Assembly: GCA_913065105.1 (NCBI GenBank)
Contig: CAJXZZ010000015.1
Coordinates: forward strand, 1 to 44,361
DNA length: 44,361 nucleotides
Origin: an uncultured Gammaproteobacteria bacterium
GTDB lineage: Bacteria; Pseudomonadota; Gammaproteobacteria; SZUA-229
Direction: 5' to 3'
The position numbers and the translations under genes are program-made. The notes under the pieces are model-generated. The model did not search any database. It was not told the origin of the DNA and saw nothing but the letters and a program-made list of their open reading frames with translations. Of this stretch, positions 1 to 44,361 are shown piece by piece; within the stretch, counting starts at the first letter, position 1; each line of letters opens with the position of its first letter.

Positions 1-1377
1 AATCACAAGAAGAAACTATTAATAAAAGCAATTGGAGCGACGCTGTTAACCTGCGCGACAACTGCTCAAGCAGCAAACTGGTTGATGCTGCAAGGAACGG
101 AAAAAGACGGACAATCGGCTCGCGCCAAAGTATGGGGTTTTATACAGGTCCAGTATCAAAAAGATAACAGTGACGCAAATGCTGGCGGTGGTTATATTCC
201 GCCTAAATTAATTGGCCCTAATCTACAAGAACAGGACGGATTCAATGTAAACCGTGCACGTATCGGTGTACGTGGAACGGGTTTACCACTAGACAGTAAA
301 GTGAATTACTTTATTCTTGCTGAATTTGGTAACAACGGTATTACCTACCCTGAAGGCACGGGTGTAGCCTTGACCGATGCCAGTATTACCTTAAACCATA
401 TTCCAGGCGCTCGTGTTCGTGCCGGTCTATTCAAAACACCGGGTCCTGAAGAAGGTTTACAGGCTATTCATGTATTTGATTACATCAACTTCACTACCGT
501 CACAAACCAGTTGATGCTCGAACGCTTCCCTAATCAAAACGGCGCATACGAGGCTCAATCAAATAATGCCCCGATCCAACTACCATCAGCTGACGGTATA
601 GGTGCATTCGATTCATCGGTTGGCGCATTCCGTGATACGGGTATACAGGTATTTGATACCTTCAAAACTGGTAAATGGGAAAACAGTTACGCAGTCATGT
701 ACGGTAACGGTAATGGCTTGAACTATGGTAATGCTGATGGCAACTACGATACCTATCTTTACCTGTCATCTGAATATGTATTCGGCGGTAAAGGCGGTCG
801 ACGTCAAGGTGTGAAAATGTTCGCCTGGAACCAGTCGGGTAAACGCCTGCTGGATTCTACCGATGACTCTACTTACAACCCTACAGAACATGACCGTGAC
901 CGTAGCGGTCTGGGTGTAAAATACCTGAAAAAACCTTTCCGTGTTACTGCAGAGTATATGCAAGGTGAAGGCATGATCTTCGTTGGTCAGGATAAGTCTA
1001 CATTTAACATTAACCCCGGTCTTGCTGGCGGTATACCAGGTGATGGTGCAGATGGTAAAGCGAATGGTTACTACCTGGAAGGTGGCTGGTACATCGGTAA
1101 ATCTAACTGGGAAATCGATCTTCGTTACGATGTGTACAACCGTCTGACTGATGATGCTCCATTGCCTGGTGGACCAAACATAGGTAAAACATTCGAGATG
1201 AAATTCTCTACTGTTACCCTGGGCGCTCAGTACCATATCAACAAGAAAACACGCATAAATATGGAAGTAGCTGATCGTACTTTCGAAGCGGTTGATTTTG
1301 ATTCAGGCAAAGGTCCGAATGCAAATCTCGATGGTGTGAATCAGCGTTATGGAATACAGCTAACTCACATTTTCTAG
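1..1377 (+). CDS. Outer-membrane porin, phosphate-selective porin O/P-like (5' end cut by window)
   Basis: Reading frame is open from the first base. Residues before the first possible internal start form a signal peptide: a lysine-rich start (NHKKKLL), a hydrophobic stretch, and an AQA|AN cleavage-like site. The true start therefore lies just upstream of the window, possibly by a single codon. The mature part of about 435 residues is rich in glycine, aromatic residues and alternating beta-strand patterns, and ends in a C-terminal phenylalanine (LTHIF), as expected of a beta barrel inserted by the BAM machinery. The N-terminal segment AKVWGFIQVQYQKD and the VNRARIGVRGTGLP segment resemble the OprO/OprP-like porin family. 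Substrate cannot be told from sequence. A strong terminator follows at 1441. Family call is from memory of sequence patterns; a generic porin is the safe reading. Confidence 0.75.
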   Translation, partial: NHKKKLLIKAIGATLLTCATTAQAANWLMLQGTEKDGQSARAKVWGFIQVQYQKDNSDANAGGGYIPPKLIGPNLQEQDGFNVNRARIGVRGTGLPLDSKVNYFILAEFGNNGITYPEGTGVALTDASITLNHIPGARVRAGLFKTPGPEEGLQAIHVFDYINFTTVTNQLMLERFPNQNGAYEAQSNNAPIQLPSADGIGAFDSSVGAFRDTGIQVFDTFKTGKWENSYAVMYGNGNGLNYGNADGNYDTYLYLSSEYVFGGKGGRRQGVKMFAWNQSGKRLLDSTDDSTYNPTEHDRDRSGLGVKYLKKPFRVTAEYMQGEGMIFVGQDKSTFNINPGLAGGIPGDGADGKANGYYLEGGWYIGKSNWEIDLRYDVYNRLTDDAPLPGGPNIGKTFEMKFSTVTLGAQYHINKKTRINMEVADRTFEAVDFDSGKGPNANLDGVNQRYGIQLTHIF

Positions 1378-1440
1378 AGTTGACTGGATAAAAGCTATAA
1401 AACCTGCGTAAATCATTAAGCTATGTGATCCGCACTTTAA

Positions 1441-1467
1441 AGGGGTTCGAAAGAACCCCTTTTTTTC
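1441..1467 (+). terminator. Rho-independent terminator after the porin gene
   Basis: Perfect 8-bp stem AGGGGTTC / GAACCCCT closed by a GAAA tetraloop and followed by a T run (1460-1467). It lies 64 bases after the porin stop codon and nearly 100 bases before the next gene. Confidence 0.9.
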
Positions 1468-1559
1468 GCATACGATTTTTAATCGCTGTAACTATAATAG
1501 TAAAAACGCTAGTATTAATCCGCATTAACAATACGCAATAACAATAGACAGGAGACAAC

Positions 1560-2030
1560 ATGAAGAACAAATCATTTAAATTCCACTCTGCACTACTGAT
1601 CTTACTCAGTCTTTTAAGTGCACAGTCATTCGCATCAGATACAAACGGCATAATAAAAGTAAAAAGCACGCACGGTGTTACAGAAACAATAAACAAACTG
1701 GAAACGGTGTTAAACAAAAAAGGCATGACTATCTTTAAACGCGTAAACCACACCGCTGGTGCAAAAAAAGTTGGCCTGGCATTACGCCCTACCGAACTAC
1801 TGATCTTTGGTAACCCAAAAGTCGGCACACCATTAATGTTATGTTCACAGACAGCGGCTTTAGATCTGCCGCAAAAAGCATTAGCGTACGAAGATGAAAA
1901 CGGACAAGTATGGCTGGCTTATAATGACCCAACCTATATGGCAAAGCGCCACAATCTAAAAGACTGTGATGCGGCGGTGCAGAAAGTAACGAATGCACTG
2001 GCGAAGTTTACAAAGATTGCGACGGAATGA
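1560..2030 (+). CDS. DUF302 family secreted protein
   Basis: 156 residues with a Sec signal peptide (cleavage near SFA|SDTNG, about residue 25). The remainder matches the DUF302 pattern: an IIKVKSTHGVTETINKLETVLNKKGM helix-strand opening, then LRPTELLIFGNPKVGTPLM and a late ALAYEDENGQVWLAYNDP segment. Start is supported by a clear Shine-Dalgarno (AGGAGA) 6 bases before the ATG. DUF302 proteins are small periplasmic or cytosolic proteins of unknown function, often near redox or sulfur genes. No neighbour makes its role clearer; it stands alone between a terminator and a convergent hydrolase gene. Confidence 0.85.
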   Translation: MKNKSFKFHSALLILLSLLSAQSFASDTNGIIKVKSTHGVTETINKLETVLNKKGMTIFKRVNHTAGAKKVGLALRPTELLIFGNPKVGTPLMLCSQTAALDLPQKALAYEDENGQVWLAYNDPTYMAKRHNLKDCDAAVQKVTNALAKFTKIATE

Positions 2031-2035
2031 AAAAT

Positions 2036-2117
2036 ATAGTTGGCAGTCGTCAGTAGGCCGTTAAAAGATTTGTTTCTAGTTTTTTCTGCCTACTGCAAAC
2101 TGACGACTGCCAACTAT
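2036..2117. repeat. Long imperfect inverted repeat between convergent genes (REP-like)
   Basis: Left arm 2036-2058 begins ATAGTTGGCAGTCGTCAGT. Right arm 2088-2117 is its reverse complement with a 7-base insertion (TTGCAGT) interrupting the AGGC end. It fills the gap between a plus-strand gene ending at 2030 and a minus-strand gene ending at 2114, so it may terminate both. The sequence is related to a second copy at 44029 and looks like a dispersed GGCAGT/CGTCAGTAG-type element rather than a simple terminator. Confidence 0.75.
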
Positions 2118-2932
2118 CTCTTCAAAGTCTTCAAATAGTCGAATAAAATCTGACGATTATCTTTTGTAACAAAAACATTATTGTGATTACTATCAATCAA
2201 AATAAATGACTTTGGTACATTCGCCGCATCAAATAATTCTTCCGCATGATACATCTCAATCATTTCATCAGATTCACTATGTATGATTGCTACGGGTATG
2301 GGTGATATTAAGCCTATCGAATCCAGCGGGCTATATTCATTACTAACGGTGAATGATAACGGCCATTGGAACAACCAGAACAGCCAGCTTTTAGATAACA
2401 TATCCTGAGTAACGTGATGATAGTCACTAAACGCTTCGACCGTTATCAAGGCTTCGATCTTGTCCCGGTAGGCACTATGCGCAACCGAATAGATCGACAT
2501 GCTGGCACCCAGGCTATGCCCCATCACTATCATTTTTTCATCATCGGGCAACTGACCAGCAACATAGCCTAGCATCAACTCCATATCGCTGATTATTACA
2601 TCGAGGTTCACCTCACCTTGCGACTGACCATATCCTCTATAATCAAATACATAAAGATCATAGCCTTCTTTTGCCAACCAGAAGGTATTCGGTAACTGTG
2701 TACTGACGTTATCGCCATTGCCATGGAAGAAAACAATTGTTCCGGCCGTTTTATCATCGGCAAATAACTTCCAACCGTGAACGGTTACGCCATCCGGAGC
2801 ATCAATATAAATATCCTCGTACAAAATATCTGCCGCATCCGGAGTAATCGGGTACGATTTAACAGGGACAAACAACATGTTACTGCAGGAAGCTAAAATA
2901 ACAATAGAAGTTAACAGGACGTATCGATACAT
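2114..2932 (-). CDS. Alpha/beta-hydrolase lipoprotein
   Basis: 272 residues. The N-terminus ends in a lipobox (ILASC, Cys16), so the protein is probably lipid-anchored. The fold signature is complete: oxyanion strand HGNG (70-73), the FDYRGYGQS segment, nucleophile elbow GHSLGAS with Ser140, acid Asp222 (HSESDEM) and His250 (DSNHNN). This is the YfhR/BEM46-like group of serine hydrolases. Natural substrate unknown; an esterase or peptidase role is possible. The stop codon lies inside the inverted repeat at 2036-2117. No clear Shine-Dalgarno precedes the start, so the start rests on the signal sequence. Confidence 0.85.
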   Translation of the reverse strand: MYRYVLLTSIVILASCSNMLFVPVKSYPITPDAADILYEDIYIDAPDGVTVHGWKLFADDKTAGTIVFFHGNGDNVSTQLPNTFWLAKEGYDLYVFDYRGYGQSQGEVNLDVIISDMELMLGYVAGQLPDDEKMIVMGHSLGASMSIYSVAHSAYRDKIEALITVEAFSDYHHVTQDMLSKSWLFWLFQWPLSFTVSNEYSPLDSIGLISPIPVAIIHSESDEMIEMYHAEELFDAANVPKSFILIDSNHNNVFVTKDNRQILFDYLKTLKR

Positions 2933-3175
2933 TTTTAAGTAACTGAAAAATTAAGTCATAAAGAAACCGAAATTAACACAGATGCGTACTAAAAATTGAA
3001 AAATCATCGTAAACACATAAGTATTAGATATCGCTAATATATCTAATATATAGTCACATCTAACTAACAAAATATATCGAATAAAACGCGATAATAAATA
3101 CTTGCATACTATCGTAATTATGGCTTATCATCATGGCTCTTTATAAAAAGACAATAAGAATCGTGGAGTTACATA

Positions 3176-3652
3176 ATGAAAAAAATCATTGCAGGTTTAG
3201 TCTTAATCAGTGCTTCTTCAGTGGCTAATGCTGGCGCAGCTGGCGGTGCTGGTTGTGGTTGGGGTCAGGCCCTGTTTGAAGGTCAATCAGGCACTGCAAC
3301 TCACGTATTAGCAGGACTCACAAATGCTATTACAGGTAACAATACATTTGGTATGTCAACGGGTACAAATGGTTGCTCTACTACTGGCACTCTAAGTTAC
3401 GGTGGCAAAAGCGTTGTCAGTGCCATCATGAACGAGTTTTCTGAAGACGTTGCTCGCGGCGAAGGTGACGCACTGAACACAGTTTCAGTCGTATACGGTG
3501 TTGAAGCACAGGATCGTGATACTTTTGCTAAAGTAATGCATGAAAACTTTACAACTTTGTTCCCAAGCGAAGATGTAACTGCTGACGAAATGATGGTTTC
3601 TATCGAAGCTGTTATGAAAGCGGATGCTGACCTTAGCAAATATGTTTCATAA
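3176..3652 (+). CDS. DUF3015 family exported protein, copy A
   Basis: 158 residues with a Sec signal peptide (MKKIIAGLVLISASSVANA|G). The mature part carries the DUF3015 pattern: GCGWGQALFEGQ near residue 26, then the TNAITGNNTFGMSTGTNGC stretch. Two cysteines (in GCGWG and TNGCST) could form a disulfide. Function of the family is unknown; members are small periplasmic or surface proteins of gammaproteobacteria. A Shine-Dalgarno (GTGGAGTTA) precedes the ATG. The next gene is a near-identical tandem copy 40 bases downstream with the same leader motif, so the two are probably co-transcribed up to the terminator at 4212. The 243 bases upstream are very AT-rich; I see no convincing promoter there. 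Confidence 0.88.
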   Translation: MKKIIAGLVLISASSVANAGAAGGAGCGWGQALFEGQSGTATHVLAGLTNAITGNNTFGMSTGTNGCSTTGTLSYGGKSVVSAIMNEFSEDVARGEGDALNTVSVVYGVEAQDRDTFAKVMHENFTTLFPSEDVTADEMMVSIEAVMKADADLSKYVS

Positions 3653-3692
3653 TTAATTTCAGAAAAATCAATATAAAAAAATTGGAGTTACA

Positions 3693-4169
3693 ATGAAAAA
3701 AATAATTGCAGGTTTGATTTTAGCAGGCGCATCAACAGTAGCCAACGCCGGTTCTGCTGGCGGTGATGGTTGTGGTTGGGGTCAAGCATTATTTGAGGGG
3801 CAAACTGGTCCTGCCTCACACGTGTTAGCCGGTATCACAAATGTTATTACTGGTAACAATACTTTTGGTATGACAACGGGTACAAATGGCTGTTCTACTA
3901 CGGGTACACTTAGTTACAGCGGAAAAAGCGTGGTCAGTTCCATCATGAACGAGTTTTCTGAAGATGTAGCTCGTGGCGAAGGTGAAGCTCTGAACACAGT
4001 TGCAGTGGTATATGGCGTTGAGCCACAGGACCGTGATACTTTTGCTAAAGTAATGCACAACAACTTTGCAAAGATCTTCCCTAACGAGGACGTCACCGCA
4101 GATGAAATGATGGCATCTATCGAATCCGTTATGAAAACTGATGCTGACCTTAGCAAATATGTTGCATAA
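3693..4169 (+). CDS. DUF3015 family exported protein, copy B
   Basis: 158 residues, exactly the same length as copy A and alignable without gaps; I count about 26 substitutions, mostly conservative (roughly 84% identity). Signal peptide MKKIIAGLILAGASTVANA|G. The same Cys pair and GNNTFGMTTGTNGC core are kept. The ribosome-binding context (TTGGAGTTACA) is also copied from copy A, so the duplication unit included the leader. Both copies keep an open frame with mainly conservative changes, which suggests both are under selection. Function unknown. Confidence 0.88.
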   Translation: MKKIIAGLILAGASTVANAGSAGGDGCGWGQALFEGQTGPASHVLAGITNVITGNNTFGMTTGTNGCSTTGTLSYSGKSVVSSIMNEFSEDVARGEGEALNTVAVVYGVEPQDRDTFAKVMHNNFAKIFPNEDVTADEMMASIESVMKTDADLSKYVA

Positions 4170-4211
4170 TTAATTTCTCTAAATCTATTTTTAGAAAATT
4201 AACTTAAACAG

Positions 4212-4240
4212 GCCCGGCATCATCAGATACCGGGCTTTTT
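4212..4240 (+). terminator. Rho-independent terminator after the DUF3015 pair
   Basis: Stem GCCCGGCATC / GATACCGGGC (one mismatch) with a 4-base loop, followed by a T run at 4236-4240. It closes the two-gene unit and is followed by the DUF4105 gene. Confidence 0.88.
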
Positions 4241-4308
4241 TACATCTACAGAAAACTCTATCAACATCTAAAAACAACATCGTCACTACTGTTTACACGT
4301 ATTAACTC

Positions 4309-6219
4309 ATGATATACCTGGTTTCAACCATCAAAAAGCAATTCCAGATTCTATTGTTTAGCCTAATGATATTCACAGCGAGTTCACATGCTGCTGATAC
4401 TGAAAACTATCTGAATGAGCTTCACCAGCAGGCAGTAAAACAACAGCTATGGAAACACGCCGAATGGTTGAACCTGCTGCATTATGAAGGTGATGGAAGC
4501 TCTCCTGATGACTATGTCAGCCAGGTCGTAGACCAGATCTTTTTTCTCACAGATGACGGTGCTAACGACCCAAAAAGTGAATTAAGTGCCGCTTTAACAG
4601 GAATTTTCGATGCTACGACAAGCGATGATGCCAATATTCAATGCCGTTTTGTTGCCCGCTCCGACTGGCTTCGTGAGAAGTTAAATATTGCAGCATCATC
4701 CTTGCCCGAAGTACATTGTACAAAATACCTGCAATGGCGAGAAAACGTGCAACCACAGCAGGTTACCCTGATTTTTCCGACCTATCATCTGAATAGTCCC
4801 TCCTCGATGTATGGCCACACCCTGTTACGTCTAGATCCTGGCAAAGATAAAGATGAATCAAAATGGCTGTCTGTCGCTGTCAGCTTTGGCGCAAACATTC
4901 CCGAGGGTGAAAATTCAATATTGTATACCTACCGTGGACTGGCCGGAGGCTACCGTGGATTGTTTGTCACCGACCACTATTACAAAAAGATCCAGGAATA
5001 TAACAGGATCGAACATCGTGATATCTGGGAATACCGCCTGAACCTGACCCCGGAAGAAACCGAGCGTATGGTAAGACATATCTGGGAGATCCAGGACATT
5101 AATTTTGAATATTACTTTTTTGATGAGAACTGCTCCTACCGTCTTTTAGAGCTGCTTGAAGTTGCTCGACCTGGTATAGAACTCACCGATGAATTCATCG
5201 TCGCAGCGATACCCATCGATACAGTTAAATCCATCAATCGTTCAGGATTGATCGAAAATATCGAGTACCGCCCAGCACGAGCGACCGTCTTATCCTACAT
5301 GCTGGAACAGATGCCCGAAGACCATCACGAGCTGGTCATTAAGTTATCAGAAGATATCGATACACTACAGGACCCTGGCTTTACCAGCCTGAGTGAAGAA
5401 GAACAACGAAACATCATCGAAACGGCATACAAATTCCTGCGTTACCAGCAATCCGGCAAAGACCAGAACCGTGATATTGATAAACGCAGCTTTCAATTGT
5501 TAAAAGTACGAAACAGTTACCCCGTTAGTTCTAAACCTGTTGTGCCTGCCCCTGTCTCACCGGAGAATGGCCACAATAGTAAACGGGCATCCTTCGCATT
5601 TGGCGAACGACTGGATAATTACTACGGAGAGCTTGGATTTAAAATGTCTTTTCATGACCTGGAAGACAATGAAGTAGGCTTCCTGCGTGGTGCCTCGATA
5701 AATATGGCAAGCTTACAAATTCGCGCCGAAGAAAATGAAGGCATCAGCCTGTACAAGCTGGATGTGATAGACATATTCTCACTGGCGCCACGTACGCCAT
5801 TTTTTAAACCCACAGCATGGCGAGTCTATACCGGTTTTGAAACAGAATTAACCAACGACGTTGATCAGCTGGTATATCATGTAACCGGTGGTGGTGGCGG
5901 TAACTGGAACGTATTTGATAACAGCCAGTTTTATACGCTGGCAACAGGAAGGCTAGAGATAAACAAGCAACTGGAGCACACGATCGAACCTGCGATCGGA
6001 TTTATCACCGGCTTTTTATCTCACTTCAGCACGAGTACTGCACGCCTCGAAGTCAGCGGTGAACACTTCACTGACGGTGTATACCGCTTACGTACACAGT
6101 ACATACATAACTTTGTTATAAGCACCAATAACTCATTGAAGATTTATGCAAAGTATCAATGGCAGGATAATAATGTTGAATTCTCTGACATCAATTTAAG
6201 TTATCAGTATTATTTCTAG
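4309..6219 (+). CDS. DUF4105 / Lnb-like periplasmic protein with C-terminal barrel-like domain
   Basis: 636 residues with a signal peptide (to about SSHA|AD, residue 28). Residues about 30-410 match the DUF4105 (Lnb N-terminal periplasmic) family. Hallmarks are LIFPTYHLNSPSSMYGHTLLRL with a His near 170, the YRGLAGGYRG loop, and FDENCSYRLLELLE with a Cys near 274. His and Cys could be a catalytic pair, since Lnb is a lipoprotein N-acyltransferase in some bacteria. That activity is only a possibility here, because gammaproteobacteria normally use Lnt. Residues about 430-636 alternate hydrophobic and polar residues and end in LSYQYYF, which looks like an outer-membrane or beta-rich domain. The gene stands alone, with a terminator before it and a convergent moeA after it. 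Confidence 0.8.
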   Translation: MIYLVSTIKKQFQILLFSLMIFTASSHAADTENYLNELHQQAVKQQLWKHAEWLNLLHYEGDGSSPDDYVSQVVDQIFFLTDDGANDPKSELSAALTGIFDATTSDDANIQCRFVARSDWLREKLNIAASSLPEVHCTKYLQWRENVQPQQVTLIFPTYHLNSPSSMYGHTLLRLDPGKDKDESKWLSVAVSFGANIPEGENSILYTYRGLAGGYRGLFVTDHYYKKIQEYNRIEHRDIWEYRLNLTPEETERMVRHIWEIQDINFEYYFFDENCSYRLLELLEVARPGIELTDEFIVAAIPIDTVKSINRSGLIENIEYRPARATVLSYMLEQMPEDHHELVIKLSEDIDTLQDPGFTSLSEEEQRNIIETAYKFLRYQQSGKDQNRDIDKRSFQLLKVRNSYPVSSKPVVPAPVSPENGHNSKRASFAFGERLDNYYGELGFKMSFHDLEDNEVGFLRGASINMASLQIRAEENEGISLYKLDVIDIFSLAPRTPFFKPTAWRVYTGFETELTNDVDQLVYHVTGGGGGNWNVFDNSQFYTLATGRLEINKQLEHTIEPAIGFITGFLSHFSTSTARLEVSGEHFTDGVYRLRTQYIHNFVISTNNSLKIYAKYQWQDNNVEFSDINLSYQYYF

Positions 6220-6254
6220 AAATTAACTTATGCAGAAGACTGGCAAGTTATAAC

Positions 6255-7499
6255 TTAAGTAAGTCCTTCAAAAGGAAGATAACTAACAATATCACCCTTA
6301 TTGATTTCCGCATCGATCATCACTTCAACGATACCATCCGCCCAACTTGTCGAACTTAAAACACCTGAGCCCTGATGCGGATACAATTGTGCAACGGTCT
6401 GATTATTCTTTTGTGACAAGCGTACGCGTAAGTATTCCTGACGTCGTACTTGTCGCCAGTCAAAATCTGCAACTACAGGGAAACGCTTAAGCAATACATC
6501 GTCAGCGCCTTGCAGTTTTAATATCAATGCGCGAGCGAACACTAAAAAAGTTACAAACACGGCAACCGGATTGCCCGGTAACCCCATAAACAATGTTTTA
6601 TCAACTTTACCAAAGGCAACGGGTTTCCCCGGTTTCATCGCGATACGCCACATAGAAAGCTCACCAAGTTTTTCCAATGCGATACGGACGTAGTCTTCTT
6701 CACCAACTGAAACACCACCACTGGTAATAACCAGGTCAGCATCTGACGCGGCCTGTTTTAATATATCTAGTGTTGCTTCTAAGGTATCTGGCACAATACC
6801 TAAATCAACAACGTCACAGTTCATCGCCTGTAACAAGCCCCTTAAGGTATAACGGTTTGAGTTATAGATCTGTCCCGGAGCAAGGGCCTGTCCCGGCGCA
6901 ACTATTTCATCACCGGTAAAAAATATTGCTACCTTTAACTTTCTTCTGACCTTGAATTCAGCCAGGCCGACAGATGCCAACAGACCAAGTTCCTGCGCGC
7001 GTAGACGTTTACCTGCATGTAATACTGGACTATGTTTTGCGATGTCTTCGCCTGCACGCCGGACATTTGCACCGGTCTTAACCTCGGTATTAATTATTAC
7101 CCTGGATTCATCAGCGTCGCACATCTCCTGCATAACGACCGCGTCAGCTCCTTCTGGTATCGGTGCACCGGTAAATATACGTGCTGCAGTTCCTGCCTCA
7201 AGTGTTGTGCCAACGGTGCCAGCAGGGATACGTTGTGTAACAGGTAACTCTGCGCCTGCTAACCGACAATCCTCACTGCGTACAGCATAACCATCCATCG
7301 CGCTGTTATCGTAGCCCGGCACATCAATCGTTGATAGTAAGTCTTCTGCCAGTACCCTGTTTAGCGCATCAAGAATATCAACGCTTTCTGTTTGTTCAAC
7401 CGCTATAGCCTGCGACAGAATTTTTTCTATTGCTTGATCAACCGTTAATAACCCGGGTGTTGAACAGCAATCAACAGTACTTATTTTTATATCTTTCAT
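6255..7499 (-). CDS. moeA: Molybdopterin molybdenumtransferase MoeA
   Basis: 414 residues, the usual length. It inserts molybdate into adenylylated molybdopterin to give Mo-MPT. Recognisable blocks are YDNSAMDGYAV (about 62-72), RIFTGAPIPEGADAVVMQE, the MPT-binding SGGVSVGEEDYV, and GLPGNPVAVFV near the C-terminus. The first 15 residues carry a Cys-Cys pair (VDCCSTPG), a non-conserved extension. It lies downstream of moaB on the same strand (77-base gap) and ends in a small palindrome AAGTTATAACTT shared with the convergent gene's 3' flank. Together with moaB and moaA it supplies cofactor for NapA encoded 8 kb away. Confidence 0.96.
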   Translation of the reverse strand: MKDIKISTVDCCSTPGLLTVDQAIEKILSQAIAVEQTESVDILDALNRVLAEDLLSTIDVPGYDNSAMDGYAVRSEDCRLAGAELPVTQRIPAGTVGTTLEAGTAARIFTGAPIPEGADAVVMQEMCDADESRVIINTEVKTGANVRRAGEDIAKHSPVLHAGKRLRAQELGLLASVGLAEFKVRRKLKVAIFFTGDEIVAPGQALAPGQIYNSNRYTLRGLLQAMNCDVVDLGIVPDTLEATLDILKQAASDADLVITSGGVSVGEEDYVRIALEKLGELSMWRIAMKPGKPVAFGKVDKTLFMGLPGNPVAVFVTFLVFARALILKLQGADDVLLKRFPVVADFDWRQVRRQEYLRVRLSQKNNQTVAQLYPHQGSGVLSSTSWADGIVEVMIDAEINKGDIVSYLPFEGLT

Positions 7500-7576
7500 T
7501 TTTTATCTACTAAGGATGGCGTTCATACTGAGAATTGCTGGTAACAATTTCAGTGCATTAGTTATAACGGCAGAAA

Positions 7577-8095
7577 TCATTTTTCCAGTAGCCTGGGCAT
7601 CAGCGCAACGATATTACACGGCGTCGTATTACAATCGAGCTGTGGCGAGATCACTTTATCCCAGCCGGTTCGGCAGGCTCCGGTAGAACCAGGCAAACAA
7701 AAAATAAAAGTGCCGTTCGCCAGGCCACCAAGGCAACGCGAGGCGATAGTTGAAGTACCAATTTCCTGGTATGAGACCCAGCGAAACAATTCACCGACGC
7801 CTTCAATCTCTTTATCAAACAGTGGTTGCACTGCTTCAGGCGTGATATCACGACCGGTTAAACCGGTACCACCGGTGCTGATAACCACATCGACATTTTC
7901 ATCGGCAATCCAGCGTGAAACCGCTTCCCGGATTTTATATTTATCATCAGCCAATATAAGTTTTTCTGCAAGGCTATGACCCGCCTCTGTTAGCCGTTCG
8001 ACCAGAACATTACCCGAAGTATCATCGGCTGCAGTACGGCTGTCTGAAACTGTTAAAATTGCAATTTTAATAGGAACCCATTGTTTTTCGTTCAT
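7577..8095 (-). CDS. moaB: Molybdenum cofactor biosynthesis protein B
   Basis: 172 residues, typical for the MoaB/Mog family, which adenylylates molybdopterin before metal insertion. Key stretch [17 protein letters not shown] (about residues 91-107) is the MPT-binding signature; [16 protein letters not shown] at the N-terminus and [14 protein letters not shown] later also fit. MoaB is preferred over MogA because of the [13 protein letters not shown] and [12 protein letters not shown] patterns. It lies 51 bases after the sortase-system histidine kinase on the same strand, so it may be read from that operon, and precedes moeA. Confidence 0.92.
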
Positions 8096-8146
8096 GCTTG
8101 CTCACTCATATTTTGTACTGTTATTGCTAAAAGATTACTTGCCGTG

Positions 8147-10141
8147 TTACCTGTCTACCCTGGGTAATACTAATACAACTTCCACTCCCTGTTTATCTCT
8201 CTGATTAGTTATCTGTAATTGCCCATGATGAAATTGTGCAATTTTATACGCTACGTATAAACCAATACCTAAATGAGGTGTTTCCGTTTTAACCGATCGA
8301 TGCGAGATCATTCCCTGAAAAAGAACATCCAATCGTTGCTGCGGTATAGTCTCACCTGTGTTTTTTACGCGAATAATGACTTGTCCAGCATGATTCATAT
8401 CAAGCTGAAACGAAATTTCTGATTCTGGCAATGCAAAATCGATTGCATTATCCTTAAGTTTATCAAGCAGCTGAACGATACGAAGGTCATTGCCCCGTAC
8501 ATAGACACCACTGTGATCACCATGATAACGCAGTATCGAATCTTCATGTTTAAGTTGTGAGTTGTACACATACTCAGTCAATAAAGCCGCTATATCAAAC
8601 GAGTCGATATCATCATGTCTTAATGCTTCATCGATACTTGCGGCTTCTGTCAGACTTGAGACGATGAGCTGTAGTTGTCCGATGGCATTACAGGCAGCAC
8701 TGATACCAGGCGTCAGCTCGGATGAATCACCCTGGTGTTGCGTCAAATCCTGTTTCTGCAGGTTCTGCAACGACATACTGATTGTATTTACCGGGTTCAA
8801 TATTTCATGACGCAACATCCTTGGCACTGTTTCCAGGAAAGTGGCGTAACTGTTTAATTTGTCCAGCAGCGATGAAAAACTTCGCGCTAATTCTCCGATC
8901 TCGTCCTTGTTTTCAACATCGGTCAAATCGATGTGCCTGATAAATCGGCCGCTTTCATCAATCAGTGATGCAGTCTGATTTTTCAGCCGATTGATACGAA
9001 ATGCCAGCCAGGTACTAAAGATAAATAAACCGATAATGACCAGAAAAAACAAAGCCAGTGTTGCAAGAATAATATCGACCAGAGTATCGCGATGCCGTGA
9101 AAGTATATGTCTACTATTATTACCCACCAGTACTGCGCCAATGATTTCATCACCATCAGACACTGGATGCGAGGCAACAATTAAAGTTTCATCGTCTTCT
9201 TCAATACCGGTTACCTGCCCAATTCCTGCCAATACATTATTCGTCCACTTTTCACTCACTTTATCCTTTGACTGACAAAAAGAAGAACTTAGCTGTTGAC
9301 CGCCTATCACTGCACGAATACGACGATACTTATCGATAACGCATATACGTGAATCGAACTCACTCAAATTTTTAATAACGCTGCTTATTTCCTGAGACTG
9401 AAATAACAGTGGATTTAGCGCATTATTAACTGACCGGTTCGTTGAAACGATAGTGTCTGGGTTACGTTCGTTTTCACCGAACACATCGACGATACTCAAC
9501 GATAAGCGATGATTAGGCTCCAACCACTTTCTAGGTAATTTAAGTTCAACATCGTAACCGGAAGCAGTTTCACGCCAGACAGCATTTACTGCATTGATAT
9601 GCTGACCATTCTTCCATATTTTCCAGTCTTTAGTTACCTCATAGACACTGACATTACCCTGGCCTTCGGTGAGCAAGACCAGACGTCTATGTTTATTATC
9701 TCTATCAAGATATTCAAGTCTTATGTGATCGCTGGAATCCAGTGGGATATACCGCGGATTTCGGTAAACAATATTTTTGTCTTTTACTTTCAGGTAAGCA
9801 TATAAATATTTTTCATCGTCAACCAGCAACAATGAGAGTGAAGCATTTCCGTAAGAAGTAAACTGTTGCCTGAGTCGGTACCAGTCTTCATCGTCACCGT
9901 CATAACCATCAACACTTATATTCTGTTTTATCGGGTAAACATAGTGCGCATTTTTATCAACGTCAAAAAAACTGGTATAACCTTTTAATGCCGTGGCTAT
10001 CGCAGAAGCCACCATCGACTGCGCCTCTTCCTGACCCTGTAATAATGACTGTTCGATTTTTCCTATGAAATGAAAACCGAACCAGGGTAACAGCACCAAA
10101 AATATCGAACTAAATATAAATAATCGCGTAGCTAACTTCAT
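8147..10141 (-). CDS. pdsS: Dedicated sortase system sensor histidine kinase
   Basis: 664 residues. It has a membrane segment at about 7-27, an extracytoplasmic sensor region of about 320 residues, a second membrane segment at about 355-378, HAMP, then the kinase core. The phospho-accepting His is His445 in RHEILNPVNTI; the ATP-binding N box reads KDNAIDFA and the G box GIGLYVAYKIAQ. The sensor begins with ISVDGYDGDDEDW and YLYAYLKVKD, which looks like a carbohydrate-binding-type beta sandwich, a hallmark of the proteobacterial dedicated sortase kinase family. Its ATG overlaps the stop of the regulator gene by ATGA, so the pair is translationally coupled. It faces the other sortase-system genes. 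Confidence 0.88.
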   Translation of the reverse strand: MKLATRLFIFSSIFLVLLPWFGFHFIGKIEQSLLQGQEEAQSMVASAIATALKGYTSFFDVDKNAHYVYPIKQNISVDGYDGDDEDWYRLRQQFTSYGNASLSLLLVDDEKYLYAYLKVKDKNIVYRNPRYIPLDSSDHIRLEYLDRDNKHRRLVLLTEGQGNVSVYEVTKDWKIWKNGQHINAVNAVWRETASGYDVELKLPRKWLEPNHRLSLSIVDVFGENERNPDTIVSTNRSVNNALNPLLFQSQEISSVIKNLSEFDSRICVIDKYRRIRAVIGGQQLSSSFCQSKDKVSEKWTNNVLAGIGQVTGIEEDDETLIVASHPVSDGDEIIGAVLVGNNSRHILSRHRDTLVDIILATLALFFLVIIGLFIFSTWLAFRINRLKNQTASLIDESGRFIRHIDLTDVENKDEIGELARSFSSLLDKLNSYATFLETVPRMLRHEILNPVNTISMSLQNLQKQDLTQHQGDSSELTPGISAACNAIGQLQLIVSSLTEAASIDEALRHDDIDSFDIAALLTEYVYNSQLKHEDSILRYHGDHSGVYVRGNDLRIVQLLDKLKDNAIDFALPESEISFQLDMNHAGQVIIRVKNTGETIPQQRLDVLFQGMISHRSVKTETPHLGIGLYVAYKIAQFHHGQLQITNQRDKQGVEVVLVLPRVDR

Positions 10142-10839
10142 TCACACGACCATTGATAACCAAAACCATAACGTGTTTTTATGCACTGGAAATCTTCGTC
10201 CACTTTTTTGAATTTTTTTCGGATGTGTAATATATGAGTATTGATCGTATTATCCTCAACCACGCCCTGTCGAGTCGCTTTAATAAGCTCATCGACACTT
10301 ACTGGCTCGTCTGCCTCAGTCATGGCCGCTACTATTGAAAATTCGGTTGGTGTTAAATTTAGTTCCTTCTTTTTCCAGAAACACTGCATCGACTTTGTAT
10401 TGATATCTAGCTCGCCCGTTTTTTTATTATTTACATTATTGTTTGTATTGACTGCTGACTGTTTGATCTGGAAAAAAGATTCTATGCGTACAATGAGATA
10501 CTCTAAAGAGACCGGTTTGGTCTGATAATCCCACGCGCCTAGTTGCAAACCGTAAATTTTGTCTAATTCATCACCACGACTGGTAAGAAATATAATCGGC
10601 AAACCTGCATCGCGTTGTTTGAGATAACGACAGATTTCATAACCGCCACCAACTTCTGCATTTAAAGTAATGTCTAGAATAGCCAGATCCGGCAGATCAA
10701 TTTCAAAGGCATCAACCGCCTGCTGCCTATCTTCATACTCTCTTATATCGTAGTCCTGCGCTCTCAACGCATCCGCATAATAACTACGTTGCTGCGCATC
10801 ATCTTCAACGATGGCGATGGTTTGTTTCACTAACAACAT
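10138..10839 (-). CDS. pdsR: Dedicated sortase system response regulator (OmpR family)
   Basis: 233 residues. Receiver domain: acidic pocket VEDD (11-14), phospho-acceptor Asp56 (LAILDITLN), Thr86 and Lys108. A C-terminal winged helix follows (LNLTPTEFSIVAAM..., ending GFGYQWSCE), typical of OmpR/PhoB regulators. Start choice is uncertain: the Shine-Dalgarno AAGAGG directly abuts the ATG, so translation may really begin at the in-frame TTG or GTG 6-9 bases downstream. Divergent from pdsO, whose upstream region contains three 11-bp-phased CTCCAT repeats that are a natural target for this regulator. Confidence 0.88.
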   Translation of the reverse strand: MLLVKQTIAIVEDDAQQRSYYADALRAQDYDIREYEDRQQAVDAFEIDLPDLAILDITLNAEVGGGYEICRYLKQRDAGLPIIFLTSRGDELDKIYGLQLGAWDYQTKPVSLEYLIVRIESFFQIKQSAVNTNNNVNNKKTGELDINTKSMQCFWKKKELNLTPTEFSIVAAMTEADEPVSVDELIKATRQGVVEDNTINTHILHIRKKFKKVDEDFQCIKTRYGFGYQWSCE

Positions 10840-10908
10840 CCTCTTATTTTAATAACATTGTGGCTAATTTAGCTGATATCAGTTGTCATTGTCGAATTGA
10901 GAAGCAAT

Positions 10909-10941
10909 CTCCATTTTTTCTCCATATTTCCTCCATCCACT
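10909..10941 (+). promoter_or_regulatory. Three CTCCAT direct repeats at exact 11-bp period (probable response-regulator site)
   Basis: CTCCAT starts at 10909, 10920 and 10931. Tandem direct repeats with 11-bp phasing are the way OmpR/PhoB-type regulators bind DNA. The array lies in the 192-base gap between pdsR (minus) and pdsO (plus), about 90-120 bases before the pdsO start. Assignment to PdsR is inference from family and position. Confidence 0.55.
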
Positions 10942-11031
10942 GCCAAAGATTGGACCACAAACAATTGTTGTAATAGCAGCGTGGAAACACAGAACAGTTA
11001 CAACACAATCACACAACCATTGGAGAGAACA

Positions 11032-11961
11032 ATGAAAAAAACCTTATTAAACATGGCTGTATCAGTAGCACTTACAAGTGCTGTATTTTCTGCATCAGCG
11101 CTATCAACTCAGGTTTATGCCAGTACCTTTAACACTACTGACAATGATAGCAGTAACAGCAAAACAACTGAAACCTACATGCTTCCTGGCATGGGGGCAG
11201 GTGCTGCAACAGGCGCGGCAATAGCTGGACCTGTCGGCCTGTTAATCGGTGGCATTATCGGTGCCGTCGTCGGCTCTAATCAGGAAGTCAGTCAGCCACA
11301 GGAAACCCCAGCACATGATGTTGTAAGTAACGCATCACAGAATGAAAACAGTAACGAGAGCGGTCACTTAGCAAAAGCTGATAGTGGCGATACTGATAAA
11401 AACATTCAAGTCGCTCAGATAGGTCCAATAAACACCGTTGTCGATGATCAGATCAACACAGCACAGGAGAAATTAATGAATATTCTAGTCACTGACCTTA
11501 GTCTTGATGTCTATTTCCGATCAGGCAGTACCGAGATTGAAAAGTTCTACCCTGCTCGTCTGTCGGCTATTGCCGACTTGATAAACACCATGGATAAATT
11601 AGAACTGCATCTCGATGGATATACCGATCGTCGTGGCGATAAGTCAAAAAATATCGCTCTGGCAAATGAACGTGTGGAAAAAGTCCGTCAACAGTTGATC
11701 GATGCAGGTGTTGATGACAACCGTATTTTCAGCAGAGCCTATGGTGAGATAAAGATGGTATCAAATGCAGGTGATCTTGAAGCTTACACCTTTGATCGCA
11801 AAGTCGTGATCCGTTTTGAACGTACAAACAAGAATTCAATTCAGTCAATGACAACGGCGCTTTCAGAAACAGATACTGATGCCAAAAATGATCAGAAAAC
11901 GGTTTCGACTGTCGGATCAAAACTTAACCCTGTGGTTGCAGACGTTAGCAACCGGTTTTGA
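11032..11961 (+). CDS. pdsO: Sortase-associated OmpA-like protein
   Basis: 309 residues from the ATG preceded by GGAGAG. An in-frame extension upstream to 10897 is rejected because it would precede the signal peptide MKKTLLNMAVSVALTSAVFSASA. Domains: signal peptide; a glycine-zipper segment (GMGAGAATGAAIAGPVGLLIGG, about residues 55-80) that may insert in membrane; a polar linker; then an OmpA-type peptidoglycan-binding domain (about 160-265) with VYFRSGSTEIE, HLDGYTDRRGD and NIALANERVEKVRQQLIDAG. This matches PdsO of the dedicated sortase system. The stop codon lies inside a small palindrome (CCGGTTT-TG-AAACCGG, 11952-11967). Confidence 0.85.
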   Translation: MKKTLLNMAVSVALTSAVFSASALSTQVYASTFNTTDNDSSNSKTTETYMLPGMGAGAATGAAIAGPVGLLIGGIIGAVVGSNQEVSQPQETPAHDVVSNASQNENSNESGHLAKADSGDTDKNIQVAQIGPINTVVDDQINTAQEKLMNILVTDLSLDVYFRSGSTEIEKFYPARLSAIADLINTMDKLELHLDGYTDRRGDKSKNIALANERVEKVRQQLIDAGVDDNRIFSRAYGEIKMVSNAGDLEAYTFDRKVVIRFERTNKNSIQSMTTALSETDTDAKNDQKTVSTVGSKLNPVVADVSNRF

Positions 11962-12023
11962 AACCGGCTGAGTCAGTAACGAGACCCAGCAGACAAAACG
12001 ATATAAAAATAAGTGGTGCGACT

Positions 12024-12332
12024 ATGAGTTATGCCGATGTTTTCACTAGCGATCCTGGTTTTCATCTGACAAACCACGCAATGGAAAGATCTCAACAGCG
12101 CTGTATTCCGCCACTTATTATCCACTGGTTATGTCAGTACGGCAAACGCAAACGAAGTATTAACGGAACGACAGTGTGTTACTTCGATAGAAAAAGTTTG
12201 CGCCTTATTGCATCAGATGTCGGCCATATCATAGTAAGACGATTAGCCAGCCTGATGAACAGCTACCTGGTGATATCGGGAAATAAAATCCTCACTGTTG
12301 GTCATCGTTACAAACGAATTAAAAATTTCTAA
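12024..12332 (+). CDS. Small DUF4258-like protein inside the sortase operon
   Basis: 102 residues from the ATG at 12024; the frame can be extended upstream to a TTG at 11958, which would give 124 residues. The core HLTNHAMERSQQRCIPPLIIHWLCQYG resembles the HAxxRxxQR helix of DUF4258 proteins, and the rest forms predicted strands (TTVCYFDRKSLRLIA, YLVISGNKILTVGHRY). No signal peptide, so it is cytosolic. DUF4258 proteins are toxin-like or of unknown function, and no antitoxin partner is visible. Position between pdsO and the sortase target is unexpected. Start codon has only a weak Shine-Dalgarno. Confidence 0.7.
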   Translation: MSYADVFTSDPGFHLTNHAMERSQQRCIPPLIIHWLCQYGKRKRSINGTTVCYFDRKSLRLIASDVGHIIVRRLASLMNSYLVISGNKILTVGHRYKRIKNF

Positions 12333-12346
12333 TACAAGCCAATTTT

Positions 12347-12376
12347 TAGCTGGCACACAGATAAGTGTGCCAGCTA
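12347..12376 (+). promoter_or_regulatory. Perfect 12-bp hairpin just before the sortase-target ribosome-binding site
   Basis: TAGCTGGCACAC, loop AGATAA, GTGTGCCAGCTA. No T run follows; instead the Shine-Dalgarno GGAG comes directly after (12378-12381) and the start codon is at 12390. It may be an RNA processing or stability element that separates expression of the upstream genes from the target/sortase pair, or a translation control hairpin. Confidence 0.6.
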
Positions 12377-12389
12377 TGGAGCAAGTGAT

Positions 12390-14528
12390 ATGAACACCGT
12401 CAACACCTATTATTGCCAAACGTTTAAAACAAAACAGACAAGCTGTTCGAAAATAGTAAATTTTATTCATAAAACACTGATTGTTATCTGTGTATATCTG
12501 ATCTTCGGTTTGCTGTTTCAGTATGTGTATGCCGGCAGCAATGAAACCCCTGATCCCTACCAGTCACAACATGGTGCAGTATGGTTACTGCCTGAAAATG
12601 GTGTTTATATCGAAGCCATGCAGGTGCAGACCGATGTTGACTATGAAGTGATCGCTTCCATCGCCAGGGCAAAAGTTAAACAACGCTTTAAAAACAGCAG
12701 TTCATTATGGGCTGAAGGCATTTATGTTTTCCCGTTACCAGAAAATGCAGCGGTTGATCATTTTAGAATGATCATCGGCGAGCGGGTTATTGAAGGTCAG
12801 GTAAAAGAGCGTGTCGCGGCTAAAAAAACCTATGAGTTAGCAAAATCAGCAGGTAAAAAAGCCAGCCTTATCGAACAGCAGCGGCCTAACGTATTTACCA
12901 CATCGCTGGCCAATATTGCGCCCGGAGAAGAGATAATCGTCGAGTTCGAATTTCAACAGCTGCTGGATTATAAAGATGACAGTTATCGTTTGCGCTTCCC
13001 TATGGTCGTGGGACCCCGCTATCATCCTGGCGCACCATCATTGCAAGACCTGATCGATCCTGACGCAGACAAAACAAGCGTCTACACAGAAACCGACCCA
13101 GTCGCTAACGACCATAACCCAACACGCATCCATGTATTACTTGATGCGGGTGTCAGTTTATATGACCTAAGCAGTTCTTATCATCGTATCAATATCAATC
13201 AGAGCAGTGATACCCGTTACATCATTTCAACCATTGGTGAAAATATTGTTAGTGATCGTGATTTTGAACTGGTATGGAAACCGCAATTAAATAATGACCC
13301 GCAACTGTCTGCCTTTAATGAAAAGGTTAACAACAGCGAACGTGATACCAGCAACTACACCATGGTGACATTACTGCCACCTGACCTCAGTCAGCTGCAA
13401 CAAAAGATACAGGCACGTGATGTGATTTTTGTTATCGATGTATCAGGATCGATGGCAGGCACCTCTATCGAACAGGCGAAGGCCGCATTGATCATTGCAC
13501 TGGATGGTCTTAATTCTATCGACCGTTTTAACATCATCTGGTTTAACAATGACAGTGATAGTTTATATCCGAAAGCGGTTACTGCTTCATCGCAATATAA
13601 AGACTACGCGAAACGTTTTATAGCTAAGTTAGAAGCTGGTGGTGGCACAGAGATGTTAGCCGCAATGAAACTGGCACTGTCACCACAGGAATCATTTTCC
13701 CGCTTTCGACAGGTAGTATTTATAACCGATGGCAACATCAGTAATGAAACTGAATTATTTAATATTATTGATAAACAGCTAGGCGACAGCCGTTTATTTA
13801 CTATCGGTATAGGTTCTGCGCCCAACGCTTATTTTATGCGTAAAGCCGCACAACAGGGTCGCGGCACATTCACCTATATCGGTGATATAAATGAAGTGCA
13901 CAAAAAAACCACGGCATTGTTTAAAAAACTTGAAACACCGGCACTGGTTAATATCCAACTGCAGATGGACGATCTACATACAGATGATAATGAATATGAA
14001 ATATTCCCCAAAGTAATACCTGACTTATATGCCGGTGAAACCGCCAGCATTTTAATAAAAAGTAAAAAAATGCCTGAAAACATTACTCTGAGAGGTGATT
14101 ATGGCAACACCGAATGGCAAAACAGCGCACCTTTAAAAACCACTTCTCAACGTGGTATTCGGGTTGCCTGGGCACGTGAGAAAATATCCGCATTGATGAA
14201 TCAGCACCGTCAGTCAAAAAATGAGGCTGAGTCTGAATCAATTCGACATGAAGTGACCGACACTGCACTGCAGCATCACCTGGTCAGTCGTTATACCAGT
14301 CTGCTAGCCGTAGATGTTACGCCGGTAAATGCCGGAGGTATGTTACATCACGAGCGGATGAAAAATAATCTTCCCTCTGGCTGGAAAAATTCGACATCGG
14401 CTAACGATCTTATGCTGGCACGAGCGGCCACTGGCTCAAAACTTAACTTACTGCTAGCAGTCATCTTCTTCATCAGCGCTGTTTCGCTGTATCGATGGAA
14501 TAAGCAGAGAGATGAGACTCATGCATAA
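12390..14528 (+). CDS. Marine proteobacterial sortase target protein (VIT + von Willebrand A)
   Basis: 712 residues. Long N-terminus with one hydrophobic segment (about 27-48, ending VYAG) acting as signal. Then a VIT domain (about 60-175; GIYVFPLPENAAVDHFRM, QRPNVFTTSLANIAPGEE). The von Willebrand A domain (about 340-520) has a complete metal site: DVSGSM near residue 349, GGGTEM near 417 and FITDGNIS near 446. The C-terminus has a sorting-signal layout: polar LARAATGSKL, hydrophobic LNLLLAVIFFISAVSLY, basic tail RWNKQRDE. The expected LPxTA-like motif is degenerate (LARAATGS). Overlaps the sortase gene by 17 bases, fitting a dedicated one-substrate sortase. Confidence 0.9.
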   Translation: MNTVNTYYCQTFKTKQTSCSKIVNFIHKTLIVICVYLIFGLLFQYVYAGSNETPDPYQSQHGAVWLLPENGVYIEAMQVQTDVDYEVIASIARAKVKQRFKNSSSLWAEGIYVFPLPENAAVDHFRMIIGERVIEGQVKERVAAKKTYELAKSAGKKASLIEQQRPNVFTTSLANIAPGEEIIVEFEFQQLLDYKDDSYRLRFPMVVGPRYHPGAPSLQDLIDPDADKTSVYTETDPVANDHNPTRIHVLLDAGVSLYDLSSSYHRININQSSDTRYIISTIGENIVSDRDFELVWKPQLNNDPQLSAFNEKVNNSERDTSNYTMVTLLPPDLSQLQQKIQARDVIFVIDVSGSMAGTSIEQAKAALIIALDGLNSIDRFNIIWFNNDSDSLYPKAVTASSQYKDYAKRFIAKLEAGGGTEMLAAMKLALSPQESFSRFRQVVFITDGNISNETELFNIIDKQLGDSRLFTIGIGSAPNAYFMRKAAQQGRGTFTYIGDINEVHKKTTALFKKLETPALVNIQLQMDDLHTDDNEYEIFPKVIPDLYAGETASILIKSKKMPENITLRGDYGNTEWQNSAPLKTTSQRGIRVAWAREKISALMNQHRQSKNEAESESIRHEVTDTALQHHLVSRYTSLLAVDVTPVNAGGMLHHERMKNNLPSGWKNSTSANDLMLARAATGSKLNLLLAVIFFISAVSLYRWNKQRDETHA

Positions 14529-15168
14529 ATTATTTTCTAAATACGCAAGAAATCTCAGCACTATTATTATTGTTTTATTATTCTGTGCCAGCCTCTGGCA
14601 ACTTGCAGCAGCGAACTGGATACAGGGCAAGGCTATTGTTGCACAACAACTGCTTAATTCATCCTGGAATAAAACACTGGCCAATACAGAACCGGTCGAT
14701 ACACATACGCCCGTTTTCCACAGACCATGGCCATGGGCAGATACCTGGCCGGTGGCAAAACTAATCGTGCCTCACTATGGTATTGAACAGATTATTCTTG
14801 CGGGTGATAGCGGCAGCAGCCTGGCTTTCGGGCCGGGTTACTCACTGGCCAGCGCGGCACCAAACTCGACCGGTACGACCATGATCAGCGGCCATCGAGA
14901 TACCCACTTTAGTTTTCTCAAAAAGCTGAAATTAAACGATACCCTATTGATTCAAACCACTGATAAAACTATCCGCTACCAAATTCATGATATGCAAGTT
15001 GTTGATAGTACTTCATTTATGCTACAGCAAGATGACGATGGACAATCACTGGTACTCGTCACCTGTTATCCATTTGATGCGCTTACTTCGGGAGGCTCAT
15101 CCCGCTACCTGGTTTACGCAACAGCACAAGCCACAGAAAAACGCGTGGCTGACAAGATTAAAATATAA
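14512..15168 (+). CDS. Class GN sortase (dedicated to the adjacent target)
   Basis: 218 residues with an N-terminal membrane anchor (about 15-35). Catalytic triad is visible: His128 in ISGHRDTH, Cys185 in LVTCYPFD, Arg198 in GSSRYLVYA. Sortases cut their substrate at a C-terminal motif and join it to an acceptor; in Gram-negative bacteria the acceptor is not established. The start could be ATG 14512 or ATG 14521; both overlap the target gene, implying coupled translation. Last gene of the sortase-system unit. Confidence 0.92.
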   Translation: MRLMHKLFSKYARNLSTIIIVLLFCASLWQLAAANWIQGKAIVAQQLLNSSWNKTLANTEPVDTHTPVFHRPWPWADTWPVAKLIVPHYGIEQIILAGDSGSSLAFGPGYSLASAAPNSTGTTMISGHRDTHFSFLKKLKLNDTLLIQTTDKTIRYQIHDMQVVDSTSFMLQQDDDGQSLVLVTCYPFDALTSGGSSRYLVYATAQATEKRVADKIKI

Positions 15169-15235
15169 TAAAAACAGGCGCATAGGGATCTTGATGCCTG
15201 GCTACTGAATTTATTTTTTACATTTTAAAAAGAAC

Positions 15236-15276
15236 TTGATGTACATCATAGATAACATCTAGCACAGGAATATAGT
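15236..15276 (+). promoter_or_regulatory. FNR-type class II promoter of the nap operon
   Basis: The box TTGATGTACATCAT (15236-15249) fits the FNR/ANR consensus TTGAT-N4-ATCAA with one mismatch. A -10 hexamer TATAGT lies at 15271-15276. This puts a start near 15283, with the box centred about 41 bases upstream, the standard position for FNR activation. It points to oxygen-limited expression of nap. Confidence 0.75.
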
Positions 15277-15312
15277 TGCTCACCAGAAACGTAATATTTT
15301 TGGTGAAGCTGA

Positions 15313-15810
15313 ATGAATGCACAAGTTAGTCGAATGCAGTTCCTTCGTGGCGATTTCAAAGGAAAAGAAATGCCGCTTCGTCCACCCTGGGCGATTAGCG
15401 AAAGCCTATTCACCGACATCTGCACTAACTGTGGTGATTGTATATCTCAGTGCCCCACACATATCATCAAACAGGCTCGTGCAAACTTCCCTGTAGTCGA
15501 TTTTTCCGCCGGTGAATGTTTATTTTGCGAACAATGTCTTGATGCATGCAAACCACGTGCCTTACTTAAAACAAATGAAAAAAGCACTCCCTGGTCGATC
15601 AAAGCGTCCATAAACAATGATACCTGCATCGCCCATCAGGGTGTGGAATGCCGCAGTTGTTTTGACCCCTGTGAGGCTCGCGCGATAATGATGCCGCCAC
15701 GACTGGGTGGCATTTCAATTCCGATTATCAGCACAGACAGTTGCACCGGTTGTGGCGCCTGTCTATCAGTATGCCCGGTGCAGGCCGTAACCATAGGCCA
15801 GCTACAGTGA
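15313..15810 (+). CDS. napF: Ferredoxin-type protein NapF
   Basis: 165 residues, normal for NapF, a cytoplasmic iron-sulfur protein that helps maturation of NapA. Three classic cluster motifs: CTNCGDCISQCP, CLFCEQCLDACKP and CTGCGACLSVCP near the C-terminus. A further Cys group (CIAHQGVECRSCFDPCEA) carries the longer spacing seen in this family. First gene of the operon; starts after GGTGAAG and just downstream of the FNR-type promoter. Confidence 0.95.
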   Translation: MNAQVSRMQFLRGDFKGKEMPLRPPWAISESLFTDICTNCGDCISQCPTHIIKQARANFPVVDFSAGECLFCEQCLDACKPRALLKTNEKSTPWSIKASINNDTCIAHQGVECRSCFDPCEARAIMMPPRLGGISIPIISTDSCTGCGACLSVCPVQAVTIGQLQ

Positions 15811-15849
15811 GCGTGACACAATGAATTCGATTATAACCAGGATAAAACA

Positions 15850-16080
15850 ATGAATATAAGCGGCGTTCTCGTAAAAGCCTATCCGGAGCATCTACTGTCG
15901 ATCGAGAAAGTTCTCACCACGATGGCAGGCGTAGAAGTACATGGTAACAATAAAGATGGTCGTATCGTGATCACAGTAGAGGATGAGACTGCGAACAACA
16001 TCTCTGACACATTAGTGCAGATACAGGATGTTCCCGGTGTCTTGTCAGCCGCCATGATTTACCACCAGTTTGAAGAATGA
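15850..16080 (+). CDS. napD: NapA chaperone NapD
   Basis: 76 residues. Small ferredoxin-like-fold chaperone that binds the twin-arginine signal of NapA and holds it back until cofactor is loaded. Pattern: MNISGVLVKAYPEHL at the start, GVEVHGNNKDGRIVIT in the middle, and VPGVLSAAMIYHQFEE at the end. It lies 39 bases after napF, preceded by AGGA, and 84 bases before napA. Confidence 0.92.
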   Translation: MNISGVLVKAYPEHLLSIEKVLTTMAGVEVHGNNKDGRIVITVEDETANNISDTLVQIQDVPGVLSAAMIYHQFEE

Positions 16081-16164
16081 CAGTTGAAGATTAATCGTAA
16101 TACATAAATTTAGCCGTACATAAACAGATCAAAGAATAAATACAGGTCAACAGGAGGCCGAGTA

Positions 16165-18702
16165 ATGAAACTAACACGTAGAGATTTCATTAAGACAAAC
16201 GCTATAGCAGCCACAGCTACCGCTGCAGGTATAACAATACCCGGCGTCAAAGAAGCGTTAGCAACGACAAAAGACGATATCCGCTGGGACAAAGCCCCCT
16301 GCCGTTTTTGCGGTACTGGATGCAGCGTACTGGTTGGTACCAAAGACGGTCGAGTGGTTGCTACTCAGGGTGACCCGGATGCACCGGTTAATCGCGGACT
16401 TAACTGCATCAAAGGTTATTTCCTCTCCAAGATCATGTACGGTAAAGACCGTTTGACTCAGCCATTATTGCGTATGAGTAATGGTAAGTACGACAAGGAA
16501 GGTGAATTCACCCCGGTCAGCTGGGACAAAGCGTTTGATGTAATGGAAGAAAAATTCAAAGCCGCATTGAAACATGATCTGGAAGTTAACAAGGGCAAGA
16601 AACCGGAAGAGATCGTCTCTACGGTCGGCATGTTCGGCTCTGGACAGTGGACGGTATGGGAAGGTTATGCCGCTTCGAAATTATACAAAGCCGGATTCCG
16701 CTCGAATAATATTGACCCGAACGCACGCCACTGTATGGCCTCTGCGGTAGGTGGTTTTATGCGTGCCTTTGGTGCGGATGAACCCATGGGTTGTTACGAT
16801 GACCTGGAACACGCCGATGCCTTTGTTTTATGGGGCTCTAATATGGCGGAGATGCATCCTATCTTATGGTCACGTTTAACCGATACCCGTCTGACCAAAG
16901 AGGGCTGCGAAGTGCATGTGTTATCCACTTTCGAACATCGTTGTTTCGATCTTGGCGATAACAACATGATATTTACCCCGCAGACTGATCTGGCTATATT
17001 GAATTATATCGCCAACTATATCGTGCAGAATAAAGCCTACAGTAAAGACTTTATCGGCAAACACGTTAACTTTAATAAAACCCCAACTGACATCGGTTAC
17101 GGGCTTCGTCCAGAGCATCCACTGGAGAAAAAGAAAACCGGCAAAGGTGGCAAACTCACCAAGATCTCCTTCGAAGATTACGCAAAATCACTCGAACCTT
17201 ATACCCTTGAATATACCTCTGAAATTTCCGGTGTACCTGAAGAAAAGCTTTTGCGTTTAGCAAAACTGTATGCCGATCCTAAGAAGAAAATAACCTCATT
17301 CTGGACCATGGGTTTCAATCAGCATACCCGCGGCGTCTGGGCGAACGGTCTGATGTACAACGTGCATCTATTGACCGGTAAAATCTCTGAACCTGGCAAT
17401 GGACCATTCTCACTGACCGGACAACCTTCTGCCTGTGGCACCGCGCGCGAAGTGGGTACTTTCTCACATCGTCTGCCTGCTGATTACGTGGTTAAGAAAA
17501 AACCGCATCGTGATCTGGCTGAAAAAATATGGAAACTCCCCGAAGGCACCATTCCAGGCAAACCCGGTTATCACGCAGTATTACAGAACCGTATGTTAAA
17601 AGACGGCAAGCTAAATGCCTACTGGGTGCAATGCAATAACAACATGCAGGCGGCGGCAAACATTAACGAAGAAGTACTGCCCGGTTATCGTAACCCTGAC
17701 AACTTCATCGTAGTATCTGACCCCTACCCGACCGTTACAGCGATGGCAGCCGACCTGATCTTACCTACAGCTATGTGGACAGAGAAAGAAGGCGCTTACG
17801 GTAATGCTGAACGCCGCACACAGTTCTGGCGTGAACAGGTTAAAGCACCGGGTGAATCCAAATCGGATATGTGGCAGGTGGTCGAATTCTCCAAACGTTT
17901 CAAAGTGGAAGATGTCTGGCCGGAAGACTTAATTGCCAAACAGCCCGAAGTACGTGGCAAAACTTTGTATGAAGTTTTATACGCTAACGGTCAGGTGAAT
18001 CAGTTCCCTAAACAAACAGTAACTGACAGTGCTGGTAATAACTACAGCAACCATGAGATGGACGACTTTGGTTTTTATATTCAAAAAGGCCTGTTCGAAG
18101 AATACCGACGTTTCCAGCATGAAGGCCCAAAAAAAGGACACGAACTGGCACCATTCGATGTTTACCACAATACCCGTGGACTACGTTGGCCGGTGATCGA
18201 CGGCAAAGAAACTTTATGGCGTTATCGTGAAGGTTATGACCCATACGTTAAAAAAGGTGAAGATATACGCTTCTATGGCAGAGGAGACGGTAAGGCAAAT
18301 ATTATTACTGCGCCTTATGAGCCTGCCGCTGAAAGCCCTGATAAAGAATATGATCTATGGCTGTGCACCGGCCGCGTTCTGGAACACTGGCATTCAGGTT
18401 CGATGACACGCCGTGTGCCTGAGTTATATCGTGCCTTCCCAGATGCGGTTATCTTCATGCATCCGGATGATGCCAAAGAACGTGGACTGCGCCGTGGACT
18501 GCCTGCAACCATTCAGAGTCGACGTGGCGAGATTACTGCGCGTATAGAAACACGCGGCCGTAACAAGGTGCCTAGAGGTCTGATCTTTGTTCCCTGGTTT
18601 GATGCCAGTCGTCTGATCAACAAGGTCACTCTCGATGCGACAGATCCATTGTCCAAAGAGACTGACTACAAAAAGTGTGCGGTTAAAGTCGTTAAGACTT
18701 AA
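16165..18702 (+). CDS. napA: Periplasmic nitrate reductase catalytic subunit
   Basis: 845 residues. Reduces nitrate to nitrite in the periplasm using a bis-MGD molybdenum centre and one [4Fe-4S] cluster. Twin-arginine signal TRRDFIK, cleavage likely after ALA (residue 33). Cluster cysteines are Cys46, Cys49, Cys53 and Cys81 (spacing 2-3-27). The molybdenum ligand is probably Cys190 in [12 protein letters not shown]. Excellent Shine-Dalgarno AGGAGG before the ATG. All catalytic features intact. Electrons arrive from NapB, which is fed by NapC and NapGH. Confidence 0.98.
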
Positions 18703-18745
18703 GACAAAACACAGAGCAGATAACCCATAGACGATAGTAGCAGTA

Positions 18746-19636
18746 ATGAATACGCAACCTACACAAGCACAACGCAGTGCATCACTTAACAGCCGGCGGA
18801 AGTTTTTGTTAGATTCCGCGCGCGCTGCAGGTGGCGCTACCATCGTTGCATTGGGCTTAGGTCTGTATTCACGTCAGTCGGTATCACTGCCTGCTTCAGC
18901 CCTGCGCCCCCCCGGTGCACTCGATGAAAAAGATTTTCTTGGCGCCTGTGTCCGCTGTGGTTTATGCGTACGCGATTGTCCATTTGACACGTTAAAGCTG
19001 GCTAAATTTGGTGACAAAGTTGCCACCGGCACGCCATACTTCACGGCTCGCGACATCCCCTGTGAGATGTGTGACGACATTCCCTGTGTTAAAGCATGCC
19101 CTACCGGCGCGCTGGATCACGCACTGGAGAACATCGATGATTCACGAATGGGGCTGGCGGTTTTAATAGATGAAGAAAACTGTCTGAACTTTCAGGGCTT
19201 ACGTTGCGATGTCTGTTATCGCGTATGTCCGGTTATCGACAAAGCCATCACCCTGGAAATGAAACATAATGTACGCAGTGGCAAACATGCGTTATTCATC
19301 CCTACCGTACATTCAGATTTTTGCACCGGTTGCGGCAAATGCGAACGTGCCTGCGTACTGGAAGATACTGCCATCCGCGTTATGCCCTATGAACTGGCAA
19401 AGGGCGAACTTGGCCATCATTATCGCTGGGGATGGAAAGAAAAAAATAAGGCAGGTGAAAGTCTTGTCGCCCCGGACATCAAACATCAGTACAACCTGCC
19501 CCGGGGACAGTCTTACGATATTGAAGGTGAAGGCCTCATCATCGATGATGATTCATCAAATGACACCCCGTTTGGCACTAATCCGCTGGACACTCTAAAC
19601 CAGAATTCACTGAATGTACGGGGGGCTGAAAAATGA
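18746..19636 (+). CDS. napG: Ferredoxin-type protein NapG
   Basis: 296 residues. Periplasmic iron-sulfur protein which with NapH forms a quinol dehydrogenase feeding the Nap system. Twin-arginine-like signal with SRRKFLLDS after a 15-residue lead, then four cysteine motifs: [43 protein letters not shown] and [11 protein letters not shown]. The final 55 residues are polar and acidic, longer than I expect for NapG. The stop overlaps the napH start (ATGA). Confidence 0.95.
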
Positions 19637-20577
19637 GCCGTCCACTCCACCCGGGTAGAGATGCAAGAGTAAACAAAGGCTGGCTAATAGCGAATAAATG
19701 GCTGTTCGCTCGACGCTTCAGTCAGCTGTCCATCCTGTTTTTATTCTTAGTAGGGCCGTGGTTTGGAATCTGGATAGTAACCGGTAATTTAAATTCCAGC
19801 CTCATCCTTGAAACAGTACCGTTAACCGATCCCTATATATTATTGCAAAGTTTGTTCGCCGGTCATTCTCCGGAAACAAACGCGATCATAGGCGCAGCGA
19901 TTATTTTATTATTTTATATTCTTGTCGGCGGCCGCGTTTACTGCTCATGGGTTTGCCCGATAAATATGGTCACGGATGCGGCCCAATGGCTGCGTGAGCA
20001 ATTCAAAATTTCCGGCTCATCAACCATGTCACGTAAGACCCGTTACTGGATTTTAGCGGCAACATTGGTGCTCGCATTCATCACTGGCAGCATCGCCTGG
20101 GAGATGGTCAACCCTGTTTCTATGTTACATCGTGGCCTGATCTTTGGTATGGGACTGGCGTGGTTTATCGTGCTCGCCGTTTTTTTGCTGGACCTGTTAG
20201 TCAGCAGACGTGGCTGGTGCAGTCATCTATGTCCGGTTGGCGCATTCTACAGTTTACTTGGAACCCACAGTTTAATACGTGTACGTGCAGATGCACGCGA
20301 GCAGTGTGACGATTGCATGGACTGTTTTATGGTCTGCCCCGAACAACAGGTTATTCGGCCTGCACTAAAAGGCCACGTGAATAAAAATAGTAGTGACACT
20401 ATCGGTCCGGTGATCACTTCATCCAACTGTACTAACTGCGGTCGCTGTATAGATGTATGCGCAAAAGATGTTTTTCACTTTGGCTTACGCACAAACAATG
20501 TAGTCAAAAATAATACCAGCAATTTAAAAAATATTAACAAACAACTCAACCATTCTTCTGGAGTAGAGGTCTTGTGA
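19633..20577 (+). CDS. napH: Quinol dehydrogenase membrane component NapH
   Basis: 314 residues. Several membrane helices; two conserved membrane-side motifs CSWVCPINM and CSHLCPVGA, then two cytoplasmic [4Fe-4S] motifs [12 protein letters not shown] and [11 protein letters not shown]. It pairs with NapG to oxidise quinol. Overlaps napG by 4 bases and touches napB, so the genes are translationally coupled. Confidence 0.95.
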
Positions 20578-21023
20578 TGATGAAAAAAATAACAACTATC
20601 GTAGTACTACTGGCAACTGTAGGTTTTGGCTCTCAAGCAGCCGCCGAAACAGTCAGCTCTCTTAGGGGTGCAACTGATATCGATCAGGATTCATCCGCAC
20701 CCGCCGCAAAAAAATACAATAAGGACAAAGAGCCTATCGCGCGTGACTACGTACAACAGCCACCGTTGATACCACATAAGATTACAAACTATCGTATCAA
20801 TCTCAAATCGAACAAGTGCATGAGTTGCCATAGCTGGAGCAACTACCGTGAAGCCAATGCCACAAAGATAAGTCAGACACATTTTGAGTCACGTGATAAA
20901 AATGTGCTCGCCAATGTTTCAGCACGACGTTATTTCTGTACGCAATGTCACGTTCCACAGGTTGGTGCGCAACCATTAGTCGAAAATGATTTCCAACCGA
21001 TAACTGCAATCTCTGGTCAATAG
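20577..21023 (+). CDS. napB: Diheme cytochrome c subunit NapB
   Basis: 148 residues from the ATG at 20577, which has AGAGG seven bases upstream; a GTG one codon earlier and an ATG one codon later are alternatives. Signal peptide ends near QAAA|ETVSS. Two heme sites, CMSCH and CTQCH, and the YVQQPPLIPHKI and ARRYFCTQCHVPQ patterns identify NapB, the small electron-transfer partner of NapA. Confidence 0.95.
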   Translation: MMKKITTIVVLLATVGFGSQAAAETVSSLRGATDIDQDSSAPAAKKYNKDKEPIARDYVQQPPLIPHKITNYRINLKSNKCMSCHSWSNYREANATKISQTHFESRDKNVLANVSARRYFCTQCHVPQVGAQPLVENDFQPITAISGQ

Positions 21024-21079
21024 ATTCTGGACAATAGTTCGCCAGATATAGTTAAAATAATATTTATGGAACATTTATC

Positions 21080-21709
21080 ATGAGCAATAAAAACACTAAA
21101 GAATGTAACGACATGATACTTTGCAGAATATGGCAGGGCTTAAAAAAGCCCTCCGTAAGATATTCACTGGGCACGATACTGATCGTCGGTTTTATCTCAG
21201 GTATCATCTTCTGGGGTGGTTTTAATACCGCGATGGAGATGACCAACAACGAAGAGTTCTGTATCTCCTGTCATGAGATGGAAGACAATGTTTTTCAGGA
21301 ATACAAAGAAACCATTCACTACAGTAACCGTACCGGCGTACGTGCTACCTGCCCTGACTGTCACGTACCCAAAGAATGGCAGCATAAAGTCGTGCGTAAG
21401 ATACAGGCCAGTAATGAGTTATTGCATAAAGCACTCGGCACCATCAATACACGTGAAAAATTTGAAGGTAAACGATTAGAGCTAGCCAAACACGTCTGGG
21501 AAGCAATGGAAAAAACAGATTCGCGAGAATGTCGAAACTGCCATAACTTTGATCACATGGACTTCACAGAACAGGGGCGTCGTGCAGTAAAAGCACATTC
21601 TGAAGGCCTCGATGCAGGTAAAACCTGTATTGACTGTCACAAAGGTATCGCACATGAATTACCCGACATGCACGATGTTGATCCGGGTTCTTCGATAGGC
21701 GACATTTAA
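21080..21709 (+). CDS. napC: Tetraheme quinol dehydrogenase NapC
   Basis: 209 residues, NapC/NirT family. One N-terminal membrane anchor (about 31-52, SLGTILIVGFISGIIFWGG) followed by a periplasmic domain with four heme sites: CISCH, CPDCH, CRNCH and CIDCH. Takes electrons from menaquinol or ubiquinol and passes them to NapB. Last gene of the operon, which is closed by a long hairpin at 21715. The presence of both NapC and NapGH gives two quinol entry routes. Confidence 0.96.
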   Translation: MSNKNTKECNDMILCRIWQGLKKPSVRYSLGTILIVGFISGIIFWGGFNTAMEMTNNEEFCISCHEMEDNVFQEYKETIHYSNRTGVRATCPDCHVPKEWQHKVVRKIQASNELLHKALGTINTREKFEGKRLELAKHVWEAMEKTDSRECRNCHNFDHMDFTEQGRRAVKAHSEGLDAGKTCIDCHKGIAHELPDMHDVDPGSSIGDI

Positions 21710-21714
21710 TAATC

Positions 21715-21756
21715 CGTTTTTGCGATGCCTACATCCATACAGGCATCGCAAAAACG
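21715..21756 (+). terminator. 16-bp perfect hairpin after napC
   Basis: Arm 21715-21730 (CGTTTTTGCGATGCCT), 10-base loop, arm 21741-21756. No T run follows on either strand, so it may act as an RNA 3'-end stabiliser or attenuator rather than a classical terminator. Confidence 0.65.
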
Positions 21757-21862
21757 AACAGCTTAACCATTTAGTTAGTAAGCTATATATGCCCCTTTAC
21801 AGCTGTATGCTAAGTACAACAGACAAGGCAACATCTCAGCCGTGACCCAAAGGCGGTATTGA

Positions 21863-22903
21863 TTGAACCCTTACTCAGGTTTAGCATCACAACACGATAT
21901 GAATAACACTCACACAGGACAAAACCCCGCACTCATAGACCCTTTTGGTCGACGTATCGAGTATGTCCGTCTTTCGCTAACCGACAAATGCAATCTGCGT
22001 TGTTTCTACTGTATGCCAAAAGGCCACAAGGACTTTGAGCAACCCGAAAACTGGCTTACTTTTGATGAGATAGAACGCGTAATAAAAGCTTTTACCAAAC
22101 TCGGTGTCGCTCGTGTCAGGTTGACCGGTGGTGAGCCACTGGTGAGAAAAAACGTTGCCGAACTGGCAAGTCGTCTCACGGCCTTACCCGGCCTTGATGA
22201 TCTATCGCTGAGTACCAATGCCACTTTACTCAACAACCAGGCGCAGGCTTTAAAACACGCTGGCATATCTCGTATCAACGTCAGCCTGGATAGTTTAAAA
22301 GCAGAAAGATTCAAACAGATTACCGGTGGCGATCTGCAGCCGGTACTCGATGGTTTGATGGCAGCAAAACGTGCCGGTTTTTCGCCGATAAAAATCAACG
22401 TCGTTGCCATGAAAGACATCAACGATGATGAATTTGAAGACATGGTTAAATTTTGTCTACAACATGATTTCACTTTACGCTTTATCGAAACCATGCCGAT
22501 GGGCGCAACGGGTGATGACGCAACTAACCATTACCTCGACCTGCAGACGGTCAAACAGCAACTATCACAAAGCTTTGATTTAATTCCTGGCGTAATGCCA
22601 GGTGGCGGCCCGGCAAGATACGTTCAGATCAAAAACACAGATCTGCGGATCGGCTTTATCACTCCTATCTCGCAACATTTTTGCGAGAGCTGTAATCGCG
22701 TACGCCTGTCGACCGATGGCACACTTTATCTCTGCCTGGGACAGGATGATAAAGTTGAACTACGTCCGCTGCTACGTGCTGGTATCAGTGATGATGAGTT
22801 AAAAAATATTCTAATCGATGCGATTGGGCTGAAACCTGAAAAACATGAATTCAAAGAAAAACCCGAACAGGTCGTGCGTTTGATGAGCATGACCGGCGGT
22901 TAA
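21863..22903 (+). CDS. moaA: GTP 3',8-cyclase MoaA
   Basis: 346 residues from the TTG at 21863, which has AGGCGG six bases upstream; an ATG at 21899 would give 334 residues and a more usual N-terminus. Radical-SAM enzyme that starts molybdenum cofactor synthesis. N-terminal cluster motif CNLRCFYC, TGGEPL, and C-terminal cluster cysteines in FCESCNRVRLSTDGTLYLCLG; ends in the catalytic Gly-Gly tail (MSMTGG). Two broken relatives occur at 31260 and 35291. Placed directly after nap, whose product needs the cofactor. Confidence 0.96.
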   Translation: MNPYSGLASQHDMNNTHTGQNPALIDPFGRRIEYVRLSLTDKCNLRCFYCMPKGHKDFEQPENWLTFDEIERVIKAFTKLGVARVRLTGGEPLVRKNVAELASRLTALPGLDDLSLSTNATLLNNQAQALKHAGISRINVSLDSLKAERFKQITGGDLQPVLDGLMAAKRAGFSPIKINVVAMKDINDDEFEDMVKFCLQHDFTLRFIETMPMGATGDDATNHYLDLQTVKQQLSQSFDLIPGVMPGGGPARYVQIKNTDLRIGFITPISQHFCESCNRVRLSTDGTLYLCLGQDDKVELRPLLRAGISDDELKNILIDAIGLKPEKHEFKEKPEQVVRLMSMTGG

Positions 22904-22930
22904 CTTTTAACACCGAAAGCACTTTATTTT

Positions 22931-24307
22931 TCAGTTAATACCAAGGCCTTTAAGTTTCCGGTAAATAGTCCGCTCGCTGATACCTAGCGCATCAGCAACT
23001 TTTTTTCGATTACCCTGATATTGATCGAGCAAATCATTTATGTGCTGAGCTTCGATGTCTTTTAAAGTTATCTGCTCAGTCACCCCTGCCGATGCGCTCG
23101 CTGCATGATGAATGTCATGACTATCAACTCCATCTGGATCAATACAATGCGGCAGATTATTGATCACACTATCGATTAGTGCGGCATCTATTCTACGATT
23201 ATGACTACGTGTTGCTGCAATAAATAGAACATTTCGTAACTCGCGGACATTACCTGGATACTTATAGTTTTTTAGATGCAGATAAGCATCAGGCGTTAGA
23301 TCGTAACTACTATGCATGGAGCGATTGATACCCTTAAGCAGGTTTTTAGCTAACACAGGCACATCATCGATACGTTCACGTAGACTAGGCAGACGGATAT
23401 TCAAACAGGCAATGCGGTAGTACAGGTCTTCACGAAATGCCCCAGCAATCACCGATTCCCATAAGTGTCGATTGGTCGCGCAAATAATTCGAACATTGAC
23501 CTTGCGTGTTTTTTTGCCACCAACGCGTCGGTATTCGCCATTTTCCAGAACACGGAGTAACTTGGCTTGTTGAGAGGCCGGCAGATCACCCACCTCATCA
23601 AGAAAAATTGTGCCGCCGTCAGCAAGCTCGAACAGTCCCTGTTTGTCACCGACACTACCCGTGTAAGCGCCATTGGCATGACCAAACATCTCGGACTCAA
23701 ACAGGCTATCAGTAAACACGGTGCTATCAATAATCTGAAATGCTTCATTACAGCGCGATGAATGCTGGTGAATATATTCAGCCGCTAACTCCTTACCAGT
23801 ACCTGTTTCGCCTAGTAACAATACCGGCGCATCTGAACTGGCGGCAACATTCAACTGATCGACACATGCGATGAACTCGGATGATTCGCCGACCATGCGC
23901 TCACTGCCCGGCATATGAGCATCCATCGATGATATCTTCTCGATACATTCGCCAAGGAACAGTTCGTTATTAGAGCCGCGAAGAGGAAAAGCAGAAACTT
24001 TTACATGATGCATACGATGATCGGCATCGCAATGGATATGCGCACAAACTTTTGCCTCGCCGTTACTGAATACCTGATCATACGGACAATCTTCACCTTC
24101 TTCACTACAGGGGTGATCATTGCCATGACTGACCTGGTAGCACATGCTGCCAACCGCATCGGTGCTCGTTACCCCATACTCCAGTTCATAAGCTTTATTC
24201 ACAGCGAGAATATGATACCCCTTGTCGATTACAACAAAAGGCCTCTCGTGACTATTTACCAGCGATAGCAGATCGATTGATGTTTCAGTTTCAACTTTCT
24301 TATCCAT
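22931..24307 (-). CDS. Sigma54-dependent activator with cysteine-rich PAS domain
   Basis: 458 residues from the ATG at 24307, chosen because GAGGTG lies four bases upstream; a GTG at 24334 is the alternative. PAS-like sensor (about 10-125) holds five cysteines: Cys56, Cys67, Cys74, Cys88, Cys93 (CYQVSHGND..PC), suggesting metal, iron-sulfur or redox sensing. AAA+ domain (about 138-365): Walker A GETGTGKE (166-173), GAYTGS loop at 213-218 (usual GAFTGA, so two changes), Walker B FLDE. C-terminal Fis-type helix-turn-helix (NRKKVADALGISERTIYRKL). A matching -24/-12 promoter sits before the giant cytochrome gene at 31069-31085, its most likely target. Confidence 0.93.
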   Translation of the reverse strand: MDKKVETETSIDLLSLVNSHERPFVVIDKGYHILAVNKAYELEYGVTSTDAVGSMCYQVSHGNDHPCSEEGEDCPYDQVFSNGEAKVCAHIHCDADHRMHHVKVSAFPLRGSNNELFLGECIEKISSMDAHMPGSERMVGESSEFIACVDQLNVAASSDAPVLLLGETGTGKELAAEYIHQHSSRCNEAFQIIDSTVFTDSLFESEMFGHANGAYTGSVGDKQGLFELADGGTIFLDEVGDLPASQQAKLLRVLENGEYRRVGGKKTRKVNVRIICATNRHLWESVIAGAFREDLYYRIACLNIRLPSLRERIDDVPVLAKNLLKGINRSMHSSYDLTPDAYLHLKNYKYPGNVRELRNVLFIAATRSHNRRIDAALIDSVINNLPHCIDPDGVDSHDIHHAASASAGVTEQITLKDIEAQHINDLLDQYQGNRKKVADALGISERTIYRKLKGLGIN

Positions 24308-24324
24308 CTTCACCTCAGCAATAG

Positions 24325-24341
24325 TTGGCAGCACAATAGCA
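24325..24341 (+). promoter_or_regulatory. Possible sigma54 (-24/-12) promoter toward the thioredoxin gene
   Basis: TTGGCAGCACAATAGCA has GG and GC exactly 10 bases apart and TTGGCA at -24, but the -12 part (TAGCA) is imperfect. It would start transcription near 24352, about 170 bases before the TlpA-like gene. It lies in the leader of the activator gene on the other strand. Confidence 0.35.
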
Positions 24342-24391
24342 ATATGACGTAAATGACATACAGCACATGGACAACTAACCTAACATGCCAG

Positions 24392-24413
24392 ATATGTCAT
24401 ATTCATGACATAT
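24392..24413. promoter_or_regulatory. Perfect inverted repeat ATATGTCAT-N4-ATGACATAT (operator candidate)
   Basis: 9-bp arms with a 4-base spacer, in the divergent region between the sigma54 activator and the thioredoxin gene. Extra TGACATA half sites occur at about 24352 and 24461, the latter forming part of a TTGACA -35-like hexamer at 24460. Likely binding site of a dimeric regulator, perhaps the activator itself. Confidence 0.5.
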
Positions 24414-24520
24414 ATCAATAAACAATTCTATCGCTATCTACAACACTAACTATCAGTAGTTGACATATTCTGCCATCAGCCCAATATATCAATCATCTGG
24501 AAAAACATACGGTTACCTGA

Positions 24521-25057
24521 ATGGTAAAACTCAGAGTATTTCGAGCGCCTGCAATCTTAATGTTGGCGTGCCTGGTATCATCAGTATCTGTTTATGGCAC
24601 GCAACTAGAGCCTTATACTGCAACTGCAGAATTCACCCTGATCGATACCAACGACCAGACACGTTCACTGTCTGACTACAAAGGCAAAGTCGTACTGGTA
24701 AATTTCTGGGCAAGCTGGTGTCCGCCCTGCATTTACGAAATGCCGGAACTGACACGCCTTAAAAAGCAGCTGTCCGACCGGCCATTCGAAATACTGGCGC
24801 TCAATGTCGGTGAAAAAAAATATAGGGTAAGAAAATTCGCCAAGCTCATCAACTTTAATTTACCGGTACTGCTGGACACATCAAAGAACACCTTTGATGC
24901 CTGGAACATCAAGACATTACCAACATCTTTCCTAATCGACACAGACGGTAATATCCGTTATCGTGTTCGTGGCAATCCTGGCTGGGAAGAGAAAGAGACC
25001 ATCACTATTATCGAACAGCTGATCTCAGAGCAAAGTAAAAAAACACCAATACCTTAA
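24521..25057 (+). CDS. TlpA/ResA-like thioredoxin family protein
   Basis: 178 residues. N-terminal hydrophobic signal or anchor (about 8-26), then a thioredoxin fold with active site WASWCPPC near residue 68 and the cis-proline loop LPTSFLID. Such periplasmic proteins reduce disulfides, typically keeping heme-binding cysteines of apocytochromes reduced for maturation. With many multiheme cytochromes nearby, that role fits but is inference. The start has a poor Shine-Dalgarno. Followed 26 bases later by the DUF2059 gene, probably co-transcribed. Confidence 0.88.
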   Translation: MVKLRVFRAPAILMLACLVSSVSVYGTQLEPYTATAEFTLIDTNDQTRSLSDYKGKVVLVNFWASWCPPCIYEMPELTRLKKQLSDRPFEILALNVGEKKYRVRKFAKLINFNLPVLLDTSKNTFDAWNIKTLPTSFLIDTDGNIRYRVRGNPGWEEKETITIIEQLISEQSKKTPIP

Positions 25058-25083
25058 AACTGAATTCCCGACGAGGTCATCAA

Positions 25084-25548
25084 ATGAAACAAGCTAACTT
25101 TCTGCCATCAGTAATGTTACTGGTGCTAACCCTTGCAGCCACAGCATTATACGCAGCAGACAATGACACGCATCTTCAACAGGTAGAAACCCTGTTCAGG
25201 CTGACGCAGATGGAAAAGAAAATACAGGAAAGTGTGGATTCTGTTGTACAGTTACAGATCAGACAAAACCCGCAACTACTTACGCACGAAAAAACCATGC
25301 ATGAATTTTTCACAAAATACATCGGCTGGAATGCACTTAAAAACGAACTTGCAGACATGTATATGCAAAAGTTTACTGAAAAAGAGCTGACGGAAATAAA
25401 TGCTTTCTACATCACACCGGTGGGACAGAAAGTTATCACCGTGTTACCAGAGCTCGTACAGGAACGTAACCAGCTAGCCATGATGCGACTACAGCAGAAT
25501 ATTGGTGAATTACAAAAGATTATCGGTGAGCAGAAAACCGGCCAGTAA
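25084..25548 (+). CDS. DUF2059 family exported protein
   Basis: 154 residues with a Sec signal peptide (to ALYA|ADN, about residue 21). All-helical mature part with the DUF2059 signature FTEKELTEINAFYITPVGQKVI (about 98-119). Function unknown; the family is widespread in proteobacterial periplasms. Shine-Dalgarno GACGAGG precedes the ATG by nine bases. Second gene after the thioredoxin-like gene. Confidence 0.85.
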   Translation: MKQANFLPSVMLLVLTLAATALYAADNDTHLQQVETLFRLTQMEKKIQESVDSVVQLQIRQNPQLLTHEKTMHEFFTKYIGWNALKNELADMYMQKFTEKELTEINAFYITPVGQKVITVLPELVQERNQLAMMRLQQNIGELQKIIGEQKTGQ

Positions 25549-25613
25549 TTATACTGAGTAACTAACCGGTAGTAGATCAAACTAACCTGACAGTCAAAAA
25601 CTAAAAACAATTC

Positions 25614-25698
25614 ACCACAGAGGCACAGAGTAAAGACTTGTATTGTTAACAACGCCACAGGCGCAGTTAATAAAGTTAAGCTCTGAGTACTCTGTAGT
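25614..25698. repeat. CACAGAG-type imperfect inverted repeat
   Basis: Left arm ACCACAGAGGCACAGAG (25614-25630) and right arm CTCTGAGTACTCTGTAGT (25681-25698) are imperfect reverse complements. This resembles the CACAGAG/CTCTGTG intergenic repeats known from many bacterial genomes. It lies between convergent genes. Confidence 0.6.
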
Positions 25699-25733
25699 AA
25701 AAAGCTTCTGAACTTATTTAAATACTGCTAAAT

Positions 25734-27239
25734 CTATTCAGTAGGTGGTGGCGTAATGTATTTTTGCATGCCTTCTAAACGTTGCTCTGTAATTGAACCC
25801 TGCTCTTTAGATTTCACGGTAAGTGCTACAATGTAGTCAGCTTCTTTCTGGAAATGCTTGTTGAGTTCATCCTCGTACACTGCCACCTCAAAATGATTCT
25901 TGCGTAGATCCACAACATAGTCATTGAACTTATTCTTCATGTACAGCCTGAGTGCAAGCCTGCTTGTCTGTGGGTCATCGAAGTTCTGATATTGCGCATC
26001 TTTCACATCCAGTACTTTGACCAGATGCCAGCCGGCAGGTGATTCGACAGGTTCGCCAATGACCTCGGGTTCAAGGTTGAAGGTGAAGTCATCCAGTTCA
26101 TCAAAACCGCTACCCTGCCCAACCCAGCCCAATTCACCCAATGTACGTTTTGCATTAGGATCTAACGAGTACTGTTGCGCTGCCTGGAACATAGTAATCT
26201 TGCCGCTTTCTATATCCGCCTTGATCGATTCAGCTTCTTCTTTGGTCTTAACCACGACCATCTGTACCTTACGAGTCTCCGGTACGCTAACCTTATCCAT
26301 GTTATCGACGAAGAAGGTCTTAAGTTCATCATCAGATGGCTTCCAGCTATCGATCAATTTAGCGCGGTGAACATTGATCAGGTGTGTCTTGCGATACTCA
26401 GCAGTACGTTTAACGAATTCAGCATCCTTATCCATTCCAGCAGCTATCGCCTTGTCCACCATCAATCTATTATCGATATACTCCTGTAGTCGCATCAGAC
26501 GTTCTTCATCATTATCGACATAAAATTCGGCCAGTGAGGCACGATAATCAGCGCCCCGCATCTGTACCTGTACATCACTCCAGGTGATGCGTTTGCCTGC
26601 TAAGGTCGCAACGATATCAGCATCAGAACGTCCAGCATCAGAGTTAGTGCTCAGTACATCTTCATTAACAGTTATCTCGGTACCGGCACGCAGACGTTCA
26701 CGCATGCTGTCCCTCAGTTGCGTGAATCTCTGCTTACGGATCATGGCTTCAATGGCAAGTTTTGAATCATCATTCAACTCACCTTCCGGGTTGATATTCG
26801 AATTATAATACGCGATAACTTCCTCTTCGCTGACAGGAATATCTCCGATCAGAACCTTTGACTTATACATGGTCGCCAGCACGGCATCCTCAAATTTTTT
26901 CATATCTGAGACGTATACCGTCAGTTTATCTGTACCTTTTTCCTTCGCGTCCAGATACACCAGGTTCGCACTGATCACTTTATCGAGCAGGGTTATCATG
27001 ACCTTGTTACGCTTAGGCGTACCTAGTGCAGGTATCGACAGACCAACCATCGCTGAGCTATTCAGCATGGTATTGAGCTGACTGAAAGTAATTACCTCAT
27101 CGCCAACCTGTGCAATAACACCTTCTGCTTTGACAGCCTGTTGACTGGTTTTGTCTGATGGTGCTTCATTACTACAGCTCCCTAATAATAAAGATATAAA
27201 CAGGACGGATAAAAGTTTAGAAAAAAATTGATACTGCAT
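25734..27239 (-). CDS. PpiC-type peptidyl-prolyl isomerase lipoprotein (SurA-like foldase)
   Basis: 501 residues from the ATG at 27239, which has GGGAA about eight bases upstream; a TTG at 27254 is the alternative. Lipobox LLGSC with Cys22. Layout is SurA-like: helical N-terminal chaperone part (about 40-280), parvulin domain (about 295-400; SVPETRKVQMVVVKT, AKRTLGELGWVGQGSGFDELDDF, SPAGWHLVKVLDV), helical tail. It lies downstream of the giant nonaheme cytochrome on the same strand, with a terminator between. It may be a foldase for exported cytochromes; that is inference from context. Confidence 0.88.
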   Translation of the reverse strand: MQYQFFSKLLSVLFISLLLGSCSNEAPSDKTSQQAVKAEGVIAQVGDEVITFSQLNTMLNSSAMVGLSIPALGTPKRNKVMITLLDKVISANLVYLDAKEKGTDKLTVYVSDMKKFEDAVLATMYKSKVLIGDIPVSEEEVIAYYNSNINPEGELNDDSKLAIEAMIRKQRFTQLRDSMRERLRAGTEITVNEDVLSTNSDAGRSDADIVATLAGKRITWSDVQVQMRGADYRASLAEFYVDNDEERLMRLQEYIDNRLMVDKAIAAGMDKDAEFVKRTAEYRKTHLINVHRAKLIDSWKPSDDELKTFFVDNMDKVSVPETRKVQMVVVKTKEEAESIKADIESGKITMFQAAQQYSLDPNAKRTLGELGWVGQGSGFDELDDFTFNLEPEVIGEPVESPAGWHLVKVLDVKDAQYQNFDDPQTSRLALRLYMKNKFNDYVVDLRKNHFEVAVYEDELNKHFQKEADYIVALTVKSKEQGSITEQRLEGMQKYITPPPTE

Positions 27240-27334
27240 AATAGAATTTCCCAACGTAAATTAGCATGTATTATTTGTTAAGCATAAAGGATTACATAAA
27301 AAACAAAAATGCTCTATAGCAGTCCAGAGCTGAT

Positions 27335-27366
27335 AAAAAATGGAGGGGAAGTCGCCTTTCCCTCCT
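27335..27366 (-). terminator. Rho-independent terminator after the giant cytochrome gene
   Basis: On the minus strand a 9-bp G-C-rich stem (arms at 27357-27365 and 27342-27350, one G-U pair) is followed by a T run, seen as AAAAAA at 27335-27340 on plus. It separates the cytochrome gene from the isomerase gene, which then needs its own promoter or read-through. Confidence 0.82.
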
Positions 27367-27421
27367 CTAGTTTTAGTAGTAATACAAGCAGGGACTCCAT
27401 TCCCTGCCACATATTATCGAC

Positions 27422-30400
27422 TTACCAGCCGCAGGTAGTTCCGGTCCGGTCTTGAGACACATAGGCCCAAACCAGCTCGGCAACACGTCCTTTGGTCAGA
27501 TGTTCCTTCCAGTCCTTATCGTTACAGGAAACTTCGTTGTACTCATCTCCATGACAGCCTTGACATGCTGTGTCCCGTGGATTTTCAAATGCAGGATCAC
27601 CGATAACATGGCCCAACAGTTCTATCTCAACCTTGTCCATGGTCAGACGAGAAGTACGGCCTTTATCCGCATGTTCCATCCATTCCTCTTCATTAGCTGA
27701 GACCTCATCAGCCTCATCACCATGACAGTTCTGACAAACACCACCGTTTTGCAGTGGGCTGGCTTCTTCTGTATAGGTATGCATCCACTCGACTGCACGA
27801 TCGAAGTTACCACTGACACGCTGACCTTTGTACTCAAGATCATCAACCCATCTGGGTATACCGTCATTGCCAGCCTCATGACAGGTACCACACTTGAGCG
27901 GACCGTGTGAACCATCTTCATTCAATGCAGCCGCCTGAGCATAACTCGTAGTATCGATATTCGGAGTTACCGGATACAGACCATGGATCGACTCATGACA
28001 ACCCTGGCAGCTGATGTTCTGATGACCTTTTGAGTAACGCATCAGACTCGCTTTACGTGGATAGTTGAATGGAGGATAAGCATTGATGTTACCGCTCTGC
28101 TCAACAAATGGCGCTGAGTGACAGTCCGCACAGTGTGGCTCACCGGGTGATAACCAGTGGTCACGACCGTCGGTGGCAGCTGACATCGGTACAGGGACCG
28201 CTACTGAACCAGCAGGTAAAGTAGCCTGTGCTGCAGCAACACAATCCGGTGTAGTACAGAAGTCCATCGCATTCACACTGAAGTCACCATCGCCGTCCAC
28301 TGTTCCACAGATATGAAAAGCGGGTCCACCCTCAGCGCTACAGTCAATCAGACCGCTACCACCGCCTGTTGAGCAGGCTGCCGCACTGGTGGTATTAACC
28401 TCAACAGTTGCCACAGCGCCATCGTGTGCAGGATCAATGGCCCCTCCAAAGTAACCCGCAACATAGTTACACAGACCAGGGTCTGTATCCCAGATGGCAT
28501 GGGTAAAGTCACCCAGCGGGTTACCCTCAGTAGGATCTAACCAGGCAATTGCCTGCGCCTCGGTAGTACCCACAGCCGCAGCAACTGCTGCCAGTGTGGG
28601 TTCACCACGTGGATTATTCAGACCAACACCATGCACCAGGCTTTCCATATTCTCAGCTTTCCACATTTCTTGACCTAACTGGTTATGACAGTTAGTACAC
28701 CAGATGCCATTACCGTCATTGGCAACATTGTCTGCCAGGTACTGACCGACTGCATTCAGGTGCTCAGGCGTCTCAGCACCATCGGTATCTTTACCCGGAT
28801 TAGAATGCACATCGCGACCGACGAAACAACCACCGTTTGCACCACGGTTGTCGCCATTGGCGTACTTGTTGCCACCTGCCAGTGTAATTGGATAGCCATT
28901 CATATCACCATCGGAACGATGCGCAGGATGACAACCCTGACAACCACCATCACGACCCAGTGAGTCAGCAAACGCAATCGGCCCACCAGTGCTTTCACCA
29001 CGGTGATTATTATGGATCGCTTCGGTGATCGGTTTGATCAGTGTTCCTGTAAGACATGGTTCTGTTCCAAGCTCACTGCCCGCACCACATTCAGCTGACT
29101 TGACCGCCGCGATCACGTTATCAGCATGACAACGCTGACAGATCACAGACTCATGACCCAGACGGGTGTTCTGTGGTGCTTCACCCGTAACATCTGTACC
29201 CGGGTAATTCGCTGCAAAGCTGGTGCCGTGCTGAATATCATGACCGTTCAACATACTTACCGCCGCACTCTTCAGACGTGAATACCAGTCTGAATCGCCT
29301 GCACCAGTATCGATGTCATAGTACGCGTTCCAGTAGTTATACTCTGCCTGCACCATCGCATACTGTGCTGGATCACTGTTCGGACTGTTGATTACCATCA
29401 GCTGGCCACCACCCTCATTGGCCGCATTATCAATCATGGTGCCGTCAATAGGATTCGAGTGACAACGCTCACAGTTTGGAATATCAATCGGTGCGGTACC
29501 AAATCCGATCACCGGATCGCCTTTACTATCTAAAGTCGCACTACCTTTTCCACTCGGTCCGTCTGGATCATAGTCATACATCTGCGCTTTCATCGCCACG
29601 AATGGACGCACTGAATCTTCGTTCAACAATCCAGGATCACCAAAGAAGTCAACACTGTCCTCAAACGGGGTCAGTGGTAGACCAAGGGCTTCCCAGATAT
29701 CGGGAGAGGTCAGCATAATCGGCAAGTTTTCCAGCACTTTCATCTGGGTAAATACAACCGTGCCTTTGTCACCAGAGAAGGTCAGTACGTTACCGTTAGA
29801 GAAACCACCGCAATCATTAGCAACCGTTGGGTTAGCTGGATCACCATTTTGTGTCACCGGCCCCAATGGATGCAGCGCTGCACCACAGTCTTCAGGATAA
29901 ACAACGTGGCCGTTCACACCAAGACGGATCTTGTCTTTTTCCAGTGATGTACCAGTTGAATTATCGCCTTCCAGATTTTCATAGAAGTACAGATGGTTCC
30001 ATACCGCATTCTGGTAGTTATCAGCCGCATCATCGGTATCACCATCACCCTTTACCACACCCTGTGCACCGTTGTAAGAACCAACAGTGACCTTGCCTGT
30101 TATTGGATCAACCTCCGCTGAATCAAACGTGGTATTCCAGGACATCAGTGAGTTACCTTCGGCGGCACTGATCAATGTACTGCTCTGTGCTTTACCACGG
30201 CCATCGTTACGTGGCTGAGCATCATGCCAGTATTCCAGCACGTATTTCTTGAAATTGCCCTGTGAATCTACAGCCTTATCACGTACCACAGTTTCACGAC
30301 CTAACGCATCCAGCCCCACTTTCGGATCACCTGCCAACAGTTCGGGGAAATCAGCGCCGTCAGTGCCTTCCGGTTTTACGACCTGTGCCAAAATAGAATT

Positions 30401-30946
30401 GTATGCTGGCAAGACACAGCAGTAAGCAAACTCGAAACCGGTACAGTGCATACCGAGCTCGTAGTTCATCATGATCTTGAAATCTGTCTGGTCAGCAAAA
30501 CCGCCACCACCCGGTGGGGGTGTACCGCCGCCATCATCACAATCGGAAGGGGCATTCTCTACTGATTTTTCATCCGATTTACCGTCTGACTGTTCAGCAC
30601 GAACTCGACAGGGAATTGATGAAGGTGAATATTGACGAACTCGCCAGCTGTCGCCATCGACCTCATCGGTACCGACTAATGCACCAGTATCAGCATTGGT
30701 AACAGTTACATCTTTACGATCACTGCCTTTACCATCAACCTCGATGCGGTTTCGCTCAGAATTCCATTTTGCATTATCGATCTTGAATTTGGTGCTTCCT
30801 CCACCCCAATCACCCCTATCACCTCTATCACCTCTATCACGGGCATAAGCACTAGTCGATATTGCACATATAAGAATGAGCGGAACTACAAGTATGGCAA
30901 CTGCCACTACTATTCGAGATAACTGTTTAAAAAGACCTGTGATCAT
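27422..30946 (-). CDS. Giant nonaheme c-type cytochrome, exported
   Basis: 1174 residues from the ATG at 30946 (GAGGGAG upstream); a longer frame to 30991 is less likely because the signal sequence follows 30946. Signal peptide about 10-35 (ending SAYA|RD), a DRG-repeat tract, a small beta domain, a proline-glycine linker near 145, then a heme-free half with MHCTGFEFAYCC near 167. Nine CxxCH heme sites sit between about 490 and 1130: CERCH, CQRCH, CQGCH, CTNCH, CADCH, CQGCH, CGTCH, CQNCH, CQGCH. The last two head a duplicated unit (HGDE..EVS.N...W.EH..KGR). Size and export suggest periplasmic or outer-surface electron transfer. I do not recognise a characterised homologue. A sigma54 promoter candidate lies upstream. 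Confidence 0.9.
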   Translation of the reverse strand: MITGLFKQLSRIVVAVAILVVPLILICAISTSAYARDRGDRGDRGDWGGGSTKFKIDNAKWNSERNRIEVDGKGSDRKDVTVTNADTGALVGTDEVDGDSWRVRQYSPSSIPCRVRAEQSDGKSDEKSVENAPSDCDDGGGTPPPGGGGFADQTDFKIMMNYELGMHCTGFEFAYCCVLPAYNSILAQVVKPEGTDGADFPELLAGDPKVGLDALGRETVVRDKAVDSQGNFKKYVLEYWHDAQPRNDGRGKAQSSTLISAAEGNSLMSWNTTFDSAEVDPITGKVTVGSYNGAQGVVKGDGDTDDAADNYQNAVWNHLYFYENLEGDNSTGTSLEKDKIRLGVNGHVVYPEDCGAALHPLGPVTQNGDPANPTVANDCGGFSNGNVLTFSGDKGTVVFTQMKVLENLPIMLTSPDIWEALGLPLTPFEDSVDFFGDPGLLNEDSVRPFVAMKAQMYDYDPDGPSGKGSATLDSKGDPVIGFGTAPIDIPNCERCHSNPIDGTMIDNAANEGGGQLMVINSPNSDPAQYAMVQAEYNYWNAYYDIDTGAGDSDWYSRLKSAAVSMLNGHDIQHGTSFAANYPGTDVTGEAPQNTRLGHESVICQRCHADNVIAAVKSAECGAGSELGTEPCLTGTLIKPITEAIHNNHRGESTGGPIAFADSLGRDGGCQGCHPAHRSDGDMNGYPITLAGGNKYANGDNRGANGGCFVGRDVHSNPGKDTDGAETPEHLNAVGQYLADNVANDGNGIWCTNCHNQLGQEMWKAENMESLVHGVGLNNPRGEPTLAAVAAAVGTTEAQAIAWLDPTEGNPLGDFTHAIWDTDPGLCNYVAGYFGGAIDPAHDGAVATVEVNTTSAAACSTGGGSGLIDCSAEGGPAFHICGTVDGDGDFSVNAMDFCTTPDCVAAAQATLPAGSVAVPVPMSAATDGRDHWLSPGEPHCADCHSAPFVEQSGNINAYPPFNYPRKASLMRYSKGHQNISCQGCHESIHGLYPVTPNIDTTSYAQAAALNEDGSHGPLKCGTCHEAGNDGIPRWVDDLEYKGQRVSGNFDRAVEWMHTYTEEASPLQNGGVCQNCHGDEADEVSANEEEWMEHADKGRTSRLTMDKVEIELLGHVIGDPAFENPRDTACQGCHGDEYNEVSCNDKDWKEHLTKGRVAELVWAYVSQDRTGTTCGW
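30809..30840. repeat. 9-bp tandem repeat encoding Asp-Arg-Gly units
   Basis: ATCACCTCT units (first one ATCACCCCT) repeat about 3.5 times, giving DRGDRGDRGD just after the signal peptide of the giant cytochrome. Nearly identical units suggest recent slippage. Confidence 0.85.
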
Positions 30947-31068
30947 GGTCTCATCTCCCTCAGATTTTGTTTCATTTATTGCCGAGAACACCCGTTGAAT
31001 TTTTCATTCTGATGTACTTCACGCTGATTATTATTTCGGTAAGGCAAAGTATACCGATAACCACCAAA

Positions 31069-31085
31069 TGCATTTAACATGCCAA
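31069..31085 (-). promoter_or_regulatory. Sigma54 (-24/-12) promoter of the giant cytochrome gene
   Basis: Read on minus: TTGGCATGTTAAATGCA. GG and GC are exactly 10 bases apart and it fits TTGGCACG-N4-TTGCA with two mismatches. Transcription would start near 31059, about 113 bases before the chosen start codon. A sigma54 activator is encoded 7 kb away. Confidence 0.68.
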
Positions 31086-31170
31086 AAGCAACTATGACTG
31101 TAAGGTGCTGTTTACAATAAACGTTAAGAATATAAGCAGATTATTATTAAATTATAGACATGACTGATTG

Positions 31171-31188
31171 TGTCACTTGACCATGACA
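31171..31188. promoter_or_regulatory. Inverted repeat TGTCA-N8-TGACA, possible enhancer site
   Basis: Lies about 90-105 bases upstream of the -24 element of the sigma54 promoter, where activator sites are usually found. Half sites match those of the repeat at 24392-24413, but there the spacer is 6 rather than 8, so the link is weak. Confidence 0.35.
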
Positions 31189-31259
31189 GAGTGGCATTAT
31201 GACTGCCAACAATGGCATGCTGAGGGGGGGGGTGATTTACTACCAAAACCTAGAAGAGT

Positions 31260-31298
31260 GAACAGATTGTTCGTTTGATGAGCATGACAGATGGTTGA
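31260..31298 (+). pseudogene. moaA: moaA 3'-end fragment (13 codons)
   Basis: Reads EQIVRLMSMTDG followed by TGA, against EQVVRLMSMTGG and stop at the end of moaA (22903). The DNA is also close to the gene, including TTGATGAGCATGAC. Nothing upstream of it resembles moaA. It is a relic of a moaA copy, lying on one side of the kbl-tdh-aminotransferase block, with a second relic on the other side. Confidence 0.75.
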
Positions 31299-31340
31299 TC
31301 AGGAAACCGACCTTTTACAAACCATCATCCCAGCAACGCA

Positions 31341-32534
31341 CTACCCCGTCAATTCAGCATAGGTCTCAGCAAAAGCGGTTATTGCTGTGTCCAGGTCCTG
31401 TTTGGTATGCGCCGCTGAAATCTGGGTGCGGATTCTTGCCTTGCCTTTAGCTACCACCGGAAAGAAAAAACCGACCGCATAGACACCGCGTTCGAGTAAC
31501 TTTTGCGACATCTTCTGCGCCAGTTGCGCCTCACCCAGCATCACCGGCACGATCGGATGCTCACCCGCAGCCACGGCAAACCCAGCCGCCTGCATTCCTT
31601 TTCTGAAGTAGCGCGTATTTTCCTCAAGCTTATCTCGCAGCTCTGTAGAACTTGTCAGCATGTCTAACACTTTGATGCTAGCAGCACAGATCGCGGGCGC
31701 CACCGTATTAGAAAATAGATAAGGTCGAGAGCGCTGGCGTAACATGTCGATAATCTCTTTACGCCCGGAGGTGTAACCACCCGAAGCACCACCCAGGGCT
31801 TTGCCAAAAGTACCGGTAATGATATCGACCCGATCCATGACACCACAGTACTCGTGGATGCCGCGGCCGGTCTTACCCATGAAACCAACTGCGTGACAGT
31901 CATCATGGTGCACCATGGCATCATACTTATCGGCCAGATCACAGATCTTATCGAGTTGCGCGATGGTGCCATCCATCGAGAACACTCCATCCGTGGTGAT
32001 TAAGATGCGGCGTGCACCGGTCGCTTTGGCTTCTTCCAGTCGGGCTTCGAGATCCGCCATATCATTATTTTTATAACGATAACGTGCCGCCTTACACAGA
32101 CGCACACCGTCGATAATCGATGCATGATTTAACTCATCAGAAATTACTGCATCTTCATTATTCAAGATGGTTTCAAACAGTCCGGTGTTAGCATCAAAAC
32201 AGGCTGCATATAAAATAGTATCTTCCATAGAAAGAAAGTTCGTTACCTTATCTTCCAGAGTTTTATGAATACTCTGTGTACCGCAGATAAAACGCACCGA
32301 CGACAGACCAAAACCCCACTGATCATAACTGTCTTTTGCTGCCTGTATAACCTCAGGATTATTGGCCAGTCCCAGGTAATTATTGGCACACATATTAATC
32401 ACCTCGCTACCATCAGCAAGGGTAATATCATTACTCTGCTGCGAAGCGATAATACGTTCTGTCTTCCATAAACCGGCCTGTTTTATTTCAGCCAGATCTT
32501 TCGTCAGACTTTCTTTTGCACTTTTAAAACTCAT
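31341..32534 (-). CDS. kbl: 2-amino-3-ketobutyrate CoA ligase (glycine C-acetyltransferase)
   Basis: 397 residues, the usual length. PLP enzyme that splits 2-amino-3-ketobutyrate with CoA into glycine and acetyl-CoA. Typical blocks: [54 protein letters not shown], and the PLP lysine in [13 protein letters not shown]. It follows tdh on the same strand with a 74-base gap, so the two catalyse consecutive steps of threonine breakdown. Confidence 0.97.
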
Positions 32535-32608
32535 GATTCACTCTTTATGTGTTGTTGCACTCTGCCATTGCTAATAATTAATTCAAAGAAAGAAAAACTG
32601 TTTTATAT

Positions 32609-33655
32609 TTATTCATCAAGCCAATTAAGAATAACTTTACCCGACTGTCCCGAACACATCACATCAAACCCTTTCTGGAAATCGGTATAGTGATAATGGT
32701 GGGTGATGATTTTTTCCAGTGGAAGACCACTCTGCACCATCATCGTACCCTTGTACCAGGTTTCAAAAATTTCACGGCCATAGATGCCCTTGATAAACAG
32801 GCCTTTAAAGACCACCTGATTCCAGTCGATGCCAGTGCCATCGGGCATGATCGCAAGCATGGCAATACTGCCGCCGTTGATCATCAGACTGAGCATGGAT
32901 TTAAAGGCATGCGGTGAACCTGACATCTCCAGACCGACATCAAAACCTTCAAAGATACCCAGCTCATTCATAAACTCGCGACTGATAGGTCCATCATTAA
33001 CATTTAATGGTATGGCTTTGGGCACGATTTTTTTCACCAGGTCCAGGCGATACTGATTGATATCAGTAATCACGATATTGCGCGCACCACAATGCGCCGC
33101 CACCATCGCTGCCATAATGCCGATGGGGCCAGCGCCTGTAATCAATACATCTTCGCCGACCATGTTAAATGACAATGCAGTATGTACCGCGTTACCAAAG
33201 GGATCAAAACAGGCTAAAAGATCGGTAGACATAGGCCGGCTGGGCTTATAAACATTTTTTGCAGGGATAGCCAGGTACTCGGCAAAGGCACCGGTGCGGT
33301 TTACGCCGACGCCGATCGTGTTCGGACAGAGGTGACGCCGACCGGCCAGGCAATTGCGGCAGCGTTCGCAGACAATGTGTCCTTCACCAGAAACGATGTC
33401 ACCGATGTCCAGACCCGTGACATTAGAACCCATCTCAGCGATCTCTCCCGCAAACTCATGACCGATAGTCATCGGTACTGGAATCGTCTTCTGTGCCCAT
33501 TCATCCCAGTTATAGATGTGTACATCTGTGCCACATATAGCCGTTTTATGAATTTTAATCAGAACATCATTGTTGCCCACCTCTGGTATGGCAACATCTT
33601 CCATCCACAAACCTTTCTTGGCGTGACTTTTTACCAATGCTTTCATTTTTTTCAT
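32609..33655 (-). CDS. tdh: L-threonine 3-dehydrogenase
   Basis: 348 residues. Zinc-dependent dehydrogenase oxidising threonine to 2-amino-3-ketobutyrate with NAD. Catalytic zinc region [15 protein letters not shown] and GHEFAGEI; structural zinc site with four cysteines in [15 protein letters not shown]; nucleotide-binding [10 protein letters not shown]. Start could also be the ATG three codons on (MKALVKS). First gene of the tdh-kbl pair. Gene order is the reverse of E. coli kbl-tdh. Confidence 0.97.
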
Positions 33656-33930
33656 AATATACTAACCGTATAACAGCCTGATGATTAAGGTCAAGAATAA
33701 CAAATAAAGGCGTTGAAGGGACTAAAATTCACACTAATAAGAAATCAATTTTTCTTGACGATCACCACGCAAGCAACAGTTTATTTGTATATACTGAACT
33801 CTCTGTTAAATAGTTTTTGTTGAATAAAATATAAAATGAAGTCTTACTACAGCAGCTGTTTCTTTATACTTAGCAGTAACATACTGCTTCGTTTACATAC
33901 CATCATTACGATTTCACCTCTAGACAATCA

Positions 33931-35109
33931 ATGACTTTTATAACTGATATTGTTTCCAAAAATGTTCACCAAACTCAGGTCTCGGCCATCAAAGACATGG
34001 CCATGCTCAGCGCCAAAATTAAAGGTGCCACATCTCTCACCTGGGGGCTACCCTCTTTTCGCACTCCAGAATATATCCGCCAGGGCGTCAAACAATATCT
34101 TGATGAAGATATTGATGCCGGCAAATACACCTTACCCGATGGTCTTTCAGAATTGCGTGAACTGGTTGTAACAGAACACCAGGAAAAGACAGGGATCAAG
34201 GTTGACGCAGATGAAAACGTGATGATCAGTGCCGGTAATATGCAGGGTTTGAACACACTATTTCATACCATGCTCGACCCGGGTGATGAGATCATCCTGA
34301 CCGACCCGTGTTTTGCATCACACATCCAGCAGATTAATTTATTCTCCGGCAAAGCTGTTTACTGGCCACTGGATGAAGACAATAACTGGGCACTGGACAT
34401 AGACCTGTTACCCGATCTGATCACCGACAAAACACAGGCTATCGTTCTCGTCAGCCCATCAAATCCTACTGGAAAAATATTTTCCGAAGATGAATTAATC
34501 CGCGTCGGTAAAATCGCCAAACAACACGATATATTAATAATTATTGATGATCCGTATAGTGAATTTGTTTATGACAACAGCAGCAAATATTTCAATCTGG
34601 CCAGCGTTGAAGAATTAAAAGAGCACATTGTTTACCTGTATTCATTTTCAAAATCTTATGCCATGAGCGGCTGGCGACTGTCCTATATGGTAATGCCTGC
34701 CGAATTAAAACGCGAGGCACTTAAAGTGCACGATGCAACGATGATCTGCGCGCCGCGCATTTCCCAATTGGCAGGTATCGTTGCTTTGAGCCAGCCATCA
34801 AACCATAAACAGGAATTTGAAACTATCCTGAAGAGTCGCAGAGAATTAATCTGCCAGAGACTCGACAATGTGCCAGATGTTTTTTCTAATCAGATACCTG
34901 AAGGTGCGTATTATGTTTTTCCAAAAATAATCGCAGCACATACAAGTTCGAAAGAATTTGCAATCGATTTACTCAACAAGGCAAAGGTCGCCGTCACCCC
35001 AGGCAGTGCGTTTGGGCCCTCGGGAGAACATCATGTGAGGATGGCATATTGTGTCGATGAAGACACGATAAATCTGGCATTTGATCGGATTGAAGATTTT
35101 TTCAGATGA
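33931..35109 (+). CDS. Class I/II pyridoxal-phosphate aminotransferase
   Basis: 392 residues of aspartate-aminotransferase fold type I. Visible features: LTWGLPSFRTPEYI near the N-terminus, VSPSNPTGKIFS, IIDDPYSEFVY, and the PLP lysine in YSFSKSYAMSGWRLSY. C-terminal EGAYYVFPKI and PGSAFGPSGEHHVRMAY complete the family pattern. Substrate cannot be assigned. Divergent from tdh across 275 bases in which I found no convincing promoter, although the stretch before 33870 is AT-rich. A GC-rich hairpin follows at 35229. Confidence 0.9.
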   Translation: MTFITDIVSKNVHQTQVSAIKDMAMLSAKIKGATSLTWGLPSFRTPEYIRQGVKQYLDEDIDAGKYTLPDGLSELRELVVTEHQEKTGIKVDADENVMISAGNMQGLNTLFHTMLDPGDEIILTDPCFASHIQQINLFSGKAVYWPLDEDNNWALDIDLLPDLITDKTQAIVLVSPSNPTGKIFSEDELIRVGKIAKQHDILIIIDDPYSEFVYDNSSKYFNLASVEELKEHIVYLYSFSKSYAMSGWRLSYMVMPAELKREALKVHDATMICAPRISQLAGIVALSQPSNHKQEFETILKSRRELICQRLDNVPDVFSNQIPEGAYYVFPKIIAAHTSSKEFAIDLLNKAKVAVTPGSAFGPSGEHHVRMAYCVDEDTINLAFDRIEDFFR

Positions 35110-35228
35110 GCATAAAGCTACCGGTCCTATCTAAGCCTGTTGCAGGACATCCATCACTGGTATATATCTTTGCCTTCGTGATAACTATTTAAATTAATAA
35201 AGAATATATATAGAGTTTCACTAAAACA

Positions 35229-35247
35229 GGCCCCGCAGTGCGGGGCC
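35229..35247 (+). terminator. GC-rich hairpin after the aminotransferase gene
   Basis: GGCCCCGC, loop AGT, GCGGGGCC. The stem is very stable but there is no T run, so termination strength is uncertain. Confidence 0.55.
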
Positions 35248-35290
35248 ATTACTATTAATCACGCTTCAGTATTAACTAATTGGTTTCAAT

Positions 35291-35689
35291 GACTTTGAGC
35301 AGCCCGATCACTGGCTTACCTTTGATGAGATCGAACGTGTCATAAAAGCTTTTACCGAACTAGGCGTAGCACGCGTCAGGCTGACCGGTGGCGGTCCTGC
35401 TCGTTACGTTCGGCTAAAAGATACCGATCTTCGCATCGGATTCATCACCCCGATCTCTCAGTACTTTTGTGAGACATGCAACCGCGTGCGCCTGTCAGTC
35501 GATGGAACGCTCTACTTATGCCTGGGGCAGGATGACAAAATTGAATTACGGTCTTTACTGCGCGCTGGCATCAGCGATGAAGAACTAAAAGCTGTCTTGA
35601 CCGATGCCATAGCGTTAAAACCGGAAAAACATGAATTCAAAGATAAACCGGACCAGGTCGTTCGATTGATGAGCATGACAGGCGGCTAA
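35291..35689 (+). pseudogene. moaA: moaA pseudogene, 5'-truncated with an in-frame internal deletion
   Basis: Homology to moaA starts abruptly at DFEQP (gene position 22031) and ends at the MSMTGG stop. The part between two GGTGG repeats (22127 and 22601 in the intact gene) is missing, a 474-base (158-codon) in-frame deletion. Upstream of the homology the frame meets a TAA after a few codons and there is no proper start; a GTG at 35486 could only give 67 residues. The CxxxCxxC radical-SAM motif is gone, but the C-terminal cluster cysteines remain. By hand alignment about 18 of 133 residues differ from the intact MoaA, so this was a distinct paralogue, not a fresh copy. Confidence 0.88.
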
Positions 35690-35706
35690 TCGACCTCCCG
35701 CAAACG

Positions 35707-36600
35707 CTATCCTCCAGCTATAAGCGATACACCAAGGAGCAGTGTCGTCAGTATTGTTACTGCCACATTTGCACCAAGATATTGCGGATATTGTCCAATT
35801 TTATCTCCATATTTAATTGCTCCGGATAAAGAGAAAAATGCAAGCGGCATAGGAATCAGCGCTATCAGGCTGAGAACAGGCAGGTAGCCAGTAATAACAT
35901 AGCTAACGATGGCTATAATCGTTGCTAACAAAAATACGCCATAAACAACGGTGCTTCGGCTTACACCATAGGCAATCGGAAAGTGATTGCGCCCTGCATT
36001 AGCGTCAGCTTTAATATCAGGATACTGATTGAGCAGCAGAAGATTATTCACCAGTAAAAACGGGATCACCGCAACCAGCCAGGACAGGTTCATATACTCT
36101 CCCTGCAATACAAACTGGGTTCCTGCAACCATCAGAAAACCAAAACCCAGACCCGGCGCTACCAGGCAGATAAACGGGTGTTTGTTAATCCAGCCTGTGT
36201 ACGTTGCTATCAGGACCAGACCGGTAATACCTATCGGTATTATTCCTGCGCCGTATTGCCAGACAAAAAACATGCCGATGACCAATAAAGAAATTGAAGA
36301 CATAACGCCAACAGTCAATACCGTGCCGACCATTTCCGGATTTTTTGGCAATGCGCCACTGCCGCCGCTAAATTGTGTTTTTACCGTTTCGAAATCAAGG
36401 CCGCTTTTAAAATCAAAATATTCATTTAGTGTATTAACACTGATATGCGCCAACAGCGCACCGAGCAATGCCAGAAAAAGTAACGGCAGGCTAACCGCTG
36501 ACTGACTCGCAACAACGGTACTGGCGCCTAAGAAGACACAGGCCAAAGTTAAGATCAGGAATGGAACCCTCATCGACAGGAATACAACGTTTACTTTCAT
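35707..36600 (-). CDS. UbiA/MenA-like prenyltransferase
   Basis: 297 residues with about eight or nine membrane helices. Two aspartate motifs of UbiA enzymes: NEYFDFKSGLD (about 60-70) and NQYPDIKADANAGR (about 191-204). The first resembles MenA, which prenylates 1,4-dihydroxy-2-naphthoate in menaquinone synthesis; other UbiA substrates remain possible. Last gene of the minus-strand unit that starts with the octaheme cytochrome (48-base gap to the transporter gene). A quinone-related role beside a membrane cytochrome b is attractive but unproven. Confidence 0.85.
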   Translation of the reverse strand: MKVNVVFLSMRVPFLILTLACVFLGASTVVASQSAVSLPLLFLALLGALLAHISVNTLNEYFDFKSGLDFETVKTQFSGGSGALPKNPEMVGTVLTVGVMSSISLLVIGMFFVWQYGAGIIPIGITGLVLIATYTGWINKHPFICLVAPGLGFGFLMVAGTQFVLQGEYMNLSWLVAVIPFLLVNNLLLLNQYPDIKADANAGRNHFPIAYGVSRSTVVYGVFLLATIIAIVSYVITGYLPVLSLIALIPMPLAFFSLSGAIKYGDKIGQYPQYLGANVAVTILTTLLLGVSLIAGG

Positions 36601-36648
36601 TTTTATTCTCTACTGTATTTTAAATCACGGCCTTTTAAAAACAGTATT

Positions 36649-37899
36649 TTAAAAAACAGTGAATTTTGATGTCGATTCATTATAACGAATAAAAGCGTAC
36701 CAGACTCCCAATAAAAAGTAAGTTAATAATAAAGTATATTGCCAGCTTCCCATAAGGTCAGGCATGAAAGCCTGGTAACCAAGACCGGTCATTTCAGCCA
36801 TGCCATCAAAAAAGTCGATATCGATATCAACTGCCAGTAAACCGAACTTTCCAAGGATGGCACTAGCCGTCGAACCACTCCATGCAAAGAATATTACGGC
36901 CATTACCAGTTTAAGATGACCTTCACCGATACGCCATAAAGAACCGGAAGCACAACCACCGGCAAACACCATGCCGATGCCGAAGATCAGACCACCCAAT
37001 GCTGAGCCCAGCCAGAACCGTGCTGGTATTGCGAGATAGGGATCAATAGTGCCGTAATAAATTAATGCCGCAGTGACCGGCGCACCCAGCGCTACTGCCA
37101 GCATCAATGCTTTGGTCATCTCGCCTTCTGCTGTCATAAACGGTTCGCGAAACACACGTGACAGACAGAAACGTGAGCGGTGCAATATAAAACCGATAGC
37201 AAAACCTGCAACTATGAGCAACGCGCGTACAGCTTTTATATCTTCGCCCGAAGTCCACCAGTTGACCGCCCAGGAGAGAACGTAAAAGGCAACCACCGCA
37301 CCGAACCACGGGTACCATTTTTTTAAACGTGCAGGTACATAAGGCCCGGGCTCAGTACCCCAGGTGATGTTTTCCAGGGTCCACAACAACAGCTTGAGCC
37401 CTATGGCTGCACCAACCAGCAAACCAAACCACATCGCCCAGCCCGAAGCAGATGAAAATAATAATGGCACAAAAAAACCACCAGTAGTACAGCCTCCTGC
37501 CAGTGTCGCACCGATACCCATCAGTGTACCGCCGGCAGCAGCCCAGACATATTCAAGGATTGGTGGCCGGTTGATATGAAACTGGCGGGAAAACAGTGCC
37601 GCACTAAAAGCACCCATTACCAGGGTGATGTCCATCAGTGAAATACGATGCGTTAAAGGGCTTTCCAGTTCGGCTTTAATGCCCAGCAAAGAACCCAGGC
37701 CGATAGCATTATTAAGATAGTCACCCCATAGTTTGATGCCGCCAAAAACACCCCAGAACAACCCGGAAGCCATCAGCACTGCCATGACGATCACCAGTAA
37801 TATGGCACCGTAATAGGCTGACCAGGAATCAACAAAAACAGCCTGATAATCCTGTTTAAAACCTTCTAACCATGCCGGTTTGTTTACATTGTTATCCAC
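36649..37899 (-). CDS. YeeE/YedE family sulfur-compound transporter
   Basis: 416 residues, polytopic. The family includes the thiosulfate transporter TsuA. Two halves each carry the signature cysteine-glycine motif, ATLAGGCTTGGFFVP and VFAGGCASGSLWRIGEG, plus a third cysteine in HRSRFCLSRVFREPF. These cysteines are thought to relay sulfur species through the membrane. Fourth gene of the octaheme unit, 24 bases after the monoheme cytochrome gene, which points to sulfur oxyanion or sulfane traffic. Confidence 0.9.
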   Translation of the reverse strand: MDNNVNKPAWLEGFKQDYQAVFVDSWSAYYGAILLVIVMAVLMASGLFWGVFGGIKLWGDYLNNAIGLGSLLGIKAELESPLTHRISLMDITLVMGAFSAALFSRQFHINRPPILEYVWAAAGGTLMGIGATLAGGCTTGGFFVPLLFSSASGWAMWFGLLVGAAIGLKLLLWTLENITWGTEPGPYVPARLKKWYPWFGAVVAFYVLSWAVNWWTSGEDIKAVRALLIVAGFAIGFILHRSRFCLSRVFREPFMTAEGEMTKALMLAVALGAPVTAALIYYGTIDPYLAIPARFWLGSALGGLIFGIGMVFAGGCASGSLWRIGEGHLKLVMAVIFFAWSGSTASAILGKFGLLAVDIDIDFFDGMAEMTGLGYQAFMPDLMGSWQYTLLLTYFLLGVWYAFIRYNESTSKFTVF

Positions 37900-37923
37900 T
37901 TTTATTATTGAACCGGGTTGATG

Positions 37924-38325
37924 TTATTCACAACGTGAAGGCTGATCGGAATCTTTTGCCGTATGATCCACAAATGCTTTTACATCTTCAAGCAGTTTGT
38001 CCTCTGGTATCTTCAGCATCTTTTTCGCCGCACGATTAGTGTCCTTGATACTCTCGCGATACTCACGGCTAACGAAATAACTGGCTGCATATTTTGCTGA
38101 TGCGTCCTGCGGACCGTGCAGGTTTCTCTCAAAATAATCGCGCCATTCGGCTTTCGTTTTTTCTGCAGGAGATATCGCACCGCCTGCCTGTTCGATATGG
38201 CATTCTGTGCAGACCATCCGATAATAAATACGTCCTTTCTTCCAGTTGCCTTTCGCTTCTGCTAACGAAGAAAAACCAAGCAGCGCAATTATAAATACAG
38301 TGAAAAAGCTTATATTGTGTTTCAT
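37924..38325 (-). CDS. Monoheme c-type cytochrome
   Basis: 133 residues. Sec signal peptide (to LAEA|KGN, about residue 24) and one heme site CTECH (about 39-43). The region after it (WRDYFERNLHGP) is helical and carries further histidines. No clear Met distal ligand can be picked; KMLKIPED contains a candidate Met. Sits between the cytochrome b and transporter genes, so probably a small electron carrier for the octaheme system. Confidence 0.85.
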   Translation of the reverse strand: MKHNISFFTVFIIALLGFSSLAEAKGNWKKGRIYYRMVCTECHIEQAGGAISPAEKTKAEWRDYFERNLHGPQDASAKYAASYFVSREYRESIKDTNRAAKKMLKIPEDKLLEDVKAFVDHTAKDSDQPSRCE

Positions 38326-38375
38326 GCCATTTCCCTTAAATCTAAATTAATTTACTTAATACTAATCACTTGAAA

Positions 38376-38993
38376 TTACGATTCTTCAGCATCTGGATCA
38401 ATTTCTTCCCAGCCGGTAATCATCGCTTTCATATGCGCCCAAACTGTTTTACCCGTGGTAATCAGATAAAGATGGGCGATCAGAAATGTCAGCATCATGA
38501 AAGCACCTACAACATGGAAGAATGCCACATCTTCGAGTACCAGGTACTTATCAAGTCCCCAGACTTCCCATTTGTCATAAAACAGGTATGCCCAGCCGGT
38601 AGCCCATATTACTGGTGAGATAACCACCCACTGGAACAGGTAAGCAAGACGCTGCAGCGGATTATGCTTTTTCAGCATCGTCTGTCTGAACGGGTGCGGA
38701 GCACGGATAAATATTCCCAGCAGGTAGTATTTAATCATGGCATCCACTTTTTTCAGCGTAGGGATGTACTGTTTCCACTCCCCGGTAGTGAGGTGCCAGA
38801 AAATTGCAAAAACCCATAAAGTCACCAGTGACCAGGCAACAGTCCTGTGCAGCATTACTGCTTCTTCAAAACCCATTACCTTGTAAGAACCGTGAATTTC
38901 AAAACCCGAAAACAGCAGCATGATAACCAGTGTTGCCTGCGTCCAGTGCCAGAAACGCTCAAAGCGTTTAAATATCATTACTTTTTCAGTCAT
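38376..38993 (-). CDS. Cytochrome b561-type membrane subunit
   Basis: 205 residues from the ATG at 38993, which overlaps the octaheme stop by ATGA and follows GGAGAAG. Four membrane helices with paired histidines: FWHWTQATLV, MLHRTVAWSLV, FWHLTTGEW and HVVGAFMMLTFLIAHLY. Such b-type cytochromes bind hemes across the membrane and exchange electrons with quinones. Coupled translation with the octaheme gene indicates a complex of the two. Confidence 0.92.
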   Translation of the reverse strand: MTEKVMIFKRFERFWHWTQATLVIMLLFSGFEIHGSYKVMGFEEAVMLHRTVAWSLVTLWVFAIFWHLTTGEWKQYIPTLKKVDAMIKYYLLGIFIRAPHPFRQTMLKKHNPLQRLAYLFQWVVISPVIWATGWAYLFYDKWEVWGLDKYLVLEDVAFFHVVGAFMMLTFLIAHLYLITTGKTVWAHMKAMITGWEEIDPDAEES

Positions 38994-40546
38994 GTGCGTC
39001 TTCTCCAAAAGTGACTGAATATGCGCCCAAAACCATGCAGGACAACACCAACCAGCGTTAACAGTGCGATCAGCCAGCCATAGAAATTCAGTTTTTCACT
39101 GGCATCACGGCCAGGAATATAAATACCATCGATGTCTTTCAAACGGCCATTTTTACTATGGCACTCATCACAGGCAACGGCATCTTTTGCCGGCGCCACC
39201 ATATGGTTAATCGGCCATGACATCTGTGTTTTGATGAAATCAACTGTGCCGGAAAACGGCAGGCCAGCACTATCCATACCTGCCTGTACCGCTTTTACCC
39301 AATCAAAGTGCTTCCAGTAAGACGCTTCATCCGAACCGGTTGTGTGCGGAACCACGAGTCTGTTCATTTCCGGATCATATGGCTGCACACCACGGAAAAC
39401 CTTGACTGGCCAGATGCGTGACTTGCCATCATCAGGGCTGCCCTCAAAATCGTTGACGTGTACATAACCATCTTCGTTAAGAACAACCTTCTCGTTGAGC
39501 AACTGGTATCTAACCGTACCGTTAAACCAGATGTACTCTGGTTCAATGTCTTCGCCATAGGTAATGTTGCCCCGTCTGCCATCGTAGACCAGGTTGCCAT
39601 CAATCATTATCTGTTCTGGTTTACCACTTTCATCAAGCTTGCCTGCCGTTGACCAGTCCCAGGTCATCCTGGTAGCAACACCGCCGCGTGCCATCCTGGA
39701 AATGTGGCATGTCTGGCAAGCTATCTTAAGTGCATGGTGATTCAGCCTGGATTTATCTTCTTTTTTATGCGGTTTGTTGCCATGGCAGGCACGGCAGTGT
39801 GCATTATTTTCTTCGTCTGAGGCTCTTCTGTGCACATGGTAATCGTCGGTATGTTTTGCTTCCGGTGCATAACGGCTGCCGGCAACATCGTGATCTATGC
39901 TCATATGACAGGTGGAACAGGTGAAATCCGCCCCCACTGCATCCATGTGAACATCCAGTTCTCTGTCGGGCACTGCCAGTGAATCATCCATGTCGCCATG
40001 TTTTACGCCGTTACCGCCACCGCCAAAGAAATGGCAGACGCCGCAAGTATCACGGCTGGTTTTGCCGACATTTTGTGCAACGTAGGACAGGTCAACAGAT
40101 TCTTTAGGGTGTCCGGCGTTATCGCCCGATTTCAGGTATGCACCTGTGGTGTCATGACAGACCAGGCAATCGACATTTTCTTCTGAAGTGAAATCAAAAT
40201 TATTGTCTCGCCAGCCATAACCTATGTGGCAGGCCGTACAGTGTTCAAAGTTGGATTTCGGTGTAATACAGAAGTTATTAACAATATTTTTTTTACCGAC
40301 CCGTTGCTTATTATCCGGGTTAAGAAATTCCCAGGTCCAGTGTTTGGTCTTATGAATCTGCTGCGCCGCTTCAGTGTGGCATTTGATACAGGCACTGGTT
40401 ACTTCAGGACCTGATTCGAAAAGCACCTGCAATTCCTTGAACTTGGTATGATCAGCCGTAGATGTCGCCGATGCGTGTCCTGTAACCAAGGTAAACAGAA
40501 TAAAAACTCTGCCAACATGAAAAACTACCTTACTAAGTTTTTTCAC
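38990..40546 (-). CDS. Octaheme c-type cytochrome, tetrathionate reductase family
   Basis: 518 residues. Signal peptide (to about SA|TSTAD, residue 28), eight CxxCH sites: CIKCH, CTACH, CLVCH, CGVCH, CSTCH, CRACH, CQTCH and CDECH, then one C-terminal membrane helix (about 485-505, LIALLTLVGVVLHGFG). The stretch CHFFGGGGNGVKHGDMD is a hallmark of the octaheme tetrathionate reductase (OTR) group, whose members can reduce tetrathionate and nitrogen species in vitro. First gene of a five-gene unit and divergent from the decaheme/porin pair. True substrate unknown; context favours a sulfur oxyanion. Confidence 0.92.
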   Translation of the reverse strand: MKKLSKVVFHVGRVFILFTLVTGHASATSTADHTKFKELQVLFESGPEVTSACIKCHTEAAQQIHKTKHWTWEFLNPDNKQRVGKKNIVNNFCITPKSNFEHCTACHIGYGWRDNNFDFTSEENVDCLVCHDTTGAYLKSGDNAGHPKESVDLSYVAQNVGKTSRDTCGVCHFFGGGGNGVKHGDMDDSLAVPDRELDVHMDAVGADFTCSTCHMSIDHDVAGSRYAPEAKHTDDYHVHRRASDEENNAHCRACHGNKPHKKEDKSRLNHHALKIACQTCHISRMARGGVATRMTWDWSTAGKLDESGKPEQIMIDGNLVYDGRRGNITYGEDIEPEYIWFNGTVRYQLLNEKVVLNEDGYVHVNDFEGSPDDGKSRIWPVKVFRGVQPYDPEMNRLVVPHTTGSDEASYWKHFDWVKAVQAGMDSAGLPFSGTVDFIKTQMSWPINHMVAPAKDAVACDECHSKNGRLKDIDGIYIPGRDASEKLNFYGWLIALLTLVGVVLHGFGRIFSHFWRRRT

Positions 40547-40650
40547 GGTTTAACAACTCCATGGTATTTGCCTGATTTAGATTTATAATTAAAATTTAAC
40601 CATCCTGAAACTATGGTAACTTATTCTCTTAAATTACATCTTCATTGTAA

Positions 40651-40664
40651 TTGAGATTTATCAA
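40651..40664. promoter_or_regulatory. FNR-like box 1 in the octaheme/decaheme divergent region
   Basis: TTGAGATTTATCAA fits TTGAT-N4-ATCAA with one mismatch. It is 20 bases from box 2. It could serve the minus-strand octaheme promoter, although I could not place a convincing -10 for that direction. Confidence 0.55.
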
Positions 40665-40670
40665 TAAAAC

Positions 40671-40711
40671 TTGAACTAAATCAATTACACTGTAGATTAA
40701 AAGGTTAATAT
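40671..40711 (+). promoter_or_regulatory. FNR-like box 2 with -10 for the decaheme gene
   Basis: TTGAACTAAATCAA (40671-40684) is one mismatch from consensus. TAATAT at 40706-40711 supplies a -10 so that the box is centred about 41 bases before the start site, as in FNR class II promoters. Drives the plus-strand decaheme-porin pair. Confidence 0.62.
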
Positions 40712-40760
40712 ATATCTGTAGTCTGACTTTACTTTATCAATATAATGATTTGAATAAAAC

Positions 40761-41810
40761 ATGAATCACAGCCCTAGATTATCTATATTTGCAATTATCA
40801 CATTACTGCTTTCCAGTCAGATGCTAATTGCGGCTGAAACTGCCGTACCTGCCATAACACCCAACGAAGATAAAACGACCGAAGAACAAAAGGCCGTTAT
40901 TATAAATCCTGCTGATACGACAGCATCTGGCAAAGCTGAACATTCTTTCAAACAGGCTAATGTCTGCGAAGGTATGGCAGAAGGTGAATATTTAGGTACT
41001 GACATTTGTGCTGACTGTCATCAGGATAAATTACAAACCATGCAGGCAAGTCCGCATGGACAGTCATCTGATTCACGCACCCCTTTTAGTCAGAAAGGCT
41101 GTGAGACATGTCACGGGCCTGGCATATTACATTTCGACAACGAAGGTAACTGCATCATCAGCATGACCGGCCGATTCGGTGAATCGGTCGAGCAGCGTAA
41201 TAATGTTTGCCTGGGCTGTCATAAAGGTGGAGACCGCCTGCATTGGCTCTCAAGCACACATGAAGCCGAAGATCTGGTCTGCGTCAGTTGCCATTCGATC
41301 CACAAACCTAATGACGTCATAGAGCGCACCTCGCAGACTGAAGTCTGCTACCAGTGCCACAAGGATATTCGTTCACAAACTTTACGATCCTTTTCACACC
41401 CTATTCGAGACAACAAGGTGATATGCAGCGACTGCCATAACCCGCATGGATCATCCGGCCCGTCATCTCTGAAACAGTACAGCATCAATGAAAACTGTTA
41501 CAGCTGCCATGCTGAAAAACGTGGTCCCTTCCTGTGGGAACACAATCCCGCCACTGATGACTGTACATTATGTCATCGCGTACACGGCTCCAATCACCCT
41601 GCCTTATTGAACAAACAGGGTCCGCAGTTATGCCAGCAATGTCACGCTACTCAAAGTGCTAGCGGAGGCCGCACACATATCAGCAACTTATACGATTTTG
41701 GTGATAGCCATACGGCACGCGCCCGCTTTACCGTCGGCATGAATTGCGTGAACTGTCATAGCAAGGTACATGGCTCCAATCATCCATCGGGTGCCGCCTT
41801 GCAGCGGTAA
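40761..41810 (+). CDS. DmsE/MtrA family decaheme c-type cytochrome
   Basis: 349 residues. Signal peptide (to LIAA|ET, about residue 24), a low-complexity linker of about 50 residues, then ten CxxCH sites: CADCH, CETCH, CLGCH, CVSCH, CYQCH, CSDCH, CYSCH, CTLCH, CQQCH and CVNCH. This is the periplasmic partner of an MtrB-type barrel, carrying electrons through the outer membrane. The number and spacing of hemes and the adjoining barrel gene make the call firm. Whether the system reduces, oxidises or imports electrons is not shown by sequence. Probable FNR control. Confidence 0.95.
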   Translation: MNHSPRLSIFAIITLLLSSQMLIAAETAVPAITPNEDKTTEEQKAVIINPADTTASGKAEHSFKQANVCEGMAEGEYLGTDICADCHQDKLQTMQASPHGQSSDSRTPFSQKGCETCHGPGILHFDNEGNCIISMTGRFGESVEQRNNVCLGCHKGGDRLHWLSSTHEAEDLVCVSCHSIHKPNDVIERTSQTEVCYQCHKDIRSQTLRSFSHPIRDNKVICSDCHNPHGSSGPSSLKQYSINENCYSCHAEKRGPFLWEHNPATDDCTLCHRVHGSNHPALLNKQGPQLCQQCHATQSASGGRTHISNLYDFGDSHTARARFTVGMNCVNCHSKVHGSNHPSGAALQR

Positions 41811-41847
41811 TAATGAACATGTTTTTTAGTCAGACAGCGAGGATATT

Positions 41848-44013
41848 ATGAAAACAAAAACATCACTGCTGTTTATTTATCTCGCCACCACAGCTTTTGT
41901 ACCAGGTGCTGCATTTGCTGAAGACCAGCCTGCAACTGACAAACCCGCTGAAGACAAACCTGTTGCTGCTGAAAGCCTGTCTTTTTCTGAAGAAGACGAA
42001 CCACTGGTACCGTTGGCATTTCTCTCTGAACCCGTGCTCAATAAGATAGAACTGGGTATCGGTTATGTTTCAGATGACTCCTTCAAGTTTGGTCGTTACA
42101 ACGGTCTGCAAACTAAAGGCCCATATATAATCGGTGACATCAACATCAGAGAATTCTATAGAGACGGCCAATTCTGGAGCATCCGCGGCACCAACCTTGG
42201 ACTGGAGTCACGCTACCTGCGACTCGAAGGCGGTTCTCAAGGAAGTTATAAACTCTTTCTGGAATACGACGAGTTACCCAATTACAAAGACAACACAGTA
42301 AAAACACCCTTTATCGGTATCGGCGGCGATGACCTGACATTACCTCCAGGGTTTGATATCGGCACCAACCTGGATGCCAGTCTGAACAGTTTTGAATTAC
42401 AGACAAAACGTAAACGTATCGGGGTAGGTGCAAATTTTATTATTAAACAGAAGTGGCAGTTCGATATCGATTTTAACCATGAAAATAAACAGGGTGTCGA
42501 CGCTACCGGCGGGGCCATTGCCAGTGGCAGTTCACAGATCGTCGGTAATACCACAACCTCTTTACTACCCGAACCCATCGACTACGACACGGATATCGTC
42601 AATGCCACTCTGAGTTATGCGGGTAAAAACGGTCAGCTCGGCCTCGGTTACCAAATGTCATTATTCAACAATGCCTATGATTCGCTGAGCTGGCAGGATC
42701 CTTTTAACCCGGCAGCATCTGGCAGCATGTCACTGGCGCCGGACAATGAATTCCATCAGCTGTCGCTTACCGGTGGTTACGTCTTACCATACAAGAGCCA
42801 CCTCACCGGTTTGATATCCATGGGCCGCATGACGCAGAACCAGGATTTTCTGCCTTATACCGTCAACCCGAACGCGAGCGCATCAGCACTTCCCCGCAGT
42901 TCACTCGGTGGTGAAGTCTGGCTGACAACCGCACAACTTAAACTGGCGTCACGTCCGGTCAACAAACTACGGTTGAATGCCGAGCTTAAATATCACGAAC
43001 GTGATAATAGAACACCGGTGCAGACCTATAACTTTGTAGTTCTGGATTCAGACTCCTTCACCGGGACTGCAACAAACCGTCCATACAGCTATAAGAACGG
43101 TCGTTTCAAGCTGGATGCCAACTACCGTTTCAACGCTATTACCAGCTTACGTGGCGGTTACAAATATGATGAAATGAATCGCAGCTACACCAATGCAGAA
43201 CGCGAGACCACGAAGGAAAATACATTGTTCGCCAAGTGGAAAGTGAAAGCTCACTCGACCGTCGATATTATGCTTGATGCCGAAACCAGCAAAAGAGATG
43301 GTAGCGACTACAATCCTCTGCCCAATGAAAACCCTGCTATGCGCAAGTACTACCTTGCCGACCGCAACCGAGACACCATAGGCGCAGCCATTGATTATAT
43401 GGCCACCGAAAAATTGTTCTTCAGTCTGAAGACTGACTACCATAAGGATGATTACGAAAATTCCACTATCGGTCTGACTGAAGCAGACAACCCGGTCTTT
43501 ACCGTCGACTTCTCTTATCAGCCACGCCACAATATCAGCACTTATGGTTATTATACCTACGAAAATTACTACTCCAGCCAGACCAGTCAGAACGTTTCAA
43601 CCTCAACATCAACCAGTTACTGGCAAGCCGATTTTGATGACACGTTCAACACCCTCGGTCTTGGTGCAACATTTACTGATCTCGGTAAATGGGGTGTCGG
43701 TGCAGACATCTTATACAGCCAATCCATCGGCGCAATCGTAATGACAGACATCGCTAATCCCGGCACAGAAGGTCAGTACCCGGATACTGAATCATTACTC
43801 AGGAGTTTTAAACTCTGGGCCAGTTATGACTATAACAAACAGCTCACCTACAAACTGGGTTACCGATTAGAAAAATTCAGTGCTGACAACTGGGCCATTG
43901 ATGGCTTACAACCCTACGATCCTTCGAACGCCGCAAACATCCTGCTGCTTGGTAATGAATCCCCGGACTACAATGTTTATGTGATTACCGCATCGGTCAG
44001 TTACCGATATTAA
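41848..44013 (+). CDS. MtrB/PioB family outer-membrane barrel (decaheme-associated)
   Basis: 721 residues. Signal peptide (to AAFA|ED, about residue 24), an acidic-proline linker, then the family opener SFKFGRYNGLQTKGPYIIGDINI (about 75-97) and a long series of beta strands ending in VSYRY. It sheathes the MtrA-type decaheme cytochrome in the outer membrane. I find no cysteine anywhere in the protein, whereas Shewanella MtrB has an N-terminal CxxC. Follows the decaheme gene by 37 bases. No extracellular MtrC/OmcA-like gene follows in the window. Confidence 0.94.
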   Translation: MKTKTSLLFIYLATTAFVPGAAFAEDQPATDKPAEDKPVAAESLSFSEEDEPLVPLAFLSEPVLNKIELGIGYVSDDSFKFGRYNGLQTKGPYIIGDINIREFYRDGQFWSIRGTNLGLESRYLRLEGGSQGSYKLFLEYDELPNYKDNTVKTPFIGIGGDDLTLPPGFDIGTNLDASLNSFELQTKRKRIGVGANFIIKQKWQFDIDFNHENKQGVDATGGAIASGSSQIVGNTTTSLLPEPIDYDTDIVNATLSYAGKNGQLGLGYQMSLFNNAYDSLSWQDPFNPAASGSMSLAPDNEFHQLSLTGGYVLPYKSHLTGLISMGRMTQNQDFLPYTVNPNASASALPRSSLGGEVWLTTAQLKLASRPVNKLRLNAELKYHERDNRTPVQTYNFVVLDSDSFTGTATNRPYSYKNGRFKLDANYRFNAITSLRGGYKYDEMNRSYTNAERETTKENTLFAKWKVKAHSTVDIMLDAETSKRDGSDYNPLPNENPAMRKYYLADRNRDTIGAAIDYMATEKLFFSLKTDYHKDDYENSTIGLTEADNPVFTVDFSYQPRHNISTYGYYTYENYYSSQTSQNVSTSTSTSYWQADFDDTFNTLGLGATFTDLGKWGVGADILYSQSIGAIVMTDIANPGTEGQYPDTESLLRSFKLWASYDYNKQLTYKLGYRLEKFSADNWAIDGLQPYDPSNAANILLLGNESPDYNVYVITASVSYRY

Positions 44014-44361
44014 CCGCCAGCATTAATAAGTGGCAGGCGTCAGTAGCAGACGTTGGCGGCAGACAATAGTAACAGCATGTAACCATTACCAAAGATAGTC
44101 ATTGCCTGACCTCACACCCATCAGTTCAGAAATAATCCCGTCAAAATTCATACCAAGCGACTCTGGTGACAAAGTCGAGCAGCTGCCAAAGGATCTTGAA
44201 TCAAACACAAAGCTCCTTCACTTCATTCAGGACAGAATTACGTTAACGGGACAGCAGACGGGTTTATTTCTTTTCAAAAAAACCTCTAGAAAAATAACGG
44301 ACCGGAAATGCCGGCGCGCTTATTCAGGTCACAGGGGGCGATACATCGGTTACCGAGGAAA
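44014..44361. other. Intergenic sequence to window end, with a dispersed repeat copy
   Basis: AGTGGCAGGCGTCAGTAG at 44029-44046 matches the left arm of the 2036 repeat with one gap and one substitution. From 44099 one plus frame stays open to the window end (TTG at 44102), but it lacks a Shine-Dalgarno and any recognisable family. I see no firm gene here. Confidence 0.5.

Follow-up and report, generated by a model that had tools for sequence, protein, structure and literature searches.

A conserved sigma54-type promoter and an upstream palindrome suggest control of a nine-haem cytochrome by a FisR-like activator in an uncultured gammaproteobacterium

The window analysed here, i.e. the whole stretch of 44,361 nucleotides from an uncultured gammaproteobacterium, carries a gene for a multihaem c-type cytochrome and, on the same strand, a gene for a sigma54-dependent activator with a cysteine-rich PAS domain. 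This raises the question as to whether the activator controls the cytochrome, through which DNA elements it might do so, and to which signal it responds. An original prediction, made from the sequence alone, had proposed a sigma54 promoter for the cytochrome and had read the whole as a signal-controlled module of extracellular or periplasmic electron transfer.

The proposed promoter is a minus-strand element, TTGGCATGTTAAATGCA, at positions 31085-31069 (31069-31085 in forward coordinates), and both this position and its GG-N10-GC spacing were verified. Its close fit to the -24/-12 consensus was likewise borne out: with an approximate sigma54 weight matrix, it scores 17.5 of 20.3, the highest value on either strand of the window, and it is also the only perfect TGGCA-N7-TGCA in the window. 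None of 1000 shuffles of the 400 bp upstream of the cytochrome reach this score, and a site of at least 17.4 is present in 11 of 100 dinucleotide shuffles of the whole window. Taken alone, the element is mildly unusual, not strong, and the case for it is carried by the comparison across cytochrome loci, six of which have such an element at a distance of 120-125 nt from the start codon. Transcription from sigma54 promoters starts 11-12 nt downstream of the -12 region, which would place the start of the cytochrome transcript at approximately 31059. Beside the consensus core and a conserved palindrome upstream of it, the other components expected of such a promoter are present in the genome (3.06 Mb in 147 contigs), which has one rpoN gene and eight sigma54 activators with a complete sigma54-interaction domain. 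The claim that the protein encoded at 22931-24307 is the only such activator in the window is correct; with eight in the genome, however, it is not the sole candidate.

The cytochrome (27422-30946, minus strand) comprises 1174 amino acids with nine CxxCH motifs and a signal-peptide-like N-terminus, and its match to the Pfam Cytochrome_C7 family is above the cut-off. At this length, the term 'giant' used in the original prediction is generous. The ATG at 30946 appears better placed as a start than the GTG at 30991, being preceded by AGGGAGA and followed by a stretch that resembles a signal peptide by eye, and it leaves a gap of 122 nt to the promoter element. The N-terminal part varies among orthologues (PKD-, cadherin- or dockerin-like by eye), and the motif NYELGMHCTGFxFxYCCVLP is common to all eight aligned relatives. 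An MtrC-type Pfam domain remains below its cut-off (27.7 bits versus 30), the best PDB match by sequence has an E-value of 0.064, and a profile search of the PDB returned no relative up to an E-value of 1. An AlphaFold2 model of the protein was set aside on account of its mean pLDDT of 36.5.

Downstream of the cytochrome, at 25734-27239 on the minus strand, lies a gene for a PpiC-type peptidyl-prolyl isomerase (Pfam Rotamase families; lipoprotein-like by eye), a frequent partner of this cytochrome family that is also present in loci L044, L045, L046, L075 and L076. The PpiC gene follows the cytochrome after 167-182 bp and this gap contains terminator-like hairpins, so that a single transcript for both genes is not certain. 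In a class-wide sample of 369 genomes, 14 possess a relative of the cytochrome at an E-value of 1e-60. Twelve of these lie outside the family of the window's genome and provided 13 regions: one with a nine-haem orthologue (genome G400), ten with seven-haem relatives, and two (L114, L116) in which the relative is masked by longer antisense frames and its haems were not counted. A PpiC gene is labelled beside the cytochrome relative in 11 of the 13 regions and an activator in none of them; the only sigma54 site scoring at least 14 (14.3, L116) and the only strict palindrome (L124) found among them are not located before a cytochrome. The cytochrome-PpiC pair is probably the older unit, and sigma54 control a lineage-specific addition.

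Within the set of cytochrome loci, the distance from the end of the -24/-12 element to the start codon is 120-125 nt in the window and in L045 (genome G008), L047 (G005), L049 (G004), L044 and L046. The respective scores are 17.5, 16.5, 16.4, 16.0, 13.2 and 12.8; when each upstream region was subjected to 1000 dinucleotide shuffles, its score was reached in 0, 1, 0, 4, 10 and 21 of them. No such element was found upstream of the cytochrome in L043 (G011; best score 5.4), L075 (G031; 5.5) or L112 (G400; 3.4), and the contig of G011 has no sigma54-like site above 10.6, though this genome possesses an activator orthologue. A further locus, L048, has a run of Ns at 9285-9352, where the element would sit, with nothing above 5.6 beside it. 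Among the nine loci with a nine-haem orthologue, the element is therefore present in five, absent in three and unjudgeable in one. The original prediction had recommended such a scan of homologous loci and had named loss of the element as evidence against itself; the outcome is mixed, with a kept position in six loci and absence from G011, G031 and G400. The sixth locus is L049, whose nine-haem cytochrome is only distantly related and belongs to another family, yet is preceded by both the element and the palindrome. A blastn comparison of the upstream regions of the window and L049 (word size 7) aligned the -24/-12 element over 17 nt (94%, E 0.02) and the right half of the palindrome with the bases that follow it over 27 nt (81%, E 0.02), the two top matches being coding parts. 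An IHF consensus was found in one of nine upstream regions, that of L049. As a separate observation, at 9491-11073 of L075, in a genome without the activator, the cytochrome cluster ends with two sigma54-like sites (14.7 and 17.2) that have no palindrome and precede genes for a TlpA-like protein and for a PAS-LuxR protein rich in cysteines.

The palindrome, which had been missed by the original prediction, is a candidate activator-binding site of the form TGNCA-N4-TGNCA at 31204-31217 (TGCCATTGTTGGCA in the minus-strand reading). Its 5' end lies 132 bp upstream of the 5' end of the element in the window, and the corresponding distances are 133 bp in L045 and L047, 131 bp in L049, 123 bp (and 155 bp) in L044, and 146 bp in L046. 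It takes the form of a perfect inverted repeat, TGCCA-N4-TGGCA, in the window, L047, L049 and L044. The looser form was found in all 13 sigma54-type promoters assigned to the neighbourhood or targets of the activator. Of these, six precede cytochromes, another five are divergent from the activator gene (G008, G005, G024, G019 and G015) and the remaining two precede multicopper oxidases (G022 and G015). It is because five of these promoters lie beside the activator gene itself that the activator can be tied to the cytochrome. In a control set of 23 other sigma54-like sites (scores of at least 12.5, 25 loci), which lie within or next to other genes or come from loci that lack the activator, none had an N4 or N3 palindrome in the same interval. 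In dinucleotide shuffles, on average 0.1 and at most 2 of the 13 promoters had an N4 palindrome, which has a base rate of 0.046 per 190 bp; since the 13 promoters are related sequences assigned by eye from sigma54 hits, and the looser form was written after some of them had been seen, these counts are not to be taken as probabilities.

The combination of the strict palindrome and the -24/-12 pattern occurs in three of 54 genomes of the family, once in each and always before a multihaem cytochrome, and its reversed control in none. The strict palindrome occurs at 21 places in the genome, versus 7 for its reversed control, and is thus not specific by itself. Furthermore, palindromes with N3 spacing were found in six of the 13 promoters and with N8 spacing in seven, hence the spacing rule is not a clean one, and each promoter may contain several half-sites. 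Two further features of the sequence may be recorded here. Just upstream of the palindrome, a run of nine G on the plus strand (31224-31232), which is absent from the L045 and L047 promoters, could vary in length. The coding sequence of the cytochrome holds five copies of TGACA-N4-TGRCA, starting at 27552, 27723, 27996, 28929 and 29127 (span 27552-29140), which are possibly codon-driven.

Domain searches and alignment define the activator (22931-24307, minus strand) as a FisR-like protein with a PAS domain containing C56, C67, C74 and C88, an AAA+ domain with the motifs GETGTGKE, FLDE and GAYTGS, and a Fis-type HTH. Divergent from it on the plus strand are genes for a TlpA/ResA-like thiol-disulfide protein (24521-25057), the same neighbour as in G008, G019 and G024, and for a DUF2059 protein (25084-25548), the two being paired in the same manner in L045, L094 and L095. 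A second TGNCA-N4-TGNCA palindrome, TGCCAGATATGTCA, lies between the activator and the tlpA-like gene at 24386-24399. The sigma54 element that several relatives have in this gap is not recognizable in the window; the only site found scores 10.2 and stands in a non-homologous place, for which reason a sigma54 promoter for the tlpA gene of the window was rejected.

The activator orthologue adjoins the cytochrome in L044 and L046, is 3.1-3.6 kb away from it in the window and in L045, and in L049 a window-type activator is encoded downstream of the other nine-haem cytochrome; the window-type activator genes are 53-86% identical. Across the 54 genomes of the family, five possess the cytochrome (E-value of at most 1e-100), nine the activator (at most 1e-130) and four both, a co-occurrence with a Fisher P of 0.0018 that ignores shared descent and incomplete genomes. 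Searches at the level of the order, with stricter cut-offs, gave the same 54 genomes as those at the level of the family. The pair is thus found together in four genomes, but an activator without the orthologous cytochrome, named in advance as a sign against the pairing, was encountered in five of nine. In one of these five, G004, the element and the palindrome precede a nine-haem cytochrome of another family. The original reading is thus supported in part, namely as regards a sigma54-type promoter that can be paired with the activator of the window by kept element position, linkage and a common palindrome.

The wider surroundings of the activator gene also merit description. It adjoins a periplasmic nitrate reductase-like cluster followed by a moaA-like gene (15313-21709; napF was named by model match and the other nap genes by reading), and moaA- and ferredoxin-like genes are also found beside the activator in L049. 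A proteobacterial dedicated sortase system occupies positions 8147-14528, with PdsO and the sortase target above the NCBIfam cut-offs and the histidine kinase below.

As regards the signal, the PAS domain of the activator contains cysteines at positions 56, 67, 74, 88 and 93. The 'five-cysteine PAS' of the original prediction is accurate for this protein, but only C56, C67 and C74 are invariant in an alignment of 12 sequences, among them three paralogues and one gene each from Pseudoalteromonas and Cupriavidus metallidurans. C88 is a feature of the window type (kept in seven sequences of this type and not in the two paralogues compared), and C93 is present only in five sequences of the same genus. 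Two histidines, H90 and H92, are also invariant among the aligned activators. Instead of the redox or metal sensing that had been suggested, the spacing of C56, C67 and C74 points to a sensor of sulfane sulfur, FisR, since it matches that of C53, C64 and a third cysteine, C71, although a metal is possible as well. In FisR of C. pinatubonensis, a tetrasulfide joins C53 to C64 (PMC8614764) and three conserved cysteines are employed (PMC9774590); according to a review, such cross-links raise its ATPase activity (PMC12170894). The FisR of A. baumannii is described as responding to sulfide yet lacking these cysteines (PMC7315123), and the tetrasulfide chemistry is therefore not general. The C. metallidurans gene is 39% identical to the window activator over 97% of its length and is divergent from a gene for a metallo-beta-lactamase-fold protein and a Pyr_redox_2 gene, which we interpret as pdo and sqr; the region between these genes yielded no good sigma54 site (best score 8.3). 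The FisR-like activator gene of Pseudoalteromonas xiamenensis (L098, 5659-7293) is divergent from cydP/cydB, encoding cytochrome bd.

The genome of the window also encodes a paralogue, 44% identical to the activator, that adjoins a gene which is SQR-like, though far below the cut-off of the NCBIfam SQR model. The same arrangement is found in G005, and not within the stretch seen in G002; in terms of loci, the paralogue is beside the SQR-like gene in L077 and L080. A FastTree phylogeny separates the window type, together with the L044 and L046 proteins, from the paralogues and the Pseudoalteromonas and C. metallidurans proteins with a support of 0.991. The region of the paralogue gene start contains TGNCA-N3-TGNCA in 16 of 22 distinct loci and the N4 form in one of 22, whereas upstream of window-type activators the N4 form is found in eight of 11 and the N3 form in three of 11; in this count L085 was left out (no ORF with the motif), L080 and L041 were treated as one locus, and several regions end at contig ends. 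Across 229,027 bases of loci, the N3 form occurs 18 times and the N4 form 56 times. In L077 and L080, N3 palindromes also precede the SQR-like gene. The upstream regions of the SQR-like genes have no good sigma54 site (best score 11.6). In C. metallidurans, however, an N3 inverted repeat and an N4 match occur together in the intergenic region, and an N4 match is likewise found at the Pseudoalteromonas gene, so that the spacing rule may hold within this family only. It is conceivable, and we put it forward tentatively and with some doubt, that a duplicated FisR-type sensor has been rewired: the copy beside SQR would use N3 sites, and the other copy would control multihaem cytochromes and other redox proteins of the envelope through N4 sites, coupling intracellular reactive sulfur to extracellular or periplasmic electron transfer, with about one base pair of spacing largely separating the two regulons.

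The targets of the activator are not limited to cytochromes. In L054 (G015), a single promoter is followed by genes for a multicopper oxidase, for a CusB-like membrane-fusion protein that contains a heavy-metal-binding domain, and for an RND pump of the AcrB type, an operon that looks like one for copper efflux. The divergent element of G015 has no listed gene of at least 100 amino acids in front of it, and the nine-haem cytochrome of this genome (L050) has no element (best score 3.2). The promoter likewise precedes a multicopper oxidase in G022. In G008 it is directly followed by tlpA, and in G019 and G024 by a short reading frame, a terminator-like hairpin and the tlpA-DUF2059 pair. The short frame seen between the sigma54 element and tlpA in L094 and L095 (MNKWIPISL...), with a terminator-like hairpin after it, is a possible small-protein target of the activator. 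In G005 (L056, 1545-4613), a five-haem protein of 1003 amino acids with Big_9/cadherin repeats is encoded divergently from the activator, directly behind a sigma54 element and an N4 palindrome.

The explanation which we favour, and consider probable though by no means secure, is that the FisR-like activator switches on the nine-haem cytochrome through the sigma54 promoter and the palindrome in response to sulfane sulfur. What has been observed directly is the presence of both DNA elements, how they are conserved and spaced, and the linkage of the genes. From these we infer a mechanism in which TTGGCATGTTAAATGCA would be the core of the promoter for the cytochrome and perhaps also for its PpiC partner. 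The activator (22931-24307) would bind the palindrome at 31204-31217 and loop to sigma54-RNA polymerase at 31085-31069; sulfane sulfur would cross-link C56 and C67 of the PAS domain and thereby turn on the ATPase. Upon build-up of sulfane sulfur, the cytochrome would be made and would move electrons across or outside the envelope, its location, electron partner and substrate being presumptive.

The same promoter and activator could, however, serve another signal. The PAS cysteines may sense a metal, such as copper, or some other thiol-reactive signal, the regulon then being an envelope response to metal or thiol stress. We regard this as unlikely, but copper has to be taken seriously as a rival, given that one target operon resembles copper efflux; multicopper oxidase genes follow two of the 13 promoters, a TlpA-like thiol protein is a frequent neighbour, and the three cysteines could bind a metal together with the invariant H90 and H92. 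On the other hand, the cysteine spacing is that of C53-C64 in FisR, the nearest paralogue neighbours an SQR-like gene in two of the genomes looked at, and metal resistance is not an obvious role for a multihaem cytochrome. It may also be that a different one of the eight enhancer-binding proteins acts on the promoter, most plausibly the FisR-like paralogue, whose recognition helix is nearly the same; genes at its level of identity (43-46%) are present in 13 of 18 genomes of the genus, and the N3 palindromes in six of the 13 promoters point in the same direction. Nevertheless, the paralogue loci have the N3 form in 16 of 22 cases and N4 in one, the cytochrome promoters have N4 in six of six, and linkage to the cytochrome is seen, of the two proteins, for the window-type activator only, all of which makes this alternative very improbable. 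Finally, the element may be a chance match and the cytochrome may be transcribed from another promoter, as could be argued from the equal sites in 11 of 100 window shuffles and from G011, G031 and G400, where there is none. With a position 120-125 nt from the start codon in six loci and a matched palindrome upstream, chance is hardly credible.

Control by a FisR-like activator responding to sulfane sulfur would connect reactive sulfur with multihaem electron transfer in gammaproteobacteria by a regulatory route that can be tested, and would provide a predicted regulator for a cytochrome family for which no solved relative was found. It further suggests that two paralogous enhancer-binding proteins may be kept apart by approximately one base pair of half-site spacing. 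A literature search, with subscription papers mostly outside its reach, retrieved nothing on a FisR-like sigma54 activator controlling a multihaem cytochrome.

How, then, does this system compare to those already described? With FisR of C. pinatubonensis, the activator shares the architecture of a sigma54 AAA+ activator with an N-terminal sensor and a Fis HTH, the C53/C64 spacing and three conserved cysteines. It differs in being located beside nap/moaA, tlpA and the cytochrome, in its extra cysteine C88 and in having a multihaem cytochrome as a target; because linkage to sqr/pdo is not seen in the window, it is classed as FisR-like, not as FisR. The N4 palindromes may be a further difference. 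The cytochrome resembles MtrC/OmcA and OmcS/OmcZ in its nine c-type haem motifs and its export signal (by eye), and cadherin/Ig-type domains occur in the G004 cytochrome. Unlike MtrC/OmcA, it has an MtrC/MtrF domain below the Pfam cut-off, a PpiC partner and no PDB relative by profile (E-value 1). To promoters of the NtrC/NorR class, the locus is similar in its GG-N10-GC core, an inverted repeat 86-179 bp upstream and an activator gene nearby, and it is distinguished from that class by the form of its palindrome, TGNCA-N4-TGNCA.
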